A stretch of 64,000 bases of DNA from Melioribacter sp. (GTDB lineage Bacteria; Bacteroidota; Ignavibacteria; Ignavibacteriales; Melioribacteraceae). Shown one piece after another: positions 1 to 64,000 of the stretch. The notes beneath the pieces are model-generated. The model was not told the origin of the DNA. It was given only the letters and a program-made list of their open reading frames with translations, and did not search any database. Location of the stretch: NCBI GenBank assembly GCA_023250955.1, contig JAHEZQ010000019.1, forward strand, positions 1 through 64,000, given 5' to 3'. How positions within the stretch are numbered: the first letter of the stretch is position 1; every line of letters starts with the position of its first letter. Made by a program: the position numbers and the translations under genes.

Positions 1-2736
1 TTTTTGTTTTTTTGCTCCGTGCATTATTTAAGCGGTCAAGAAAAACAATTTAAAGTTGACTTGAAGCTGAACGGATTCGGTGCGTTCTATACGAAAATTA
101 ATTCCGGTGCAGAATATGAAAAATATGCCCGCACTGGAGATTATCCTGATATAGTTGTTGATCTCGGAAACAGCGATTCAAAATTTATTTTTTGGACTGG
201 CTCAAGTTACTTGCCGTTTCTTGATTCAAAAAACGGACGATGGTTTGTTGATGAGTTAATCAAACGTAAGGGTGATGGCGATGAGAAAATGCCTGATAGA
301 ACAAACGCATATTCGGTCGTGAAGATTATTGAGTCATCGAAAGATCAAGTTGTAATTCATTGGAGATATACAACTCAGTTTACAAAATCTAATCCGCAGC
401 TTGGCATAACCCCATATACATTTGTTGACGAATATTTTTATATCAAACCGGATGGTACAGTAAGAAGAACAATTAAGAAGGGTACAAATAAAACTGATGA
501 TTGGACTGATCCTAAAAATATTGTAGCTCAAACTTTCAAACTTACTTCAACAGGAATTGCAGATAAAAATCTAGTTCCGACAGGTAAATCCGAAATCCTT
601 CATGTAGTTCAAGGTTCGAATGTAGTCCCTAATTATATCGTCAAACCTGCTGCATGGTGGAAATTTGATGAAGCACAAGGGGAAGAAGTAACAGAGTCTA
701 TCGGTAATAATAGTTCAGTTGTTGAAGGTAATAAAAGTTTATGGAGAAAAGGTATTTCCGGTACTGCGTTACAGTTTGACGGATACTTTTCAAAAATTGA
801 GATCCCTGCAGAAGTAACTCCAAAAATATCGAATCATTTTACTCTTGAAGCATGGATTGTAATCGGGGCATATCCCTGGAGTTATGTCCCGATTATTCAA
901 CAATGCGATGATGTTCCGGAAGAAGTGCAGTCATTTGTTGGAGAAAAAGCTTTATTGGAAGGGGAGGTAAAAAATTCCGAAGACAAGAAAGATTTTAGAG
1001 TTGAATTAAAAAAAGAAGATGATAAAGGATTTTTCTTAGGTGTTGATGGACATGGGTTTCCATCATTTAAAATTAGAGTTGGTAACAAATGGGAAGAGCT
1101 TACTTCCGGAATCCATCTTGAAAGAAGAAAATGGTATCAACTTGTTGCAACGTACAGTCAAGAAACGGGAGAAATGAATATTTATATTGATGGACAAATT
1201 GCCGGTATTAAAAAGGTTGCCCAAGCCAGCATAGAACTTTCCACGAAAAATATTTTGATTGGAAAAGGGAAAGAACGACGGCCGGTTGATCCTGTAAGAA
1301 AAAATACTTTCCCGGATTCATATTCGTTCGATGGATTGTTGGATGAAATAAAAATTTATGATGTTACTTTGACCGCAGCGCAAGTTGAACAGACCTTCAA
1401 ACTTTACAATTCTATTCCGGCAAAACTTTCAAATGTAAATATGGATAAAAGAGCTTTACCTGATGTAAGACAGCTGCGTTCTTTTGGCGGATATTATACA
1501 AAGCTAAAATTTTATGATATCTGGGATAACCTTTGGCGCTTCAGTGATCATCCCGATGTGGTTGTAGAATTTGATAAGCTGCCTACAAAATTTATTTTTT
1601 GGCGAGGTGTTAGTTACATCCCGATGATTGTTAATGAAAAGAACCAATGGTACAGCAATGAGTTTAATGAAACATGGAATAAATCCGGAGGACAGGGATG
1701 TCAGGAACCGATGTCCGACAAAGAAAATTATAATAATCATGCAAAGATAATTGAGAATACTCCCGCCCGAGTAGTTGTGCAATGGAGATTTCCTCTAATG
1801 GATGTAAATCATGTTATGGCAAATTACAATGATGCAACTGGCTGGGCTGACTGGAGCGATTGGTATTACTACATTTATCCAGATGGTTTGGCAGTAAAGA
1901 AAATGCACTTGTGGACAGATGGCGAAAGAAATCATGAGTGGCAAGAATCGATGGTGATTATGGGACCCGATCAGCATCCTGAACAAATTGTTAATACCAA
2001 AGACGCGCTCACGATGCTGAACATGAAAGGTGAATCGCAAACTTATGATTGGGTAACAGGTCCACCTAAAAATGTGAAGATACCCAAAGAAAAAAATATT
2101 CAGTACGTAAATTATACTGGCGAGTATAAACCGGTTACAATCGGTGAATTTGTAAAGTCAAATGTTTACAACGGCGAGATTACTCCTTATGCTGTTTTCC
2201 CAACATGGAATCATTGGCCGGTTTCTCAAATGCCGTCTGATGGAAGATATGCAAGCTTCACGGATAGAAGCGCTCATTCTTCACTTACTCATGTTATGAT
2301 GCCTGTTTACAAAGAAGCACTCACAGGAGATAAACCTTTCTATGAAAAATTACTCATGGAAGGAATGTTAAATAAAAAACCGGAAGAATTGATCCCGGTT
2401 GCAAAATCATGGTTAAGCGCCCCGCAATTGACAAATGCAAAAGGATGTTCGGGTGAGTTTGATAAAAGCCAGAGAGCATATGTAATCAATTTAAAGACTC
2501 CACCTGTATCATTCAGAATCGATTGTAGCGCCGACCATCCGATGATCAATGCATGTTTCGTAATTAAAAATTGGGGAAAGAGTACAGTTGCAATAATCTT
2601 GATTGACGGTAAAAAAATTGGGGATGATTCATCTATCAAACAAGGTGTAATCAGAGATACCGATGGATCTTATACAAAAATTATTTGGGTGGAAAAAGAA
2701 TCTGTTAAGCCTTTGGATTTTAAAATAACAATGTAA
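1..2736 (+). CDS. LamG-domain secreted protein, family member 1 (5' end truncated by the window); unnamed domain X duplicated around LamG
   Basis: ORF open from the window edge. LamG-like segment (FTLEAWIVIGAYPW...GLLDEIKIYD). C-terminal block FGGYYTKLKFYDIWDNLWRF...FIFWRGVSYIPMIV...PMSDK...IIENTPARVVVQWRF is partly repeated at the N-terminus (FGAFYTKINSG...FIFWTGSSYLPFL). Confidence 0.75.
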   Translation, partial: FLFFCSVHYLSGQEKQFKVDLKLNGFGAFYTKINSGAEYEKYARTGDYPDIVVDLGNSDSKFIFWTGSSYLPFLDSKNGRWFVDELIKRKGDGDEKMPDRTNAYSVVKIIESSKDQVVIHWRYTTQFTKSNPQLGITPYTFVDEYFYIKPDGTVRRTIKKGTNKTDDWTDPKNIVAQTFKLTSTGIADKNLVPTGKSEILHVVQGSNVVPNYIVKPAAWWKFDEAQGEEVTESIGNNSSVVEGNKSLWRKGISGTALQFDGYFSKIEIPAEVTPKISNHFTLEAWIVIGAYPWSYVPIIQQCDDVPEEVQSFVGEKALLEGEVKNSEDKKDFRVELKKEDDKGFFLGVDGHGFPSFKIRVGNKWEELTSGIHLERRKWYQLVATYSQETGEMNIYIDGQIAGIKKVAQASIELSTKNILIGKGKERRPVDPVRKNTFPDSYSFDGLLDEIKIYDVTLTAAQVEQTFKLYNSIPAKLSNVNMDKRALPDVRQLRSFGGYYTKLKFYDIWDNLWRFSDHPDVVVEFDKLPTKFIFWRGVSYIPMIVNEKNQWYSNEFNETWNKSGGQGCQEPMSDKENYNNHAKIIENTPARVVVQWRFPLMDVNHVMANYNDATGWADWSDWYYYIYPDGLAVKKMHLWTDGERNHEWQESMVIMGPDQHPEQIVNTKDALTMLNMKGESQTYDWVTGPPKNVKIPKEKNIQYVNYTGEYKPVTIGEFVKSNVYNGEITPYAVFPTWNHWPVSQMPSDGRYASFTDRSAHSSLTHVMMPVYKEALTGDKPFYEKLLMEGMLNKKPEELIPVAKSWLSAPQLTNAKGCSGEFDKSQRAYVINLKTPPVSFRIDCSADHPMINACFVIKNWGKSTVAIILIDGKKIGDDSSIKQGVIRDTDGSYTKIIWVEKESVKPLDFKITM

Positions 2737-2781
2737 TAATCGGTTGAACATTATTATGAATGAAAATTTCAAACATCTATA

Positions 2782-5388
2782 TTGAATTTTGGAGCGAAAA
2801 TGAAAAACGTAATTAAAATTTTATTCTTTTTAACCACAATATTTTTTATGTCGGTTAATATTCAAGCCGAAGGAAATAAATTTTATGCATACTATACAAA
2901 AGTTCAGCATTCGGCAACTGACTACATGGGAAAATACGCCGACCTAATTGTTGTACTGGAAGATGGAAAACAATTGGAGTTTACCCGCAAGACAGGTTAC
3001 CAACCATTGTGGAAAACTTCAAGCGGCACTTTTTTGATTGATGATCTTTTCCCAGGCAGAGATCAAGATTTCGAATTCAACTACAATTATGTTCGATTGA
3101 TTAAAAACGATCCCGATAAAATTATCGTTCAATGGCGGTATATCCCAGATATTCAAACACTCAACAAAGCTAATAAAGAATTAGATCCCATGATTGTCAA
3201 TGGATTCACTGGTGTAGTGGATGAATTATTCATTATTTATCCCGACGGCAAAATTGAAAGGGAAGTTAAAGAAGCCAAAAACTCTCGCATTGACGATTGG
3301 TTAAATCCAAAAAGTACAACTCATCAGACAATTAAATTATTGGATTCGGGAATCGATCATGGTATGGTTACGTGGGGAAATCCCGGACCATTTTTCCCGA
3401 GAGCGGCAGTAGAAGGTAATCCAATTAAAAAAAATACGGATGTAGTTAAACCGATTCGTAAATGGTCGTTCGACGAAGGTATTGCAAAGCATAAAGATTA
3501 CGTGTTTGATGAAGTGACCAAAACGAGATCGCTTGTTGAAGGTTTAATGACAACTTATAAAAAAGGAGTTTCGGGAACGTCTCTTGCCTTTGACGGATAT
3601 TATACTGGTGTCGAACTTCAGAAGAGTTTTCCGGAATTTAAAAATGAATTTTCTCTTGAAGCTTGGATAGCGCTTGATGTTCTACCGTACAACATTGCGC
3701 CGATCATTCACCAATCAAAAGAATTCGGAAAGGAAGGATACTATTTTGGAATCGATCCGTACGGATATCCATTCATAACTGTTAATGGAATAACCGCAAA
3801 GTCCATCAAGAAAATTTCTTTGTACAAATGGACACACGTCATGGCAACCGCTGGTGCCGATGAGGTAAACTTATATATAGATAAAGAAAAAGTTGCTTCC
3901 GCTCAAATCAATAATCTCACAATTCCTGCACTACCCGTTTATATCGGGTTGAATAATGAAAAAGAAAGATGCACAGATTTTGTGAGAACCAACGATCAAA
4001 ATTTGTTATTTGTTTATGGAATTCAAGGTTTGTTGGATGAAGTAAAAATTTATGATAAGAAATTATCAGCCGAGCAAATTGCAGAATCTTATAAAGCTCT
4101 CTTACCTGCCGACCGAACTTCTGATCTTGCAAAGGGAGTTTTACCAGGAGAAAATGGAACAGTTCAGAGGTTCGGAGCTTTTTACAAGAAGCTTCAGTTT
4201 CATGAACTTTGGGATAACATGTGGCGCGTATCGGACTTTGCAGATATCGTTGTAAAGTTTGATAACCTTCCCACGAGCGTTCTTTATTGGCGCGGAACAA
4301 ACTACGCTCCAAATTGGGTGGTTGATAATAATCGCTGGATGGCGGATCAAAGTTCTGAGATTTCAACTAAACATGGTTGTTCCGAACACATGGCTGATAA
4401 GCAAGTTCGTTCTAGCTTTTCAACCATAATTGAAAACACTCCGGCGCGTGTTGTTATTCATTGGAGGTATCCTTGCGTTGATGTTAGTTACTTCTGTGCG
4501 AATAGAAGAAATTGGACCGATGAATATCATACAATTTATCCCGATGGTACTGCAATCAGAAAAGTTATTTGGGATAAAGGTTTTGACCTTCCGGGATTTC
4601 AAGATATTCAATTTCTCACAAATCCGGGTGAAGCCCCGCTCGACGTCGTTGATATTCAAGCAATGACGGTTGCAAATACTAAAGGCGAAGTTGAAAAATT
4701 ATTGTGGAAGAAACCTTATATCGTTCCTAAAATTACCATCAATGACGCTTGCATCGAGATGCTTAATTCAAAATCGAACTACAAAGTGTTCACCATTTTC
4801 CAGGGCGGAAAGATTACACCATGGGGCGAGAAAGAACAATCGAAATACATTGATGACCCCTTCGCCGGACCTTGGAATCATTGGCCTGTTCACTTAGTTC
4901 CGTCAGACGGTAGATTCGCGGTCGATGTTGATCGGGTTACTCACTTTGCTCTTGGCGCAAATGATAATGCACCGGAATTTGGAAGTATGGTGTTTTATGG
5001 TTTTACAAATCAACCGATTGAAACATTGATCCCGATTGCAAAAGCTTGGAGAAACCCCCCATCAATTATTGATTTTGAGGGTGGGAAAAACACAGGTTAT
5101 GATAAAGATCAAAAAGCATTTGTATTTCTTCTTGAATCCCAAAAACTCTCATTCAAAATAAATGCAACAAAAGATAGTCCGGTTGTAAATCCAGCATTTG
5201 TTATTCGAGATTGGAATAGTGATTCAAGTGCATTGATTAAAATTGACGGCGAGACTGTTCAAATAGGTTCAGATTGCAGAGAAGGATTAACCAGAGATAC
5301 TAATGGGAAGTTGATGAAAATAATCTGGATGAAAATGACTTCAGAAAAATCGCTCGCTTTGGAAATTATTAAGGAAACTAAAAATTAA
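2782..5388 (+). CDS. LamG-domain secreted protein, family member 2; tandem paralog of the preceding gene
   Basis: Signal peptide (MKNVIKILFFLTTIFFMSVNIQA). Same N-terminal X / LamG / C-terminal X layout (FGAFYKKLQFHELWDNMWRVSDFADIVVKFDNLPTSVLYWRGTNY...EHMADKQ...IIENTPARVVIHWRYP). Confidence 0.8.
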   Translation: MNFGAKMKNVIKILFFLTTIFFMSVNIQAEGNKFYAYYTKVQHSATDYMGKYADLIVVLEDGKQLEFTRKTGYQPLWKTSSGTFLIDDLFPGRDQDFEFNYNYVRLIKNDPDKIIVQWRYIPDIQTLNKANKELDPMIVNGFTGVVDELFIIYPDGKIEREVKEAKNSRIDDWLNPKSTTHQTIKLLDSGIDHGMVTWGNPGPFFPRAAVEGNPIKKNTDVVKPIRKWSFDEGIAKHKDYVFDEVTKTRSLVEGLMTTYKKGVSGTSLAFDGYYTGVELQKSFPEFKNEFSLEAWIALDVLPYNIAPIIHQSKEFGKEGYYFGIDPYGYPFITVNGITAKSIKKISLYKWTHVMATAGADEVNLYIDKEKVASAQINNLTIPALPVYIGLNNEKERCTDFVRTNDQNLLFVYGIQGLLDEVKIYDKKLSAEQIAESYKALLPADRTSDLAKGVLPGENGTVQRFGAFYKKLQFHELWDNMWRVSDFADIVVKFDNLPTSVLYWRGTNYAPNWVVDNNRWMADQSSEISTKHGCSEHMADKQVRSSFSTIIENTPARVVIHWRYPCVDVSYFCANRRNWTDEYHTIYPDGTAIRKVIWDKGFDLPGFQDIQFLTNPGEAPLDVVDIQAMTVANTKGEVEKLLWKKPYIVPKITINDACIEMLNSKSNYKVFTIFQGGKITPWGEKEQSKYIDDPFAGPWNHWPVHLVPSDGRFAVDVDRVTHFALGANDNAPEFGSMVFYGFTNQPIETLIPIAKAWRNPPSIIDFEGGKNTGYDKDQKAFVFLLESQKLSFKINATKDSPVVNPAFVIRDWNSDSSALIKIDGETVQIGSDCREGLTRDTNGKLMKIIWMKMTSEKSLALEIIKETKN

Positions 5389-5395
5389 TAATTTT

Positions 5396-6409
5396 ATGAA
5401 GAGAGTCGTTATTGTTGATAGAAGAAAATGCGAGATAGTTAATGTTCCAACTCCTCACGCCAAGGATGATTGGGCTGTTGTAAAAATTATAATTGCGCCA
5501 ATGTGCACTGAGTATAAGCAATATGAAAGCGGAATAGCTAAACTTCCACTTGGACATGAAGCTGCTGGAGAAGTTGTTGAGGTTGCACGAAAATCTAAGG
5601 TGAAAGTTGGAGATAGAGTAATTGTTATGCCGCAATATCCTTGCGGTGAATGCAGTCTATGTCTTTCGGGAGAATATATTCATTGCGAAAACAATATTGA
5701 CTTCGCAAAATTTACAGGTTACTCATACGGCAACGATACCTTTGCTCAATATATAATTAAACCATCCTGGCTATTACCGATCATACCCGATGATATTTCC
5801 TACGAAAATGCTTCAATGATATGTTGTGGTTTAGGACCGACTTTTGGTGCAATGGAAAGAATGCATGTTGATGATTTTAACACTGTCTTGATATCCGGCA
5901 TGGGCCCAGTTGGATTAGGAGGTGTAATTAATGCTGTTAATCGAAATGCCCGAGTGATTGCTGTTTCGAGAAACGAATTTCGATCAAAATTGGCTAAAGA
6001 AATTGGTGCCCAAGCAATCATTAATCCGGATAACACTGATGTTTTTGGAAAAATTTTAGAATTAACTGAAGGGAAAGGAGTTGATGTTTCAATCGATTGT
6101 TCTGGAGACGCAACAGTTCAGAGACTAATTATTAATGCAACAAGAAGGAATGGGAAAGTTGCTTTCTGCGGTGAATCAGGAGAGATAAACTTATTGGTAA
6201 GTATTGATCTTATTAGAAAAGGATTAACACTTTATGGTATATGGCACTACAATCTAAATGGTGTAACAAAATTGTTGGAGACAGTCAATTACTCAAAAGA
6301 GAAACTTGATAAAATGATAACCCACAAGTTTCTACTTGATGAAATAAGTAAAGCTTGGGAATTGCAGCTAACGCGGCAATGTGGGAAAGTAATTTTATAT
6401 CCATGGTGA
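5396..6409 (+). CDS. Zinc-binding alcohol dehydrogenase (MDR superfamily)
   Basis: GHEAAGEVVEV, CGECSLCLSGEYIHC structural-zinc motif, Rossmann segment GMGPVGLGG. Confidence 0.85.
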   Translation: MKRVVIVDRRKCEIVNVPTPHAKDDWAVVKIIIAPMCTEYKQYESGIAKLPLGHEAAGEVVEVARKSKVKVGDRVIVMPQYPCGECSLCLSGEYIHCENNIDFAKFTGYSYGNDTFAQYIIKPSWLLPIIPDDISYENASMICCGLGPTFGAMERMHVDDFNTVLISGMGPVGLGGVINAVNRNARVIAVSRNEFRSKLAKEIGAQAIINPDNTDVFGKILELTEGKGVDVSIDCSGDATVQRLIINATRRNGKVAFCGESGEINLLVSIDLIRKGLTLYGIWHYNLNGVTKLLETVNYSKEKLDKMITHKFLLDEISKAWELQLTRQCGKVILYPW

Positions 6410-6450
6410 ATAAATATCTTAAAACTCTAAATGATCAAATTTATTATTGT

Positions 6451-6518
6451 CCGCACATGTGCTTGTAAAAAAGAAAAGAAAGGGACTACTCCTTATGGGG
6501 CATGTGTGCGGATTTTTT
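6451..6518 (+). terminator. Imperfect 12-bp inverted repeat with long loop followed by a T-run, between the dehydrogenase and fucosidase genes
   Basis: CCGCACATGTGC (6451-6462) pairs with GCATGTGTGCGG (6500-6511), with two G-T wobbles; then ATTTTTT. Confidence 0.5.
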
Positions 6519-6532
6519 AAGTGAAGGAAACT

Positions 6533-8029
6533 ATGTCTAAAAACCACATTAGATTTATTTTCGGAGTATTAATTTTTGCAATGATATTCTGTACTCCAGA
6601 AAAAGAGAAGGCTCAATTAAAATACGAGTCTACGTGGACGTCTTTATCAAAGCATCAGACACCTCAGTGGTATAAGGATGCAAAATTTGGAATCTATACA
6701 CACTGGGGTATTTACTCTGTTCCTGCAAAGGGACCAAACGGTTCATGGTACGAACATTTTATGTACATCTCTGGATCGGAACAAAATAAATATCACATTG
6801 AAAATTACGGTCCCCCGGAAAAGTTTGGCTATAAAGATTTTATTCCGATGTTCAAAGCAGAAAAATTTAATGCAGATGAATGGGCTGATCTGTTTCAAAA
6901 ATCCGGGGCACAATTTGCTGGACCTGTTGCAATACATCATGATGGTTTTGCAATGTGGGATACAAAATATTCAGAATGGAACGCAGCAAAAATGGGTCCT
7001 CATAAAGATGTTGTTGGTGAACTTGAACGTGCAATCAAGAAAAGAGGGATGAAATTTTTAACTTCCTTTCATCATATTGAACATTGGTGGTTCGTCCCTA
7101 CATGGGATCAAAGATACGATACGAATAATCCGGCATATAAAGAATTTTATGGACCTATCCATGATAGTTTTAGGGATTCTCCAACCGATGAATATTTAAC
7201 TTCATGGAAAGATAAGGTTATCGAAGTTATTGATAATTACGATCCGGATATTATTTGGTTTGATACAGGACTCGGATCAGTAAGAGAAGATTATAGAAAG
7301 CAAATGATAGCATACTTCTATAACAAAGCTTTGGAACGTAATAAAGAAGTGGTCCTAAATTATAAAGGGAATGATATTTCCCCCGGAATTGGAGTAGTCG
7401 ATTTAGAGCTTGCCCAAATGCGCAAAATGACTTATTACAATTGGATTACAGATACTTCTGTTGACGATCAGGGAGCTTGGGGATACGTCAAAGAAGCAAA
7501 TTATAAATCAGTCAACAATCTTGTTGATAACTTGATAGATCGAGTCAGTAAGAATGGGTACTTGCTCTTAAATGTTGGTCCGAAGGCTGACGGCTCGATA
7601 CCTGAGGAAGTAAAAGAGCAACTCCTTGGCATTGGTAATTGGTTGAAAATTAATGGTGAAGCAATTTACAGTACAATTCCATGGACTATTGCGGAAGAGG
7701 GACCTACTAAACTTAAGTCAGATGCATCATTTAATAATGAAGAAAAATTCGAATACACTTCGCAAGATATAAGATTTACGACAAAGGATAATATTCTCTA
7801 TGCGATTTGTCTTGATTGGCCAGGTGAAAAAATCATAATTAAATCTTTATCAACTTTTGTGCATGAAGATTTCGTTGGAATATATAAAGAGGAGATAAAA
7901 TCGGTTTCAATGCTTGGTGACGGGAAAGAACTTGAATGGGTCATGGACAAAGAGGGTATGATAATCAAATTGCCTCTTGAAAAACCATGTAATTATGCAT
8001 TTGTTTTTAAGATTGTTCTAAGTAGATAA
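6533..8029 (+). CDS. Alpha-L-fucosidase, GH29
   Basis: WYKDAKFGIYTHWGIYSVPA, HHDGFAMWDTKYSEWNA, DPDIIWFDTG, NGYLLLNVGPKADGSIP. The ORF opens at GTG 6521; ATG 6533 with upstream GAAGGA is the likelier start. Confidence 0.9.
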   Translation: MSKNHIRFIFGVLIFAMIFCTPEKEKAQLKYESTWTSLSKHQTPQWYKDAKFGIYTHWGIYSVPAKGPNGSWYEHFMYISGSEQNKYHIENYGPPEKFGYKDFIPMFKAEKFNADEWADLFQKSGAQFAGPVAIHHDGFAMWDTKYSEWNAAKMGPHKDVVGELERAIKKRGMKFLTSFHHIEHWWFVPTWDQRYDTNNPAYKEFYGPIHDSFRDSPTDEYLTSWKDKVIEVIDNYDPDIIWFDTGLGSVREDYRKQMIAYFYNKALERNKEVVLNYKGNDISPGIGVVDLELAQMRKMTYYNWITDTSVDDQGAWGYVKEANYKSVNNLVDNLIDRVSKNGYLLLNVGPKADGSIPEEVKEQLLGIGNWLKINGEAIYSTIPWTIAEEGPTKLKSDASFNNEEKFEYTSQDIRFTTKDNILYAICLDWPGEKIIIKSLSTFVHEDFVGIYKEEIKSVSMLGDGKELEWVMDKEGMIIKLPLEKPCNYAFVFKIVLSR

Positions 8030-8107
8030 ACGCTTAAAGGTGAGAACTATAATAAAAAATAATATGATGATCTAGAAAATAATTCAACTGTTAGAAGGAG
8101 TATACAA

Positions 8108-9187
8108 ATGCAAATGGGAAAAAAAGTATTCGGAAAATTAAAAGATGGAACCCAGATTGATCTTTATATAATAAGACATGATGACGGGTCAGAAATTCAA
8201 ATTATGAATTACGGAGCTGCAGTAGTATCGTTAAAAGTTCCGGATATACATGGTAATATTGAGGAGATTGTTCTCGGATTTGATCAACTAAAAGATTACG
8301 AAAATATAAGAAATTTCTATGGGGCAATTGTAGGCAGATCCGGTAATCGATTGGCTAAAGGGAAATTTTCATTGAACGGAATTCAATATAACTTGGCTGT
8401 AAATGATGGGGAAAATCATTTACATGGTGGCATCAAGGGATTTGATAGAGTTGTCTGGGATGCAAAGGAAATCAATGATGAGAAAAATCCTGGAATAAAA
8501 TTAGATTATTTGAGTAAGGACGGCGAAGAAGGTTACCCCGGCAATTTATTTGTGAATGTAACTTATACTTTTTCATCAGATCATCAATTGATAATTGATT
8601 ATAGTATGAAAAGTGACCGAGCTACAATAAAAAATATTACGAATCACTCATATTTTAATCTTTCAGGCAACATAAAAGAAAATATTTTAAACCATAGCTT
8701 GATTTTTAATGCAGACAAATTTTTACCTTCTTTAGAAGGATTAATCCCAACCGGTGAATTTAGAAATGTAAAAGATACTCCGATGGATTTTACTATACCT
8801 CACAAGATTGGCGAAAGAATAAATGTTGCCGATGAACAACTTAAAATAGGTGTCGGTTATGACCATACTTGGGTATTAAAAAAGGATAGTTGTTCACTAT
8901 CTTTTGCAGGCTCAGTACATGAACAAAATAGCGGAAGATTAATGGAAATATTTACGACTGAACCAGGTATTGGATTTTATTCTGGAAATTTTTTAGATGG
9001 AAGCCACGCAGGTCATAACAGTATTCTCTATAAATATCGTGATGGGATGTGCTTGCAAACTCAGCATTTTCCTGATGCTCCGAATCAATCTAGTTTCCAA
9101 ACTACTGTACTAAATCCGGGAGAAAATTATATTTCAAAAACGATTTATAAATTCTCGGTTAGTAAAATGCATGAAAGTAAGATTTGA
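8108..9187 (+). CDS. galM: Aldose 1-epimerase (galactose mutarotase)
   Basis: NYGAAVVSLKVPD, IVGRSGNRLAKGKF, NDGENHLHGGIKGFDRVVWDA, NHSYFNLSG, TTEPGIGFYSGNFLDG. Confidence 0.9.
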   Translation: MQMGKKVFGKLKDGTQIDLYIIRHDDGSEIQIMNYGAAVVSLKVPDIHGNIEEIVLGFDQLKDYENIRNFYGAIVGRSGNRLAKGKFSLNGIQYNLAVNDGENHLHGGIKGFDRVVWDAKEINDEKNPGIKLDYLSKDGEEGYPGNLFVNVTYTFSSDHQLIIDYSMKSDRATIKNITNHSYFNLSGNIKENILNHSLIFNADKFLPSLEGLIPTGEFRNVKDTPMDFTIPHKIGERINVADEQLKIGVGYDHTWVLKKDSCSLSFAGSVHEQNSGRLMEIFTTEPGIGFYSGNFLDGSHAGHNSILYKYRDGMCLQTQHFPDAPNQSSFQTTVLNPGENYISKTIYKFSVSKMHESKI

Positions 9188-9333
9188 CCACTGTGTGATA
9201 AAGATCGTTCCAATTATATGCACTTATAATGTATGTAGGTTGGGGGTATTATAAAGGCATAAAAACAAGGAAAAATAAACTAATACTTGACAAATTCATC
9301 CAATATCAATAGGTTGCACTTACTTTCACAATA

Positions 9334-9349
9334 TTAGAAAGTTTACTAA
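9334..9349. promoter_or_regulatory. Candidate ROK-type operator (imperfect inverted repeat)
   Basis: TTAGAAAGTTTACTAA 23 nt upstream of the 9372 gene; shares TTAGAAA with the repeat at 12754-12770. Confidence 0.3.
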
Positions 9350-9371
9350 TAGATAATTAGGAGAAAAAACA

Positions 9372-9815
9372 ATGAAATCATCTAAAATTTTTATAATGAT
9401 GGTATTGATCTTTATCGTCTTTGGAATTATTTCATGTAAAAATTCTGTTGAAAAAAAGTCAAATGAAACAATCGAAAGGAAAGTAACAAAGAGAATTGGA
9501 CAAGTGATTGAAATAAAACCAGAAAAAATTGCTGAATATAAAGCATTACATGCAGATAGTAATTCTGGTGTTCGAGATTTATTAACTATAGCACATATGG
9601 AAAATTTTTCGATATTCATAAAGCAATTTGACAATGATAAATGGTACTTGTTTGCCTATTATGAATATACGGGTGATAATTTTGAAGATGATATGGCGAA
9701 ACTCTCTATTAAACAACGCAATATTGATTGGTTAAAAGTTTGTGATCCAATACAGATTCCTTTCAAGGGAGAAAAATCATGGTCTGTTATGGAAAAAGTT
9801 TATTATAACAAATAA
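9372..9815 (+). CDS. Putative lipoprotein of the L-rhamnose mutarotase family
   Basis: Lipobox-like IISCKN after a hydrophobic start; RIGQVIEIKPEKIAEYKALHA...IFIKQFDNDKWYLFAYYEYTG. Confidence 0.7.
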   Translation: MKSSKIFIMMVLIFIVFGIISCKNSVEKKSNETIERKVTKRIGQVIEIKPEKIAEYKALHADSNSGVRDLLTIAHMENFSIFIKQFDNDKWYLFAYYEYTGDNFEDDMAKLSIKQRNIDWLKVCDPIQIPFKGEKSWSVMEKVYYNK

Positions 9816-9953
9816 GATATTTTCATTGGATTGAGGAATTTATGAAGATTAATATTTTAGGTTTGATATAATTTATGCTGAATCAAGTTACGAAATCTCA
9901 ACATTAAAAAATATGAAAAATTAAATATCTAATTAAATTTACAAATTAAGCAT

Positions 9954-11348
9954 ATGAGTAGTACAGTGTCACTTCGAAAGATAAATTCTTTTATCGTTTT
10001 AATATTATTTATGTTTCTCTTATCAAAAGCTAGTCTTGCTCAAGAGAATCAAAAATCAAGTATTAATTTGAATATCAATTATGCCCAATTCAGAACTGAA
10101 AATAAACGTGCGAACATTGAAATTTATTATTCATTTTTACGTAGTTCATTAGTACATATTAATAATGGGGATAAGTATGTAGCACAATACAAAGTTGATT
10201 TAAATATTTTTCGCAAAGATTCTTTGATCAAAAATATTTCTTGGCAAAATGTAGATGAATTAAGTTCTCTCTCCGAAATTAAAGTTGATCAAAGCATTAA
10301 TGATTTGCGTTCTCTTGTCCTTCCTGAAGATAATTATTATATAGAAATGAAGCTCGTCGATTTAAATAATAATAAATATGGTACTGAAAAAGTAGAACTA
10401 AAAATAAGACCTTCCAAAGTTGACGAGCTGTTTGTAAGTGATATTCAATTGGGGCTACAAATATCCAAAACTGATATAATAGGCAGATTTGTTAAAAATG
10501 GTTACGAAGTAATACCAAATCCAACTTCATCATACAACACCAATTGGCCTATTCTTTATTTCTATCTTGAAATTTTTAATCTATCAACACTTGAAAATAA
10601 CTCTGATTCAACTTATACGGTTGAAGCTAATATCACAGATAGTTTTGGCTTAGTCAAGAAAGTCTTTTCACCCATAACAAAAGTGAGACAAGCAACAGCG
10701 GTTATTGAAATCAATAAAACGTTTATAGGAGCGTTCTTCTCGGGAGGGTATACATTAAACGTAGTAGTGAGAGACAATAAAACGAACATTGTTAAAACTG
10801 TTTCTCAAAAATTTTATTTAAGTAGACCAGTTGATTATTTAGTAAAAGACGTTCAACAACAAGAAAGCCTGAGTGATGTATTTTTCGTAATGACTGAAGA
10901 GGAAATAGACAATGAATTTAATTATATCAGATACCTTGTTACACCTGATGAAATCAGTAATTATGAGAAATTAAATTTAGAAACCAAACGAAAGCTATTA
11001 AAAAATTTTTGGGAAAGTCATAAGACTCTTGAGAATAGCAAATACGAAAATTCCCGGGATGAGTATCTCAAAAGAGTAAAATATGCAGATGAAAGATATT
11101 CAATCGGTGGTAAGAAGGGTTGGAGAACTGATAGAGGTCGCATACTTCTAAAATATGGGCAACCATCTAAAACTGATGTTTTTAATTCGGAAGCTAAGAA
11201 GTATGAAACCTGGTCCTATGATGAGACCATGGGTGGAATCCAATTTGTATTCGTAGATATTTCAGGATATGGAGATTTACGATTAGTACATTCAACTTCC
11301 TTGAACGAAATTCAAGATTATGATTGGCAAACAAAGTGGTTAAAATAA
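9954..11348 (+). CDS. GWxTD domain-containing secreted protein
   Basis: Signal peptide; C-terminal GGKKGWRTDRGRILLKYGQPSKTD...YETWSYDE. Confidence 0.8.
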   Translation: MSSTVSLRKINSFIVLILFMFLLSKASLAQENQKSSINLNINYAQFRTENKRANIEIYYSFLRSSLVHINNGDKYVAQYKVDLNIFRKDSLIKNISWQNVDELSSLSEIKVDQSINDLRSLVLPEDNYYIEMKLVDLNNNKYGTEKVELKIRPSKVDELFVSDIQLGLQISKTDIIGRFVKNGYEVIPNPTSSYNTNWPILYFYLEIFNLSTLENNSDSTYTVEANITDSFGLVKKVFSPITKVRQATAVIEINKTFIGAFFSGGYTLNVVVRDNKTNIVKTVSQKFYLSRPVDYLVKDVQQQESLSDVFFVMTEEEIDNEFNYIRYLVTPDEISNYEKLNLETKRKLLKNFWESHKTLENSKYENSRDEYLKRVKYADERYSIGGKKGWRTDRGRILLKYGQPSKTDVFNSEAKKYETWSYDETMGGIQFVFVDISGYGDLRLVHSTSLNEIQDYDWQTKWLK

Positions 11349-11471
11349 TTTTGGATTCTAAATTGCCTGGATATAAATGGGAATTACTAAAATTTTGTTT
11401 TTAAGATTTTATAAATATGAGTGTTAAAAAAGAAATTAATATTATTGAAATATAAACTGTAGGGACCAATA

Positions 11472-12713
11472 ATGAGGCATTTTGAACAAAAAGGTAATAG
11501 CCAGTATATAAACAAAATAAATAAAATTCGAATCCTAAACCTGATACGTGAAAAAGGTCCTCTTTCACGTGCTGATATTGCAAAGCAGAGCGGAATCAGT
11601 GCCCCGACAGTTACTAGAATTGCTGAAAGTTTGATCAAAGAAGAAGGTCTTATTAAAGAAGTTGGAATTGGAATATCAACTGGTGGGAGAAAACCCACTT
11701 TGTTGGAATTTGCAGCAAATGATAGTTTAGTATTAGGTATAGATCTGGGTACTACTCATATAGATGGAGTATTAGCAAACCTTAATGCAGAATCTATAGC
11801 GGAAATTGTTATCGAAACAAAAATTGATGAAGGATTCGAAAAAATAATGGATAGAATTGCAAATCTGATCTCACAGCTGAGCAATCATCCTAAGGTGCAA
11901 GGTAAAAAAATATTTGGAGTTGGGCTCGCTGTTGCAGGATTGATCAATAGGTATCAAAATGTAATAGAGTTTTCTCCAGATTTTCATTGGGAGGATGTTG
12001 ATATTAAAAAAACTTTGAATGAAAAATTTAATTTCGAAATAAAATTTGATAATGTAACAAGAGTTATGGCTTTAGGAGAACTATGGTATGGTATAGGTCA
12101 ACAAGTAAAAAACTTTATAGTAATTAATATTGGTTACGGTATAGGAGCAGGGATAATTATTAACGGTCAACCATTATATGGTTCTTTTGGTCTCGCTGGT
12201 GAATTTGGGCATATGATAATGGATAAAGACAGTAAAATGAGATGCGAGTGTGGCTCATTTGGATGCTTAGAATCATTAGCCTCTGGACGAGCAATTGCTC
12301 AAAGCGCACTTCAGCAAATAACCGATGGAAGAATCAGTGTTCTCAAAGAAAAAGTTAATGGTGATCTTTTAAAAATTACTACAAAAATGGTTGCGGAGGC
12401 AGCTCGAAATGGTGACCAACTTTCGAAAGAAATATTTGAGAACGCGGTTGAATATCTTGGAATATCCATCACAAATTTAATAAATCTTTTAACCCCGGAA
12501 GTAATACTTATAGGTGGAGGAGTAGCCCAAGCGGATGATCTTCTCTTCGCCAAGATCCAGGAAATTGTAAACAAAAGAGCATTAAGGACAAGATCTAGAA
12601 AAATTTTGCTTAAGCCGGTTACATTTGGAATGAAAGCGGCTTCGAAAGGGGCAGTCGCACTTATATTGAATGAAGTATTAAATCTAGAATTCTCGAAAAA
12701 TTCTCTAAATTAA
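11472..12713 (+). CDS. ROK family transcriptional regulator (NagC/XylR type)
   Basis: N-terminal winged helix (RILNLIREKGPLSRADIAKQSGISAPTVTRIAESL); ROK domain LGIDLGTTHIDGVLANL...CECGSFGCLESLASG. Confidence 0.92.
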   Translation: MRHFEQKGNSQYINKINKIRILNLIREKGPLSRADIAKQSGISAPTVTRIAESLIKEEGLIKEVGIGISTGGRKPTLLEFAANDSLVLGIDLGTTHIDGVLANLNAESIAEIVIETKIDEGFEKIMDRIANLISQLSNHPKVQGKKIFGVGLAVAGLINRYQNVIEFSPDFHWEDVDIKKTLNEKFNFEIKFDNVTRVMALGELWYGIGQQVKNFIVINIGYGIGAGIIINGQPLYGSFGLAGEFGHMIMDKDSKMRCECGSFGCLESLASGRAIAQSALQQITDGRISVLKEKVNGDLLKITTKMVAEAARNGDQLSKEIFENAVEYLGISITNLINLLTPEVILIGGGVAQADDLLFAKIQEIVNKRALRTRSRKILLKPVTFGMKAASKGAVALILNEVLNLEFSKNSLN

Positions 12714-12753
12714 TTGAATGAGGTCACCAAATTCAATATATGCATAATATAAC

Positions 12754-12770
12754 TTTCTAACATTTAGAAA
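12754..12770. promoter_or_regulatory. Candidate ROK operator: perfect 7-bp inverted repeat
   Basis: TTTCTAA-CAT-TTAGAAA between the ROK regulator stop (12713) and the symporter start (12798). Confidence 0.45.
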
Positions 12771-12797
12771 TTAAATAACAAATAAATAGGAAACCCT

Positions 12798-14420
12798 ATG
12801 GGAATTAAATTACAAATACCCGTCTTAGATCTAGTAATTATTGTTACATATCTTATTGCTATGGTCGCAATTGGACTTTGGTCAACGAGAAAGCAAAAAC
12901 AAACTAGTGATAATTATTTTTTAGCTGATCGTGGATTAAAATGGGGAATGATTGGCGCCGCTTTATTTGCTGCAAACATTTCAACAATACATCTTGTTGG
13001 ACTAGCTGCGTCAGGTTTTAATGAAGGATTAGTCTGGGGCAACTTTGAATGGATGGCTACAATCACATTAATTCTTCTCGGTCTGGTGTTTGCACCTTTT
13101 TATTTTAAAAATCGAATTTCTACTTTACCAGAATTTTTAGAAAGAAGATACAGTCCCCACGCGCGATCATTTCTTGCATTTATGGGAATTTTAGGTGCAT
13201 TGTTTATACATATTGGAATGAGTATGTATGCTGGTGCTGCTGTCTTTCAGCAATTCTTTGGAATAGATGTTTATGTTTCAATAATTGTAATAGCTGTGAT
13301 AACTGCTATCTATACTGTCCTTGGTGGTCTGAAAGCAGTAGTTGTAACCGAGGCAATTCAAACTGTAATTTTATTGATGGGTGCAGTACTCGTATTGGTT
13401 TTCGGAATTCTTGCATTACCAAGTCATGGTATCAACAATTTCGCCGAATTCAAATCAGCAATTCGACCTGATCAATTAAGTATGATACATACCGATAATA
13501 GTCACGGATTAGCGTGGTATGCCGTGATGTTAGGTTATCCAATCTTAGGTGTATGGTATTGGTGCACAGATCAAACGATTGTACAAAGAGTTTTAGGGGC
13601 AAAAACTCAACGTGATGCTCAGTTAGGTCCATTGTTCGCCGGGTTTCTAAAAATATTACCTGTATTCCTAATGGTATTACCTGGGGTATTAGGTTATGTA
13701 TTATTTAAAGATCAAATTGGTACAAATAGCAATCTTACTTTACCAGTTTTAATTAATAATTTGGTTCCAACTGGATTGAAAGGAATAATAGCAGCAGGTT
13801 TACTTGCCGCGCTCATGAGTACCATCGCTGCAGCATTAAATAGCTCGGCTACTCTTGTTGCTATTGATATCGTAAAAAGAATGAGACCAGAAACAACTGA
13901 TGAGAAGCAAGTCAGGATTGGCAAAATAGCATCTGTTGTGATCATGCTATTAGCAATGGTTTGGTCAACACAAGGTGGAAAGTATACAAGTATTTTTGAG
14001 GCGATTAACTCAATAGCAGCAAATCTTGCACCGCCAATAACTACTGTGTTTTTATTGGGAGTTTTTTGGAAGAGGGGAACAAAACAAGCAGCGTTGGCAA
14101 CTTTAATATTTGGTTTTACATTAGGGGCAATCGCTTTTGCCCTGGACCTACCCATATTCGGTGACACAAAAATTATAACACATAATTGGGGAATTCCATT
14201 TATGATGCAGGCTTGGTGGCTTTTCTTATTCTGTGTTGCAGTATTCATAACTGTTTCTTTATTTACTCCTAAACCCGATCCTGAAAGTATAAAAGGATTG
14301 ACTTGGGATCATCCATTTGATGTTATCACAAAAGGTAAAATTAGTGGTTTTGCAGATCCAAGAATTATTGCGGGCATATTACTCGTTATTATTATCACGC
14401 TTTATTATTTCTTAAGATAA
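12798..14420 (+). CDS. Sodium:solute symporter (SSS/SLC5-like), sugar transport
   Basis: Many hydrophobic segments; SDNYFLADRGLKWGMIGAALFAANISTIHLVGLAASGF; WCTDQTIVQRVLGAKTQRDAQLG; LLAALMSTIAAALNSSATL. Confidence 0.9.
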   Translation: MGIKLQIPVLDLVIIVTYLIAMVAIGLWSTRKQKQTSDNYFLADRGLKWGMIGAALFAANISTIHLVGLAASGFNEGLVWGNFEWMATITLILLGLVFAPFYFKNRISTLPEFLERRYSPHARSFLAFMGILGALFIHIGMSMYAGAAVFQQFFGIDVYVSIIVIAVITAIYTVLGGLKAVVVTEAIQTVILLMGAVLVLVFGILALPSHGINNFAEFKSAIRPDQLSMIHTDNSHGLAWYAVMLGYPILGVWYWCTDQTIVQRVLGAKTQRDAQLGPLFAGFLKILPVFLMVLPGVLGYVLFKDQIGTNSNLTLPVLINNLVPTGLKGIIAAGLLAALMSTIAAALNSSATLVAIDIVKRMRPETTDEKQVRIGKIASVVIMLLAMVWSTQGGKYTSIFEAINSIAANLAPPITTVFLLGVFWKRGTKQAALATLIFGFTLGAIAFALDLPIFGDTKIITHNWGIPFMMQAWWLFLFCVAVFITVSLFTPKPDPESIKGLTWDHPFDVITKGKISGFADPRIIAGILLVIIITLYYFLR

Positions 14421-14444
14421 AAAAATGATTAGGAGAGTGGAAAA

Positions 14445-15461
14445 ATGAGGCAAGCAATAATGACTTCACCTGGGAAAATTGTTTTTCAAAATATTGAAAA
14501 ACCAAAGCCAGGTCCTGGAGAAGTTTTATTAAAAATAAAAAGAATTGGAGTATGTGGTTCAGATGTTCATGTATGGCATGGGAAACACCCCTATACAAGT
14601 TATCCTGTGATTCAAGGGCATGAATTTTCTGCTACTCTAGTTGGTCTTGGAGACGGGGTGACTAATTTTAAAGTTGGTTCATTAGTTACGGCAACCCCGC
14701 AAGAGGTATGTGGGGTCTGTGGACCGTGCAGACGAGGAGATTACCACATTTGTGATCAACTAAAAGTTAGAGGTTTTCAAGCACCAGGAGTTGCACAGGA
14801 TTATTTTATTACTCAAGCAGATAAGATAGTTTCCCTGCCCGAAAATTTTTCACTCGAACAAGGCGCATTTGTTGAACCTGTTTCTGTTGCTGTTCATTCA
14901 ACACAAAAAGCGGGTGAAATTAAAAATAAAAATGTTGTAGTTCTTGGAGCTGGACCTATTGGAAACTTAATCGCTCAATCGGCAAAAGCAGGCGGGGCAA
15001 ATGTATTGATAACTGATATTAGTGAATACAGATTAGAAATCGCAAAAAAATGTGGTATACAGAATATCTCTAATTCCAGAATAGAAAAATTAAAAGTTGC
15101 TTCTAAAAGAGTATTTGGAGAAAAAGGTTTTAGTGTTGCATTTGAGTGTGTTGGCATTGAAGAAACAATGAGTAATGTTATTGAGAGTATTGAGAAAGGC
15201 GGCACTGTCGTAGTAGTTGGAGTATTTGGTGAGAAACCGAGAGTTGATTTGGGCTTGGTCCAGGATCGGGAGTTAAAATTGGTTGGGACACTAATGTACA
15301 AATATGAAGACTACGTTCAAGCAACTAAATCAATTGAGAATGGCAGTGTGATTTTAGAGCCATTATTCTCAAAGCATTTTAAGTTTGAAAACTATAATGA
15401 AGCTTATAACTTTATTGATCAGCAAGGTGAAAGGTCAATGAAAGTTTTTATTGATTTATGA
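14445..15461 (+). CDS. Zinc-binding sugar/alcohol dehydrogenase (MDR superfamily)
   Basis: GVCGSDVHVWHGKHPYTSYPVIQGHEFSA; CGVCGPCRRGDYHIC; VVLGAGPIGNLIAQ. Confidence 0.88.
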   Translation: MRQAIMTSPGKIVFQNIEKPKPGPGEVLLKIKRIGVCGSDVHVWHGKHPYTSYPVIQGHEFSATLVGLGDGVTNFKVGSLVTATPQEVCGVCGPCRRGDYHICDQLKVRGFQAPGVAQDYFITQADKIVSLPENFSLEQGAFVEPVSVAVHSTQKAGEIKNKNVVVLGAGPIGNLIAQSAKAGGANVLITDISEYRLEIAKKCGIQNISNSRIEKLKVASKRVFGEKGFSVAFECVGIEETMSNVIESIEKGGTVVVVGVFGEKPRVDLGLVQDRELKLVGTLMYKYEDYVQATKSIENGSVILEPLFSKHFKFENYNEAYNFIDQQGERSMKVFIDL

Positions 15462-16369
15462 TACATAACATTTTTAATTCCGATAAAAAATTTGTCGTAG
15501 TAGGATTAGGCGAGTTGCTTTGGGACATTCTTCCATCAGGTAAAAAATTGGGCGGAGCTCCTGCCAATTTTGCTTTTCATGCAAACTCATTGGGTGCAAT
15601 CGGTTTAATTGTAAGTTCTGTTGGAAGTGATAATCTAGGTGATGAAATTGTTACTACACTTCGAGAGTTGCAGCTTGAAACTAAATTCATACAACGGGAT
15701 GAAAAACATTCTACTGGAACTGTCAAAGTGAATCTTGATATTGCAGGTATACCAACTTATAGAATTAATACTGATGTAGCCTGGGATAATATTTCATTTA
15801 CAGATTCGATTGGAGAACTTTCCCTTAAATGTGATGCTATCTGTTTTGGTTCTTTAGCTCAACGATCAGTAATTTCCCAACAAACGATACAATCTTTTCT
15901 AAAACACGCATCTTCAAATTGCTTAAAAATCTTTGATGTTAATCTTCGACAAGAGTTTTTTACAAGAGAGATTATAAAACAGAGTATTGAATCGTCTGAC
16001 TGTTTAAAACTCAACAAAAATGAATTACCAATAATTGCGGAGATGCTTTCCATCGTGGGGAATGAGAACGAGATTATTCATTATTTAATCAAGGAGTACA
16101 AATTAAAAATCGTTGCATTAACAAAATGTGAAAAAGGCAGCTTATTAGTTACTCAGAAAGAAAGTTCAGAGCTTGTTCCAGATACTATTGAGATAGTTGA
16201 TACTGTCGGGGCGGGAGATGCATTCACAGCTGGTATGACAGTCGGAATCTTAAATGGATTGCCTCTGATTGAAATACACAAATTAGCAAATAGGATTGCA
16301 TCATACGTGTGTACCCAATCCGGAGCTACTCCTAGATTGGGCGCAGAACTAATTAGTAGTATTAAATAA
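15458..16369 (+). CDS. PfkB-family carbohydrate kinase
   Basis: GLGELLWDILPSGKKLGGAPANFAFHA; TVGAGDAFTAGM; overlaps the previous stop by 4 nt (ATGA). Confidence 0.88.
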   Translation: MIHNIFNSDKKFVVVGLGELLWDILPSGKKLGGAPANFAFHANSLGAIGLIVSSVGSDNLGDEIVTTLRELQLETKFIQRDEKHSTGTVKVNLDIAGIPTYRINTDVAWDNISFTDSIGELSLKCDAICFGSLAQRSVISQQTIQSFLKHASSNCLKIFDVNLRQEFFTREIIKQSIESSDCLKLNKNELPIIAEMLSIVGNENEIIHYLIKEYKLKIVALTKCEKGSLLVTQKESSELVPDTIEIVDTVGAGDAFTAGMTVGILNGLPLIEIHKLANRIASYVCTQSGATPRLGAELISSIK

Positions 16370-16392
16370 TTGTCCATAATTGTTAAAGGTGA

Positions 16393-17559
16393 ATGATGAA
16401 AAATTTTAATTATTATCAACCGACTGAAATTGTTTTTGGAAACGGAAGAATTGATGAATTAGGTAAAATTGTATCACGTTTTGGTAAAAGATGTTTATTA
16501 GTTTCAACTCCACCTGTACCCGCCTTAAAAACGATTTATGATAAAGTAAAATCGATTCTTAAAAATTCTAATTTAGAAATTGAGCACTTTGATCAAGTTC
16601 AACAAAACCCAACTACCGAAATTGTAACCGCAGGGGCAAATCTCGCCAAAAAGTTTAGAGCGGAAGTAATTATCGGTTTAGGCGGCGGTTCAAGTATGGA
16701 TACAGCAAAAGCAATCGCAGTTGAAACAACACATGAGGGCACTTCCTGGGATTATCTGTTTTATAAGAAACAACCCACCGACAAAACACTTCCAGTAATT
16801 GCTATTAGTACAACTAGTGGTACTGGTTCGCAAGTGACACAAGTTGCTGTAATTACTAATACAAAAGATAGAAACAAATCGGCTATTTATAATTCTATTA
16901 TTTATCCTAGAGTTGCTATAGTGGATCCAGAATTAATGTTGTCGGTACCTAAGCATATTACCGCGTCAACTGGGTTCGATGTTTTTTGCCATTCATTTGA
17001 AAGTACAATTCATCCCGGTACTTCTGCCTATGTTGATACACTTGCATGGAAAGCGATTGCATTAGTAGTTAACACTCTTCCAAAGTTATTAAAAGATTTG
17101 AACAATATTGAATTACGTTCTACTATGGCATTAGCTGATACTCTTGCCGGATTATGCATAGCTAATGCAGGCGTTACATTACCTCATGGAGTCGGTATGG
17201 CCATCAGCGGTCTTTATCCGCATATAATTCATGGTGAATCTCTTGCAATTATTTACCCGGCATTCACAAGATTTACATATGAAAAAGCTATTCCTCAGTT
17301 TGCACAGCTTGCTAGAATTTTTAATACCGACAATCAGAATAAATCAAACAAAAAAGCTGCGGCGTCGGCATGTACTGAAATGGATAAATTCTTAATTAAG
17401 ATTGGTATGTGGTTCAGACTAAAAGATTTTAAAATGCCTGGAAATGAAATTTCGTTATTGGCAAAGAACTCAATGATTCTTCCTGATTATAAAAATAATC
17501 CGAGGATTGCAACAAATAGAGAAATGCTGCAATTGATAACTGAATCATATTCATTATAA
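16393..17559 (+). CDS. Iron-containing alcohol dehydrogenase
   Basis: IGLGGGSSMDTAKAIA; PVIAISTTSGTGSQVTQVAVI; HGVGMAISGLYPHIIHGESLAIIYP. Confidence 0.88.
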   Translation: MMKNFNYYQPTEIVFGNGRIDELGKIVSRFGKRCLLVSTPPVPALKTIYDKVKSILKNSNLEIEHFDQVQQNPTTEIVTAGANLAKKFRAEVIIGLGGGSSMDTAKAIAVETTHEGTSWDYLFYKKQPTDKTLPVIAISTTSGTGSQVTQVAVITNTKDRNKSAIYNSIIYPRVAIVDPELMLSVPKHITASTGFDVFCHSFESTIHPGTSAYVDTLAWKAIALVVNTLPKLLKDLNNIELRSTMALADTLAGLCIANAGVTLPHGVGMAISGLYPHIIHGESLAIIYPAFTRFTYEKAIPQFAQLARIFNTDNQNKSNKKAAASACTEMDKFLIKIGMWFRLKDFKMPGNEISLLAKNSMILPDYKNNPRIATNREMLQLITESYSL

Positions 17560-17719
17560 CAAGCTATTTATTTTATAACACGAATAATTTGTCTAAATAA
17601 TTTATTAGTACGAAAAAATTTAAAATCTATAAATGAAGTTAAAATTGAAAATCTATTTAGGAGTTTCACAGTGCATAGTTTGTTTGAGATAATCATAAAG
17701 GTAATGTAGATGTGAAAAA

Positions 17720-17872
17720 GATTTTTTATAGTATAATTTCTTAATGGAAAATTTTTATGCAATCTCAAACTCTGCATTGGATCGGCTACAAATTATAATC
17801 GTAACTCTAGTCCTTCAGTTAGTACAAAGGATATTTTGCTAAAAACTAGGAAAGTCTTACAAATATCTTAAA
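17720..17872 (+). pseudogene. Decayed 5' fragment duplicating the start of the 20293 SSS symporter gene and its leader
   Basis: ...aatttcttaatgGaaaatttttatgcaatctcaaactctgcattgg... matches 20255-20410; the reading frame MQSQTLHWIGYK is broken by stops. Shadow ORFs on the opposite strand of both copies begin MQSLRLHKNF. Confidence 0.8.
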
Positions 17873-18103
17873 CCGATTATTCAATTGTAGCCTTGATCTT
17901 TGTATATGTCACAAAAGTTGATAAAACATTTTATTGATAATAATTAATCATTAGTCTGCAAATAAAAAGTAATACGGATAATTAAATAATATCAGTACTT
18001 AAATTGCAAAAATATATTGTAAGTGAATTCAATATCAATATGTAGACCATTTTAGAGACTGGACTAATCGAAATGATGAATTAATAATTTTTAGGAGGAA
18101 CTT

Positions 18104-20236
18104 ATGAAAAAGGAAAGTGTGTTCGTTCTGTTTGTTTTGTTATTGTTTCTTACTTGCCGATCAGAATTCGGGCAAGATAATGGGCTAGTTGCATACTGGT
18201 CGTTTGACGAAGCAAGTGGTAAAGTTGTAAACGAATCCATCAAAGGCAGTAAGGACTTAATCCAAGGTAATTTCTCGTTCGTCGGTGGCGTCCGCGGTAA
18301 CGGCATTAAGTACGACGGATTTACAACTCGCATTACACGAGATTCCGTTATGAATGGAAGATGGAATGCACCCGAAATTCAAGATGCTGTTACTTTCGAA
18401 GTTTGGATCACTCCTCAGGCATATCCTTGGAATTGGAATGCAATTGTAGAACAGAAAGACAGATATTTTTTCGGGTTGGATGCATCTGGCCACATTAGTC
18501 TGAGAGTCTTCATAGATAATTATTGGAGAGAGTGTGTCTCGACTTCAGTTGTTCCTTTCATGCAATGGTCACATATTGTTGCGACGTTCAATCCCCAAAG
18601 TGGTCTTACCATCTATATTAATGGGCAGGAGGCCGGTCATTTTGGAATTGTTGGTCGTTTCGCTAGGAAGCGACCTTTTGAACCTAGGCAGATCCAGGAC
18701 AAATATTTTACTGAGCGAGGAGCCGCTGGAGGTGCCTTCCAGATTGGTCGCAATCTAGAAAATTTACCCGCTGCAGCAACCAGACCAATACCAACTTCAT
18801 ATTCTTTTGATGGAATCATAGATGAACTGAAAATCTTTGGACGTGCTCTAGAAGCCGACGAAATAAAGAAATCGTACGAATCCCTGCGTCCTGTTACTCC
18901 ACCTCCTTTGACCTGGCGTAAACTGCCCCGCATCCCAGATGGGCAAAAACAATTTGGTGCCTATTACACAAATCTGAAATTCGACCCAGATTGGGACAGA
19001 CTTTGGCGTATTGATGACTATCCTGATCTGGTAATAACGTTTGATGACGCTACCTACAAAATGGTCTTCTGGCATGGAACTACATACGGCCTCTCTTTGG
19101 TAACAGAAAACGGACTTTGGATGGCAGAACAGAGTGCCGAAAGTCGTCGAACTGAATATGGATGTGTTGAACATATGTCTGATAAACAAGCTCGTTATTC
19201 TCATGTTCGCTTGATCGAAAACAGTCCCGCACGTATCGTCGTGCACTGGCGATATGCCTTGACTGATGTCCTGTATAACATTGGTGAAACCGATCCGATC
19301 ACCGGCTGGGGTGACTGGGCTGACGAGTACTACACAATTTATCCTGATGGTTGGGCGGTTCGTCATGTCCTTGTGCATGGTCCCCGTCAGCGATACAGTT
19401 TAACAGCGCCGCAAGCTATCCTTAGTCCAGGCGAAACACGTGCTGACATCATCTCGACGGAAACAGTTACGTTAGCAAAAATGGATGGCACGACGAGAAG
19501 TTTCGGCCCATCAACCGGAGCTGAACTTAATGAATTCTTGAATTCAGTTCCCATCCCAAATATTGCAATTGTGAATATGAAATCGGATTTCAAGCCAGCG
19601 TGGATTTTCGAGCCACCTACTGTGATTATAGAGGAGCGTCAACGCGGACCAGTGACTCAACTCAGAACTGTGCCGCAAAGTGGAGGTGCTGGTGCAGGAG
19701 GAACTCATTGGCCCATTGCACAAATTCCGTCCGACGGCAGGCGTGCATTTGCACTCGACCGTTTCTCCAGTGTGGAAATGTTTGCACCCGAACCACCACA
19801 AACCAAGCGTGCAAGAGATGGTGCCGTTGAAGCTCGATGGCTTACAGGATTTGCGAACAAACCTTTTGCAACAGTTCCAGTTGCGAATGCATGGTTACAA
19901 CCACCTGAACTGAAAATATCGGGTGTGGATTTCGTTAGTGACGGTTACAGTCGCGATGACCGGGCTTACCACCTGCACCGATTGTCCACAGGAAACACGA
20001 AGCTAGAATTCACTATTCAAGCCAGCGACAAATCGCCGGCAGTGAACCCTGCTTTTGTCATAGATGGATGGAGTAGCGACAGCTTTTCGCTGAACCTGAA
20101 TGGCAAACCAGTTATTGAGGGTAAAGACTTTCGAGTCGGCCGCATCGAGCGGTTGGAAAGTTCCAGTCTCGTAGTCTGGATTCGGGCAGATCTAACTGGG
20201 CCATCAAGCATTTCGCTAACTCCAACGATGAGATAA
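18104..20236 (+). CDS. LamG-domain secreted protein, family member 3 (single C-terminal domain X)
   Basis: Signal-peptide-like start; LamG segment (VTFEVWITPQAYPWNWNAIVEQKDRYFFGLDASG); FGAYYTNLKFDPDWDRLWRIDDYPDLVITFDD...FWHGTTYG...GCVEHMSDKQARYSHVRLIENSPARIVVHWRY...DEYYTIYPDGWAVR. Visibly more GC-rich than its neighbours. Confidence 0.8.
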   Translation: MKKESVFVLFVLLLFLTCRSEFGQDNGLVAYWSFDEASGKVVNESIKGSKDLIQGNFSFVGGVRGNGIKYDGFTTRITRDSVMNGRWNAPEIQDAVTFEVWITPQAYPWNWNAIVEQKDRYFFGLDASGHISLRVFIDNYWRECVSTSVVPFMQWSHIVATFNPQSGLTIYINGQEAGHFGIVGRFARKRPFEPRQIQDKYFTERGAAGGAFQIGRNLENLPAAATRPIPTSYSFDGIIDELKIFGRALEADEIKKSYESLRPVTPPPLTWRKLPRIPDGQKQFGAYYTNLKFDPDWDRLWRIDDYPDLVITFDDATYKMVFWHGTTYGLSLVTENGLWMAEQSAESRRTEYGCVEHMSDKQARYSHVRLIENSPARIVVHWRYALTDVLYNIGETDPITGWGDWADEYYTIYPDGWAVRHVLVHGPRQRYSLTAPQAILSPGETRADIISTETVTLAKMDGTTRSFGPSTGAELNEFLNSVPIPNIAIVNMKSDFKPAWIFEPPTVIIEERQRGPVTQLRTVPQSGGAGAGGTHWPIAQIPSDGRRAFALDRFSSVEMFAPEPPQTKRARDGAVEARWLTGFANKPFATVPVANAWLQPPELKISGVDFVSDGYSRDDRAYHLHRLSTGNTKLEFTIQASDKSPAVNPAFVIDGWSSDSFSLNLNGKPVIEGKDFRVGRIERLESSSLVVWIRADLTGPSSISLTPTMR

Positions 20237-20254
20237 ATTTTAAAAGATATAAAT

Positions 20255-20410
20255 AGAGTTTTTATAATAAAATTTCTTAAGGTAAAATTTTTATGCAATC
20301 TCAAACTCTGCATTGGGTTGACTACACAATAATAATCACAATTCTGGTTGCTTCAGTTGGATTTGGAGGATACTTTGCAAACAGACAAAAAAGTACAAAC
20401 AAATATTTCA
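20255..20410. repeat. Functional-side copy of the direct repeat shared with 17720-17872 (leader and 5' end of symporter)
   Basis: Direct comparison, e.g. tttttatgcaatctcaaactctgcattgg identical in both copies. Confidence 0.8.
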
Positions 20411-21861
20411 AAGGTGGTGGCACAATTCCAGCATGGGCATTAGGAATGTCGATTTTAGCAACAATAATAAGCAGTGTAACATTTCTTGCTTATCCGGGTG
20501 CAGCATATAAATCTAATTGGATTTTACTTGTGCAAGGATTGATGGTTCCCGTAGTTCTGTTAAGTATTGTATGGTTCATTGTTCCCCTATACCGCGATGT
20601 GATTGGATTGAGTGCTTATGAATATTTCGAAAAAAGATTTGGTGTTGTTGCGCGTCTTTATAGTTCTGTTGGTTTTATTCTTGCACACTTTTCAAAAATG
20701 GGGACTGTTTTTTTCCTACTAGCTGTTGCCCTCTCGAGCATGATGGGTGTAAACACTTATTTAATTCTTTGGGTACTTGGGATATCAATTATAACTCTTA
20801 CCTTATTGGGTGGAATCGAAGCTGTAATTTGGCTAGATGTATTCCAGGGATTCATGTTTATTGTTGGAGGTCTTCTCACATTAGGAATTTTATTATTTGT
20901 TCCTGCCGGTGGTCCTACTGCTGTGCTTAAAATTGCTTATGAAAATAATAAAATGGGTTTTGGTCCTTATGATCTCGATTTTACAAAATTAACATTCATT
21001 GTACTGGTTCTGAATGGAATTTTCTATGCAATTCAAAAGTATGGGACTGATCAAACAATTATTCAACGGTATCTCGTTGCAAAATCAGATAAAGCCGCAA
21101 TCAAAGCATCTCTTATTGGAGTTCTATTATGTATTCCAGTCTGGGCAATGTTTATGTTCATCGGAACATGTTTATTCTCATATTATAAAATAACAGGCGC
21201 ATCACTTCCGGCAAATATTAAAGCCGATGCTGTATTCCCATATTTTATCGTAAACGAAATGCCAATCGGTATTATTGGACTTGTAATTTCTGCTCTTATA
21301 GCAGCTGCTGTCTCAACCTTAGATGCCGATATGAATTGTTTAGCTGCAATTGGAGTTGAAGATTATTATTGCAGGATTAAAAAAAATACTACAGATAAAC
21401 AAAAATTAACGATGGGAAAAATATTTGTAGTTTTTTCCGGATTAGGAGCTCTTGGTATTGCCACCATTTATATTGAATCAGGGGGAGAAGGTGTTTTGGG
21501 AATAATCTTTGGATTGTATGCAATTTTTTCTGCAGGTATAGCCGGACTTTTTCTACTTGGAATATTTAGTAAAAGAGCTAACAAACAAGGTCTATATATA
21601 GGAATGGCGACTTGTGTTTTATTTACTGCATATGCTTTACTTACATCGATGAAAGTTGATTTTGGAAATGGGCCAACATTAATACTAGATCTCGGAAAAT
21701 TTAATTTTACCCATCATGATTATATGCTAGGTGTCTATAGCCATGTTATTTTGTTCGGAGTTGGTTGGGCTGCAAGTTTTTTATTTCCTAAAAGAGAAAT
21801 TGATAAAAATCTAACGATCTATTCGTATATCGAGAAAAGAAAACAGGGAGAAGTAAGATGA
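20293..21861 (+). CDS. Sodium:solute symporter (SSS/SLC5-like), second copy
   Basis: STNKYFKGGGTIPAWALGMSILATIISSVTFLAYPGAAY; KYGTDQTIIQRYLVAKSDKAA; ALIAAAVSTLDADMN. Confidence 0.9.
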   Translation: MQSQTLHWVDYTIIITILVASVGFGGYFANRQKSTNKYFKGGGTIPAWALGMSILATIISSVTFLAYPGAAYKSNWILLVQGLMVPVVLLSIVWFIVPLYRDVIGLSAYEYFEKRFGVVARLYSSVGFILAHFSKMGTVFFLLAVALSSMMGVNTYLILWVLGISIITLTLLGGIEAVIWLDVFQGFMFIVGGLLTLGILLFVPAGGPTAVLKIAYENNKMGFGPYDLDFTKLTFIVLVLNGIFYAIQKYGTDQTIIQRYLVAKSDKAAIKASLIGVLLCIPVWAMFMFIGTCLFSYYKITGASLPANIKADAVFPYFIVNEMPIGIIGLVISALIAAAVSTLDADMNCLAAIGVEDYYCRIKKNTTDKQKLTMGKIFVVFSGLGALGIATIYIESGGEGVLGIIFGLYAIFSAGIAGLFLLGIFSKRANKQGLYIGMATCVLFTAYALLTSMKVDFGNGPTLILDLGKFNFTHHDYMLGVYSHVILFGVGWAASFLFPKREIDKNLTIYSYIEKRKQGEVR

Positions 21862-22730
21862 TTCACAGATATTATAAAGAAGGTCGAAAATTAGACGTTG
21901 CCGGATTAAATCAAATAACTGTATTGATAGATAGGAGCGAAACAGAATCAACCGAAGTTGGATTAAATGAATGGAAACCGAATCTTATTGGACCACCACA
22001 CTTGCATCGTGATAAAGATCAGATTTTTTATTTCACTTCAGGTATTGGACTTGTAAAAATAGGTGAGGATGAATATAAAGTGAGTGAGAGATGTATAGCA
22101 TATATCCCTGCTGGTAACGTACATAGGACGATTAATAAAAATGATCAACCTTTAACATATCTATTATTCAATATTTTCAATGACGGTGGCAAAGAAGGAC
22201 ACAAATCATTTGCAGAACATATCGAAAATGTGAAGATGACAAGGAAGCAACAAGCTGAAACAGGCAAAGCTGATGTTGAAAATATATCTATAGATTTTGA
22301 AATAAAAAAAGCAAAATTTTTCAATAACCCAGGAGAAGGTATACGCTTTGACTTCGGTTCTAACGCAACAATCTTATTACTTGATCGTAAAGAAACGAAT
22401 AGATGTGAGTTGACTTTAGTTTCATGGCCAGCTGGAAATAAAGGAGCTCTTGTTGCCCACAAGGAAAAAGAACAAATATTTTTTGTTCTTAATGGAAGTG
22501 GGTGGGTTACAATTGGAAATGAAACTGAAGAAGTAAAACCGGGGGAACTAATTTTTGTCCCCAGAAATACTCCGCACACTACTGAAGCTGGGACTGAAGA
22601 TCTTACCTATTTGTGCATGAACGGATTGTCCGGTGAAATTAAGGATTTATCATTCCATGAAATGTTTAATCGAGTGTCTTCCGCAAGAATTGAAAGGTGG
22701 AAATCTGGGAATAAGACTATTGGTGAATGA
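21858..22730 (+). CDS. Two-cupin-domain protein
   Basis: Two cupin repeats: PPHLHRDKDQIFYFTSGIGLVKIGEDEYKVSERCIAYIPAGNVHRTIN and ALVAHKEKEQIFFVLNGSGWVTIGNETEEVKPGELIFVPRNTPHTTE. Confidence 0.8.
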   Translation: MIHRYYKEGRKLDVAGLNQITVLIDRSETESTEVGLNEWKPNLIGPPHLHRDKDQIFYFTSGIGLVKIGEDEYKVSERCIAYIPAGNVHRTINKNDQPLTYLLFNIFNDGGKEGHKSFAEHIENVKMTRKQQAETGKADVENISIDFEIKKAKFFNNPGEGIRFDFGSNATILLLDRKETNRCELTLVSWPAGNKGALVAHKEKEQIFFVLNGSGWVTIGNETEEVKPGELIFVPRNTPHTTEAGTEDLTYLCMNGLSGEIKDLSFHEMFNRVSSARIERWKSGNKTIGE

Positions 22731-22781
22731 ATGAACTCAACTGTTTTTTTATAACTACTAAATAAAAAATACTATCAAACC

Positions 22782-25766
22782 ATGCTTGGGAAAAAAACAC
22801 TACTGTTGAAAATTTTCTTTTTATTCCTTTCTAACAATCTTTTCTTCAATACAGTAGCGCAAACAATTAGTCTAAATGGATTATGGGAAACCGGGAACGA
22901 TAGAAATTATACACGTTCAGTGATAGTACCAAGCATAAGTGAAAATCCGAAAGAGATGAACTCTGGAAGTTTGTGGTTTCGGAAAATTGTAACACTTCCC
23001 GAAGGTCAGTGGCAATTCGCAACGTTAATATTGAGGGGTGCAAGATTTTGCCCAAAAATTTATGTAAATAATATTTTGGTCTCAGAGCATGATGGGGGGA
23101 TGGCACTGACAGTTCATTTTCTCAATCACAAAGATATAACTCCGGGTAAAACAGTAACACTCGAAATCGAATTACAATCGCTCAAGAATGTGCTGGTCAC
23201 AGATGCATCGTATATTCCGGTTGCGGATCAATGGCGCTCAAACATCTCTTCTTGTATTTGGGATGATGTTGTTTTACAGTTGCACAGAGATTTTCGAATT
23301 GAAAAAATAATTCCATTTACTGATTTCAAAAAGAAAAATGTAAGCGTCCACTATGCATTACAAAAAATAGGAGAGTTACCTTTACCGATTTTCGGAAAAG
23401 TTGAATTGGTGGATAAAACGAATCAAATCATTTTCAAGAAAGAAACAATAATTGATTCGTTAAAAGGAGTCATTAATTTTTCATTAGATAAAAATATTAA
23501 AACTTGGTCTCCGGAAAATCCAAACCTCTATAAACTTAGGTTTTCTGTTTTTACTTTACAATCATTAATTGATAGCAAAGAAATATCATTTGGTCTCAAA
23601 GATTTCCATGTTGAGGAAAAACAGTTCCTACTCAATAATAAAAAATATAAATTACGTGCGGGTACCGTTGTTTGGCACCGGTGGGTTCGCGATGATGAAG
23701 GAAGAGAATTAGCTTATGATACAACCTGGTTTAAAAATAATGTTATAAACAGATTGAAAAAGCATGGCGCCAATGCAATCAGGTTCCATCTTGGCAATCC
23801 ACCCGAAAGATTTTTAGACTTATGCGACAAATATGGATTGTTGGTTCAATGCGAATGGTCTTTCTTCCATGGGCTTCCTGCCTCGGAAGAAAGTTTAACG
23901 AATCAATGGCGAAACTGGTTTGACCTTGCCATGCTGCATCCATCAATTGCAATTATTCATCCTTATAATGAAACAGCTACCAAACAATTAAAAACCGCAT
24001 GGGCTGTTTTAGATAAACTAACTTTCGATTATCCACCAATTGTATTAGAAGATAGAGATGTAATTCACATTCACAAATACTGGTGGAGTCTTTTTGAAAA
24101 TTTAGGGTTGTACTATGACAGTTATAAACAATTTGATAAAGCAATCATGGTGGACGAGTTTGGCGGTAATTATCTTGATGGAAACTATAATGCCGGAGGT
24201 TACCCTACAACTAAAGCAGCTTTTTTAAGATTCCTCGGCAGAAATAATAACGCAGAGCAAAGAATACATCATCAAAATATTTCCAACTCAAAAGTTGCAG
24301 AATATTGGAGGCGTATTGGAGCTGCCGGCTTTTCACCATTTACAATTTTAGCAAGTTATGAAGACGGCAATCATTGGTTTGCTGGAAAGCTTAAAGCTGG
24401 CAATCCAAAACCGGTTTGGGATGCTCTAACTGCTGCGTGGTCCCCAATCTCTCTGAGTATTGAAATGTGGGATAGAAATTTTTTGCCCGATCAAAAAATA
24501 ATCTTACCTGTTTATTTCTTTAATGATACAGATAAGAATAAAATTCTTGAAGCAAAAGTTGCAATCGTTGATAAAGAAAAAAATGTGATAGAGGAAATTT
24601 CGGTATCAATTCCTGTCGCTGCAACTTCGTACAAAATAAAGAAAATAAATATGAAGACGCCTTCGTTTACTGGTGAATATTTTTTCCGTGCGCAATTAAC
24701 AAATCCTTCTAAAGAAATAAAATATCCGGTTATTTCGGAAAGTGAGTTTCGTACTTTGAGAGCCATTATTCCAGAAAAAATAAAAAACAAAATTGTCGGA
24801 GTTTTCGAAGATGAAAAAGAGCTTTGCGATTTACTAATTAGCCGCGGAATTAAAATTACTGATGCAAATAATCCCAAAGCAGAAATAATAATCACTTCAA
24901 CAACTACATGGAATAAGATCACTGCACGTGATAATCCGACTATTCAAACGATTGAAAAATTTGTTAAACAAGGAAAACATGTTCTACTTCTTGATATAGG
25001 ACCCAAATTTTTAGGACCTTCATATCCTTCCGATACAACAAAAATAAATTTCCTACAAGGTGCACCGAAAGTTTCCGGAACAGTTCTGCATACTGTGGAT
25101 TTTCTATTAGGGACAAAATTAGTATTCGAAAATATGTCAGAGCCGGAAAGTCATATTCATGCCTCATCTTTTGGTTATAGATTATGGGATAACTTAAAAC
25201 CAAACTACACTTGGTTATGGAATGGTTTACGCGGAGGGATAATTGTCCCGGCGGTTAAAATGGAAATTCATGGAATTCAAAAGAATACATTTCTTAATTA
25301 TTGGGAAATGCGTGGCGCCGACACTACAAAAATAATTTTAGGAAATTATTACGCTTACGAACTTGAAGGTTACTGCAGTTTCTCATCGCTTAGTAAAGAT
25401 AAAGCGGTGCAAGATAGTTTACGTAAAAAAGTAAAATTTATTGTAGAAGATGCACCGTCGCTCGCTTCCTCGATGGATCCAAATTCGGAAATTAAAATTA
25501 TTGATTTACATTCAGAGTTGTTGGAGTGCGGTAAGTCCCAAGCAGTAAAATATATCCCTCTTGTTAATTGTGGAATAGGTTTAAGTAAAGCTCCTGTTGT
25601 TTTAATCAATTTCGGTAACGATAAAGGTAAAGTAATATTATCTCAATTATTAACCTCTGGAAGATTGGCTAATAATGTTAAGAATTCAAATTTGTATGCA
25701 ATACGTCATGATGAGGTTGCTGTTCAAATGGTATTGAACATGTTAAGATTTCTTGTCGAAGAATAA
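22782..25766 (+). CDS. Glycoside hydrolase family 2-like protein
   Basis: N-terminal jelly-roll (SLNGLWETGNDRNYTRSVIVPS...LWFRKIVTLP); TWSPENPNLYKLRFSVF; GFGLKDFHVE-like segment; barrel NRLKKHGANAIRFHLGNPPERFLDLCDKYGLLVQCEWSF, MVDEFGGNYLDG. Confidence 0.75.
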   Translation: MLGKKTLLLKIFFLFLSNNLFFNTVAQTISLNGLWETGNDRNYTRSVIVPSISENPKEMNSGSLWFRKIVTLPEGQWQFATLILRGARFCPKIYVNNILVSEHDGGMALTVHFLNHKDITPGKTVTLEIELQSLKNVLVTDASYIPVADQWRSNISSCIWDDVVLQLHRDFRIEKIIPFTDFKKKNVSVHYALQKIGELPLPIFGKVELVDKTNQIIFKKETIIDSLKGVINFSLDKNIKTWSPENPNLYKLRFSVFTLQSLIDSKEISFGLKDFHVEEKQFLLNNKKYKLRAGTVVWHRWVRDDEGRELAYDTTWFKNNVINRLKKHGANAIRFHLGNPPERFLDLCDKYGLLVQCEWSFFHGLPASEESLTNQWRNWFDLAMLHPSIAIIHPYNETATKQLKTAWAVLDKLTFDYPPIVLEDRDVIHIHKYWWSLFENLGLYYDSYKQFDKAIMVDEFGGNYLDGNYNAGGYPTTKAAFLRFLGRNNNAEQRIHHQNISNSKVAEYWRRIGAAGFSPFTILASYEDGNHWFAGKLKAGNPKPVWDALTAAWSPISLSIEMWDRNFLPDQKIILPVYFFNDTDKNKILEAKVAIVDKEKNVIEEISVSIPVAATSYKIKKINMKTPSFTGEYFFRAQLTNPSKEIKYPVISESEFRTLRAIIPEKIKNKIVGVFEDEKELCDLLISRGIKITDANNPKAEIIITSTTTWNKITARDNPTIQTIEKFVKQGKHVLLLDIGPKFLGPSYPSDTTKINFLQGAPKVSGTVLHTVDFLLGTKLVFENMSEPESHIHASSFGYRLWDNLKPNYTWLWNGLRGGIIVPAVKMEIHGIQKNTFLNYWEMRGADTTKIILGNYYAYELEGYCSFSSLSKDKAVQDSLRKKVKFIVEDAPSLASSMDPNSEIKIIDLHSELLECGKSQAVKYIPLVNCGIGLSKAPVVLINFGNDKGKVILSQLLTSGRLANNVKNSNLYAIRHDEVAVQMVLNMLRFLVEE

Positions 25767-25863
25767 GCAGAATAATGAATGATTACTATGATTATCCAGA
25801 CTCAAAATATAATCGACATTTGGATTAGCATACTTGCAAAGGATTCTCAATTAGAGAAAAATC

Positions 25864-27432
25864 ATGGAAAAAATAACTAGAAGAGAATTTCATAAAAAAA
25901 TAGTTGCAGGAGTTGCAGGAATTGCTGCAACGAGTTCAGGTATTCTTCCTCTTTACGGAATGACTCAAAATTTTCCCGATGGAAAGAAACCAAATTTTGT
26001 TTTTATTACATCCGATCAGCATAATGCTAAATACGCAGGCTACGCGGGACATCCATTTATTAAAACTCCCAATCTTGATAAAATTGCAAAGAAAGGTGTT
26101 GTCTTTGCAAATAATTACACTGGTAATCCGGTGTGCGTGCCAGGAAGAAGTTGTATGATGACGGGTATGTATGCATCAGATGTAAATTCATTTTGCAACT
26201 CAACCGTGTACGACGGTTCCTATTCAACATGGGGTAAACGATTAAAAGATGCGGGTTATTATTGTTGGGCGACAGGCAAACAAGATTTGAATCCTAAATT
26301 TGATATGGGATTTGTTGAGAGCAACGTTGATCACGGGCATGCAAAAAATCCTGATATAACTTCTTTGTTTAGAAGGCCATGTATTTTCAGGGTCGGAGAA
26401 AGAGAAGAGTTAGACGGTAAATTAAGAACTAAACGAAACAACGATGTAGAAGATAAAGATAACGGGCTCAATTTTATTAAAAATGAATCTACACAACTAA
26501 ATAAACCTTGGGTTTGCTATGTGGGATTTCATATGCCGCATCCGGCTTTTGTTGGACTGAAAGAATACTATGACTATTACCTGCCAAAAGTTGAAATACC
26601 GAATGTGACAATTGATGAATTAGAAAAATTACCGCTGCCATATCAAGAGCTTAGAAATTTTAAGCGAATATCAACACCACTTCCCGAAGAGAGAATAAAA
26701 AGAATTATTGCTGCGTACTTTTCAATGATTACCGAACTGGACGAGTATATTGGTGATCTTTACAAAGCGTTGGAAGATTCGGGACAAATAGAGAATACAT
26801 ATTTTATTTATACCTCCGATCATGGTGAATCTTTGGGCGAACATGGATTGTGGCATAAGAATAATCTTTTTGATGTTGCTTCGAGGGTTCCGCTTGTAAT
26901 GACAGGTCCGCACTTGCCGCAAGGGAAAGTAATTACAGAACCTATTAGTCATGTTGATTTGGTTGCATCAATGATTGAACTGGCTGGGATTAAAAACGCG
27001 CAGCAATTAAGAGGTACATCACTACTATCGTTGATTAAAGGTCATAAAAGCAAAGCGCCGGAATTTGTTTATAGCGAGTCGCATTCAGAAGGAAATCCCA
27101 CAGGTTCATGTATGATAAGAAAAGGGGATTGGAAGCTCATTCATTTTTCTTACTACGGCGATGCTCTCTTTAATATGAAAGAGGATCCGGATGAAAAAAA
27201 TAATTTAATCGATGATCCAAGCTACAAGGAAGTTGCTAATGGTTTGATGAAACTTCTTTACAGCAAAGTTGATCCAGAGGAGATCACCGAACGCGCTTTC
27301 AAATTGCAGGAAGATATGCTGCAAAAATTTGTGAATGAGACAAGCGAAGAAGGATTATTTAAAATGTTCAAGGGAAGATTAGGCGAAGGACAATCGAGAG
27401 TAATAATTGGGAAACTAAAGGGCAGAAAATAA
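25864..27432 (+). CDS. Sulfatase (type I, Cys-type), Tat signal
   Basis: Twin-arginine-like start ITRREFHKKIVAGVAG; FVFITSDQHNAKYAGYAGHPFIKTPNLDKIA; CVPGRSCMMTG (C-x-P-x-R formylglycine motif); YTSDHGESLGEHGLWHKNNLFD. Confidence 0.92.
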   Translation: MEKITRREFHKKIVAGVAGIAATSSGILPLYGMTQNFPDGKKPNFVFITSDQHNAKYAGYAGHPFIKTPNLDKIAKKGVVFANNYTGNPVCVPGRSCMMTGMYASDVNSFCNSTVYDGSYSTWGKRLKDAGYYCWATGKQDLNPKFDMGFVESNVDHGHAKNPDITSLFRRPCIFRVGEREELDGKLRTKRNNDVEDKDNGLNFIKNESTQLNKPWVCYVGFHMPHPAFVGLKEYYDYYLPKVEIPNVTIDELEKLPLPYQELRNFKRISTPLPEERIKRIIAAYFSMITELDEYIGDLYKALEDSGQIENTYFIYTSDHGESLGEHGLWHKNNLFDVASRVPLVMTGPHLPQGKVITEPISHVDLVASMIELAGIKNAQQLRGTSLLSLIKGHKSKAPEFVYSESHSEGNPTGSCMIRKGDWKLIHFSYYGDALFNMKEDPDEKNNLIDDPSYKEVANGLMKLLYSKVDPEEITERAFKLQEDMLQKFVNETSEEGLFKMFKGRLGEGQSRVIIGKLKGRK

Positions 27433-27461
27433 ATTTTTGATGATGTATCTAAAATTTTATA

Positions 27462-28913
27462 ATGGAAAAAACAAATATGCAAAAAATGAAAAACGATGAA
27501 AATCGGGATGAAATTTCCAGAAGAGAATTTTTAGGAAAATCAGCCATGGGAATCGGCGGCGCTGTTTTGGGTTCAATGTGGCTCCCCAATATCGGTTTAA
27601 GCGAAAATGCATTAAAGAAATTAGCCGGATCCAAACCGAATATTCTAATAATGGTTGCAGATGATCAAGGGTGGCGTGATGTTGGCTTTCATGATTCGGA
27701 AATAAAAACTCCAACTCTCGATAAACTTGCAAAAGAAAACGTTCAGCTGAATCAATTTTATGTATGTCCAACTTGCTCTCCAACAAGAGCTTCTCTCTTG
27801 ACTGGAAAATTCGCAAGTCGGTTTGGAATTCTTGGACCTATAGGGGGTAAAAGTACTCAATCATTACCTATGAATGTTCCTAATATTGCAAACGTATTGA
27901 AGCAAAACGGGTACGCAACAGCTCTAACGGGTAAATGGCATTTGGGGCTTACCTTAGAAACCGGCCCAAATCATTATGGATTTGATTATACATATGGTTA
28001 CTTGCACGGTCAAATCGATCAATACAAACATGTCTATAAGTTGAATGACAGAACATGGCATAGAAACGGAGCTTTCGTTGATGAAAAAGGGCACGCTACT
28101 GATCTTATCACAAACGAGGCTGTGAAATATCTGACCGAGATCAGAGATAAATCAAAACCGTTTTTCCTGGAAGTAACATTCAGCGTACCACATTATCCTT
28201 TGCAGGAAGAAAATAAATGGGTTAATCCCTACAAGGAAACAATCAAGAACGATTCCCGCAGAATGTTTGCCGCGTCAGTTGCCCACATGGATTTTTCAAT
28301 CAACAAAATCCTTGAGACGCTTAAGCAAGAAAAAATAGAAAGTAATACGATAGTAATTTTTTTAAGCGATAACGGGGCACAAGAAAATTGGTTTCCAGGT
28401 AAAGAGGAATACAATGGTGAGCTTGGGCCAAATGATGTTTTAGGTAACAACCGTCCACTACGCGATTGGAAAACTTCTTTATATGAAGGAGGTATTAGAG
28501 TACCCGCAATTGTAAGCTGGCCCGGAAAGCTGACTTCAAAAAAGATAGAGGAAGTTGTAAGCGTTACCGACATACTCCCGACTATTGCTTTTTTAACCGG
28601 TGCAAGAATTTCATCGGAAGTGAATCTTGACGGAAAAAATATTTGGTCTGCTATTACCAACGATGAATCAACCGGAGTTAGAGAAATTTATGGAAGAACA
28701 AAAAAGCAGTTGGCACTACGTTTTGGTAATTGGAAACTGATTCATAATGGAAAAACTCTCGATAAAGGGACTGATGAATTATATAATTTGAAAGACGATC
28801 CGTATGAAAAAAATGATGTATCGAAAGATCACATGAATATGTTAAAAGATTTACTTGAACGGATGAAGAAACAAACGCAGTCTGATGTAATTGTAGATAC
28901 ACCGGATGAATAG
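27462..28913 (+). CDS. Sulfatase (type I, Cys-type), Tat signal
   Basis: SRREFLGKSAMGIGGAV; NILIMVADDQGWRDVGFH; CPTCSPTRASLLTGKF (CSPTR motif); ALTGKWHLG. Confidence 0.93.
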   Translation: MEKTNMQKMKNDENRDEISRREFLGKSAMGIGGAVLGSMWLPNIGLSENALKKLAGSKPNILIMVADDQGWRDVGFHDSEIKTPTLDKLAKENVQLNQFYVCPTCSPTRASLLTGKFASRFGILGPIGGKSTQSLPMNVPNIANVLKQNGYATALTGKWHLGLTLETGPNHYGFDYTYGYLHGQIDQYKHVYKLNDRTWHRNGAFVDEKGHATDLITNEAVKYLTEIRDKSKPFFLEVTFSVPHYPLQEENKWVNPYKETIKNDSRRMFAASVAHMDFSINKILETLKQEKIESNTIVIFLSDNGAQENWFPGKEEYNGELGPNDVLGNNRPLRDWKTSLYEGGIRVPAIVSWPGKLTSKKIEEVVSVTDILPTIAFLTGARISSEVNLDGKNIWSAITNDESTGVREIYGRTKKQLALRFGNWKLIHNGKTLDKGTDELYNLKDDPYEKNDVSKDHMNMLKDLLERMKKQTQSDVIVDTPDE

Positions 28914-28951
28914 CTTGAAACAATAATTAAGGATTAATAAAGAGATCTATA

Positions 28952-31015
28952 ATGTCAAACTCAAAACTAAAAACCGGGTACATTACATTAATTTTATTAT
29001 CTGTTTTGTTCTTCGGCAATAGACATGAGGATAAAAAACTTTTATTCCTTGATGATTTTAAATATTTAAAACCTCAGATGATCTCCAGTGATGTGATAGG
29101 TGCTTATTCTGAGTATCATAATATAGCAGCCACAGAGCCTAAAGGTAATTGGATTGTTTCAAGTTTCAGAAGCGACGGTTCACAACGCGCCTGGAGAGTA
29201 ATAGTTGAAAACGGACAACATATTATGCATCAAGTATATACTTCTTCTAAAGCCGAGCTTCTATATACACATCCTATACTAATTGCTGGTGATTCTCTTT
29301 GGAATGATTACTCGGTGGATGTTCAATTTTCACCGGAATCGAAGGGTGAACAAAGCGGATTCTTATTTAGATATCATAACGATAGATGCTATTACTTTTT
29401 TGGTGTACTTAAGGATAAAGTAATTCTAAAAAAAGTTAATCATGCCGAGGCTTACCGAACAGCCAGTGAAAAAATCCTTGCTGAAACAAAGACAAACTGG
29501 AAACCGGGTGAGTTGCTTACAGCCACAGTTACTGTAAAGGGCAATCATATAGCGGCTCAATTGAACAACGGAACTTTACTTGAAACGGAAGATGCTACAT
29601 TCTCAAAAGGTAAAATTGGATTAATGTCGGATGTTCCAACAAAATATTACAGTGTTAAGGTAACAACCAGTGAATCTGCTTTCAATGATTATCAAAGAAG
29701 AAAGGCAGCTTACAGTAACGAGATTGCAAAACTTAGAACTGCAAATCCAAAGCCCGTTCTTTGGAAAAAATTTACAACTGAAAATTACGGCGCACCAAGA
29801 AGTCTGAGATTCGGTGACTTAGACGGTGATGGTCAGATGGATATTTTAATCGGTCAAGTATTGAACCATGGTCCGAAAGACCGTAATAGTGAAGTTGGTT
29901 GTTTAACCGCAGTAAATCTTGATGGAAAAATTTTGTGGCAGGTTGGAACTGCTGATCTTTGGAATGAAAAGGTAACATGTGATGTGGCATTCCAGATTTA
30001 TGATATCGACACAGATGGGAAGAACGAAGTAATTTATTGCAAAGATATGGAATTGATAATTGCTGAAGGAGCAACCGGCAAAGCAAAAATTAAAATTCCA
30101 ACACCAGTCAATGAATCTGCCCCACCTCGAAATTTAACACCTAGAATAATGGGCGATGCTATTTATATCCTCAATATAAGAGGATTAAAATATCCTCAGG
30201 ATATCCTTCTAAAAGACCGTTATGAAAATTTTTATATCTATAATAACAAACTGGAGTTGATGTGGAGGGGAACTTGCAATACAGGACATTACCCTTATGC
30301 CTGGGATTTTGATGGAGATGGCAAAGACGAGATTGCAATTGGTTATTCTCTTTATGATGATGATGGAAAACAAATATTTTCTTTGGACAAACAACTAGAT
30401 GATCATGCCGACGGTGTGGCGATTATTAAATTACGAAATGATCTACCGTATGTAATTATGAATGCCGCGAGCGATGAAGGATTAGTTTTTTATGATATGA
30501 AAGGAAATTTATTAAAGCATTATTTCATAGGACACGTTCAAAATCCTGCGATAGCTAATCTGAGAAATGATTTACCAGGTCTTGAAACTGTAACAGTAAA
30601 CTTTTGGGGTAACCAGGGAATTGTTCACATGATTAATTCTGATATGGAAATATATCATGACTTTGAACCGTTCCAGCAAGGCAGTCCAATGCTACCTATT
30701 AATTGGACAGGAAAAGATGAGGAGCTTCTGGTTCTTTCTGCCGATGCAAACTACGGGGGTATGATTGATGGATGGGGAAGAACCGTAGTTACATTTCCTG
30801 CTGACGGACATCCAGATTTGTGTTATGCGGTAATGGATATTACCAGTGATTGTAGAGATGAGGTAGTTGTCTGGGATACTCAAGAAGTTTGGATTTATAC
30901 ACAAGACGACAATCCAAAAGTAAGAAAATTGTATAAGCCTCAGAGAAATGCTCTTTATAATTTTTCAAATTATTCTACTGCGGTATCGCTGCCTGGATGG
31001 TCGGAAAAGAAATAA
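28952..31015 (+). CDS. Secreted FG-GAP/VCBS beta-propeller protein with N-terminal concanavalin-like domain (paralog 1)
   Basis: LRFGDLDGDGQMDILIGQV, YDIDTDGKNEVIYC, WDFDGDGKDEIAIGYSLYDDDG; C-terminal KLYKPQRNALYNFSNYSTAVSLPGWSE. Confidence 0.7.
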   Translation: MSNSKLKTGYITLILLSVLFFGNRHEDKKLLFLDDFKYLKPQMISSDVIGAYSEYHNIAATEPKGNWIVSSFRSDGSQRAWRVIVENGQHIMHQVYTSSKAELLYTHPILIAGDSLWNDYSVDVQFSPESKGEQSGFLFRYHNDRCYYFFGVLKDKVILKKVNHAEAYRTASEKILAETKTNWKPGELLTATVTVKGNHIAAQLNNGTLLETEDATFSKGKIGLMSDVPTKYYSVKVTTSESAFNDYQRRKAAYSNEIAKLRTANPKPVLWKKFTTENYGAPRSLRFGDLDGDGQMDILIGQVLNHGPKDRNSEVGCLTAVNLDGKILWQVGTADLWNEKVTCDVAFQIYDIDTDGKNEVIYCKDMELIIAEGATGKAKIKIPTPVNESAPPRNLTPRIMGDAIYILNIRGLKYPQDILLKDRYENFYIYNNKLELMWRGTCNTGHYPYAWDFDGDGKDEIAIGYSLYDDDGKQIFSLDKQLDDHADGVAIIKLRNDLPYVIMNAASDEGLVFYDMKGNLLKHYFIGHVQNPAIANLRNDLPGLETVTVNFWGNQGIVHMINSDMEIYHDFEPFQQGSPMLPINWTGKDEELLVLSADANYGGMIDGWGRTVVTFPADGHPDLCYAVMDITSDCRDEVVVWDTQEVWIYTQDDNPKVRKLYKPQRNALYNFSNYSTAVSLPGWSEKK

Positions 31016-31062
31016 ATATTCTATTGTACAAATATTTTCAATTTAGTTATTCAAAAGGAGAG

Positions 31063-32706
31063 ATGATGTTCAAAATTACCGATTTTATAAAATATTTTGC
31101 ATTGGTTTTACTAACAGTAACATTTTTTGTATCCAATAATCTAACCGCGCAAACACAAGGAAGTCATAACAATGGAACTGTGTTTAATGTTTTGGAATAT
31201 GGCGCTTTGCGAGACGGCAAAACAAAAATAACTGATGCAGTAAAAAAAGCAATTGATGCGGCAGCTGAGCTTGGCGGCGGAACAATTTATTTTCCAGCTG
31301 GTGAATATCTTTCTGGACCAATTCATTTTAAAAGTAATATTACTATCTATCTTGATGCAGGCTCAGTACTTAGATTCAGTGATGATTATGAAGATTATTT
31401 ACCATTTGTTAAATCGCGCTGGGAAGGAACCGTTGGAATGAACTTTTCCCCTCAGTTTTATGCTTACCGCGTAGAAAATATTGCAATTATTGGACACGGT
31501 TTAATTGATGGACAAGGTAAAAAATGGTGGAACTATAGTAATGAAATCAAAAAAATAAAAAGTGAGAAAAAAAATATCCCATGGTCAAAATACCAGCAGA
31601 TGCATAAAGAAATGAATCAAGAAGTAAAAGCTCCGGATACTTATCAATGGCAAGAAGGTCATTTTATGCGACCTCCAATGTTTCAGGCTTTCGAATGTAA
31701 AAATATCTTAATTGAAGGAGTATCAATTCAGAATCCACCTTTCTGGACTATTAATCCTGAATTCTGTGAAAATGTTACAGTTACAGGTGTTACTATAATC
31801 AATCCAGCAGATTCTCCAAATACAGATGGCATTAATCCTTCTTCATGCAGTTTTGTTCATATTTCAAATTGTCATATCAGTGTTGGAGATGATTGCATTA
31901 CTATCAAATCAGGAAGAGATGAAGACGGAAGAATGTGGGGTAAAGCTTGCCAAAATATTACAATCACCAACTGTACAATGCTAGCAGGTCACGGGGGTGT
32001 TGTTATAGGCAGTGAAATGTCGGGCGATGTAAGAAAAATTACTATCTCAAATTGTGTTTTTGATGGTACCGATAGAGGTATAAGAATTAAAACAATGAGA
32101 GGGCGTGGAGGCGTTGTTGAGGAAATCCGTGTTGATAATATTATAATGAAAAATATTCAGACGGAAGCGATTATGCTTACAACGGAATACAAAGTGACTA
32201 AAGAAGAATTGCCTTCCCAAAGAACCCCAATATTTAGAAACATTCATTTCAGCAATATAACGGCAACAGAAGTAAAGTCAGCAGGCAGCCTACTCGGATT
32301 AAATGAAATGTGGATTGATGATGTAACATTCAACGACATCAATATTAGTGCGGAAACCGGTTTCGGAATTCAGAACTCTAAAAATATCGGGTTTCATGAT
32401 GTCACTATTAATGTTCAAAAAGGTCCGGCAATATTTGTAAGCAAAGCCTTAAACCTCGAATTGGATGGCATTAAAACTTTAACTCCTATTCAAAATGAAG
32501 CCTTGATCGAATTGAAAAATGTAGAGAACACCTACATATATAATTGTAATCCTCTTCCAGGTACGGACAAATTTTTGGTTGTTGATGGGAAGGAGACAAA
32601 ATTTATTGTACTCGGTTCTAATAACTTGATTCACGTAAAAGAACAAATCATTAAAGGAAAGGATTTAAAAAATGATGCAGTAATTATTCAGTCGATGAAT
32701 CATTGA
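31063..32706 (+). CDS. Glycoside hydrolase family 28 (polygalacturonase-like)
   Basis: FNVLEYGALRDGKTKITDAVKKAIDAA; NTDGINPSSCSFVHISNCHISVGDDCITIKSGRD; GHGGVVIGSEMSGDVRKITISNC; RGIRIKTMRGRGG. AAGGAG precedes ATG 31063/31066. Confidence 0.93.
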   Translation: MMFKITDFIKYFALVLLTVTFFVSNNLTAQTQGSHNNGTVFNVLEYGALRDGKTKITDAVKKAIDAAAELGGGTIYFPAGEYLSGPIHFKSNITIYLDAGSVLRFSDDYEDYLPFVKSRWEGTVGMNFSPQFYAYRVENIAIIGHGLIDGQGKKWWNYSNEIKKIKSEKKNIPWSKYQQMHKEMNQEVKAPDTYQWQEGHFMRPPMFQAFECKNILIEGVSIQNPPFWTINPEFCENVTVTGVTIINPADSPNTDGINPSSCSFVHISNCHISVGDDCITIKSGRDEDGRMWGKACQNITITNCTMLAGHGGVVIGSEMSGDVRKITISNCVFDGTDRGIRIKTMRGRGGVVEEIRVDNIIMKNIQTEAIMLTTEYKVTKEELPSQRTPIFRNIHFSNITATEVKSAGSLLGLNEMWIDDVTFNDINISAETGFGIQNSKNIGFHDVTINVQKGPAIFVSKALNLELDGIKTLTPIQNEALIELKNVENTYIYNCNPLPGTDKFLVVDGKETKFIVLGSNNLIHVKEQIIKGKDLKNDAVIIQSMNH

Positions 32707-32719
32707 TAGGAAAATTAAT

Positions 32720-34780
32720 ATGTATCAGACTAAAAAGAGATTTTCGTTTTTGTTAATACTTGTATTGCCATTTATGTTTTCTGGTTATAAGAGCGAAGAG
32801 GAAAAAATTATTCTATTAAAAGACAATTTCGAAAATCAACGGGTGGGGGTATTCTCGACGTTTGTAAAAGCATTTGCCGAGTACCATTATATTCCCGAAG
32901 CTGCGCCTAAATTCGGCTGGTCGGTTTCAACTCACGAAGGAGATGTTGGAAGTCAGCGAGCCTGGTGGATTTATGAAGAAAACGATAAAAAGCTGATGGT
33001 GCAGACATATGATAATCCTGATAATTGGACTCATCCGATCGTAATTGCAGGGGATTCACTTTGGACAGATTATTCACTTACGGTTTCTCTTCTTCCAGGA
33101 TCTACAAAAAAGCAAAGCGGAATTTTGTTTAGATATCAAAACGATAGATGTTATTATTTTTTTGGAATTGATAAAGATAAAATTGTTTTGAAAATGGTGA
33201 AACATGAAACTGCATATCATACACCTTATGAAAAAATATTGGCGGAAAAGAAATACACTATAACTGCTCAAAAATATATTTCACTAAATGTTACTGTTAA
33301 CGGCTCAAAAATAATTGCCGGCATCGATGGAGAGGTGCTGTTAAATGCGGAAGACACAAATTATTTACAAGGCAAAATCGGATTAATGTCGGACGTGCCT
33401 ACTAAGTTCAATTCTGTTCTTGTTACTACATCGAAGGATGAGTTCCAAAAAATTTCTGCCCGTCAAGAATTAAGCAAACGTGAAGAATTTGATCTCCAAA
33501 AGAAAAATCCACAGATGGTTTTGTGGAAGAAAATAGAGACACCAGGTTTTGGTGTCGGACGCAATCTTAGGTTTGGAGATATGAATAACGATGGTCAATC
33601 AGATGTGTTGATAGGACAGGTAATGAGTTATGGACCCAAAGGCGACAACAACGAGTTGTATTGTATGACGGCCATGACATTGGACGGGAATAAATTATGG
33701 CAGATTGGAAAACCAGACGTTAATAAATATTTTCTCACGACGGATATTCCGTTTCAGATTCATGATATTGATCGGGACGGCAAAAATGAAGTTATCTATT
33801 GCATGCACTCCGAACTCATTGTTGCTGATGGCGCGACAGGAAAGACCAAGTACAAAGTAAAAACTCCTCTAAGTAAAATTTCGGGAGAAGATGAGAAAAA
33901 TGTTCTAGGTGACTGCTTATTCTTTTGTGATATCAGCGGCAAAGGATATGACAGCGATATCGTAATCAAGGATCGCTATGTAAATTTCTGGGTACTTAAT
34001 AATAAGCTTGAGATGATTTGGAAAGCAAGCAGCAAGAAAGGAAAGGAGATAGGGCACTACCCTTGGGCATTTGATATAGATTATGATGGGAAGGATGAAT
34101 TAGCGATTGGATATGCTCTTTTTGATAACGATGGAACAACATTATGGAGCCATGATAATTTGCAGCAGCATGCCGATGGAATTGCAATTCTAAATTTCAA
34201 TCCCGGTATTGATGGGGAGGCTCAAATAATGTATGCCGCCAGCGATGAAGGTTATATGCGAATGAACCTAAAGGGAGATATTTTAAAACATCATTTCATC
34301 GGACATGTACAAAATCCGACTGTTGCAAATTTCAGAAACGATCTTCCCGGTCTTGAAACGGTGTCAATCAATTTTCATGGTAACCAGGGCATCATAACAT
34401 TTTACGATAACGAAGGAAATATTTACAAACAGTTCGAACCAGTTCAGCACGGAAGTATGATGTTGCCATTAAATTGGACGGGATCGGGTGAAGAATATTT
34501 TGTTCTTTCAGCCGATGTTGAAGAGGGCGGAGTTTACGACGGTTGGGGAAGAAGAGTTCTAACATTTCCTGGTGACGGACATCCTTCAATGTGCAATGCC
34601 GTAATGGATATATGCGGCGATGCACGCGATGAAATTGTTGTTTGGGATCCGTACGAGATACGCGTATACACACAAAGTGATAATCCGAAAAAAGGAAAAA
34701 TTTACAAACCCCAAAGGAATCCTTTATATAATTATTCTAATTATCAGGCAACGGTTTCATTACCAGGTTGGTCTGAATGA
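32720..34780 (+). CDS. Secreted FG-GAP/VCBS beta-propeller protein, paralog 2
   Basis: Same architecture as the 28952 gene: NLRFGDMNNDGQSDVLIGQV, HDIDRDGKNEVIYC, FDIDYDGKDELAIGYALFDNDG, KIYKPQRNPLYNYSNYQATVSLPGWSE. Confidence 0.7.
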   Translation: MYQTKKRFSFLLILVLPFMFSGYKSEEEKIILLKDNFENQRVGVFSTFVKAFAEYHYIPEAAPKFGWSVSTHEGDVGSQRAWWIYEENDKKLMVQTYDNPDNWTHPIVIAGDSLWTDYSLTVSLLPGSTKKQSGILFRYQNDRCYYFFGIDKDKIVLKMVKHETAYHTPYEKILAEKKYTITAQKYISLNVTVNGSKIIAGIDGEVLLNAEDTNYLQGKIGLMSDVPTKFNSVLVTTSKDEFQKISARQELSKREEFDLQKKNPQMVLWKKIETPGFGVGRNLRFGDMNNDGQSDVLIGQVMSYGPKGDNNELYCMTAMTLDGNKLWQIGKPDVNKYFLTTDIPFQIHDIDRDGKNEVIYCMHSELIVADGATGKTKYKVKTPLSKISGEDEKNVLGDCLFFCDISGKGYDSDIVIKDRYVNFWVLNNKLEMIWKASSKKGKEIGHYPWAFDIDYDGKDELAIGYALFDNDGTTLWSHDNLQQHADGIAILNFNPGIDGEAQIMYAASDEGYMRMNLKGDILKHHFIGHVQNPTVANFRNDLPGLETVSINFHGNQGIITFYDNEGNIYKQFEPVQHGSMMLPLNWTGSGEEYFVLSADVEEGGVYDGWGRRVLTFPGDGHPSMCNAVMDICGDARDEIVVWDPYEIRVYTQSDNPKKGKIYKPQRNPLYNYSNYQATVSLPGWSE

Positions 34781-34906
34781 TTTAGGTGATTTGAAGGCAA
34801 TGGAAGAAAGCATTATCCAATTCTCGATTGACAAATGCTGATTCGAAGGAGGAAGTGTAGTAATATTAATCTGTGGTAAATTAGAAAAATTTAGGAGATA
34901 ATATTT

Positions 34907-36325
34907 TTGAAAAAATCAATACTATTATCGTTTTGTTTTGTCTCGTTTCTTATAATTAGTAACGGTTTTACTTTCTTGAACGATGGAGAAGAAACAGGCT
35001 TATCGAAAGACCAACGTATGGAATGGTGGCGGCAGGCTAAATTCGGAATGTTTATTCATTGGGGACTCTATTCCGTTGCCGGAGGTTTTTGGAATGGAAA
35101 AGAAATAGACGGTTTGGGAGAATGGATTATGGCGCGCGGAGCGATCCCCGCTGGTGAATATGAAAAACTACCGCAAAGTTTTAATCCAATTAAATATAAT
35201 CCTGCTGAATATGTAAGAATCGCTAAAGAAGCCGGCATGAAGTATATCGTTATAACATCAAAGCACCACGAAGGGTTTGCAATGTATGATTCTAAAGTCA
35301 GTGATTACGACATTGTAGATAAAACTCCATACGCCAAAGATGTTTTAAAACCTCTCAGCGAAGAATGTAAAAAAGCCGGGATAAAATTTTGTATCTACTA
35401 TTCAATATTAGACTGGCATCATTCTGCTCAGGAACTGAATAAGAATAAGAAGAAAGATGACAACTATGGTAACAACCTGATAAAAGAAGGAAGGAAGAGC
35501 GAGTATGTCAATTTTATGAAGCAGCAATTAAAAGAAATTATCACTGCTTATGATCCTGCAATTATCTGGTTCGATGGCGGTTGGATGGATTGGTGGAAAC
35601 CGGAAGACGGGAAAGATTTAATGGATTATTTATGGTCGCTTAATCCAGCGTTGATAATAAATAATCGATGTGCCGGTACTGAAGAAATGGAACAAGTGAT
35701 GGGTGATTATTTAACGCCCGAACAGTTTGTTCCCAAGAGCAAAGAGCACAAAGATTTCGAAACCAATATGACATTGAACGACACATGGGGATACAAAAAA
35801 AATGATAACAATTGGAAATCTCCAGAAACATTAATCCATAACCTAATTGATATTTCCAGCAAAGGAGGAAATTTTCTTTTAAATGTAGGGCCTACACCTG
35901 AAGGAATAATCCCACAGCCGAGCGTTGAAAGATTAAAAGAAGTTGGCGAGTGGTTGCAGATAAACGGCGAAGCAATATATGGAACACACAATTGGGTCAA
36001 GTGGAAAGAAGGAGTCAATGAATTGGTTACACATTATTATAGACATAATTTGAAACGCGACGTGCAGTTTACGACTAAAGATGTAAGATTTACAGCCAAA
36101 GAGAATATTGTATATGCAGCTTTTTTTGTTTGGCCAACAACTAAAATTAAAATTAAATCTATTAATCAGAAAGAAGCATCGGATAAAAAAATAAAAAATG
36201 TATCACTTCTTGGTTCAAACGAGAAATTAACATGGGGTATTAGTAGCCAAGGATTGAGCATCGCCCCACCCAAAATTAAACCGTGCAAATATGCTTATGT
36301 ATTCAAAATTGAATTTAAGAAATAA
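34907..36325 (+). CDS. Alpha-L-fucosidase, GH29 (second copy, TTG start)
   Basis: WWRQAKFGMFIHWGLYSVAGG; ITSKHHEGFAMYDSKVSDYDIVD; DPAIIWFDGGWMDWW; GGNFLLNVGPTPEGIIP. TTG at 34907 preceded by AGGAGA. Confidence 0.92.
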   Translation: MKKSILLSFCFVSFLIISNGFTFLNDGEETGLSKDQRMEWWRQAKFGMFIHWGLYSVAGGFWNGKEIDGLGEWIMARGAIPAGEYEKLPQSFNPIKYNPAEYVRIAKEAGMKYIVITSKHHEGFAMYDSKVSDYDIVDKTPYAKDVLKPLSEECKKAGIKFCIYYSILDWHHSAQELNKNKKKDDNYGNNLIKEGRKSEYVNFMKQQLKEIITAYDPAIIWFDGGWMDWWKPEDGKDLMDYLWSLNPALIINNRCAGTEEMEQVMGDYLTPEQFVPKSKEHKDFETNMTLNDTWGYKKNDNNWKSPETLIHNLIDISSKGGNFLLNVGPTPEGIIPQPSVERLKEVGEWLQINGEAIYGTHNWVKWKEGVNELVTHYYRHNLKRDVQFTTKDVRFTAKENIVYAAFFVWPTTKIKIKSINQKEASDKKIKNVSLLGSNEKLTWGISSQGLSIAPPKIKPCKYAYVFKIEFKK

Positions 36326-36505
36326 TATCAAGAATTCTTGTTCACTCAAGAAGTAGTTAATTATTATTGTTCTGATGCAAAAAACATCCTAGGGAAAAAA
36401 CTTTGATAAATAAAAATTAAACACATATTAGTAGTTGAACTAGAGGGCGCACTTTTCTTGGCTGAATGAAATGTACGTAACTCGAAAACAATTTAGGAGT
36501 CAATA

Positions 36506-37987
36506 ATGAATCAAACAAACGAAAAATTAGTAAATGAATTAACACGAAGAGATTTCATTAAAGTGTCGACAGCTGCCGGTGCAGGTGTATTATTCTCAGG
36601 TCAAGCAATATCCAATGCTTCTCAATTATTCAGTTCTAAAAAGAGGTATGCAATTGTAGGTGTTGGAAGCAGAACAGAAATGTGGCAGGAAGCTCTTTAT
36701 AAATCCTTTCAAGATGATTGTGAAGTAGTTGGCTTCTGTGATACAAATATTGGGAGAATAAAATATTATCAAGATTATGCGAGAAAAGCCGTAGGTAAAA
36801 AAATACCTGGATACGACGCAACAGATTTTGATAAAATGATTAAAGATACAAGACCCGATACAATCATTGTTACAACTGTTGATAGTTTTCACCACTTATA
36901 TATTGTTCGCGCGATGGAATTGGGATGTGATGTTATTACTGAAAAACCAATGACCAATACAGATGAAAAATGTCAGCAAATAATTGATGCTCAAAAAAAA
37001 TATGGCAAAAAAGTTACAGTTAGTTTTAATTATAGATATTCACCTGCAAGAACGCAAGTTAAAGATCTGTTGATGAGCGGTGTTGTTGGAGATATTCTTT
37101 CAGTTGATTTTCATTGGATGCTCAACACTCATCACGGAACGGATTATTTTAGAAGATGGCACGGTTTAAAAAAATTCTCAAACGGTTTATTGCTGCATAA
37201 AGCAACTCATCATTTCGACCTGGTTAATTGGTGGCTATCGGCTGTACCAGTTACCGTTAGCGCAATGGGGAAAAAAGAATTCTATACACCTGAAATGGCA
37301 AAGAGATTCGGTTTAACGAGTTATCATGAAAGGTGTCACAACTGTCCCGAGAAAAGCAAATGCGGTTTTGAACTCGACCTTGCCGCTAATCAAAGATTGA
37401 AAGCTTTGTACTTAGATAATGAACAATACGATGGTTACTTTAGAGACCGTTGCGTGTTTAGACCTGAAATTGATATCCAAGATACGATGAATGTTATGGT
37501 TCAGTATAGTAATAATGCAACTATGAGTTATTCACTAAACGCATTTAATTCATGGGAAGGATACTATGTTATTTTTAACGGTACCAAAGGAAGATTGGAG
37601 CATAAAATAGAAGAAAAAATATATGTTGCAGGGGATGGAGGTGTTCAAGGTGGAATAAAAGATGGTGGTGAGTACATAAAAATATTTCCAATCAGAGGCA
37701 ATAGTTATGATGTGAATGTTTGGAAAGGTGAAGGTGGCCACGGCGGAGGTGATGTTTTGATGCTAGACGATATTCTTAATCCAGTTAAAAAATCCGATAA
37801 ATATTTACGATGCGCAGATCAAAGAGCTGGTGCATACTCATTGTTAACAGGAGTTGCAGCTAATCATTCTATGGCAAGTGGAAAAGAAATCAAAATTGAT
37901 GATTTAGTGCAGAACATTGGTCTCCCGGATTATCCTGTTATGCCTAATCATACTGACGCAGTTCCAATGCCAGATAAGAATTTATAA
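36506..37987 (+). CDS. Gfo/Idh/MocA family oxidoreductase with Tat signal
   Basis: LTRRDFIKVSTAAGAGVLFSG; YAIVGVGSRTEMW; VITEKPMTNTDEKCQQIIDA; HHFDLVNWWLSAVP. Confidence 0.88.
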   Translation: MNQTNEKLVNELTRRDFIKVSTAAGAGVLFSGQAISNASQLFSSKKRYAIVGVGSRTEMWQEALYKSFQDDCEVVGFCDTNIGRIKYYQDYARKAVGKKIPGYDATDFDKMIKDTRPDTIIVTTVDSFHHLYIVRAMELGCDVITEKPMTNTDEKCQQIIDAQKKYGKKVTVSFNYRYSPARTQVKDLLMSGVVGDILSVDFHWMLNTHHGTDYFRRWHGLKKFSNGLLLHKATHHFDLVNWWLSAVPVTVSAMGKKEFYTPEMAKRFGLTSYHERCHNCPEKSKCGFELDLAANQRLKALYLDNEQYDGYFRDRCVFRPEIDIQDTMNVMVQYSNNATMSYSLNAFNSWEGYYVIFNGTKGRLEHKIEEKIYVAGDGGVQGGIKDGGEYIKIFPIRGNSYDVNVWKGEGGHGGGDVLMLDDILNPVKKSDKYLRCADQRAGAYSLLTGVAANHSMASGKEIKIDDLVQNIGLPDYPVMPNHTDAVPMPDKNL

Positions 37988-38073
37988 ATCAATCATTAAT
38001 TGATATAATCAAAATTCGAAACTGAATTGAAAGAGTTTTTAATGCTCCTTTATTGTATAAAAGAGATTAACCT

Positions 38074-40227
38074 ATGAAAACAATTCAATCAACTAAGAGA
38101 ACTCAATTTGTGTATTACTTGTCCCATGTAAATTTATATTCGACCTATCTCAGGCAAATTACTTTCAGAATTAAATATATATTGATAATAATTTTCCTTT
38201 TAGGGGTGGGGAATATTATACATGGACAAGAAATCTATAAAGCTGATTTTGCTCAAACTGGAACTAATAAACATTTCATGCCATACGCAGTATTCAAAGA
38301 ACTGCCATTAGGAAAAATAAAGCCGGAAGGCTGGTTGCGAACACTTCTTATAAAACAAGCAAACGGTATTACAGGTCATCAACCAGAATTTTGTTTTCCG
38401 TTCGATCGCAACTACTGGCAAGGCAATGAACAAGGTCAGGATAAAGAATCCAATAACGGAGGAACATTTTGGTATCCATGGGAACAAGAAGGATATCGAA
38501 TAGACGGTGCTTATCGTTGTGCTGTTTTGATTGATGACAATAATTTACGGCAACAAACCCTCATTCCAATCCGGTATACAATTTCTCATCCTATTGATGG
38601 ATGGTTTCTTGGTCCGAGAGTATTACTATCCAGTAAAAACACCTGGCCCGGTCGTTGGCCGCAAGCAGTATTCTTCCGTGCTTTGGCAGCTAGTGCTGAA
38701 GGAGAAAACGACAAATCAATTGTTGAAGCGATGCACCGTCACTATCTTAAAGATACAACTACTTATCAAGGTGGGCCATTCGGGCCTCGCGAGAGAGTTC
38801 ATATCGAATCATTACTTTGGTGTTACTCTCAAACAGGTGATGCAAAGTTGCTTTACAAAGCGCTAGGCATTTGGGCGCTAATCCCCAGGGATGAGTTGGC
38901 AAAGATGCAAGAGGATAAACCTTCTGATCTACACGGTGTTTCATTTGCAGAGTTAACAAAGCTTGCGGCAATACTCTATATGTATACCGGCTATCAATAC
39001 TTTCTTGATTTCGCAAATAATGAAATGAAGCGAGTCTTCAAGTATCATATGCTTGTAAGCGGAACACCTTCATCTACAGAAAGTCTTGCGGGAACAAAAT
39101 CTCTAAATGCTCATGAAGTTTGTGACATAGTCGAATTCAATTACACTTGGGGTTATTTACTAATGGCAACCGGTGAAGGAAACTTTGCGGATAGAATTGA
39201 GCGCGGATTGTTTAATGCTGGTATGGGTGCAATCCGGAAAGATTGGAAAGGTGTTCAATACATCTCGGCGCCAAATCAAGTACTCGCAACCCGTAATTCA
39301 TGCCATATCGGTCATGTTGGAACTGCAGCAATGATGTATGGGCCTAATGCTGATCATCGACCCGAATATTCTTTTGTTACATCATGTTGTGCTGGAAATA
39401 TCGCACGGATGTTGCCGCATTATACGGAACGAATGTGGATGGACGACGGACGCGGAGGTTTAGCTGCGGTGCTTTATGGTCCCTGTCGTGTTAAAACAAC
39501 TGTTGGTTTAACATCTGAACAAGTTGAAATCGTTGAAGAAACTTCCTATCCTTTCTCCGAACGAATTAGTTTTAAAATTTCATCAGTAAAATCTATAAAG
39601 TTTCCTCTTCATCTGCGGGTACCTGTATGGTGTAAATCACCAAAGTTATTAGTGAACGGAAAAGATTTTGAGATACCTGGTTTACAAAATGGATTTTTTA
39701 CTTTAGAGCGAACATTTTCACCCGGTGATGAAGTGGTATTAGAATTACCAATGCATACTTCCTTAAGTCATTGGCCTGATGGAGGAATTGCCTTGGAAAG
39801 AGGCCCGCTAGTCTTCTCGCTTTTTATTAAAGAGCAATGGGAAGCAATCGAAATGCCGGAAATGGAAATTACTTCGTCAGAATTCCCGATGTGGAGTACG
39901 ACTGCTGCATCACCTTGGAATTATGCTTTAGATATTGATACATCTTCTTCTTTGGAAGGTCAAATAAAGATAAATGAAGAAAAATTTGGAGACGATCCGT
40001 GGAGTGATGTTCCAATCACTATGAAATTAAAGGGTCAAAAGGTTAAGGACTGGGATCTTGTGCATGCCAAAGATAAAGAAGACATTAATCGAGAATGGCT
40101 TTTTACTCCGCCTTTACCTAATGTGAAAACTTTGTCAACAAGATTAAGTGATAAGGAAATCATTACCATGGTTCCATATGGATGTACACATCTTCGTATG
40201 ACAATTATCCCAAATATAATGGAATAA
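38074..40227 (+). CDS. DUF1680/GH127-like (beta-L-arabinofuranosidase-type) protein
   Basis: LGKIKPEGWLRTLLIKQANGITGH...RIDGAYRCAVL...HEVCDIVEFNYTWGYLLMATGEGNFADRIERGLFNAGMGA...TSCCAGNIARMLPHYTERMW. Confidence 0.75.
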   Translation: MKTIQSTKRTQFVYYLSHVNLYSTYLRQITFRIKYILIIIFLLGVGNIIHGQEIYKADFAQTGTNKHFMPYAVFKELPLGKIKPEGWLRTLLIKQANGITGHQPEFCFPFDRNYWQGNEQGQDKESNNGGTFWYPWEQEGYRIDGAYRCAVLIDDNNLRQQTLIPIRYTISHPIDGWFLGPRVLLSSKNTWPGRWPQAVFFRALAASAEGENDKSIVEAMHRHYLKDTTTYQGGPFGPRERVHIESLLWCYSQTGDAKLLYKALGIWALIPRDELAKMQEDKPSDLHGVSFAELTKLAAILYMYTGYQYFLDFANNEMKRVFKYHMLVSGTPSSTESLAGTKSLNAHEVCDIVEFNYTWGYLLMATGEGNFADRIERGLFNAGMGAIRKDWKGVQYISAPNQVLATRNSCHIGHVGTAAMMYGPNADHRPEYSFVTSCCAGNIARMLPHYTERMWMDDGRGGLAAVLYGPCRVKTTVGLTSEQVEIVEETSYPFSERISFKISSVKSIKFPLHLRVPVWCKSPKLLVNGKDFEIPGLQNGFFTLERTFSPGDEVVLELPMHTSLSHWPDGGIALERGPLVFSLFIKEQWEAIEMPEMEITSSEFPMWSTTAASPWNYALDIDTSSSLEGQIKINEEKFGDDPWSDVPITMKLKGQKVKDWDLVHAKDKEDINREWLFTPPLPNVKTLSTRLSDKEIITMVPYGCTHLRMTIIPNIME

Positions 40228-40254
40228 TTCACATTGAATAAAGATAATGGATAA

Positions 40255-40449
40255 TGGAATTCTAATCGTGCCAGGTTTAAACTCGTAAATCTCGATATTG
40301 TTAAACCGGTAGAAACCGGAGATTTTGATGTGAAATTTATTCTGAATCTTGCCGCAATGAAAAATAAACTACAGGAATAGTTCATTAATGATATAGACGA
40401 TGGATTTACAAACAGTGCATATTACGTTTATGTGAAGTTGTTAGGATAA
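40255..40449 (+). pseudogene. Possible protein-coding remnant interrupted by an in-frame TAG
   Basis: WNSNRARFKLVNLDIVKPVETGDFDVKFILNLAAMKNKLQE*FINDIDDGFTNSAYYVYVKLLG*, protein-like on both sides of the TAG at 40378-40380. Confidence 0.4.
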
Positions 40450-40483
40450 AAATTAGATCTACTTAAGCATAGTAAGGAAACAA

Positions 40484-41791
40484 TTGAAAAGGAACTACTC
40501 ACAAGCATTTCATTTGATGGCCAAACCTATTGGGCCGATATGCAACTTGAATTGCTCGTATTGCTTTTATTTAGAGAAAGAAAAACTTTATCCGCACGTT
40601 AATAATTGGGTGATGTCGGATAACGTTTTGGAATCGTACATAAAACAATACATCGAGACGCAGGAGATAGATATCGTAACATTTGCATGGCAAGGTGGTG
40701 AACCTACTCTTTTGGGAATAGATTTTTTTAAGAAAGCGATTGAGCTTCAAAAAAAATATTGTAGCGGAAAAAGAATCGAAAACACATTCCAGACGAATGG
40801 AATTTTGTTAAATGATGCATGGGGAGAATTATTTTTCGAGAATGATTTTTTAATCGGTTTATCTATTGACGGACCAAAAGAACTACACGATAAATATAGA
40901 GTGTTTAAGGGAGGTCAACCGAGTTTCGAAAAAGTTATGCGAGGACTGCAGTATTTACAAAAACATTCGGTTGAATTTAATACTTTGACCTGTGTACAAA
41001 AAGAAAATTCTGAAAAACCATTAGATGTATATAAATTTTTAAAAGAAGCAGGCAGCAGGTTTATGCAATTCATCCCTATCGTGGAGCGGGCTGCGGTAAA
41101 TCAACTTGACGAAGAATTAAATCCGGTATCTCCAGAATTCGAGAAAGGTGCAATAGTTTCAGATTGGTCGGTAGAACCTCTGCAGTACGGGAAATTTTTA
41201 ACTGCGATATTTGACGAATGGGTGAAATATGATGTCGGAAAATATTTCGTCCAGATTTTTGATGTTTCACTAGAGCAATGGTATGAAGGCAGTTCAAGTC
41301 TATGTCTCTTTCGGGAAACATGCGGAGAAGCATTAGCGATTGAACATAACGGTGACATCTATTCATGCGACCATTATGTGTATCCGAAATATATGTTGGG
41401 AAACATTTTGAAAAAACCGCTATTCGAAATAGTTAATGCAGCAAAGCAGTATCAGTTTGGAGAAAGTAAAAAAGAATCCTTGCCAGATTATTGTGTCCAA
41501 TGCAAAGTTCGCTTTGCATGTAATGGAGGATGCCCGAAGCATCGATTCTCTCAAACGCCGGACGGCAATCGGGGATTGAATTATTTATGTAAAGGATACA
41601 AATATTTTTTTCAACATATCGATGTTTATATGAAATTCATGTCGGAAGAGTTGAAACATGAACGAGCCCCTGCAAACGTTATGAATTGGATATTAAACAA
41701 GGGCAATACTGCTGCTCATCAGAATAAAATAAGCAGGAATGAATTATGCTATTGCGGCAGCGGGAAAAAATATAAGAACTGTTGCGGTTAA
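40484..41791 (+). CDS. Anaerobic sulfatase maturase (radical SAM/SPASM) with C-terminal SEC-C motif
   Basis: MAKPIGPICNLNCSYCFYLEKEKLYP (CxxxCxxC); TFAWQGGEPTLLGIDFF; C-terminal Cys clusters (DYCVQCKVRFACNGGCPKHR); NELCYCGSGKKYKNCCG. TTG start. Confidence 0.92.
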   Translation: MKRNYSQAFHLMAKPIGPICNLNCSYCFYLEKEKLYPHVNNWVMSDNVLESYIKQYIETQEIDIVTFAWQGGEPTLLGIDFFKKAIELQKKYCSGKRIENTFQTNGILLNDAWGELFFENDFLIGLSIDGPKELHDKYRVFKGGQPSFEKVMRGLQYLQKHSVEFNTLTCVQKENSEKPLDVYKFLKEAGSRFMQFIPIVERAAVNQLDEELNPVSPEFEKGAIVSDWSVEPLQYGKFLTAIFDEWVKYDVGKYFVQIFDVSLEQWYEGSSSLCLFRETCGEALAIEHNGDIYSCDHYVYPKYMLGNILKKPLFEIVNAAKQYQFGESKKESLPDYCVQCKVRFACNGGCPKHRFSQTPDGNRGLNYLCKGYKYFFQHIDVYMKFMSEELKHERAPANVMNWILNKGNTAAHQNKISRNELCYCGSGKKYKNCCG

Positions 41792-41848
41792 AATTTTGTA
41801 AGAAGTTGTATCGTCAAGATGTGGAATTGATCAAGGGATAGGATTTTG

Positions 41849-41941
41849 ATGAAATCAATTTTGTTTTTTCTTCTAATCTATTTGACACTCAATATAACAA
41901 ATGTATTATCCCAAATTTATGATAGACAACTTTCTCTATAA
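41849..41941 (+). pseudogene. Orphan 30-aa signal-peptide ORF, possible truncated secreted protein
   Basis: MKSILFFLLIYLTLNITNVLSQIYDRQLSL*. Confidence 0.35.
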
Positions 41942-41996
41942 ATCAATAAAAATTATAAATATGAAGCAACTTATATAAATAATAAGTGGATAAACT

Positions 41997-42986
41997 ATGA
42001 AACTACAAATGCAAAGAATTATGTTGTATTTATTTCTCGGGATTACTTTTGGGTTTAATCAAACTTCGGAAATAAATCTAGAGGGAAAATTTTTGCCGGT
42101 AAGCAAACAGAGCGGTTTTAAGATGGATGGGTACTATGTTTGGTGCGGCTCCATGATAAAAGTGGATTCTAGATATCATCTTTTTGCATCCCGTTGGCCG
42201 AAATTAAATAAATTCCCGGTTGATTATTTTACCATGTCGGAAATTGTTAGAGCAGAATCTGACTCACCATTGGGTCCATTTGAATTCAAAGAGGTGATAA
42301 TCGGCGAACGCAACAGCTCTTATTGGGATTCCAACATGGCACATAATCCAACCATTCAGAAGATTGGAAATGAATATGTTCTGTTTTACATAGGCAGAGA
42401 CTTTACAACAATGAGGTCGAATACAAATAAACTAGTTCGCCGAATTGGGTATGCAACTGCAAAATCTATATATGGACCCTGGCATAGATCAAACAAACCG
42501 GTAATTGATGCTGAATCAAACAATCCCGCTGTTCTTGTTGATGGTGGTAAAGTCAGATTGATTTATCGAAATGAACAACTACGCACCTATATTGCGGAAG
42601 CCGATAATTTTAGAGGTCCCTATAAAACTGTGAATGATAATGTTTGGCCCGAATGTAAGATTGAAGATTTTTATTTATATAAATCTTTTAATAAAGTTCA
42701 TATGATTTGCGAAGACAATGTTGGCGGAATTACCGGACACGTTAGATGGGGAGCTCACTTATTTTCCGAAAACGGTTTAGACAATTGGAAAAAATATGAT
42801 CCTGTAATCGAATATGATCACGACATAGTTTATGATGATGGAGATACTTTACATTGTGTTCGTAGGGAAAGACCGCAACTTCTAATACAAGATAGAAAGA
42901 TTACACATTTAATTACAGCGGTCTTTGATGGTACTAATTCCTGGTGTCAGCCTGTTCAGCTTTCGAAACCGATCGAATTAAAATGA
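41997..42986 (+). CDS. Secreted five-bladed beta-propeller glycosidase-like protein (GH43/GH117-type fold)
   Basis: VWCGSMIKVDSRYHLFASRWP; NMAHNPTIQKIGNEYVLFYIGRD; RIGYATAKSIYGPWHRSNKPVID. Confidence 0.6.
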   Translation: MKLQMQRIMLYLFLGITFGFNQTSEINLEGKFLPVSKQSGFKMDGYYVWCGSMIKVDSRYHLFASRWPKLNKFPVDYFTMSEIVRAESDSPLGPFEFKEVIIGERNSSYWDSNMAHNPTIQKIGNEYVLFYIGRDFTTMRSNTNKLVRRIGYATAKSIYGPWHRSNKPVIDAESNNPAVLVDGGKVRLIYRNEQLRTYIAEADNFRGPYKTVNDNVWPECKIEDFYLYKSFNKVHMICEDNVGGITGHVRWGAHLFSENGLDNWKKYDPVIEYDHDIVYDDGDTLHCVRRERPQLLIQDRKITHLITAVFDGTNSWCQPVQLSKPIELK

Positions 42987-43068
42987 TGGAAAATATTAAT
43001 TCGGCTCTGAAAGATATTAGAGAAGACAATTATAAATTGATAGAGTGTTACGAGAAATCGTATTAATG

Positions 43069-43301
43069 TGGATCATTCGGTTTCACTATTCGATTTGGAA
43101 AGCTACGTATAAGAAAGACATGATCTGCTAATGGAATGCCGACCAAAGCAAAGAACTTTGGAAAAAATTAACAGAAGGACGTAAAAATGTTGCTACGCGG
43201 AAATGACAAAGAAATCCGAATTTTGACCCGAAGAAAACTCTTTATTGGAAAGGAACAGTGGACCCCCAACAGTCCTCAAACTATTGGTCAATTTTATTAA
43301 T
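43069..43301 (+). pseudogene. Possible gene remnant (about 75 codons with two stops)
   Basis: WIIRFHYSIWKATYKKDMIC*WNADQSKELWKKLTEGRKNVATRK*QRNPNFDPKKTLYWKGTVDPQQSSNYWSILL. Confidence 0.4.
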
Positions 43302-43312
43302 AAAGGGAATTA

Positions 43313-44458
43313 ATGAGAACAGTTACATTACTGCATCCGAATAAATTGGTTTTTGGAAATGATTCAATAAATAATTTTGTAACGGATTATTTAATAACTA
43401 GTTTTAAAAAATTATTCATTGTAACTGCATCTCCAATTCTACCGTTGATAAAACCATCAATTGATGAGTTGAAAAAAAATAATGTTGAAGTAATTATTGA
43501 TGACAACATAGTTGCAGAACCTACTATAAATTCATTTATCAGATCATTTAAATTGGCTGAGTATTCAAAAGTTGATAGTGTTGTTGGCATTGGAGGAGGA
43601 AGCGTTCTTGATGTGGCAAAGATAGTTGCTGCATTGTTGAACAACACGCAAACTATTTATGATATTCTTGGAATAGGAAAATTAAACTATCGAAAAACAT
43701 ATTTGGCATGTTTGCCTACAACTTCCGGCACAGGAAGTGAAGTTTCACCGAATGCAATATTGCTTGATGAAAGCGATCAATTTAAAAAAGCTGCAATAAG
43801 TCCTTTCCTGGTTCCCGATGCAGTTTATATTGATCCTAAACTTACAGTTACAGTTCCTCCAAAAGTTACGGCAGCAACAGGAATGGATGCACTTACTCAT
43901 TGCATTGAAGCCTATGCGAATAAGTTTGCACATCCAATAATTGATATTTACGCATTGGAAGGAATTCGATTGATATCAAAGTATTTAAAACGCGCTGTTG
44001 AAAATGGAAATGATCTTGAAGCAAGAGAAAAGATTGCACTTGGTAGCATGTTCGGAGGATTATGTCTAGGACCGGTGAATACTGCAGCTGTTCATGCATT
44101 GTCTTATCCTCTAGGAAGTGTGTTCCATATTGCACATGGTTTATCAAATGCACTTTTATTACCGTATGTTATTCAATTTAATCTTGATGCGGCTCCGGAT
44201 AGATATGCCGAAATTGCGCTTGCGCTTGGTGCCAACAAAAAAGATACTGATATTGAGACTGCTGCCGAAGCAGTAAGACTTCTTAAAACATTATGTAAGG
44301 ATATCGGAATTCCTACTAAACTTTCTGAAATAAATATTGGAGAAGAATCTGTTGATAAAATTGCCGAAATGGGAATGACCGTTACAAGACTTTTGAAAAA
44401 TAATACTAAAGAGATTACTCTGGATGATGCGAAAAGAATTATAAGATCTGCTTTATAA
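43313..44458 (+). CDS. Iron-containing alcohol dehydrogenase (second copy)
   Basis: VVGIGGGSVLDVAKIVAALL; LACLPTTSGTGSEVSPNAIL; HALSYPLGSVFHIAHGLSNALLLPYVI. Confidence 0.9.
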   Translation: MRTVTLLHPNKLVFGNDSINNFVTDYLITSFKKLFIVTASPILPLIKPSIDELKKNNVEVIIDDNIVAEPTINSFIRSFKLAEYSKVDSVVGIGGGSVLDVAKIVAALLNNTQTIYDILGIGKLNYRKTYLACLPTTSGTGSEVSPNAILLDESDQFKKAAISPFLVPDAVYIDPKLTVTVPPKVTAATGMDALTHCIEAYANKFAHPIIDIYALEGIRLISKYLKRAVENGNDLEAREKIALGSMFGGLCLGPVNTAAVHALSYPLGSVFHIAHGLSNALLLPYVIQFNLDAAPDRYAEIALALGANKKDTDIETAAEAVRLLKTLCKDIGIPTKLSEINIGEESVDKIAEMGMTVTRLLKNNTKEITLDDAKRIIRSAL

Positions 44459-44474
44459 AGGAAAGAGGATTAAA

Positions 44475-45422
44475 ATGTTGAGTGAAACGAAATCCCTTTT
44501 TTCGGGGAAAAAAGAAAAATTAGTTTCTGGGGTAGTTATTCCGATGTTAACACCAATCAACGAAAAAGGTGAAATTGATTTATTCTCAGTTGAAAAGATG
44601 ATTGATAATTTTATAGGAAACGGTATTTATCCGTTTTTACTTGGTACGACTGGTGAGGGTACATCCGTTAAGTACTGTGAAAGAAAAAAGTTTATTCAAT
44701 TTGTTGCAAAAAAATACTCCGGCAAAACTAAAATTTACGTCAATGTGGGTAATAATTGTGTTAGTGAAACTCTCGAAAACTCAAAAGAATTTTCGGATTT
44801 AGGTGCAGATTTTATAGTTTCTGTTCTTCCTAGTTACTATGCATTAACTTCAAATCAGATGCTTAAATATTATGAGTCACTTGCGGAAGCATCTCCCAAA
44901 CCGATCTTGATTTATAACATAACTTCTACAACCCATCTTTCAATTCCATTGGATATTGTGGAAAAATTAAGTCATCATCCGAACATAGCCGGACTTAAAG
45001 ATTCTGAAAGAGATATTGAACGTTTTAATAATGCAATAGATACTTATAAAGATAGGGAAGACTTTTCACACATGGTTGGATGGGGTGCAAAATCATTTTA
45101 TTCATTGGCTAAAGGTTCCGATGGATTGGTTCCGAGTACAGGTAATTTTTCGCCCGGTATGTTTAAGGAAATGTACGATTCGGTGAGAAAGGGGGATTTG
45201 AAAAACGGTGAAAGAATGCAAATCGAAACCGATGAATTAGCAAAAGTATATCAAAAAGATAGAACACTTGGTCAATCTCTTGCAGCTGTAAAAGTTATAA
45301 TGAAGTATTTCAATTTATGCGAATCATATATGTTGCCGCCATTGACAAGGCTTACAGCCGACGAAGAGAAATCCATTATAAAAAATATTGAACAGTTAAA
45401 AGAAAGAATAATGATTTATTAA
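44475..45422 (+). CDS. Dihydrodipicolinate synthase/N-acetylneuraminate lyase family aldolase
   Basis: GVVIPMLTPINEKGEID; FLLGTTGEGTSVKYCERKKF; VLPSYYALTSNQMLKYYESLAEASPKPILIYNI; IAGLKDSERD (Schiff-base Lys). Confidence 0.9.
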   Translation: MLSETKSLFSGKKEKLVSGVVIPMLTPINEKGEIDLFSVEKMIDNFIGNGIYPFLLGTTGEGTSVKYCERKKFIQFVAKKYSGKTKIYVNVGNNCVSETLENSKEFSDLGADFIVSVLPSYYALTSNQMLKYYESLAEASPKPILIYNITSTTHLSIPLDIVEKLSHHPNIAGLKDSERDIERFNNAIDTYKDREDFSHMVGWGAKSFYSLAKGSDGLVPSTGNFSPGMFKEMYDSVRKGDLKNGERMQIETDELAKVYQKDRTLGQSLAAVKVIMKYFNLCESYMLPPLTRLTADEEKSIIKNIEQLKERIMIY

Positions 45423-45440
45423 AAGGAAAATAATAAACAT

Positions 45441-46472
45441 ATGAAGAACAAACCTATTCTTGGAATTACGATGGGCGATCCTGCAGGTATTGGTCCTGAA
45501 ATTGCGGTTAAAGCATTCGGTCATAAAGACATTTATAAAATTTGCAGACCTTTAATTATTGGAGATGTTTCAGTATTATCGCAAACAGCAAAGCTTCTTA
45601 GAAGCAAAATAAAAGTGCTGTCGATAAAAAATATAAATGAAGCCAAGTTTCATCCTGGTACGATGGAGGTATATGATCTGAAAAATGTTAACTTGAAAAA
45701 ATTAAAACTAGGTAAAGTCTCTGCAATGGCAGGCCATGCTGCATTTGAATTTATAAAAACAGCAATTCAATTAGCACTTGATAATAAAATAGACGGCACA
45801 GTTACCGGTCCTATTCATAAAAAAGCAATTAATCTTGCGGGTCATCATTTTTCAGGACACACCGAAATTTACGCACACTTTACTAAAACTAAAAACTATG
45901 CTATGATGCTTGTTGAAGGAAAAATGAGAGTAATTCATGTTACGACCCACGTCTCGTTACGCCAAGCATGTGACTTGATTAAAAAGAAAAGAGTTCTTGA
46001 TGTTATTATACTGGCAAATAATGCATGCGAAAAACTTGGAATAAAATCACCGAAAATTGCTGTTGCTGGACTGAATCCTCATTCTAGTGATGGTGGTTTA
46101 TTCGGGTGGGAAGAGAAGAAGGAAATTATTCCGGCAATCAAAGCTGCTAAGAAGATGGGAATTAATGCAGAAGGTCCAATTCCAAGTGATACGCTTTTTC
46201 CGAAAACAAAAGGAGGATATTATGATATTGTAGTTGCAATGTATCACGATCAAGGTCATATTCCTCTTAAACTACTCGGATTTAATTGGAATGAAAAAAA
46301 TAAAAAATGGAAATCAGTAAGTGGTGTAAATATAACAGTTGGTCTACCGATCATTAGAGTATCAGTTGATCATGGGACTGCTTTTGATCAGGCAGGAAAA
46401 GGAACCGCAAACGAAGAAAGTCTATTGAGCTCAATTTCTTATGCCGCTGCTATGGCAGCAAATAAGGAATAA
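45441..46472 (+). CDS. PdxA-family (4-phospho-acid dehydrogenase) protein, likely PdxA2 type by context
   Basis: ILGITMGDPAGIGPEIAVKA; VTGPIHKKAINLAGHHFSGHTEIYAHFT; VAMYHDQGHIPLKLLGF; RVSVDHGTAFDQAGKG. Confidence 0.9.
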   Translation: MKNKPILGITMGDPAGIGPEIAVKAFGHKDIYKICRPLIIGDVSVLSQTAKLLRSKIKVLSIKNINEAKFHPGTMEVYDLKNVNLKKLKLGKVSAMAGHAAFEFIKTAIQLALDNKIDGTVTGPIHKKAINLAGHHFSGHTEIYAHFTKTKNYAMMLVEGKMRVIHVTTHVSLRQACDLIKKKRVLDVIILANNACEKLGIKSPKIAVAGLNPHSSDGGLFGWEEKKEIIPAIKAAKKMGINAEGPIPSDTLFPKTKGGYYDIVVAMYHDQGHIPLKLLGFNWNEKNKKWKSVSGVNITVGLPIIRVSVDHGTAFDQAGKGTANEESLLSSISYAAAMAANKE

Positions 46473-46508
46473 TTTTTTTTCTATTATTGATAAAATTTAG
46501 GGAAGTAT

Positions 46509-47678
46509 ATGATAGCAGTCATTGCTGATGATTTTACAGGAGCAGCTGAATTATCAGGTTTGGGTTTGCAACACGGATTAAAAGTTGAGATCGATTCTAT
46601 TGTAATAAAACATTCTGACGCAGAACTTTTGATTATTGCAACCGATACAAGATCGATGAGTTCGGAAGAAGCATATCAGGAAGTTAAGCGAATTACTAAT
46701 GAATTAATAAAATTAAAAGTCTCATGGATATATAAAAAAACTGATTCAGTTCTTAGGGGACATGTTTTAACAGAATTAAAAGCTATGCTAGACGTTTCCG
46801 GGAAAAGTAAAGTTATATTGGTTCCGTCAAATCCTGCCTATGGTAGAGAAATTAAAAATGGTATTTATTATGTCAATGATCAGCCGGTACATTTGACTGG
46901 ATTTTCGGACGATCCGGAATTTGCATTGGAAACATCCAATGTTCTTGAAATGCTTGGTGTATTAAAAGGACTTCCAACGTTTTTAGTCTCAAAACAAAAA
47001 AATATAATTCATGAGGGAATTGCTGTTGCCGAAACCTCCTCGTTAAACGATCTAGATTATTGGGCAGAAAAAGTAGACTCAGATATAATCCCTGCCGGTG
47101 CTTCAGGTTTTTTCTCTTCTATATTAAAAGCAAGAGGTCTTAACAAAAAAGAAATTTCCAAGAGCGATACAGTAATATTCGGGAAAAATTTTTTATTTAT
47201 CTGCGGTAGTGCTTTTTCGCATGATAGAATTGCAGTGGAGGAAGCAAGGTTTAATGGTGCCAAAATTTGCGAGATGCCAGATGATGTATTCTACGATAGA
47301 CCTTCTAAAGAAAAACAATTTAAGAAGTGGGTTGACGATACTATTAATTCGTTTAATAATACTTCTAAAGTAATTATTAAAATTAATCAACCTATAATTA
47401 AAAAACCTGGATTTGCAAAAAGATTGCGAATGGAAACCGCAGAGTTTGTTGAACGGGTTATAAAAAATGTTGAGATAAATGAACTATTAATAGATGGTGG
47501 AGCGACTACTTATGCAATAACAAAACAATTAAATCTGGATAAATTTTTCCCATACCAGGAACTCGCACCGGGAGTAGTTAGAATGAAAGTAAAAAATAAT
47601 CCTGATCTTCATCTTACAATTAAACCAGGTAGTTATTTGTGGCCTGATGAAATATGGAAGTTCGACAATAGTCAATAA
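46509..47678 (+). CDS. Four-carbon acid sugar kinase family (DUF1537)
   Basis: MIAVIADDFTGAAELSGLGLQHGL; DTRSMSSEEAYQEV; WIYKKTDSVLRGHVLTELKAML; PGSYLWPDEIW. Confidence 0.9.
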   Translation: MIAVIADDFTGAAELSGLGLQHGLKVEIDSIVIKHSDAELLIIATDTRSMSSEEAYQEVKRITNELIKLKVSWIYKKTDSVLRGHVLTELKAMLDVSGKSKVILVPSNPAYGREIKNGIYYVNDQPVHLTGFSDDPEFALETSNVLEMLGVLKGLPTFLVSKQKNIIHEGIAVAETSSLNDLDYWAEKVDSDIIPAGASGFFSSILKARGLNKKEISKSDTVIFGKNFLFICGSAFSHDRIAVEEARFNGAKICEMPDDVFYDRPSKEKQFKKWVDDTINSFNNTSKVIIKINQPIIKKPGFAKRLRMETAEFVERVIKNVEINELLIDGGATTYAITKQLNLDKFFPYQELAPGVVRMKVKNNPDLHLTIKPGSYLWPDEIWKFDNSQ

Positions 47679-47760
47679 TTGTCCATATCCTAAACTCTGT
47701 TAGTATTTTAAAATGTAAAGATATTACCTTAACTATCTGAATATTCATAAATGATAGATA

Positions 47761-47880
47761 CTATATTATAGATAAGAAAATTTTTTTTTGGTCACAATTT
47801 GGTCACATGATCTAAAATAATTGCGAAGATAAACTGAAAACACAGTATATTGAACATGTAGGAGAGCCACTTTCTCCTCA
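47761..47880. repeat. Non-coding imperfect direct repeat, left copy, flanking the kinase island
   Basis: ctatattatagataagaaaatttttttttGGTCACAATTTGGTCACA ... hairpin GGAGA-gccactt-TCTCC at 47861-47877; matches 61375-61493 with the same 73-nt spacing from the GGTCAC element to the hairpin. Confidence 0.65.
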
Positions 47881-48554
47881 AAAGGTTTAGAACAAATCGT
47901 TTTAGGCCTTTTTTTTCTGAAAGGTGTCGCTGTAGTTGGTCATTTTTTGGTCACAAGATTTTTCTTATTACTTGTATTAGCATTATACATGTTGACTCTT
48001 AACCTCTTCAAGTGATTCTTTAGTAAGTAGATTGAAAAAATTTATCATGGTTTTATTAAATCTTTTTTAGTGTTTAAGAAATATTTATTGAAACTCCTAG
48101 GTCCATCCATCAGAATTTATTAATAAACGATTGATTTATATGGAAGTCATATTTTATTGTTGTTTACAATGGAGATTAATTATTATCAATAATTATTTAT
48201 AACAACAATTCTATTTTTCACATTTTAAAATTGAGCAGAAATATTGTGAAATAATTATAGCATTAATAAAGCATTACATAAGACAAACGAATCCCAAAAA
48301 TCTCATTTCAGTAAAGATTAAAACTATTTTAGTGGAGATTGAATATCATATGTTTATATTAACTTAGATATTCTTTTACATGATTCTATAAAATGAATCG
48401 TTCGTAAATCAAAATGAAAGGAAAATATTCTAACCCAAAAAGTTTAAATACACGGCAATTCTTTAAGCTTAATTGATTTAAGTCATTTAAACATTAAACT
48501 TCTAAAAATTTTAATAACTTCAGTAATAACTGTTATAAGTAAAAAATTATTATT

Positions 48555-49859
48555 ATGAATATATCTAATACGTCAACTTCAAATTTAAAACTTGAAGAAG
48601 AAAATAGAAGACTAAGAATTTCTCTCCAAGAGTTATCTATTCTAAATGAGATAGCAGCAGCTTTAAGCTCAGCTCTTTCATTGAATAAAATAATTGAATT
48701 AATTGTTAGTAAGTGTATAAAGCATTTTCGAGTAGAACAATGTTCTGTGACTTTGCTTGATAAGAAGAAAGACTCATCAAATTTTCAAACAATGATTAGG
48801 AAAGCTGATGATAGTAAATTTAATGTTGCCTATCGTTTGGATAATCAAATTGTTGGTTGGATAATGTTGAATAAAAAACCGATTACAGTAAATGATATGT
48901 CGAGCGACAAAAGATTTTTCAGCCCACCGGAATTAGGTGCAAAAATAAAATCATTCATAAGTGTTCCATTAATGATTAAAGGTCAACTCATTGGGATTTT
49001 AACAGTCTTTAATAAAAAAGATAATCTCGAATTCGCAAGCGAAGACGAAAGACTACTGGGGATAATTGCTTCGCAGTCGGCTCACGTAATCGAAAATGTA
49101 CGTTTACATGAAGATGAACAAAAACTTTTAGCTCTTCATGAAGAGATAAAACATGCAGGGGAAATACAGAAAAACCTTCTTCCTAAAAAATTACCTTCTA
49201 TAAAAAACTATGATGTTTATGCTTTGAACGTGCCCGCTAAAGAAGTGGGAGGCGATTATTACGATTTTATAAATATTAATGATAATAAAATTGCATTTTG
49301 TTTAGGTGATGTCACTGGAAAGGGTTTACCTGCCTCTTTGTTAATGGCAAATGTACAGGCAACTTTACGGAGTCAAATATTGTTTGATTTTCCTTGTAAC
49401 GAAGCAATAAACCGAGCCAATATTCTATTGTATCAAAGTACGGATGCGACAAAATTTGTTACACTCTTTACTTGTGTTCTAAATATTGATAAAGACGAAA
49501 TGACCTATGTAAATGCCGGTCATAATGATCCTCTACTAATTTCTAAAGCCGGTGAAATAAAAAAATTGAACGAAGGTGGTCTTTTACTAGGTTGTTTACC
49601 CGATAGCATTTATTCTGAATCGATTTTTACTTTAAAGAAGGACGACCTTCTTGTAATATTCACCGATGGAATTACTGAAGCTATGAATGCTCTTGAAGAA
49701 GAATTTGGAGATAATAGATTGCTTGAGTTGTTAAAAGCAAATAAAAATTTAACATGTAAAGAGATTACAGAAATTGTATTTACCGCGGTTAAAAAACATA
49801 TGCAGAACGTACCACAGTATGATGATATGACTATGCTTCTAGTTAAAAAGAACTTGTAG
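48555..49859 (+). CDS. GAF domain and SpoIIE/PP2C-type serine phosphatase (RsbU-like)
   Basis: GAF-like region (SALSLNKIIELIVSKCIKHFRVEQCSVTLL...FISVPLMIKGQLIGILTVFNK); AGEIQKNLLPKKLP; GGDYYDFININDNKIAFCLGDVTGKGLPASLLMA; VIFTDGITEAMN; YDDMTMLLVK. Confidence 0.92.
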   Translation: MNISNTSTSNLKLEEENRRLRISLQELSILNEIAAALSSALSLNKIIELIVSKCIKHFRVEQCSVTLLDKKKDSSNFQTMIRKADDSKFNVAYRLDNQIVGWIMLNKKPITVNDMSSDKRFFSPPELGAKIKSFISVPLMIKGQLIGILTVFNKKDNLEFASEDERLLGIIASQSAHVIENVRLHEDEQKLLALHEEIKHAGEIQKNLLPKKLPSIKNYDVYALNVPAKEVGGDYYDFININDNKIAFCLGDVTGKGLPASLLMANVQATLRSQILFDFPCNEAINRANILLYQSTDATKFVTLFTCVLNIDKDEMTYVNAGHNDPLLISKAGEIKKLNEGGLLLGCLPDSIYSESIFTLKKDDLLVIFTDGITEAMNALEEEFGDNRLLELLKANKNLTCKEITEIVFTAVKKHMQNVPQYDDMTMLLVKKNL

Positions 49860-49997
49860 AGCTACAGATTAATTTCAATTTATTAAGGAATATGTTTTAT
49901 TGGAATTACCAGCGACTTTAATGGGACAATTTATCGCATAAAATCTTAACGAATTGAAAATGTTTAATAAAATTTAGAATAATCAAAAGGATGTTCA

Positions 49998-52112
49998 ATG
50001 ATAGGTCAAACCATTCTTCATTATAAGATATTAGAAAAACTTGGCGAAGGCGGAATGGGTGTGGTTTATAAAGCAGAAGACACCAAATTAAAACGTGAAG
50101 TAGCAATCAAGTTTTTACCAAGATACATTTCTTCAGATGAAGAAGAACGGAATAGATTTACAATAGAAGCACAAGCAGCAGCTGCATTGAATCACCCAAA
50201 TTTAGCAACCATACATGCAATTGAAAATACTTTAGAAGAAGTATTTATTGTAATGGAATATATAAACGGTCCGGAGCTGAAAGATAAAATTAAGAAAGGG
50301 AATTTAAGTTTAGAAGAAACCATTAATATAATCGAACAAATTGCAAACGGGTTACAAACAGCACATCAAAAAGGAATTATACATAGGGACATAAAAAGCA
50401 GCAATATCATGTTAACACAAACGGGACAAGTAAAGATAATGGATTTTGGATTAGCCAAGATAAAAGGTAGTTCACAAATAACCAGACTTGGTACAACGCT
50501 CGGGACTGCGGCATATATGTCTCCTGAACAAGCACGCGGTGAAAAAGTTGATCAAAGAACAGATCTCTGGGCGATGGGAGTAATATTTTACGAGATGGTA
50601 ACGGGTCAAATGCCATTTAAGGGTGAATACGAACAAGCAGTTATTTATTCCATCTTAAATCAAGAACCGGAATCTATTAGTACTTCTAATAATATTCCGA
50701 TTTGGATAGACCAATCAATAAGGAGATTACTTAATAAAAATATTGATTCAAGGTATCAAAATGCTGCTGACTTCTTGAAAGATTTAAAAGAAGCAAAAAT
50801 CAAAAACGAAGTTCATTATAAAAATGAAAACGATAAATCAATCGCTGTCCTTCCATTTGAAAATATTAGTCCCGATAAGGAGACAGATTATTTTGCAGAC
50901 GGTCTTGCAGAAGAACTTATTATTAATTTATCAAAAATTAAAGAAGTGAGCGTTGTTGCAAGAACTAATGCAGCACAATATAAAGGCACAAAAAAAGATA
51001 TAAGAACAATCGGCAGAGAACTTAATGCTAGATATATAATGTCGGGGAGCGTTAGAAAATTTAAGGATGATCTAAGAATATCTGTACAGTTAATCGATGT
51101 TGAAAGAGGGACACAACTTTGGGGCGAAACTTATAAAGGGAAACTAGCAGATATTTTTGATATTCAGGAAAATGTTTCGAAAGAAATTGTCGAAGCGCTC
51201 ATGTTAAAATTATCACCGATAGAAAAAGTTAGTCTAACAAAACGTCCTACACTAAACGCTGAAGCTTTTGATTGTTATTTGAAGGGAAGAAATTTATTAT
51301 CAAGCAGAACAAAAAGTAATCTTGATTTTGCAATTCTATTATTTGAAAAAGCAGTAGAACTAGATCAGCGTTTTGCTCCAGCATATGCTGCGTTAGGTGA
51401 AGCTTATGGTACAATGTATCGCGATTTTGACCGGCTCGATATATGGCTGGATAAAGCATTGGATGTTAGTCTGAAAGCTTTGATGTATGATTCTACTTTA
51501 TCTGAAGCTTATGCATCACTTGGATTAGCTTACTTCGGTAAAAATGAATTGGATGATGCGTTATCTGCTACAAAAAAAGCAATCGAACTTGACCCGAACA
51601 ATGATAATGCGTATTGGATTCTTTCAAGAATATATCACACTGCTGACCGTGATAGGAACGCTGCAGAAGCTTTAGAGAAATTAATCTCGATAAATCCCGA
51701 CTTTCTAATAGCGTACTCAGATCTACAGATGTATTATGAAAGGTTAGGTGAATTTGAAAAACAACGACAAGCTTTAGAGTCGGTAGTTAAAATCTCTCCT
51801 GAATATTTAATTAAACATCCTGAAGATACTTATAGAAGAATGTCTTATGCAGTTACTTTGGCAATTTTAGGAGAAGTTGAAAAAGCAAAAATAGAAGGTG
51901 AGAAGGCTTTGGAATTAAGCCCTAACGATTCTATAATGATGTACTATGGTGCGTGTCTCTATTCACGATTAAAAGAAAATAAACGTGCGGTTGAACTTCT
52001 CAGTGATGCTATTAAACATGGGTATGTAAACTTTGATTGGATTAACAGAGATCCTGACTTTGATAATATCCGAAATGAACCGGGATATATTAAACTAATG
52101 GAGGGGAAATAA
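49998..52112 (+). CDS. Hanks-type Ser/Thr kinase with TolB_N-like and TPR domains (paralog 1, no obvious TM)
   Basis: LGEGGMGVVYKAEDTKLKREVAIKFLP; HRDIKSSNIML; DFGLAKIKG; SIAVLPFENISPDKETDYFADGLAEELI; TPR-like C-terminus. Confidence 0.93.
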   Translation: MIGQTILHYKILEKLGEGGMGVVYKAEDTKLKREVAIKFLPRYISSDEEERNRFTIEAQAAAALNHPNLATIHAIENTLEEVFIVMEYINGPELKDKIKKGNLSLEETINIIEQIANGLQTAHQKGIIHRDIKSSNIMLTQTGQVKIMDFGLAKIKGSSQITRLGTTLGTAAYMSPEQARGEKVDQRTDLWAMGVIFYEMVTGQMPFKGEYEQAVIYSILNQEPESISTSNNIPIWIDQSIRRLLNKNIDSRYQNAADFLKDLKEAKIKNEVHYKNENDKSIAVLPFENISPDKETDYFADGLAEELIINLSKIKEVSVVARTNAAQYKGTKKDIRTIGRELNARYIMSGSVRKFKDDLRISVQLIDVERGTQLWGETYKGKLADIFDIQENVSKEIVEALMLKLSPIEKVSLTKRPTLNAEAFDCYLKGRNLLSSRTKSNLDFAILLFEKAVELDQRFAPAYAALGEAYGTMYRDFDRLDIWLDKALDVSLKALMYDSTLSEAYASLGLAYFGKNELDDALSATKKAIELDPNNDNAYWILSRIYHTADRDRNAAEALEKLISINPDFLIAYSDLQMYYERLGEFEKQRQALESVVKISPEYLIKHPEDTYRRMSYAVTLAILGEVEKAKIEGEKALELSPNDSIMMYYGACLYSRLKENKRAVELLSDAIKHGYVNFDWINRDPDFDNIRNEPGYIKLMEGK

Positions 52113-52117
52113 TATTT

Positions 52118-54727
52118 ATGATAGGTGAAACAATTCTCCACTATAAAATATTAGAAAAACTCGGTGAAGGCGGAATGGGGATTGTATATAAAGCCGAAGA
52201 TACCAAGCTTAAACGTGAAGTTGCCATAAAGTTTTTACCAAGATACATCTCATCCAACGATGAAGAACAAAAAAGATTTGAAATTGAAGCACAAGCAGCT
52301 GCTTCATTAAATCATTCGAACATTTCTACTATTCATTCCATAGAAAAATCCGATGATCAATTATTTATTGTTATGGAATTTATCGATGGTGTAGAGTTAA
52401 AAGAAGAAATAAAAAATAAATCTATTCCAATTAGTAAAGCTGTCAGTATAGCAATTCAAATAGTAGAAGGATTAGAAGCTGCACATAAAAAAGGAATTAT
52501 CCATAGAGATATAAAATCTTCAAATATTATGATAATGCCAGATGGTAAAGTAAAAATAATGGATTTTGGTTTGGCTAAGATTAAGGGTGGCACCGATGTA
52601 ACAAAGATTGGATCTACTGTTGGAACCGTTGCATACATGTCTCCGGAACAAGCAGGCGGTCAGGAAGTTGATCTACGCACAGATCTTTGGTCGTTTGGTA
52701 TAGTTCTATATGAAATGTTAATGGGAGAACAGCCATTTAAAGGCGCTTATGAACAGGCAATAATCTATTCTATATTAAATGAAGAACCTGAATTTGGTAA
52801 TATTCCTGAGGACCTCAGTAATATTTTAATGAGATGTATCGCTAAATCTGCATCAGATAGGTATCAAAATGTTGGAGAAGTATTAAATGATTTAAGAATA
52901 ATAAAAGAGAATACTCCTTCAAAATCATTTTCTAAAAAAACTTCATTCAAAAAAAATATTAAGAAATCCAAGTTAAAATGGTTAATAAACACAGCTGCAA
53001 TTTTAATTATCGCTGTTGTAACACTAATTTATTTTTTTACGAAGGGAAATAATGAGATAGCCAATACAACAATTGGTAGAGAAATGATAGTTATTATGCC
53101 CTTTGAAAATTTGGGTTCACAGGACGATAATTATTTTGCCGATGGAATAACTGATGAGATTACTAGTAAGTTAGCTTCGATCGGAAACATAGGAGTTATT
53201 TCAACAAAGAGTGCTAAGAAGATTGCGAGCGCTAATAAAACTACGGCAGAAATCGGAAAAGAATTAGGAGTAAATTATATTTTAAGTGGTACAATCCGTT
53301 GGGCAAAAAACCAAAAAAATGGCAGTACTGTAAGAATTACTCCCCAACTAACTCGTGTCTCTGATAATACAATTGCATGGTCTGATTCTTATGACAAAGT
53401 TTTAAACGACATTTTTGCAGTTCAAAATGATATCGCTCAAAAAGTTGTTGACCAATTGGGCGGATCCCTTCTATCAAAACAGATTCAAAAAGAAACGCCT
53501 CCTACCAGCAATCTAGATGCTTATGATTTTTATCTGCAGGGACTTGCATATCTCAAGCGTGGCATCAATGAGAAAACATCAATTCAAAATAGTACAAACT
53601 TATTAAAGAAAGCTCTTGAGCTAGATCCCAAATATGCTTCGGCTTATGCAAATCTCTCAAAAAATTTGTTGTCTATGTATTGGTTTTATTTTGACAGGAG
53701 TAAAAAGAATATTAGTGAAGCATTCGATTATGCACAAAGAGCATTTCAATTGAATCCGAATCTTGCAGAGACTCATATTGCCTTAGGCTATTATTATTAT
53801 TGGTACGAACTTAATTATGATAAAGCGATTAAGGAATTTTCAGAGTCATTAAAAATACAGCCTAACAATGCTGAAGCTTTCACTGCAATAGGATATGTTT
53901 ACAGACGGATGGGCAATTTAAAATTAGCTCTCAAAAATATGGAAAAAGGTTTATCCCTTGATCCACTTTCTGCTGAATATGCGTTCAACGCTGCCGAAAC
54001 CCTTGGATTATTGAGAGATTACGAAAATGCAAATAAATATTACAAACAGAATACCGAATTAAATCCAGATTTTATTTCCAACAGAATTACATATGCCCAA
54101 AATTTTATTGATTGGAAAGGCGATTCAAAAGTTGCTTCTGAAATTATGCGGGGTGTTAAGGATAATGAATATTTAGAGGCGACGTTTAATATAAAAGTCT
54201 TCATAAATATAATAGAAAGAAATTATGATCAGGCAATTCAGAATTTGAAGTCGTTAAAAATAGATTACGAGACAGGGCAATTTCGATATACACCTAATGA
54301 TTTGGTATTTGGACTGATTTACAGATATAAAAATGAACGGGGAATGTCAAAATCTTATTTTGAATCCTCAAGAATGCTACTAGAAAAAATGTTAAAAGAT
54401 AATCCAAAAGATGAGCGCATACATAGTTCACTTGGAATTGTTTATGCAGGATTAGGTAATAAAGAAAAGGCAATAGCAGAAGGCAAGAAAGGCATTGAAC
54501 TTTTACCACTTGAAAAAGAAGCTTACAGAGGTTATTACCGCCAATGGGATCTGGCAATTATTTATACTTTGATTAGTGATTATGATAATGCATTAAAACA
54601 AATTGATTTTATATTGTCTATTCCAGGTGCATTTTCCGTAAACCAGTTAAAACTGGATCCGTTATACGATCCGATACGAAATCTTCCCGGATACAAAACA
54701 ATTATTGATAAGTATTTTAGCAATTAA
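52118..54727 (+). CDS. Hanks-type Ser/Thr kinase with TM, TolB_N-like and TPR domains (paralog 2)
   Basis: LGEGGMGIVYKAEDTKLKREVAIKFLP; HRDIKSSNIMI; TM WLINTAAILIIAVVTLIYFF; IVIMPFENLGSQDDNYFADGITDEI; TPR repeats. Confidence 0.93.
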   Translation: MIGETILHYKILEKLGEGGMGIVYKAEDTKLKREVAIKFLPRYISSNDEEQKRFEIEAQAAASLNHSNISTIHSIEKSDDQLFIVMEFIDGVELKEEIKNKSIPISKAVSIAIQIVEGLEAAHKKGIIHRDIKSSNIMIMPDGKVKIMDFGLAKIKGGTDVTKIGSTVGTVAYMSPEQAGGQEVDLRTDLWSFGIVLYEMLMGEQPFKGAYEQAIIYSILNEEPEFGNIPEDLSNILMRCIAKSASDRYQNVGEVLNDLRIIKENTPSKSFSKKTSFKKNIKKSKLKWLINTAAILIIAVVTLIYFFTKGNNEIANTTIGREMIVIMPFENLGSQDDNYFADGITDEITSKLASIGNIGVISTKSAKKIASANKTTAEIGKELGVNYILSGTIRWAKNQKNGSTVRITPQLTRVSDNTIAWSDSYDKVLNDIFAVQNDIAQKVVDQLGGSLLSKQIQKETPPTSNLDAYDFYLQGLAYLKRGINEKTSIQNSTNLLKKALELDPKYASAYANLSKNLLSMYWFYFDRSKKNISEAFDYAQRAFQLNPNLAETHIALGYYYYWYELNYDKAIKEFSESLKIQPNNAEAFTAIGYVYRRMGNLKLALKNMEKGLSLDPLSAEYAFNAAETLGLLRDYENANKYYKQNTELNPDFISNRITYAQNFIDWKGDSKVASEIMRGVKDNEYLEATFNIKVFINIIERNYDQAIQNLKSLKIDYETGQFRYTPNDLVFGLIYRYKNERGMSKSYFESSRMLLEKMLKDNPKDERIHSSLGIVYAGLGNKEKAIAEGKKGIELLPLEKEAYRGYYRQWDLAIIYTLISDYDNALKQIDFILSIPGAFSVNQLKLDPLYDPIRNLPGYKTIIDKYFSN

Positions 54728-54773
54728 TTCCAGAACAAACTGATTATATACTCCAAGATAGGAGGCAAATAAA

Positions 54774-55532
54774 ATGTTTATGCGATTTGTTCAGTTAAAA
54801 CTAAATCCTAAAAATATTTCTGAGTTCAAAGAATTCTACGAGAATGAGGTTACTCAAGAGCTTAAAAATACTGATGGTTGTTTATTCGCAGGATTAATAA
54901 AGTCGGAACCCAATGAACAAGAGTTTATTTCACTAACATTCTGGCAATCACTAGAACATGCAGAAAATTACGAATCAAGAGGTGCTTATAAGAAACTCTT
55001 GGAGAAAACGAAACAATTTTTATCTGAATCAGCCGAGTGGAAGGTTCAGCTTTCAGAAAATATGGAACTTAAATATGGCCCTGTGGAAGAAGAACCCGTA
55101 ATAGAAAAATTTATTGTTGCAGTTCAAAATAAAAAGAGTGATGATTTAATAATTGACTCAAAAAACATGTTTATACGGATTCTTTCAATAAGAATTGAGA
55201 ATGATAAACTTGACGAATTTAAAAAATTGTACTCAGATATTATTGTTCCCTCATTAAAAGGGATCGCTAGTTGCCGTTATATGTTCTTAATTGAAAGTGT
55301 AAATGCGGAAAATGAATTTATTTCAGCTACGATTTGGGATAGTAAAGAAGATGCCGATGAGTATGAATCCAGCGAAAAATTTAGGGAGTTGACGGAGAAA
55401 GTACAACATACATTCTCAAAATTATACTTATGGAAAATGTCTTTTGAAAAAGAATACGGTGCGAAAATACAAACTTCGGAAGATTTTAAAGTGCAACGGT
55501 ATGATTTTATAGTAGGTAAAAGTTTTTCTTAA
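54774..55532 (+). CDS. Tandem antibiotic-biosynthesis-monooxygenase (ABM)-like domain protein
   Basis: Two similar ~90-aa ferredoxin-like units: RFVQLKLNPKNISEFKEFYENEV...FISLTFWQSLEHAENYES and IRILSIRIENDKLDEFKKLYSDII...FISATIWDSKEDADEYES. Confidence 0.65.
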   Translation: MFMRFVQLKLNPKNISEFKEFYENEVTQELKNTDGCLFAGLIKSEPNEQEFISLTFWQSLEHAENYESRGAYKKLLEKTKQFLSESAEWKVQLSENMELKYGPVEEEPVIEKFIVAVQNKKSDDLIIDSKNMFIRILSIRIENDKLDEFKKLYSDIIVPSLKGIASCRYMFLIESVNAENEFISATIWDSKEDADEYESSEKFRELTEKVQHTFSKLYLWKMSFEKEYGAKIQTSEDFKVQRYDFIVGKSFS

Positions 55533-55557
55533 AGTACAATGAAAAATAAGTAGGCGT

Positions 55558-55896
55558 ATGAAATTTACATTAGAAAATATTATTTCAAATGTAGATAATC
55601 TGCATCAGGTGAAAAAAGCAGATTTACATCCTGGCGATGAAGTGCAGTTACAGACAAGTAATTCCATGTATTTAATTAAAGTTGATGAAAATGGAGATTA
55701 TATTGTTTCAGGCGGATGGTTAGATAAGATGGCAATTGCACCTGCTAAATTATCAATTAACGGATGTACATGGGGAGGAAGTGTAATTAAGACAGATATA
55801 GTTGCAGCATGCGGGCTGTATCTTGAATTTAGTAACCGACTTGTAACTAGTAAAATAAAAAAGATTTATTACTTTCCACGAAGTTTAAAAAACTAA
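55558..55896 (+). CDS. Hypothetical protein (112 aa)
   Basis: ORF within a co-directional gene string; no family recognised. Confidence 0.55.
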   Translation: MKFTLENIISNVDNLHQVKKADLHPGDEVQLQTSNSMYLIKVDENGDYIVSGGWLDKMAIAPAKLSINGCTWGGSVIKTDIVAACGLYLEFSNRLVTSKIKKIYYFPRSLKN

Positions 55897-55933
55897 TGAA
55901 ATCATAATAATTAAAATAAAGTTTGAGGTAAAA

Positions 55934-58051
55934 ATGATCGGTCAAAAATTTTCTCATTATAATATAATAGAAAAACTCGGCGAAGGCGGCATGGGTGTGG
56001 TCTACAAAGCCGAGGATATAAAGCTGAAACGTGAAGTTGCAATTAAATTTTTGCCTCATCACATTTCCGCAAACAAGCAAGAACGTCAAAGATTCGAAAT
56101 TGAGGCTCAAGCAGCAGCTGCTCTTAATCATCCGAATATTGCGACAATACATGCAATTGAAGAATCAAATGATGAAGTCTTCATTGTTATGGAATTTATT
56201 AACGGTGTCGAACTTAAGGAAAAGGTAAGTAATAATTTACCTCAAATTGAGGAGTCTCTTAAAATTGTTGAGCAAATTGCTGAAGGATTAAAAGCTGCTC
56301 ACTTGAAGGGAATAACTCATAGGGATATCAAGTCAAGTAATATCATGATTACTCAATCAGGACAAATAAAGATTATGGATTTCGGTTTAGCAAAGTTAAG
56401 AGGAGTATCTAATATTACGGTGTTAGGAACAACGCTGGGAACAGTTGGATACATGTCGCCTGAACAAGCACGTGGTGAACAAGTTGATCATCGTACCGAT
56501 ATATGGTCTCTGGGAGTGATTTTCTTCGAATTATTAACAGGTAAGCTGCCTTACGGTGGTGAATACGACCAGGCAATTATTTATTCTATTCTAAATGAAG
56601 AACCAAAGTCAATAATGTCTATTAGGAAAGATGCACCTTTAAAACTCGAACATATTGTTATGAAATTGTTAAGTAAAAATAAAGAACGTAGGTATCAGAA
56701 CATTTCAGAATTTTTAGAAGACATGAATGAATTTAAAATAAAAAATAAAAACGTTGAAAGTGGTGAAGAAAAAAAGACAATTGCTGTTCTACCTTTTGAT
56801 AATATAAGTCCGGATAAAGATGCTGATTATTTTGCCGATGGATTGGCAGAAGAACTTATAACGAATTTATCTAAAATAAAAGAAATAAAACTGGTCGCAC
56901 GAACTAATACTATGAGATACAAAGGTACTGACAAAGACATAAAAACTTTAGGGCGGGAACTGAGTGCACGGTACATTATGCAGGGAAGTGTAAGAAAGAA
57001 TAAAGATGATTTACGGATTTCAGTTCAATTAATAGATGTTTTTCAGGAAAGTCAGCTATGGGGTGAAACATATAAAGGAAAGCTTGCCGATGTTTTCGAT
57101 ATCCAGGAAAAAGTTTCAAAAGAAGTTGCAGATGCGTTGAGATTAAATTTATCACTGACTGAAAAAGTTGTACTTACAAAACGTTCAACAGTCAATGCAG
57201 AAGCATTCGACCATTATCTGCGTGCACGAGAATTTTTGTCACGGTTGACTAAGAATAATATACAATTTGCAATTCAATTTTTTCAGAAAGCTATAGATGC
57301 AGATACCCGTTATGCACCAGCATATGCAGGGCTAAGTGAATCATATGCAAGTTTGTATTTATATTTTGTAAGAAACGATGAATTGCTTGATAAATCAATA
57401 GAATCAGGTATGAAAGCTTTAATGTATGATCCTACTCTTTCAGAAGCTTATTCCGCTCTTTCACTAGCCTATTTAAGTAAAAAGCTTTATGAAGATGCAT
57501 CTTCTGCAGGACAGAAGGCAATTGAACTTGATCCTAATAATTATATCGCCTTTTGGATCTTGGGTAGAATTTATCACAGTAGCGATCGAGACTTGGAAGC
57601 TGTTGAACTTTATAAAAAAGTTATTTCGCTTAACCCGGATTTTTATGCTGCCTATTCAGACCTTTCAGCAAGTTACGAAACATTAAATTATATGGATGAT
57701 TATAATCAAATAATTGGAATATCATTGGAAGTATATCAACGTTACATTTCACAGCATCCTGATGATGCGCGTGCTCATATTTTTTATGCAAATGATTTAG
57801 CGCGGGCAGATAAAATTCCAGAAGCAAAAGTAGAGATGGAAAAAGCGATTGAATTAAGCCCGACTGATACATTAATGTTATATAACGTAGCATGTTTTAT
57901 GTCTCTCGTGGGAGATAAAAAAAGTAGTATGAAATACATTTTAAAAGCATTTGAAAATGGTTATGCGAATTATGAATGGATGAAACGGGATCCTGATCTT
58001 AATAATATCCGGAATGAACCCGAGTATATTGAATTAATGAAAGGGAAATAA
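55934..58051 (+). CDS. Hanks-type Ser/Thr kinase with TolB_N-like and TPR domains (paralog 3, no obvious TM)
   Basis: LGEGGMGVVYKAEDIKLKREVAIKFLP; HRDIKSSNIMI; TIAVLPFDNISPDKDADYFADGLAEELI; end MKRDPDLNNIRNEPEYIELMKGK parallels paralog 1. Confidence 0.93.
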   Translation: MIGQKFSHYNIIEKLGEGGMGVVYKAEDIKLKREVAIKFLPHHISANKQERQRFEIEAQAAAALNHPNIATIHAIEESNDEVFIVMEFINGVELKEKVSNNLPQIEESLKIVEQIAEGLKAAHLKGITHRDIKSSNIMITQSGQIKIMDFGLAKLRGVSNITVLGTTLGTVGYMSPEQARGEQVDHRTDIWSLGVIFFELLTGKLPYGGEYDQAIIYSILNEEPKSIMSIRKDAPLKLEHIVMKLLSKNKERRYQNISEFLEDMNEFKIKNKNVESGEEKKTIAVLPFDNISPDKDADYFADGLAEELITNLSKIKEIKLVARTNTMRYKGTDKDIKTLGRELSARYIMQGSVRKNKDDLRISVQLIDVFQESQLWGETYKGKLADVFDIQEKVSKEVADALRLNLSLTEKVVLTKRSTVNAEAFDHYLRAREFLSRLTKNNIQFAIQFFQKAIDADTRYAPAYAGLSESYASLYLYFVRNDELLDKSIESGMKALMYDPTLSEAYSALSLAYLSKKLYEDASSAGQKAIELDPNNYIAFWILGRIYHSSDRDLEAVELYKKVISLNPDFYAAYSDLSASYETLNYMDDYNQIIGISLEVYQRYISQHPDDARAHIFYANDLARADKIPEAKVEMEKAIELSPTDTLMLYNVACFMSLVGDKKSSMKYILKAFENGYANYEWMKRDPDLNNIRNEPEYIELMKGK

Positions 58052-58135
58052 ATCAACTACCCCTTTTATGAAGATCTAAAATTAGTTTAAAGCTGTAAAC
58101 AAGAACATTACCTCCTTAATTTAATCGAGGCAAAA

Positions 58136-60859
58136 ATGATAGGCGAAACAATTCTTCATTATAAAATTCTTGAGAAGTTGGGCGAAGGCGGGATGGGTAC
58201 TGTTTACAAAGCCCAAGACACTAAGCTCGACCGTTTTGTAGCACTCAAATTTTTACCTTCTCAAATCACTGTCAATGATGATCAGAAAGCAAGGTTTATT
58301 CAGGAAGCTAAAACCGCTTCTGCTATGAATCATCCAAACGTATGTACCATCTATGATATTCAAGAACACGAAGGACAACTTTTTATTGTTATGGAATTTA
58401 TTGATGGTGTTACTCTTAGAAATTACAAACAAAATCTTTCTGAGAAAAAAATTCTTGAAATCGGCTCACAAGTAGCTGAAGGTCTTGCAGCAGCTCACGA
58501 GAAGGGAATTGTTCACCGTGATATAAAACCAGAAAATATAATGATCCGTAAAGACGGAATCGTACAGATAATGGATTTTGGGTTGGCAAAACTTTTTACA
58601 ACAAGTAATCAAAGCCGTCTTACAAAAATGGGCACAACGATGGGAACAATGGGGTATATGTCTCCCGAACAAGTACAGGGATTAGATGTTGATCATCGGA
58701 CAGATATTTTTTCATTCGGAGTAGTTTTTTATGAATTGTTAGCTGGTGAATCTCCATTTAAAGGAATGCATGAAACAGCAATAATGTATGAAATAGTAAA
58801 TGTTGATCCGGCACCGATCTCAACTGTAAAAGAAGGAATTGATCCGGAGATTGATGAAATAATTTTAGAATGCCTTGAAAAAGATAAAGACGATAGATGT
58901 CAATCTGCTAAAGAACTTGCAAAAGATTTAAGGAAAGTAAAAAAATCTTCGGGACATAGAACAAGCAGGATGTATAATGTTAATCCATCAATATTAAAAA
59001 CTGCAACCGGACAAACTACAGCAACAACTTCTTCTGGTTCATTCACAGTCGAGATTATGAATCGCAGAATTGATCTTTCAAAATTTTTCCGTTCTTCAAT
59101 ATTTCCTTGGGTTTTTTCTATCGTGCTATTATTAGCACTTGTCATTTCATGGTTGATGCTTAATAAATCAGCACCGGATAAAATTATAACAAAGTTTTCG
59201 CTTGATCTTGGTACTGATAAAGTACTTGATGTAAATGCTTACCCCGCGCTTGCCATTTCACATGATGGGACCAAAATTGTAATTAAAGCTAACAGCAAAT
59301 TTTATATCCGTAAAATGGATTCTATAGAACCTAGTGTTATTCAAGGAATTGAAAATGCTGCATCTCCTTTCTTTTCACCAGATGATAAATGGCTTGGATT
59401 CTTTAGAAGCGGTAAACTTGAAAAGATTTCACTTAGCGGAGGTACGCCCGTTACATTGGCTGATGTTTTAGAAAATAGAGGAGGAACATGGGGTAAAAAC
59501 GGTTCAATTATTTTTTCTGCCTCCACTACCGATGGTTTATCACTCGTATCAGAAGTTGGAGGAACCGTAAAAAAAATTACAGCTATTGATTCTACTAAAA
59601 AAGAAAGAACTCATCGTTGGCCATCATTTTTGCCTGATGGTAAACACGTTCTATTTACAGTTGGACTACTTTCGAGTCCTGATTATTATGAAAATGCTTC
59701 TATTGATGTGGTGGATGTAAATACAGGCGAAAGAAAAACTATTATAAAAGGTGCAAGTACAGCAAAGTATATAAACTCGGGACATATTCTGTTTTCCCGT
59801 TCAGGTGTTCTATATATAGTAGCTTTTGATGTTGACAGGCTTGAAGTTAAAGGGCAGCCTATTCCAGTAGTTGAGGGAGTTTATAGTGAACTAACTACTG
59901 GAATTACAAACTATATGGTTTCTGAGAATGGAACTCTGGCATACATTCCGGGTCCAGTAGAAGGCGGCAACAGAAAAATTGTAAGAATAGATATGAAAGG
60001 TGAAACAACTACATTAGATTCAACCGGTCATCCATATCTTGAACCCAGGCTTTCGCCTGATAACAAAAAAATTGCTATTGTAATTCGTGATGGAGAAGAT
60101 TTTGATATTTGGATTTTTGATATTCTTAGAAAGACCTTAAGCAGATTAACTTTTGGAGGATTGAATCGAACACCGCAATGGTCGCCGGATGGTTTAAATA
60201 TTGCATATATGAAACGTGCTAAAGACGGAAAAATTGGAATATTTATGAAACCGTACGATGGCAGCGGGGAAGAAGTTGAACTTTATAAAGGTGATAACAG
60301 ATTATATATAGATCAATGGACTCGTGACGGTGCAAATTTGATTATTGATAATCTAAATCTTAATGCAAACTCTGATCTTGTTATTCTTCCGCTAAAAGGT
60401 GATAAAAAACCTTGGAAATATTTAGAGACAAAACTAGATGAATATGAAGCTAATGTTTCTCCAGATGGTAAATGGCTATCATACCTTACAAATGAATCTG
60501 GTTCATATCAAGTTTATGTTCGTTCATTCCCGGGTAAAGAAGGTAAATGGCAGATTTCCACGGATGTAGCGGAAGAACCAAGATGGTCGCCGGATGGGAA
60601 AACAATTTACTACCGAAAAAATTCACAAATAATTTCAGTTCCTATTTCTACTTCAACAATGTTTTCAGCTGGTATCCCAAAACTTTTATTTAACGGGTTC
60701 CCAGCTGTGAATGTTGATAGCGGAATAAGTTATGATATAACCTCTGATGGAAAATATTTCATAACAACAAGCCCGGTGACTGGATCAATATTTAAAAATA
60801 TTTCTGTCGTTCTAAATTGGACAGAGGAAATAAAAAAGTTGTCTTCTAATGAAAAATAA
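58136..60859 (+). CDS. Hanks-type Ser/Thr kinase with TM and TolB/PD40-type beta-propeller (paralog 4)
   Basis: LGEGGMGTVYKAQDTKLDRFVALKFLP; HRDIKPENIMI; TM WVFSIVLLLALVISWLML; repeats such as RLSPDNKKIAIVIRDGEDFDIWIFD, PQWSPDGLNIAYMKR, PRWSPDGKTIYYRK. Confidence 0.93.
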   Translation: MIGETILHYKILEKLGEGGMGTVYKAQDTKLDRFVALKFLPSQITVNDDQKARFIQEAKTASAMNHPNVCTIYDIQEHEGQLFIVMEFIDGVTLRNYKQNLSEKKILEIGSQVAEGLAAAHEKGIVHRDIKPENIMIRKDGIVQIMDFGLAKLFTTSNQSRLTKMGTTMGTMGYMSPEQVQGLDVDHRTDIFSFGVVFYELLAGESPFKGMHETAIMYEIVNVDPAPISTVKEGIDPEIDEIILECLEKDKDDRCQSAKELAKDLRKVKKSSGHRTSRMYNVNPSILKTATGQTTATTSSGSFTVEIMNRRIDLSKFFRSSIFPWVFSIVLLLALVISWLMLNKSAPDKIITKFSLDLGTDKVLDVNAYPALAISHDGTKIVIKANSKFYIRKMDSIEPSVIQGIENAASPFFSPDDKWLGFFRSGKLEKISLSGGTPVTLADVLENRGGTWGKNGSIIFSASTTDGLSLVSEVGGTVKKITAIDSTKKERTHRWPSFLPDGKHVLFTVGLLSSPDYYENASIDVVDVNTGERKTIIKGASTAKYINSGHILFSRSGVLYIVAFDVDRLEVKGQPIPVVEGVYSELTTGITNYMVSENGTLAYIPGPVEGGNRKIVRIDMKGETTTLDSTGHPYLEPRLSPDNKKIAIVIRDGEDFDIWIFDILRKTLSRLTFGGLNRTPQWSPDGLNIAYMKRAKDGKIGIFMKPYDGSGEEVELYKGDNRLYIDQWTRDGANLIIDNLNLNANSDLVILPLKGDKKPWKYLETKLDEYEANVSPDGKWLSYLTNESGSYQVYVRSFPGKEGKWQISTDVAEEPRWSPDGKTIYYRKNSQIISVPISTSTMFSAGIPKLLFNGFPAVNVDSGISYDITSDGKYFITTSPVTGSIFKNISVVLNWTEEIKKLSSNEK

Positions 60860-60960
60860 AAACATCAGGAATGTAAAAAGATGAATGAATCGTTCTTTAT
60901 CATAAAATATTTTCAATAAGGAAATAACTATATTTAATCAATAACAAATAGGTGATCTCA

Positions 60961-61299
60961 ATGAAACTAACAACATATGATAAATACACAGCAGTAATAG
61001 TAGAACTTAAGGGCGATATTACGGGTACAGCAAAAGACATAGAGTTCAGCAACACACTTCATAAACTTATTTCCGAAGGGAAGAAAAATATAATTATTGA
61101 TCTTAAAGAAACTGGATTTGTGAACAGTTCTGGTTTAGGAATGTTGATTGGTGGTTACACAACTGTCAAGAATGGCGGTGGTGATCTAAAACTAGCTAAT
61201 GCAACTGAAAAAATTGAGAGCTTACTTGTAATTACTAAACTCACCTCAGTTTTTACAAACTACACATCTGTTGATGATGCAATTAAAAGTTTTAACTAA
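60961..61299 (+). CDS. STAS-domain anti-sigma factor antagonist
   Basis: KNIIIDLKETGFVNSSGLGMLIGGYTTVKNGGGDLKLAN. The ORF opens at GTG 60952; ATG 60961 is an alternative start. Confidence 0.88.
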   Translation: MKLTTYDKYTAVIVELKGDITGTAKDIEFSNTLHKLISEGKKNIIIDLKETGFVNSSGLGMLIGGYTTVKNGGGDLKLANATEKIESLLVITKLTSVFTNYTSVDDAIKSFN

Positions 61300-61374
61300 A
61301 TATTCCAATTAGACTATTCATTTTATTATTTGCACTCAGTAGAAGAATCGGAATTCGATTTTCTATCGAATCAT

Positions 61375-61493
61375 CTATATAATAGATAAGGAAAATGTTT
61401 TGTTAGTCACAATTTGGTTACAGCTTTTCAGAAAGTTGTACAATTGAATTAAACTCGCAACAATTTTGACGTGTCAGAGAGCCCCTCTCTCTC
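61375..61493. repeat. Non-coding imperfect direct repeat, right copy, flanking the kinase island
   Basis: ctatataatagataaggaaaatgttttgttAGTCACAATTTGGTTACA ... hairpin AGAGAG-ccc-CTCTCT at 61476-61490; pairs with 47761-47880. Confidence 0.65.
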
Positions 61494-61647
61494 ACATATT
61501 TCTTAAAACCTTGTAATATTAGTTTATTTTTGATTTATTAAAAAAAATATTATCTTGGTTTTAAGATGGATGAAAATTCATTAAAGTTTACAATTCTAAG
61601 CCGAAAACTCAACTAGTTCCAACATAAATTAAATTCATTATATCACT

Positions 61648-62523
61648 ATGTCCAAAACACTTCATAGGATTTTTATAATTATTCTAATTCTAATTGGAAC
61701 TGCCACTTTTTTCTATTTTGGCATGTATGGGTATAATTATTACACAACATCGAATGAAGAAAGATTTTTTAATGGATTACACAAATTACTGAAACCAAGC
61801 GGCTTAATTGGTCACGGATTAGGAATCATTGGTTCTTTGATGATGATTATTGGAGTAAGCGCCTATATGATTAGGAAAAGAATAAGAAAATTTGTCAGAA
61901 TAGGTTTTCTAAAACACTGGTTAGAAATGCACATTTTTTTATGCAGCGTTGGCCCGATTTTAGTATTGTATCATACTGCATTTAAGTTCGGAGGAATTGT
62001 AGCTGTGAGTTTTTGGAGTATGGTTGCTGTTGTTTTAAGCGGTGTAATCGGAAGGTTTATCTATATACAAATACCAAGAACAATACAAGGACAAGAATAT
62101 TCTTTAGATGAATTAAAATCATTGGATAAAGATTATTCAGACAGACTTAAAACAGAATTCGGTTTAGATGATAGCTTGATTGTAAAGTTGGAATACTTTA
62201 ATAAGATTCAAATTCATAAAAGAACAAACTTTATATCAATCGGTTGGTTGATATTTAAGGATTATTTTATCAATAAAAAATTGTTAAGGAAATACAAGAA
62301 GGAATTAATTTCAAAAAAAATTGAATCAAACAAAGTTAAGGCAATTATAAAACTTTGTAATTCAAAATTAGTTTTATTAAGAAGAATCAGTCTTTTACAT
62401 TCTGTACATATAATTTTTAAATACTGGCATATTATTCATCTTCCGTTTGCTATTGTTATGTTAATAATTATGCTGGTTCATGTTACAGTTGCTATAACAT
62501 TTGGTTATACCTGGATTTTTTAG
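61648..62523 (+). CDS. Multi-spanning membrane protein, cytochrome-b-like
   Basis: Several hydrophobic helices with His residues in or near membrane segments (LIGHGLGIIGSLMMIIG, HWLEMHIFLCSVGPILVLYHTAF, FKYWHIIHLPFAIVMLIIMLVHVTVAI); adjacent redox genes. Confidence 0.6.
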   Translation: MSKTLHRIFIIILILIGTATFFYFGMYGYNYYTTSNEERFFNGLHKLLKPSGLIGHGLGIIGSLMMIIGVSAYMIRKRIRKFVRIGFLKHWLEMHIFLCSVGPILVLYHTAFKFGGIVAVSFWSMVAVVLSGVIGRFIYIQIPRTIQGQEYSLDELKSLDKDYSDRLKTEFGLDDSLIVKLEYFNKIQIHKRTNFISIGWLIFKDYFINKKLLRKYKKELISKKIESNKVKAIIKLCNSKLVLLRRISLLHSVHIIFKYWHIIHLPFAIVMLIIMLVHVTVAITFGYTWIF

Positions 62524-62545
62524 AAAGATAAATCAATGATGTTAA

Positions 62546-63886
62546 ATGGAAGTATTAATAGAAAATATTATAACATATTCTTTTGTTGCATTGCTTGCGA
62601 TTGGGATAATTTATTTCCAATTGAAAATGAGCAAGAAGAAATCAAAAATTATCCAAGGCAAAATTGAAAAAGCAAAAGAACTAGGTTTCCACGAACCCGT
62701 CTCTCTCCATCCTGTTGTTAATTTAGATATATGTATTGGAAGCGCTGCCTGTATTAAAGCCTGCCCTGAGCATGATATACTAGGGATAAGCGAGGGTAAA
62801 GCTGCAACCATAAATGCATCCCGTTGTGTGGGTCATGGTGCGTGTTTCCATGCTTGCCCGGTTGGTGCAATAACACTTTTGATCGGTACGGAAAAACGCG
62901 GTGTTGATTTACCGCATATTAGTCAAGAGTTTGAGACTAATGTTAAGGGAATTTATATAGCAGGTGAATTAGGTGGTATGGGTTTGATAAAAAATGCCGT
63001 TGCCCAAGGCAAACAAGCAGTTGATAACATAATTAAAAATTTAAATAAATCTCCAAAAGCAAAATTCGATATTGTAATTGTTGGAGCTGGTCCTGCCGGG
63101 ATCTCAGCAACATTAGCTGCCAAAGAAAAAAATCTAAGATATCTTACTCTCGAACAAAGTAGTTTGGGAGGCACAGTTTTTTCTTTCCCTAGGAAGAAAA
63201 TTGTAATGACATCTCCGATGCATTTGCCTCTTTATGGTAAAGTTAAACTAACCGAAACTTCTAAACCGGAATTGTTGGATTTATGGAATGAAGTTTTACA
63301 GAAAAATAAAATTACAATTACAGAAAATCAGAAAGTAGTTTCGATAGAAAAATTTGATGACCATTTCTCAGTTAAAACTTTAGCAGATACTTTTACAACA
63401 AATTCTGTCTTATTAGCTATTGGAAGAAGAGGTTCTCCAAGAAAATTAGGTGTTCCAGGTGAACAACTTGAAAAAGTTGCATATCGATTAATTGAACCTG
63501 ACTTAATTCACAATCAAAATGTTTTAATAGTTGGAGGCGGCGATTCTGCTATTGAAGCAGCATTATCATTACTTGATGATAAAACTAACAAAGTAACTTT
63601 ATCATATAGGGGTGACTCATTTGCCAGGATTAAACCTAGGAATTTTGAAAATATTAATAAGGCTGCAAAGAATAATCATCTGGAAATAATTTATAGTTCA
63701 CAGGTTTTAGAAATAAAAGATAAATCTGTGGTCTTTAGTTTTATTAAGGACGGCATAATGTTTGAGAAAGAGTTAGTGAATGATTTGGTCTACATTTTTG
63801 CAGGCGGCGAATTACCAAATGAATTTTTAGAAAAAGCCGGAATACGTATAACCAAAAAGTTCGGAGAGGTAATATTAAAACATTAA
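62546..63886 (+). CDS. Ferredoxin-domain NAD(P)/FAD oxidoreductase (thioredoxin-reductase-like)
   Basis: Two modified FeS motifs (CIGSAACIKACP, CVGHGACFHACP); FAD motif IVIVGAGPAGISATLAA; NAD(P) motif VLIVGGGDSAIEAALSL. Confidence 0.85.
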   Translation: MEVLIENIITYSFVALLAIGIIYFQLKMSKKKSKIIQGKIEKAKELGFHEPVSLHPVVNLDICIGSAACIKACPEHDILGISEGKAATINASRCVGHGACFHACPVGAITLLIGTEKRGVDLPHISQEFETNVKGIYIAGELGGMGLIKNAVAQGKQAVDNIIKNLNKSPKAKFDIVIVGAGPAGISATLAAKEKNLRYLTLEQSSLGGTVFSFPRKKIVMTSPMHLPLYGKVKLTETSKPELLDLWNEVLQKNKITITENQKVVSIEKFDDHFSVKTLADTFTTNSVLLAIGRRGSPRKLGVPGEQLEKVAYRLIEPDLIHNQNVLIVGGGDSAIEAALSLLDDKTNKVTLSYRGDSFARIKPRNFENINKAAKNNHLEIIYSSQVLEIKDKSVVFSFIKDGIMFEKELVNDLVYIFAGGELPNEFLEKAGIRITKKFGEVILKH

Positions 63887-64000
63887 TTTTTTTGTTTTTA
63901 CTTGTAACATTTACCTTTCCGGTACTTGCACAAGTATCTCCAGGAGATCTTACTAAAGCGCATGCCTATTTAGAGGGTATGAGTAATTGCACTAAATGCC
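63874..64000 (+). CDS. Partial secreted cytochrome c (3' end beyond the window)
   Basis: Frame KTLIFLFLLVTFTFPVLAQVSPGDLTKAHAYLEGMSNCTKC at the window edge, overlapping the previous stop. Start codon uncertain (ATT 63874 after GGAGAGG). CxxC would complete a haem motif if the next codon is His. Confidence 0.55.
   Translation, partial: MKTLIFLFLLVTFTFPVLAQVSPGDLTKAHAYLEGMSNCTKC

Follow-up and report, generated by a model that had tools for sequence, protein, structure and literature searches.

Three LamG proteins are encoded in the 64,000-nucleotide stretch of Melioribacter DNA analyzed here (the window), and the locus raises the question of what the unnamed domain of about 430 aa shared by their C-termini is and what it might do. 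The breakdown of complex sulfated fucose glycans, fucoidan among them, is slow, and its enzymology is in large part missing. A preliminary description, made from the sequence, had noted that the domain lies beside sulfatases and fucosidases, and this setting is confirmed by PF00884 and PF01120 matches in the window (Table 1) and by the co-localization with GH29 and GH95 described below.

The Domain and Its Copies

That the same block ends all three LamG proteins is borne out by alignment of the full copies: the domains of the first two open reading frames (ORF1 and ORF2) and of the third protein (the 18104 protein, after its first base) align, quoted motifs included, at 33–37% identity to the 18104 copy, although the block is longer than the roughly 400 aa first given. 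Across the 3.26-Mb genome (67 contigs, the window starting at base 1 of contig C38), full copies are matched at E-values of 1e-64 to 1e-135, and chance resemblance is therefore excluded. The genome has another four full copies on contig C61, including a stand-alone protein of 464 aa (L002 2864–4258) with signal and domain only. Because ORF1 is cut by the contig start, its true N-terminus is missing. Profile searches also recovered the shortened copy that had been claimed to precede LamG in the first two proteins, at aa 24–171 of ORF1 and aa 29–173 of ORF2; such half-copies span only about positions 13–170 of the domain. Domain residues are numbered from window base 18905, residue n being residue n+267 of the 18104 protein.

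Table 1. Domain copies and neighboring genes in the window.
Feature	Position	Strand	Evidence or remark
ORF1, order half-LamG-full, 5' truncated	1..2736	+	contig start
Half-copy in ORF1, N-terminal to LamG	70..513	+	hmmsearch 115.8 bits, profile positions 15–169
LamG/concanavalin A-like domain of ORF1	790..1386	+	PF13385, E 1.2e-19
Full unnamed domain of ORF1 (predicted supersandwich core plus C-terminal beta-sandwich)	1438..2733	+	alignments; E 1.3e-64 and 2e-188
ORF2, order half-LamG-full, 868 aa	2782..5388	+	
Half-copy in ORF2, before LamG	2866..3300	+	hmmsearch 47.1 bits, profile positions 12–166
LamG domain of ORF2	3595..4083	+	PF13385, E 1.5e-17
Full unnamed domain of ORF2	4120..5385	+	alignments, genome matches
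GH29 alpha-L-fucosidase adjoining domain genes	6521..8029	+	PF01120, E 1.7e-101
Separate galM gene	8108..9187		PF01263 match at 8162–9151
Third protein, LamG plus full domain, 710 aa	18104..20236	+	
LamG of 18104 protein, best-scoring stretch	18383..18658	+	PF13385, E 1.1e-22
Full unnamed domain of 18104 protein, modelled	18905..20233	+	AlphaFold2, Foldseek, conservation
Two tandem sulfatases	25864..28913	+	PF00884, E 1.4e-45 and 2.6e-58
Second GH29	34907..36325	+	PF01120, E 4.2e-95

Among 137 proteins, 114 contain one full domain and 18 a half-copy together with a full one. LamG is the fused partner in most members, but the domain also occurs alone (further stand-alone members are found at loci L014, L022, and L081), with FN3 modules (FN3-type domains are added in two proteins), and, in proteobacterial operons, without an apparent signal peptide. 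The half-LamG-full order recurs in Bacteroidota, Planctomycetota, Verrucomicrobiota, and Aminicenantes, judged by locus origin; in these proteins from outside the window LamG was read from the sequence and, for L080 only, tested against Pfam. A hydrophobic N-terminus of the kind usual in exported proteins is present in most copies. The ORFs from Devosia, a Betaproteobacterium, and a Lokiarchaeota MAG start directly in LamG-like sequence, and no signal peptide is apparent in them by eye. A different, unassigned N-terminal region of about 260 aa replaces LamG in three distant members (L113, L114, and L115); that of L114 has no Pfam match.

The predominance of LamG fusions, together with the SusC/SusD genes that adjoin the domain in several Bacteroidota loci, would suit a non-catalytic carbohydrate-binding or surface-glycan module that, with LamG, holds polysaccharide for GH29, GH95, and sulfatases. 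We consider this rather unlikely, as stand-alone and cytoplasmic-looking members beside sugar catabolism genes are hard to square with pure capture.

Search for a Known Family

The preliminary description could assign the domain to no known GH or PL family, and the same result was obtained here. The reference member matched 0 Pfam families at E ≤ 1, and no Pfam family matched more than two of 79 members, the best E-value (0.0063) going to a DUF. Pfam-A contains models for GH and PL families, including MdoG (GH186) and Rhamnogal_lyase (PL4), as well as for Aldose_epim, and neither the MdoG nor the Rhamnogal_lyase profile matched the reference member or the 79 members in this search. Against NCBIfam, the domain region had no credible match, the returns being TafC (mainly over the LamG region and far below the cut-off) and one trivial match. 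A profile of 79 sequences found no relative among PDB sequences (best E 0.23, to an RNA polymerase subunit), plasmid and phage collections held no match to the domain, and literature searches found no description of it. Alignment by hhalign to galactose mutarotase and LacZ small-chain profiles gave no match, but this comparison is uninformative, since those two families failed to match each other as well and the profiles left out 8 of 15 and 12 of 19 sequences. By sequence, the domain family has no counterpart in Pfam, NCBIfam, or the PDB and looks undescribed.

Predicted Fold

AlphaFold modelling followed by Foldseek, proposed earlier as a check on the family, gave confident AlphaFold2 models both for the domain of the 18104 protein (mean pLDDT 89.2, pTM 0.92) and for the 325-aa core of the stand-alone protein (pLDDT 93.4, pTM 0.92). 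At E ≤ 1e-3, the Foldseek matches were mostly supersandwich modules, namely those of LacZ, the GH38 C-terminal module (structures 2wyh/2wyi), and galactose mutarotase, plus amine oxidases, which belong to the same fold class. The best E-values, 1e-5 to 1e-9, went to the LacZ supersandwich module and the GH38 C-terminal module; the core model had 96 PDB matches at E ≤ 1e-3, and the 50 of them that were listed come from LacZ, galactose mutarotase, and copper/diamine oxidases. On these models, the core of about 325 aa is predicted to be of the supersandwich (galactose-mutarotase-like) fold class. Since the TM-scores are only 0.3–0.44, with a maximum of 0.44 among the matches listed, we claim the fold class and not homology. 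The last 100 residues or so form a further all-beta unit in the model, a smaller beta-sandwich. Against viral proteins, Foldseek gave three matches at E ≤ 1e-3, two of them probable chlorovirus proteins, with low TM-scores.

Many supersandwich modules are non-catalytic, and each of those matched here, in LacZ, GH38, and amine oxidase, belongs to a larger enzyme, which again favors a binding module. The presence of galactose mutarotase among the structures matched (TM 0.37–0.44) raises a further alternative, an epimerase or mutarotase-like isomerase acting on glycans or on released sugars, and the cytoplasmic-looking form does adjoin sugar dehydrogenases. Such an activity is nevertheless very unlikely in our judgment: most copies carry the export-type N-terminus, many are fused to LamG or FN3, the tens of paralogues per genome suit polymer specificity and not one isomerization, and the window already has a separate galM gene.

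Conserved Residues and the Degenerate Half-Copy

Seven residues (E79, E89, D93, R110, Y146, W269, and G315) are invariant in 89 core sequences, the most distant of which are about 26–34% identical to the query of that set, and the same seven do not vary among 22 sequences with identities down to 19%. In the 18104 protein, E79, E89, D93, R110, Y146, and the second-half histidine H268 correspond to E346, E356, D360, R377, Y413, and H535. The full copies (n = 134) keep E79 in 132, E89 in 133, and R110 and Y146 in 134 each, whereas the half-copies (n = 18) keep E79 in one, R110 in one, Y146 in four, and E89 in at most two or three (eight gaps and seven other residues are itemized, the remaining three are not). 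By contrast, D93, W115, R116, and Y117 are kept in 18/18 half-copies, and E141 and R153 in 17/18. In the alignment, the ORF1 half-copy does not have the residues proposed for the active site in full copies, residue states being taken across all 18 half-copies. The conservation of E89, D93, R110, and R116 is partly selected, because these positions fall inside the peptide patterns by which members were collected; E79, Y146, H268, and W269 fall outside them.

Since E79, E89, R110, and Y146 are near-invariant in full copies but have disappeared from most half-copies, these four appear to be functional and the others framework. The preliminary description had pointed to invariant W, H, R, Y, and D positions; polar residues are indeed invariant, but W115, R116, and D93 belong to the framework retained by the half-copies. 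We read the full domain as a putative catalytic module and the half-copy as a degenerate accessory repeat. Near-invariance of E79/E89/R110/Y146 across distant subfamilies, with loss mostly in half-copies, would be unusual for a binding module.

The conserved set could also be that of a polysaccharide lyase with a supersandwich fold, which would cleave uronic-acid-containing glycans by beta-elimination via Tyr/His and Arg. PL4 provides a parallel, being a lyase whose catalytic domain is mutarotase-like. The His/Tyr type of elimination known from lyases (PMC9410043) is matched by Y146, R110, and H268, yet one distant subfamily lacks H268, and the two invariant glutamates fit a hydrolase better. 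We regard elimination as unlikely, also in view of the neighboring genes (see below), and return to the hydrolytic reading after considering distribution and gene context.

Distribution and Descent

At least 335 related stretches, from more than ten phyla, were recovered when GTDB genomes were scanned by pattern. Their distribution is patchy. Carriers belong to Planctomycetota, Bacteroidota, Verrucomicrobiota, Kiritimatiellota, Acidobacteriota, and Hydrogenedentota, and also to Aminicenantes, KSB1, Caldisericota, Myxococcota, Pseudomonadota, and one Lokiarchaeota MAG, the phylum of each MAG being its submitters' assignment. Carrier genomes have 1 to 46 profile matches each, half-copies and fragments included, with top counts of 46, 24, and 19; the 46 copies are in one Sedimentisphaerales MAG (Planctomycetota, 4.4 Mb). 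In a set of 60 genomes around a Sedimentisphaerales MAG, 11 carry the domain, that MAG counted. The domain was found in 0 of 57 close relatives of the window's genome and in 0 of 296 others sampled from its phylum, which rules out simple vertical inheritance in this lineage.

In the tree, the genome's seven own copies occupy at least five places, several of them adjoining Planctomycetota copies, and the C-terminal domains of ORF1 and ORF2 fall in different clades. Recent tandem duplication of ORF1/ORF2 is ruled out by this tree, in which starred branches force five or more label changes on the seven own copies. The internal duplication in tandem genes proposed earlier thus stands only in part: a half-copy is present, but it is degenerate, and the adjacent genes are not recent duplicates. 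Because the own copies are scattered in this way, ORF1 and ORF2 are best read as old paralogues, and lateral acquisition of domain copies seems likely, with a direction that we infer.

Gene Neighborhood

Clustering of the ORFs around 79 loci identified sulfatase in 19, zinc dehydrogenase in 18, GH29 in 15, SSS transporter in 14, aldo-keto reductase and SusC in 9 each, SusD, PfkB, and iron dehydrogenase in 8 each, GH106 in 7, and GH95 in 6; clusters were named via representative members, by Pfam/NCBIfam for some and by sequence reading for the rest. Of the 142 GH29 genes listed for 29 genomes, 25 are no more than 10 kb from the domain (2.7 expected), and 5 of 25 GH95 genes lie near it (0.62 expected), under a null of uniform, independent placement and with a signal driven by nine genomes; 6 of the 29 carrier genomes are without GH29. 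In the genome studied here, 4 of 7 GH29 genes and 2 of 4 sulfatases are on the two domain-bearing contigs. Fucose is a substrate proposed through guilt by association, and GH106 at 7 loci suggests rhamnose in other cases.

Among the cytoplasmic-looking forms, Devosia copies come after sugar ABC-transporter genes, and the Betaproteobacterium operon combines the domain with an SDR, an aldo-keto reductase, a lactonase, and a UxuA-like dehydratase. The lactonase is closest to L-fucono-lactonase (256.8 bits, below the 400-bit cut-off), and GH29 was not found in that genome. UxuA in this operon is a point for the lyase, but 17 of 30 carrier genomes, among them the copy-rich ones with 46, 24, 19, and 12 copies, have no GH88/GH105 gene, which would be expected to act after a uronate lyase. 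None of 26 GH88/GH105 genes lies within 20 kb of a copy, a weak point given a chance expectation of only 0.37.

Several other features of these loci were recorded. In the window, a GWxTD-domain protein is encoded at 9954–11348, and two related secreted proteins (28952–31015 and 32720–34780) flank a GH28 gene, the first with FG-GAP repeats, a match to the C-terminal region of PL11 rhamnogalacturonan lyase, and a weak match to 3-keto-disaccharide hydrolase. A GH127-like (beta-L-arabinofuranosidase) protein (38074–40227) is located between a Gfo/Idh-like oxidoreductase and a radical SAM protein (40484–41791) that has SPASM and SEC-C motifs and resembles anaerobic sulfatase maturase. Genes for an iron dehydrogenase, a DHDPS-like aldolase, a PdxA-like dehydrogenase, and a DUF1537-type kinase are consecutive at 43313–47678, and an iron dehydrogenase-DHDPS-PdxA run likewise follows the domain at L025 (5427–8568). 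Sequence reading indicates four tandem serine/threonine kinase proteins with nearly identical N-termini at 49998–60859, three with TPR-like and one with WD40-like C-terminal parts. A secreted protein starting N-P-V-[IL]-K-P-G-x-x-G-x-W-D-A-G-A-L-G-S-M-S is found near the domain in five loci and on contig C61; its copies include L078:15709–17883 (725 aa; no Pfam match, beta-propeller glycosidase-like by motif only) and the end of L004 (2814–2994).

Proposed Function

The domain had been put forward as a carbohydrate-active candidate, whether hydrolase, lyase, or binding module. The enzyme reading has gained from the residue loss in half-copies, the stand-alone and cytoplasmic-looking members, and the co-localization, while a lyase has become less likely than a hydrolase. 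A glycan-cleaving enzyme is probably the right description, because polar residues are fixed, stand-alone and cytoplasmic-looking forms exist, the expansion is CAZyme-like, and the genes are linked to fucosidases and sulfatases. For the narrower proposal, a so far undescribed family of glycoside hydrolases with a supersandwich fold that attack fucose-containing and often sulfated glycans, we see about an even chance. Slightly less assured is the fuller version, in which one or more new GH families in more than ten phyla would have the supersandwich itself as the seat of an active site of two Glu, Arg, and Tyr, would open fucose-rich and often sulfated glycans, with tens of paralogues in some Planctomycetota from sediment, and would use the recurring degenerate half-domain as an accessory.

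In the proposed mechanism, the domain would be the catalytic module, accompanied by the C-terminal beta-sandwich and usually by an N-terminal LamG, of a protein that is exported, or cytoplasmic in some bacteria, and that cleaves glycosidic bonds in fucose-containing, often sulfated glycans. The two invariant glutamates would supply acid/base chemistry; R110, Y146, and H268 would bind or polarize the substrate; and LamG and, where present, the half-copy would hold the chain. Diverged paralogues within one locus may differ in linkage or sulfation preference and would work alongside GH29, GH95, and sulfatases.

A large, uncatalogued family with 46 copies in a single 4.4-Mb Planctomycetota genome and with strong linkage to GH29, GH95, and sulfatases offers specific targets for study. 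Were it catalytic, many 'LamG domain-containing' proteins would gain a name, and a fold rarely used for the cleavage of glycosidic bonds would be added, with GH186 as precedent.

Comparison With Known Systems

The unnamed domain is separate from LamG (Laminin_G_3, PF13385), lying C-terminal to it and also occurring without it. With galactose mutarotase/aldose 1-epimerase (PF01263) it shares the predicted fold class (1l7k, TM 0.43/0.41; 1ns2, TM 0.44/0.42), but there is no profile similarity, and the domain described here is mostly exported and has an extra C-terminal sandwich and LamG. The LacZ supersandwich module and the GH38 C-terminal module are its closest matches by Foldseek E-value. In LacZ, catalysis takes place in a domain other than the supersandwich module. 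The GH38 C-terminal module is similarly non-catalytic, with catalysis in another domain (PMC10514313); unlike these modules, the unnamed domain also occurs alone. The fucoidan lyase FdlA acts on fucoidan, a glycan of the type proposed as substrate here, and could likewise be assigned to no PL family by sequence, but is ruled out as a relative by its beta-helix fold (PMC9410043).

By the profile evidence, the domain does not appear to be a member of GH186 or PL4. GH186 (OpgG/OpgD, MdoG superfamily) differs from it in that the domain described here has no MdoG match, has GH29 and sulfatases as neighbors, and is fused to LamG. Among GH enzymes, DALI matched OpgD best to a non-catalytic module, the C-terminal one of GH38 2wyh, which the domain described here also matches, and OpgD nonetheless proved to be a glycoside hydrolase, with D388, D300, R359, Y356, and E385 important by mutation (PMC10514313). 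This set of carboxylates, Arg, and Tyr is similar in kind to E79/E89/R110/Y146, compared by residue class alone, and by this analogy GH186 may be regarded as the closest precedent for a catalytic module of this sort.

Follow-up and report, generated by a model that had tools for sequence, protein, structure and literature searches.

A horizontally acquired LamG gene lies between direct repeats of a symporter start in a Melioribacter polysaccharide-degradation region

The window analyzed here comprises 64,000 nucleotides from Melioribacter sp. (assembly GCA_023250955.1, contig JAHEZQ010000019.1, positions 1 to 64,000 of the forward strand). It is a polysaccharide-degradation region, containing GH29 fucosidases, GH28, RGL11-like proteins, GH2, GH127, GH43, sulfatases, and sugar-acid metabolism genes, and its gene cluster is of a plant-polysaccharide-degrading type directed at pectin, fucose, and sulfate polysaccharides. 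A row of four protein kinase paralogs, three with TPR repeats and one with PD40 repeats, lies elsewhere in the window at 49998-60859. At the locus of interest, all genes and both repeat copies are on the plus strand. An iron-containing alcohol dehydrogenase gene assigned by Pfam (FeADH1, 16393-17559) forms the upstream flank. It is followed by copy 1 (17708-17872), where the leader of the downstream symporter gene recurs in decayed form together with its first ~40 codons, then by an AT-rich spacer of 231 bp (17873-18103) and a LamG gene encoding 710 residues (18104-20236). The intact leader and first 40 codons (copy 2, 20245-20412) belong to a sodium:solute symporter of 522 residues (SSF2, 20293-21861; PF00474). 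The direct repeats enclose a single foreign gene, LamG, and copy 2 begins 9 bp past its stop codon.

The best local alignment between 17708-17872 and 20245-20412 had 78% identity over 170 columns. Of its 163 ungapped columns, 30 carried substitutions (Jukes-Cantor distance 0.21), and six of its seven single-base gaps fell within the coding part. Its score was 141, compared with a maximum of 43 among 500 dinucleotide-preserving shuffles, and the distal half (from 17791) was significant alone, scoring 37 against 28 for the best of 1000 shuffles (0/1000). Similarity ended upstream of 17708 and 20245, where the score was reached by 144 of 500 shuffles. The repeat reported by the first-pass annotation at ~17720-17872 is therefore real and slightly longer than described. 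Its frame is broken, as was also reported: the ATG at 17757 is followed after 13 codons by an in-frame stop at 17796. Substitutions were spread over codon positions 1, 2, and 3 without bias (8, 6, and 9), which gives no sign of coding constraint on copy 1. Together with the stop and frameshifts, this strongly supports the earlier proposal that copy 1 is a decaying pseudo-copy of the symporter start.

Divergence between the copies was uneven: the first 73 columns held 8 differences and the remaining 97 held 29 (Fisher p = 0.004 in a post hoc test). A run of 33 identical columns included the start codon and its surroundings (p = 0.004 by permutation, with the test picked after seeing the data). 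Simple neutral decay does not predict this unevenness, and either gene conversion or retained function could account for the identical block. The window holds no second repeat pair of this kind, its other repeat families being located inside genes. No third copy of the leader was found in the genome, and comparing the spacer (17860-18110) with the whole genome returned only short AT-rich chance matches.

When compared with the other 37 of the 38 open reading frames in the window, the LamG gene was the strongest outlier in GC content (0.466 versus 0.28-0.395), GC3 (0.398 versus 0.20-0.35), Arg/(Arg+Lys) (0.64 versus at most 0.46), and codon-usage divergence (0.161 versus at most 0.094). Both the original impression of a GC-richer and Arg-richer gene and the proposed check of its codon usage against neighboring genes were thus borne out. 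The step in GC coincides with the LamG coding sequence, and the upstream spacer, at 24% GC, resembles host intergenic DNA. The genome's own LamG paralogs, on C61 and at window positions 4-2736 and 2782-5388, are ordinary for the host in composition, those on C61 having GC of 0.35-0.385, and therefore high GC is not a trait of the family. Not one frameshift interrupts the 2133 bp of the LamG gene, whereas copy 1 contains six in ~120 coding bp. Judged by this difference, selection evidently acts on the LamG gene.

We scanned 84,980 species genomes for LamG homologues with a search that works via conserved peptides and may miss some relatives. The top matches were in two MAGs of soil Acidobacteria (L018, 67% identity; L019, 63%), and all others had 44% identity or less. 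A 39-sequence tree placed the LamG gene within a clade supported at 100/100, whose other members, three sequences, are all Acidobacteriota. Its sister, again with 100/100 support, was L018_p1493, which belongs to a tandem pair in L018. The host's own LamG paralogs, for which the first-pass annotation had suggested a tree, were placed elsewhere. An insert of ~20 residues (RFARKRPFEP...AAGG) is common only to the LamG gene, L018_p1493, and a broken copy in L019. No relative closer to the window gene is known than the broken copy, which is partly inverted and located at L019:1480-2338. It corresponds to residues ~81-298, includes an inverted stretch, and has 77.5% identity to the LamG protein over 213 columns; a tree of residues ~81-298 alone was small and not well resolved. 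The end of the signal peptide (CRSxFGQDxGLVAYW) is also matched in L019, which implies that essentially the whole gene was transferred.

Close homologues of the LamG gene were absent from all 95 relatives (E ≤ 1e-40) and from all 394 other genomes of the phylum (E ≤ 1e-150). The gene is also sporadic in Acidobacteria, occurring in 2 of 397 genomes in the order of L018, and these 397 genomes contained no closer donor than the two already known. A phylogeny conflicting with the host lineage, absence in close relatives, atypical composition and codon use, and the shared insert together strongly support the LamG gene being foreign and horizontally acquired, and its source can safely be called acidobacterial-like. 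In this respect, the earlier claim of acquisition stood.

The LamG protein is predicted to consist of a signal peptide, a LamG jelly roll at about residues 25-260, and a C-terminal beta-supersandwich at about residues 270-710. It matched Laminin_G_3 (PF13385) with 81.2 bits relative to a curated cut-off of 27.6. In fold searches, the best structural counterpart of the N-terminal domain was domain 4 of the arabinanase AbnA (Z 21.5 over 192 residues, rmsd 2.7). The domain shares fold and Pfam family with the AbnA-type LamG of secreted carbohydrate-active proteins. It differs from that type in being fused to a conserved C-terminal domain of ~440 residues without a Pfam family. The C-terminal domain was modelled with a pLDDT of 83, and fold searches returned Z scores of 12-14 to PL26 rhamnogalacturonan lyase, PL8 lyases, and GH38 sandwich domains. 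We rejected membership in these families because such scores reflect the common supersandwich fold. Whole-protein Foldseek matches to clostridial neurotoxin binding domains were likewise rejected as a functional link, since they reflect the shared LamG jelly roll, with ~10% identity and rmsd above 15 over long alignments.

No Pfam family and no PDB sequence matched the C-terminal domain, yet many of its charged and aromatic positions show no variation among 23 sequences, and H381, R383, D407, and E408 belong to the conserved residues. This conserved domain of ~440 residues (window 18899-20233) occurs both joined to LamG and by itself, in Acidobacteriota, Planctomycetota, Bacteroidota, and other phyla, making it a candidate unknown carbohydrate-active domain. 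We infer that the LamG protein is probably secreted and binds carbohydrates, with the polysaccharides degraded by the cluster as its targets, and that it is possibly an enzyme.

Orthologs of SSF2 in relatives (61-65% identity) mostly close an operon of FeADH-DHDPS-PdxA-DUF1537-SSF, and a search of 391 genomes of the class recovered symporter orthologs of only ~62-63% identity in a different context. Here, the FeADH2-DHDPS-PdxA-DUF1537 block is at 43.3-47.7 kb and SSF2 is 26 kb upstream beside FeADH1. The block itself (43313-47678) is without its usual SSF symporter, and its degree of divergence differs from that of SSF2: relative to genome G026, the block has 72-80% identity and SSF2 has 61%. 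Behind DUF1537 (47679-48554), the place of SSF2 in relatives, no SSF2 remnant was found. This 876-bp AT-rich intergenic region contains repeated TTTGGTCACA-like words. No close ortholog of FeADH1 was found in relatives. Given that SSF2 is apart from its usual block and FeADH1 is without a close ortholog, the neighborhood is a mosaic. The first-pass annotation had proposed looking for an empty site in related genomes, but none emerged: neither DNA of 11472-25766 against 79 genomes of the family nor FeADH1 protein against 57 relatives yielded a syntenic site. The FeADH1-LamG-SSF2 neighborhood is private to this Melioribacter sp. genome among the genomes compared.

Composition and sequence divergence bear on the age of the acquisition. 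GC3 of the LamG gene (0.398) lies between that of the host (~0.25) and that of the acidobacterial copies (0.62-0.65). With a neutral distance of ~0.2 taken from the repeats, a simple and rough relaxation model put GC3 on arrival at 0.46-0.48, which is below the sampled acidobacterial copies. This mismatch implies either a donor of intermediate GC or a LamG gene that has been in low-GC genomes for longer than the repeats have existed. Hence, under this model the LamG gene may be older in the host than the duplication, or its donor may have had intermediate GC. Furthermore, the repeats differ by ~0.21 substitutions per site and the LamG protein by 22% from the closest sequence known, both of which indicate appreciable age. 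A recent acquisition, as originally claimed, is therefore at best weakly supported, and the relaxation estimate, though rough, argues against it.

We infer, with a probability of about 0.5, that insertion of the LamG gene and duplication of the symporter start were linked in a single event resembling additive single-crossover integration. A single gene of acidobacterial descent (18104-20236) would have entered between the alcohol dehydrogenase and symporter genes when incoming LamG-bearing DNA recombined with the chromosome at the 5' end of the symporter. Integration of this kind would leave a ~165-bp direct duplication flanking the insert, much as happens when a circular molecule integrates by a single crossover. 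The working symporter would have been retained in the downstream copy, the upstream copy would have drifted after losing function, and the LamG gene would have remained under selection. The insert is indeed bounded by direct repeats of its target (17708-17872 and 20245-20412), and a target duplication of this length is not a transposon signature and fits single-crossover integration. No transposase or integrase was recognized among the open reading frames scanned with Pfam, in agreement with the earlier statement that none was obvious. No tRNA was recognized in the window and no inverted repeats of at least 25 bp at 15-23 kb, and the duplication is not of the short type that transposons leave. 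Several observations count against insertion-linked duplication. The host-like spacer (17873-18103) blurs the left edge of the insert, and carrying ~165 bp of symporter sequence on acidobacterial DNA would need an intermediate host or secondary joining. The uneven repeat divergence and the mismatch between GC3 and repeat age also count against it.

That mismatch would permit separate events, as in a possible but less probable order in which the symporter was tandemly duplicated and LamG later took the place of most of the upstream copy, so that just its start survived. Such an order could explain why copy 1 ends after codon ~40 and gives way to 231 bp of AT-rich host-like DNA, and two genomes (L047 and L048) have a second SSF gene adjoining their SSF2 ortholog. 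However, at 36-41% identity to SSF2, the adjacent genes in relatives are diverged paralogs rather than recent duplicates, and alignment of the spacer to symporter codons past ~40 was equalled by 14 of 200 shuffles and thus was not clearly above chance. Alternatively, the 33 identical columns, the less divergent first 73 columns, and promoter-like hexamers near the leader would be expected if copy 1 were kept as a regulatory leader driving or attenuating LamG transcription, with its core conserved for that role. We consider this improbable, as the identical block spans 24 bases of coding sequence and not the promoter region, and gene conversion accounts for it equally. Moreover, the LamG gene starts ~345 bp downstream with its own ribosome-binding site (AGGAGGA), promoter-scan matches were only about twice the shuffle mean in this AT-rich DNA, and there was no Rfam match. 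A variant in which the insertion-linked duplication placed the foreign gene under the resident leader by promoter or leader-peptide capture, with the core conserved for function, is very improbable. Least probable of all is the absence of any causal link, with the decayed fragment and the foreign gene being independent products of an often rearranged cluster. The mosaic neighborhood, with SSF2 split from its more conserved block and FeADH1 lacking a close ortholog, is in keeping with such independence, but repeats placed around exactly one foreign gene, with copy 2 so near its stop codon, would be an unlikely coincidence.

Insertion-linked duplication by single-crossover integration has a precedent. 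In E. coli conjugation experiments, 14 sequenced single-crossover (Campbell-type) integrants carried 109-950-bp duplications of the homologous target, a range that includes the ~165 bp found here (PMC3240628). In both cases, foreign DNA is inserted, part of a resident gene is directly duplicated, and no transposase is needed, although the integrants arose under selection from a cloned homologous segment (PMC3240628), whereas here integration is deduced from an old and partly decayed state. Natural transformation of Streptococcus pneumoniae similarly produces tandem duplications and merodiploidy during uptake of donor DNA, independently of transposase (PMC3784515). Those duplications are mostly large and repeat-mediated, unlike the ~165 bp here, with one small 3.3-kb case being without flanking repeats (PMC3784515). 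The first-pass annotation's view that the insertion duplicated the symporter start is made plausible by the E. coli precedent (PMC3240628), but no empty site in the genomes compared shows the order of events it assumed.

When placed in context, these results describe a well-marked but ordinary single-gene horizontal transfer. Mosaic operons arise by single-gene horizontal transfer, and the present locus resembles them in having one foreign gene amid functionally related native genes, here marked by a flanking direct repeat. It represents a fairly clean case of a single, putatively carbohydrate-processing gene crossing phyla into a mosaic polysaccharide-degradation cluster. The scar would be of the additive homologous-integration type, rather than that of a transposon, and such scars are probably seldom preserved.
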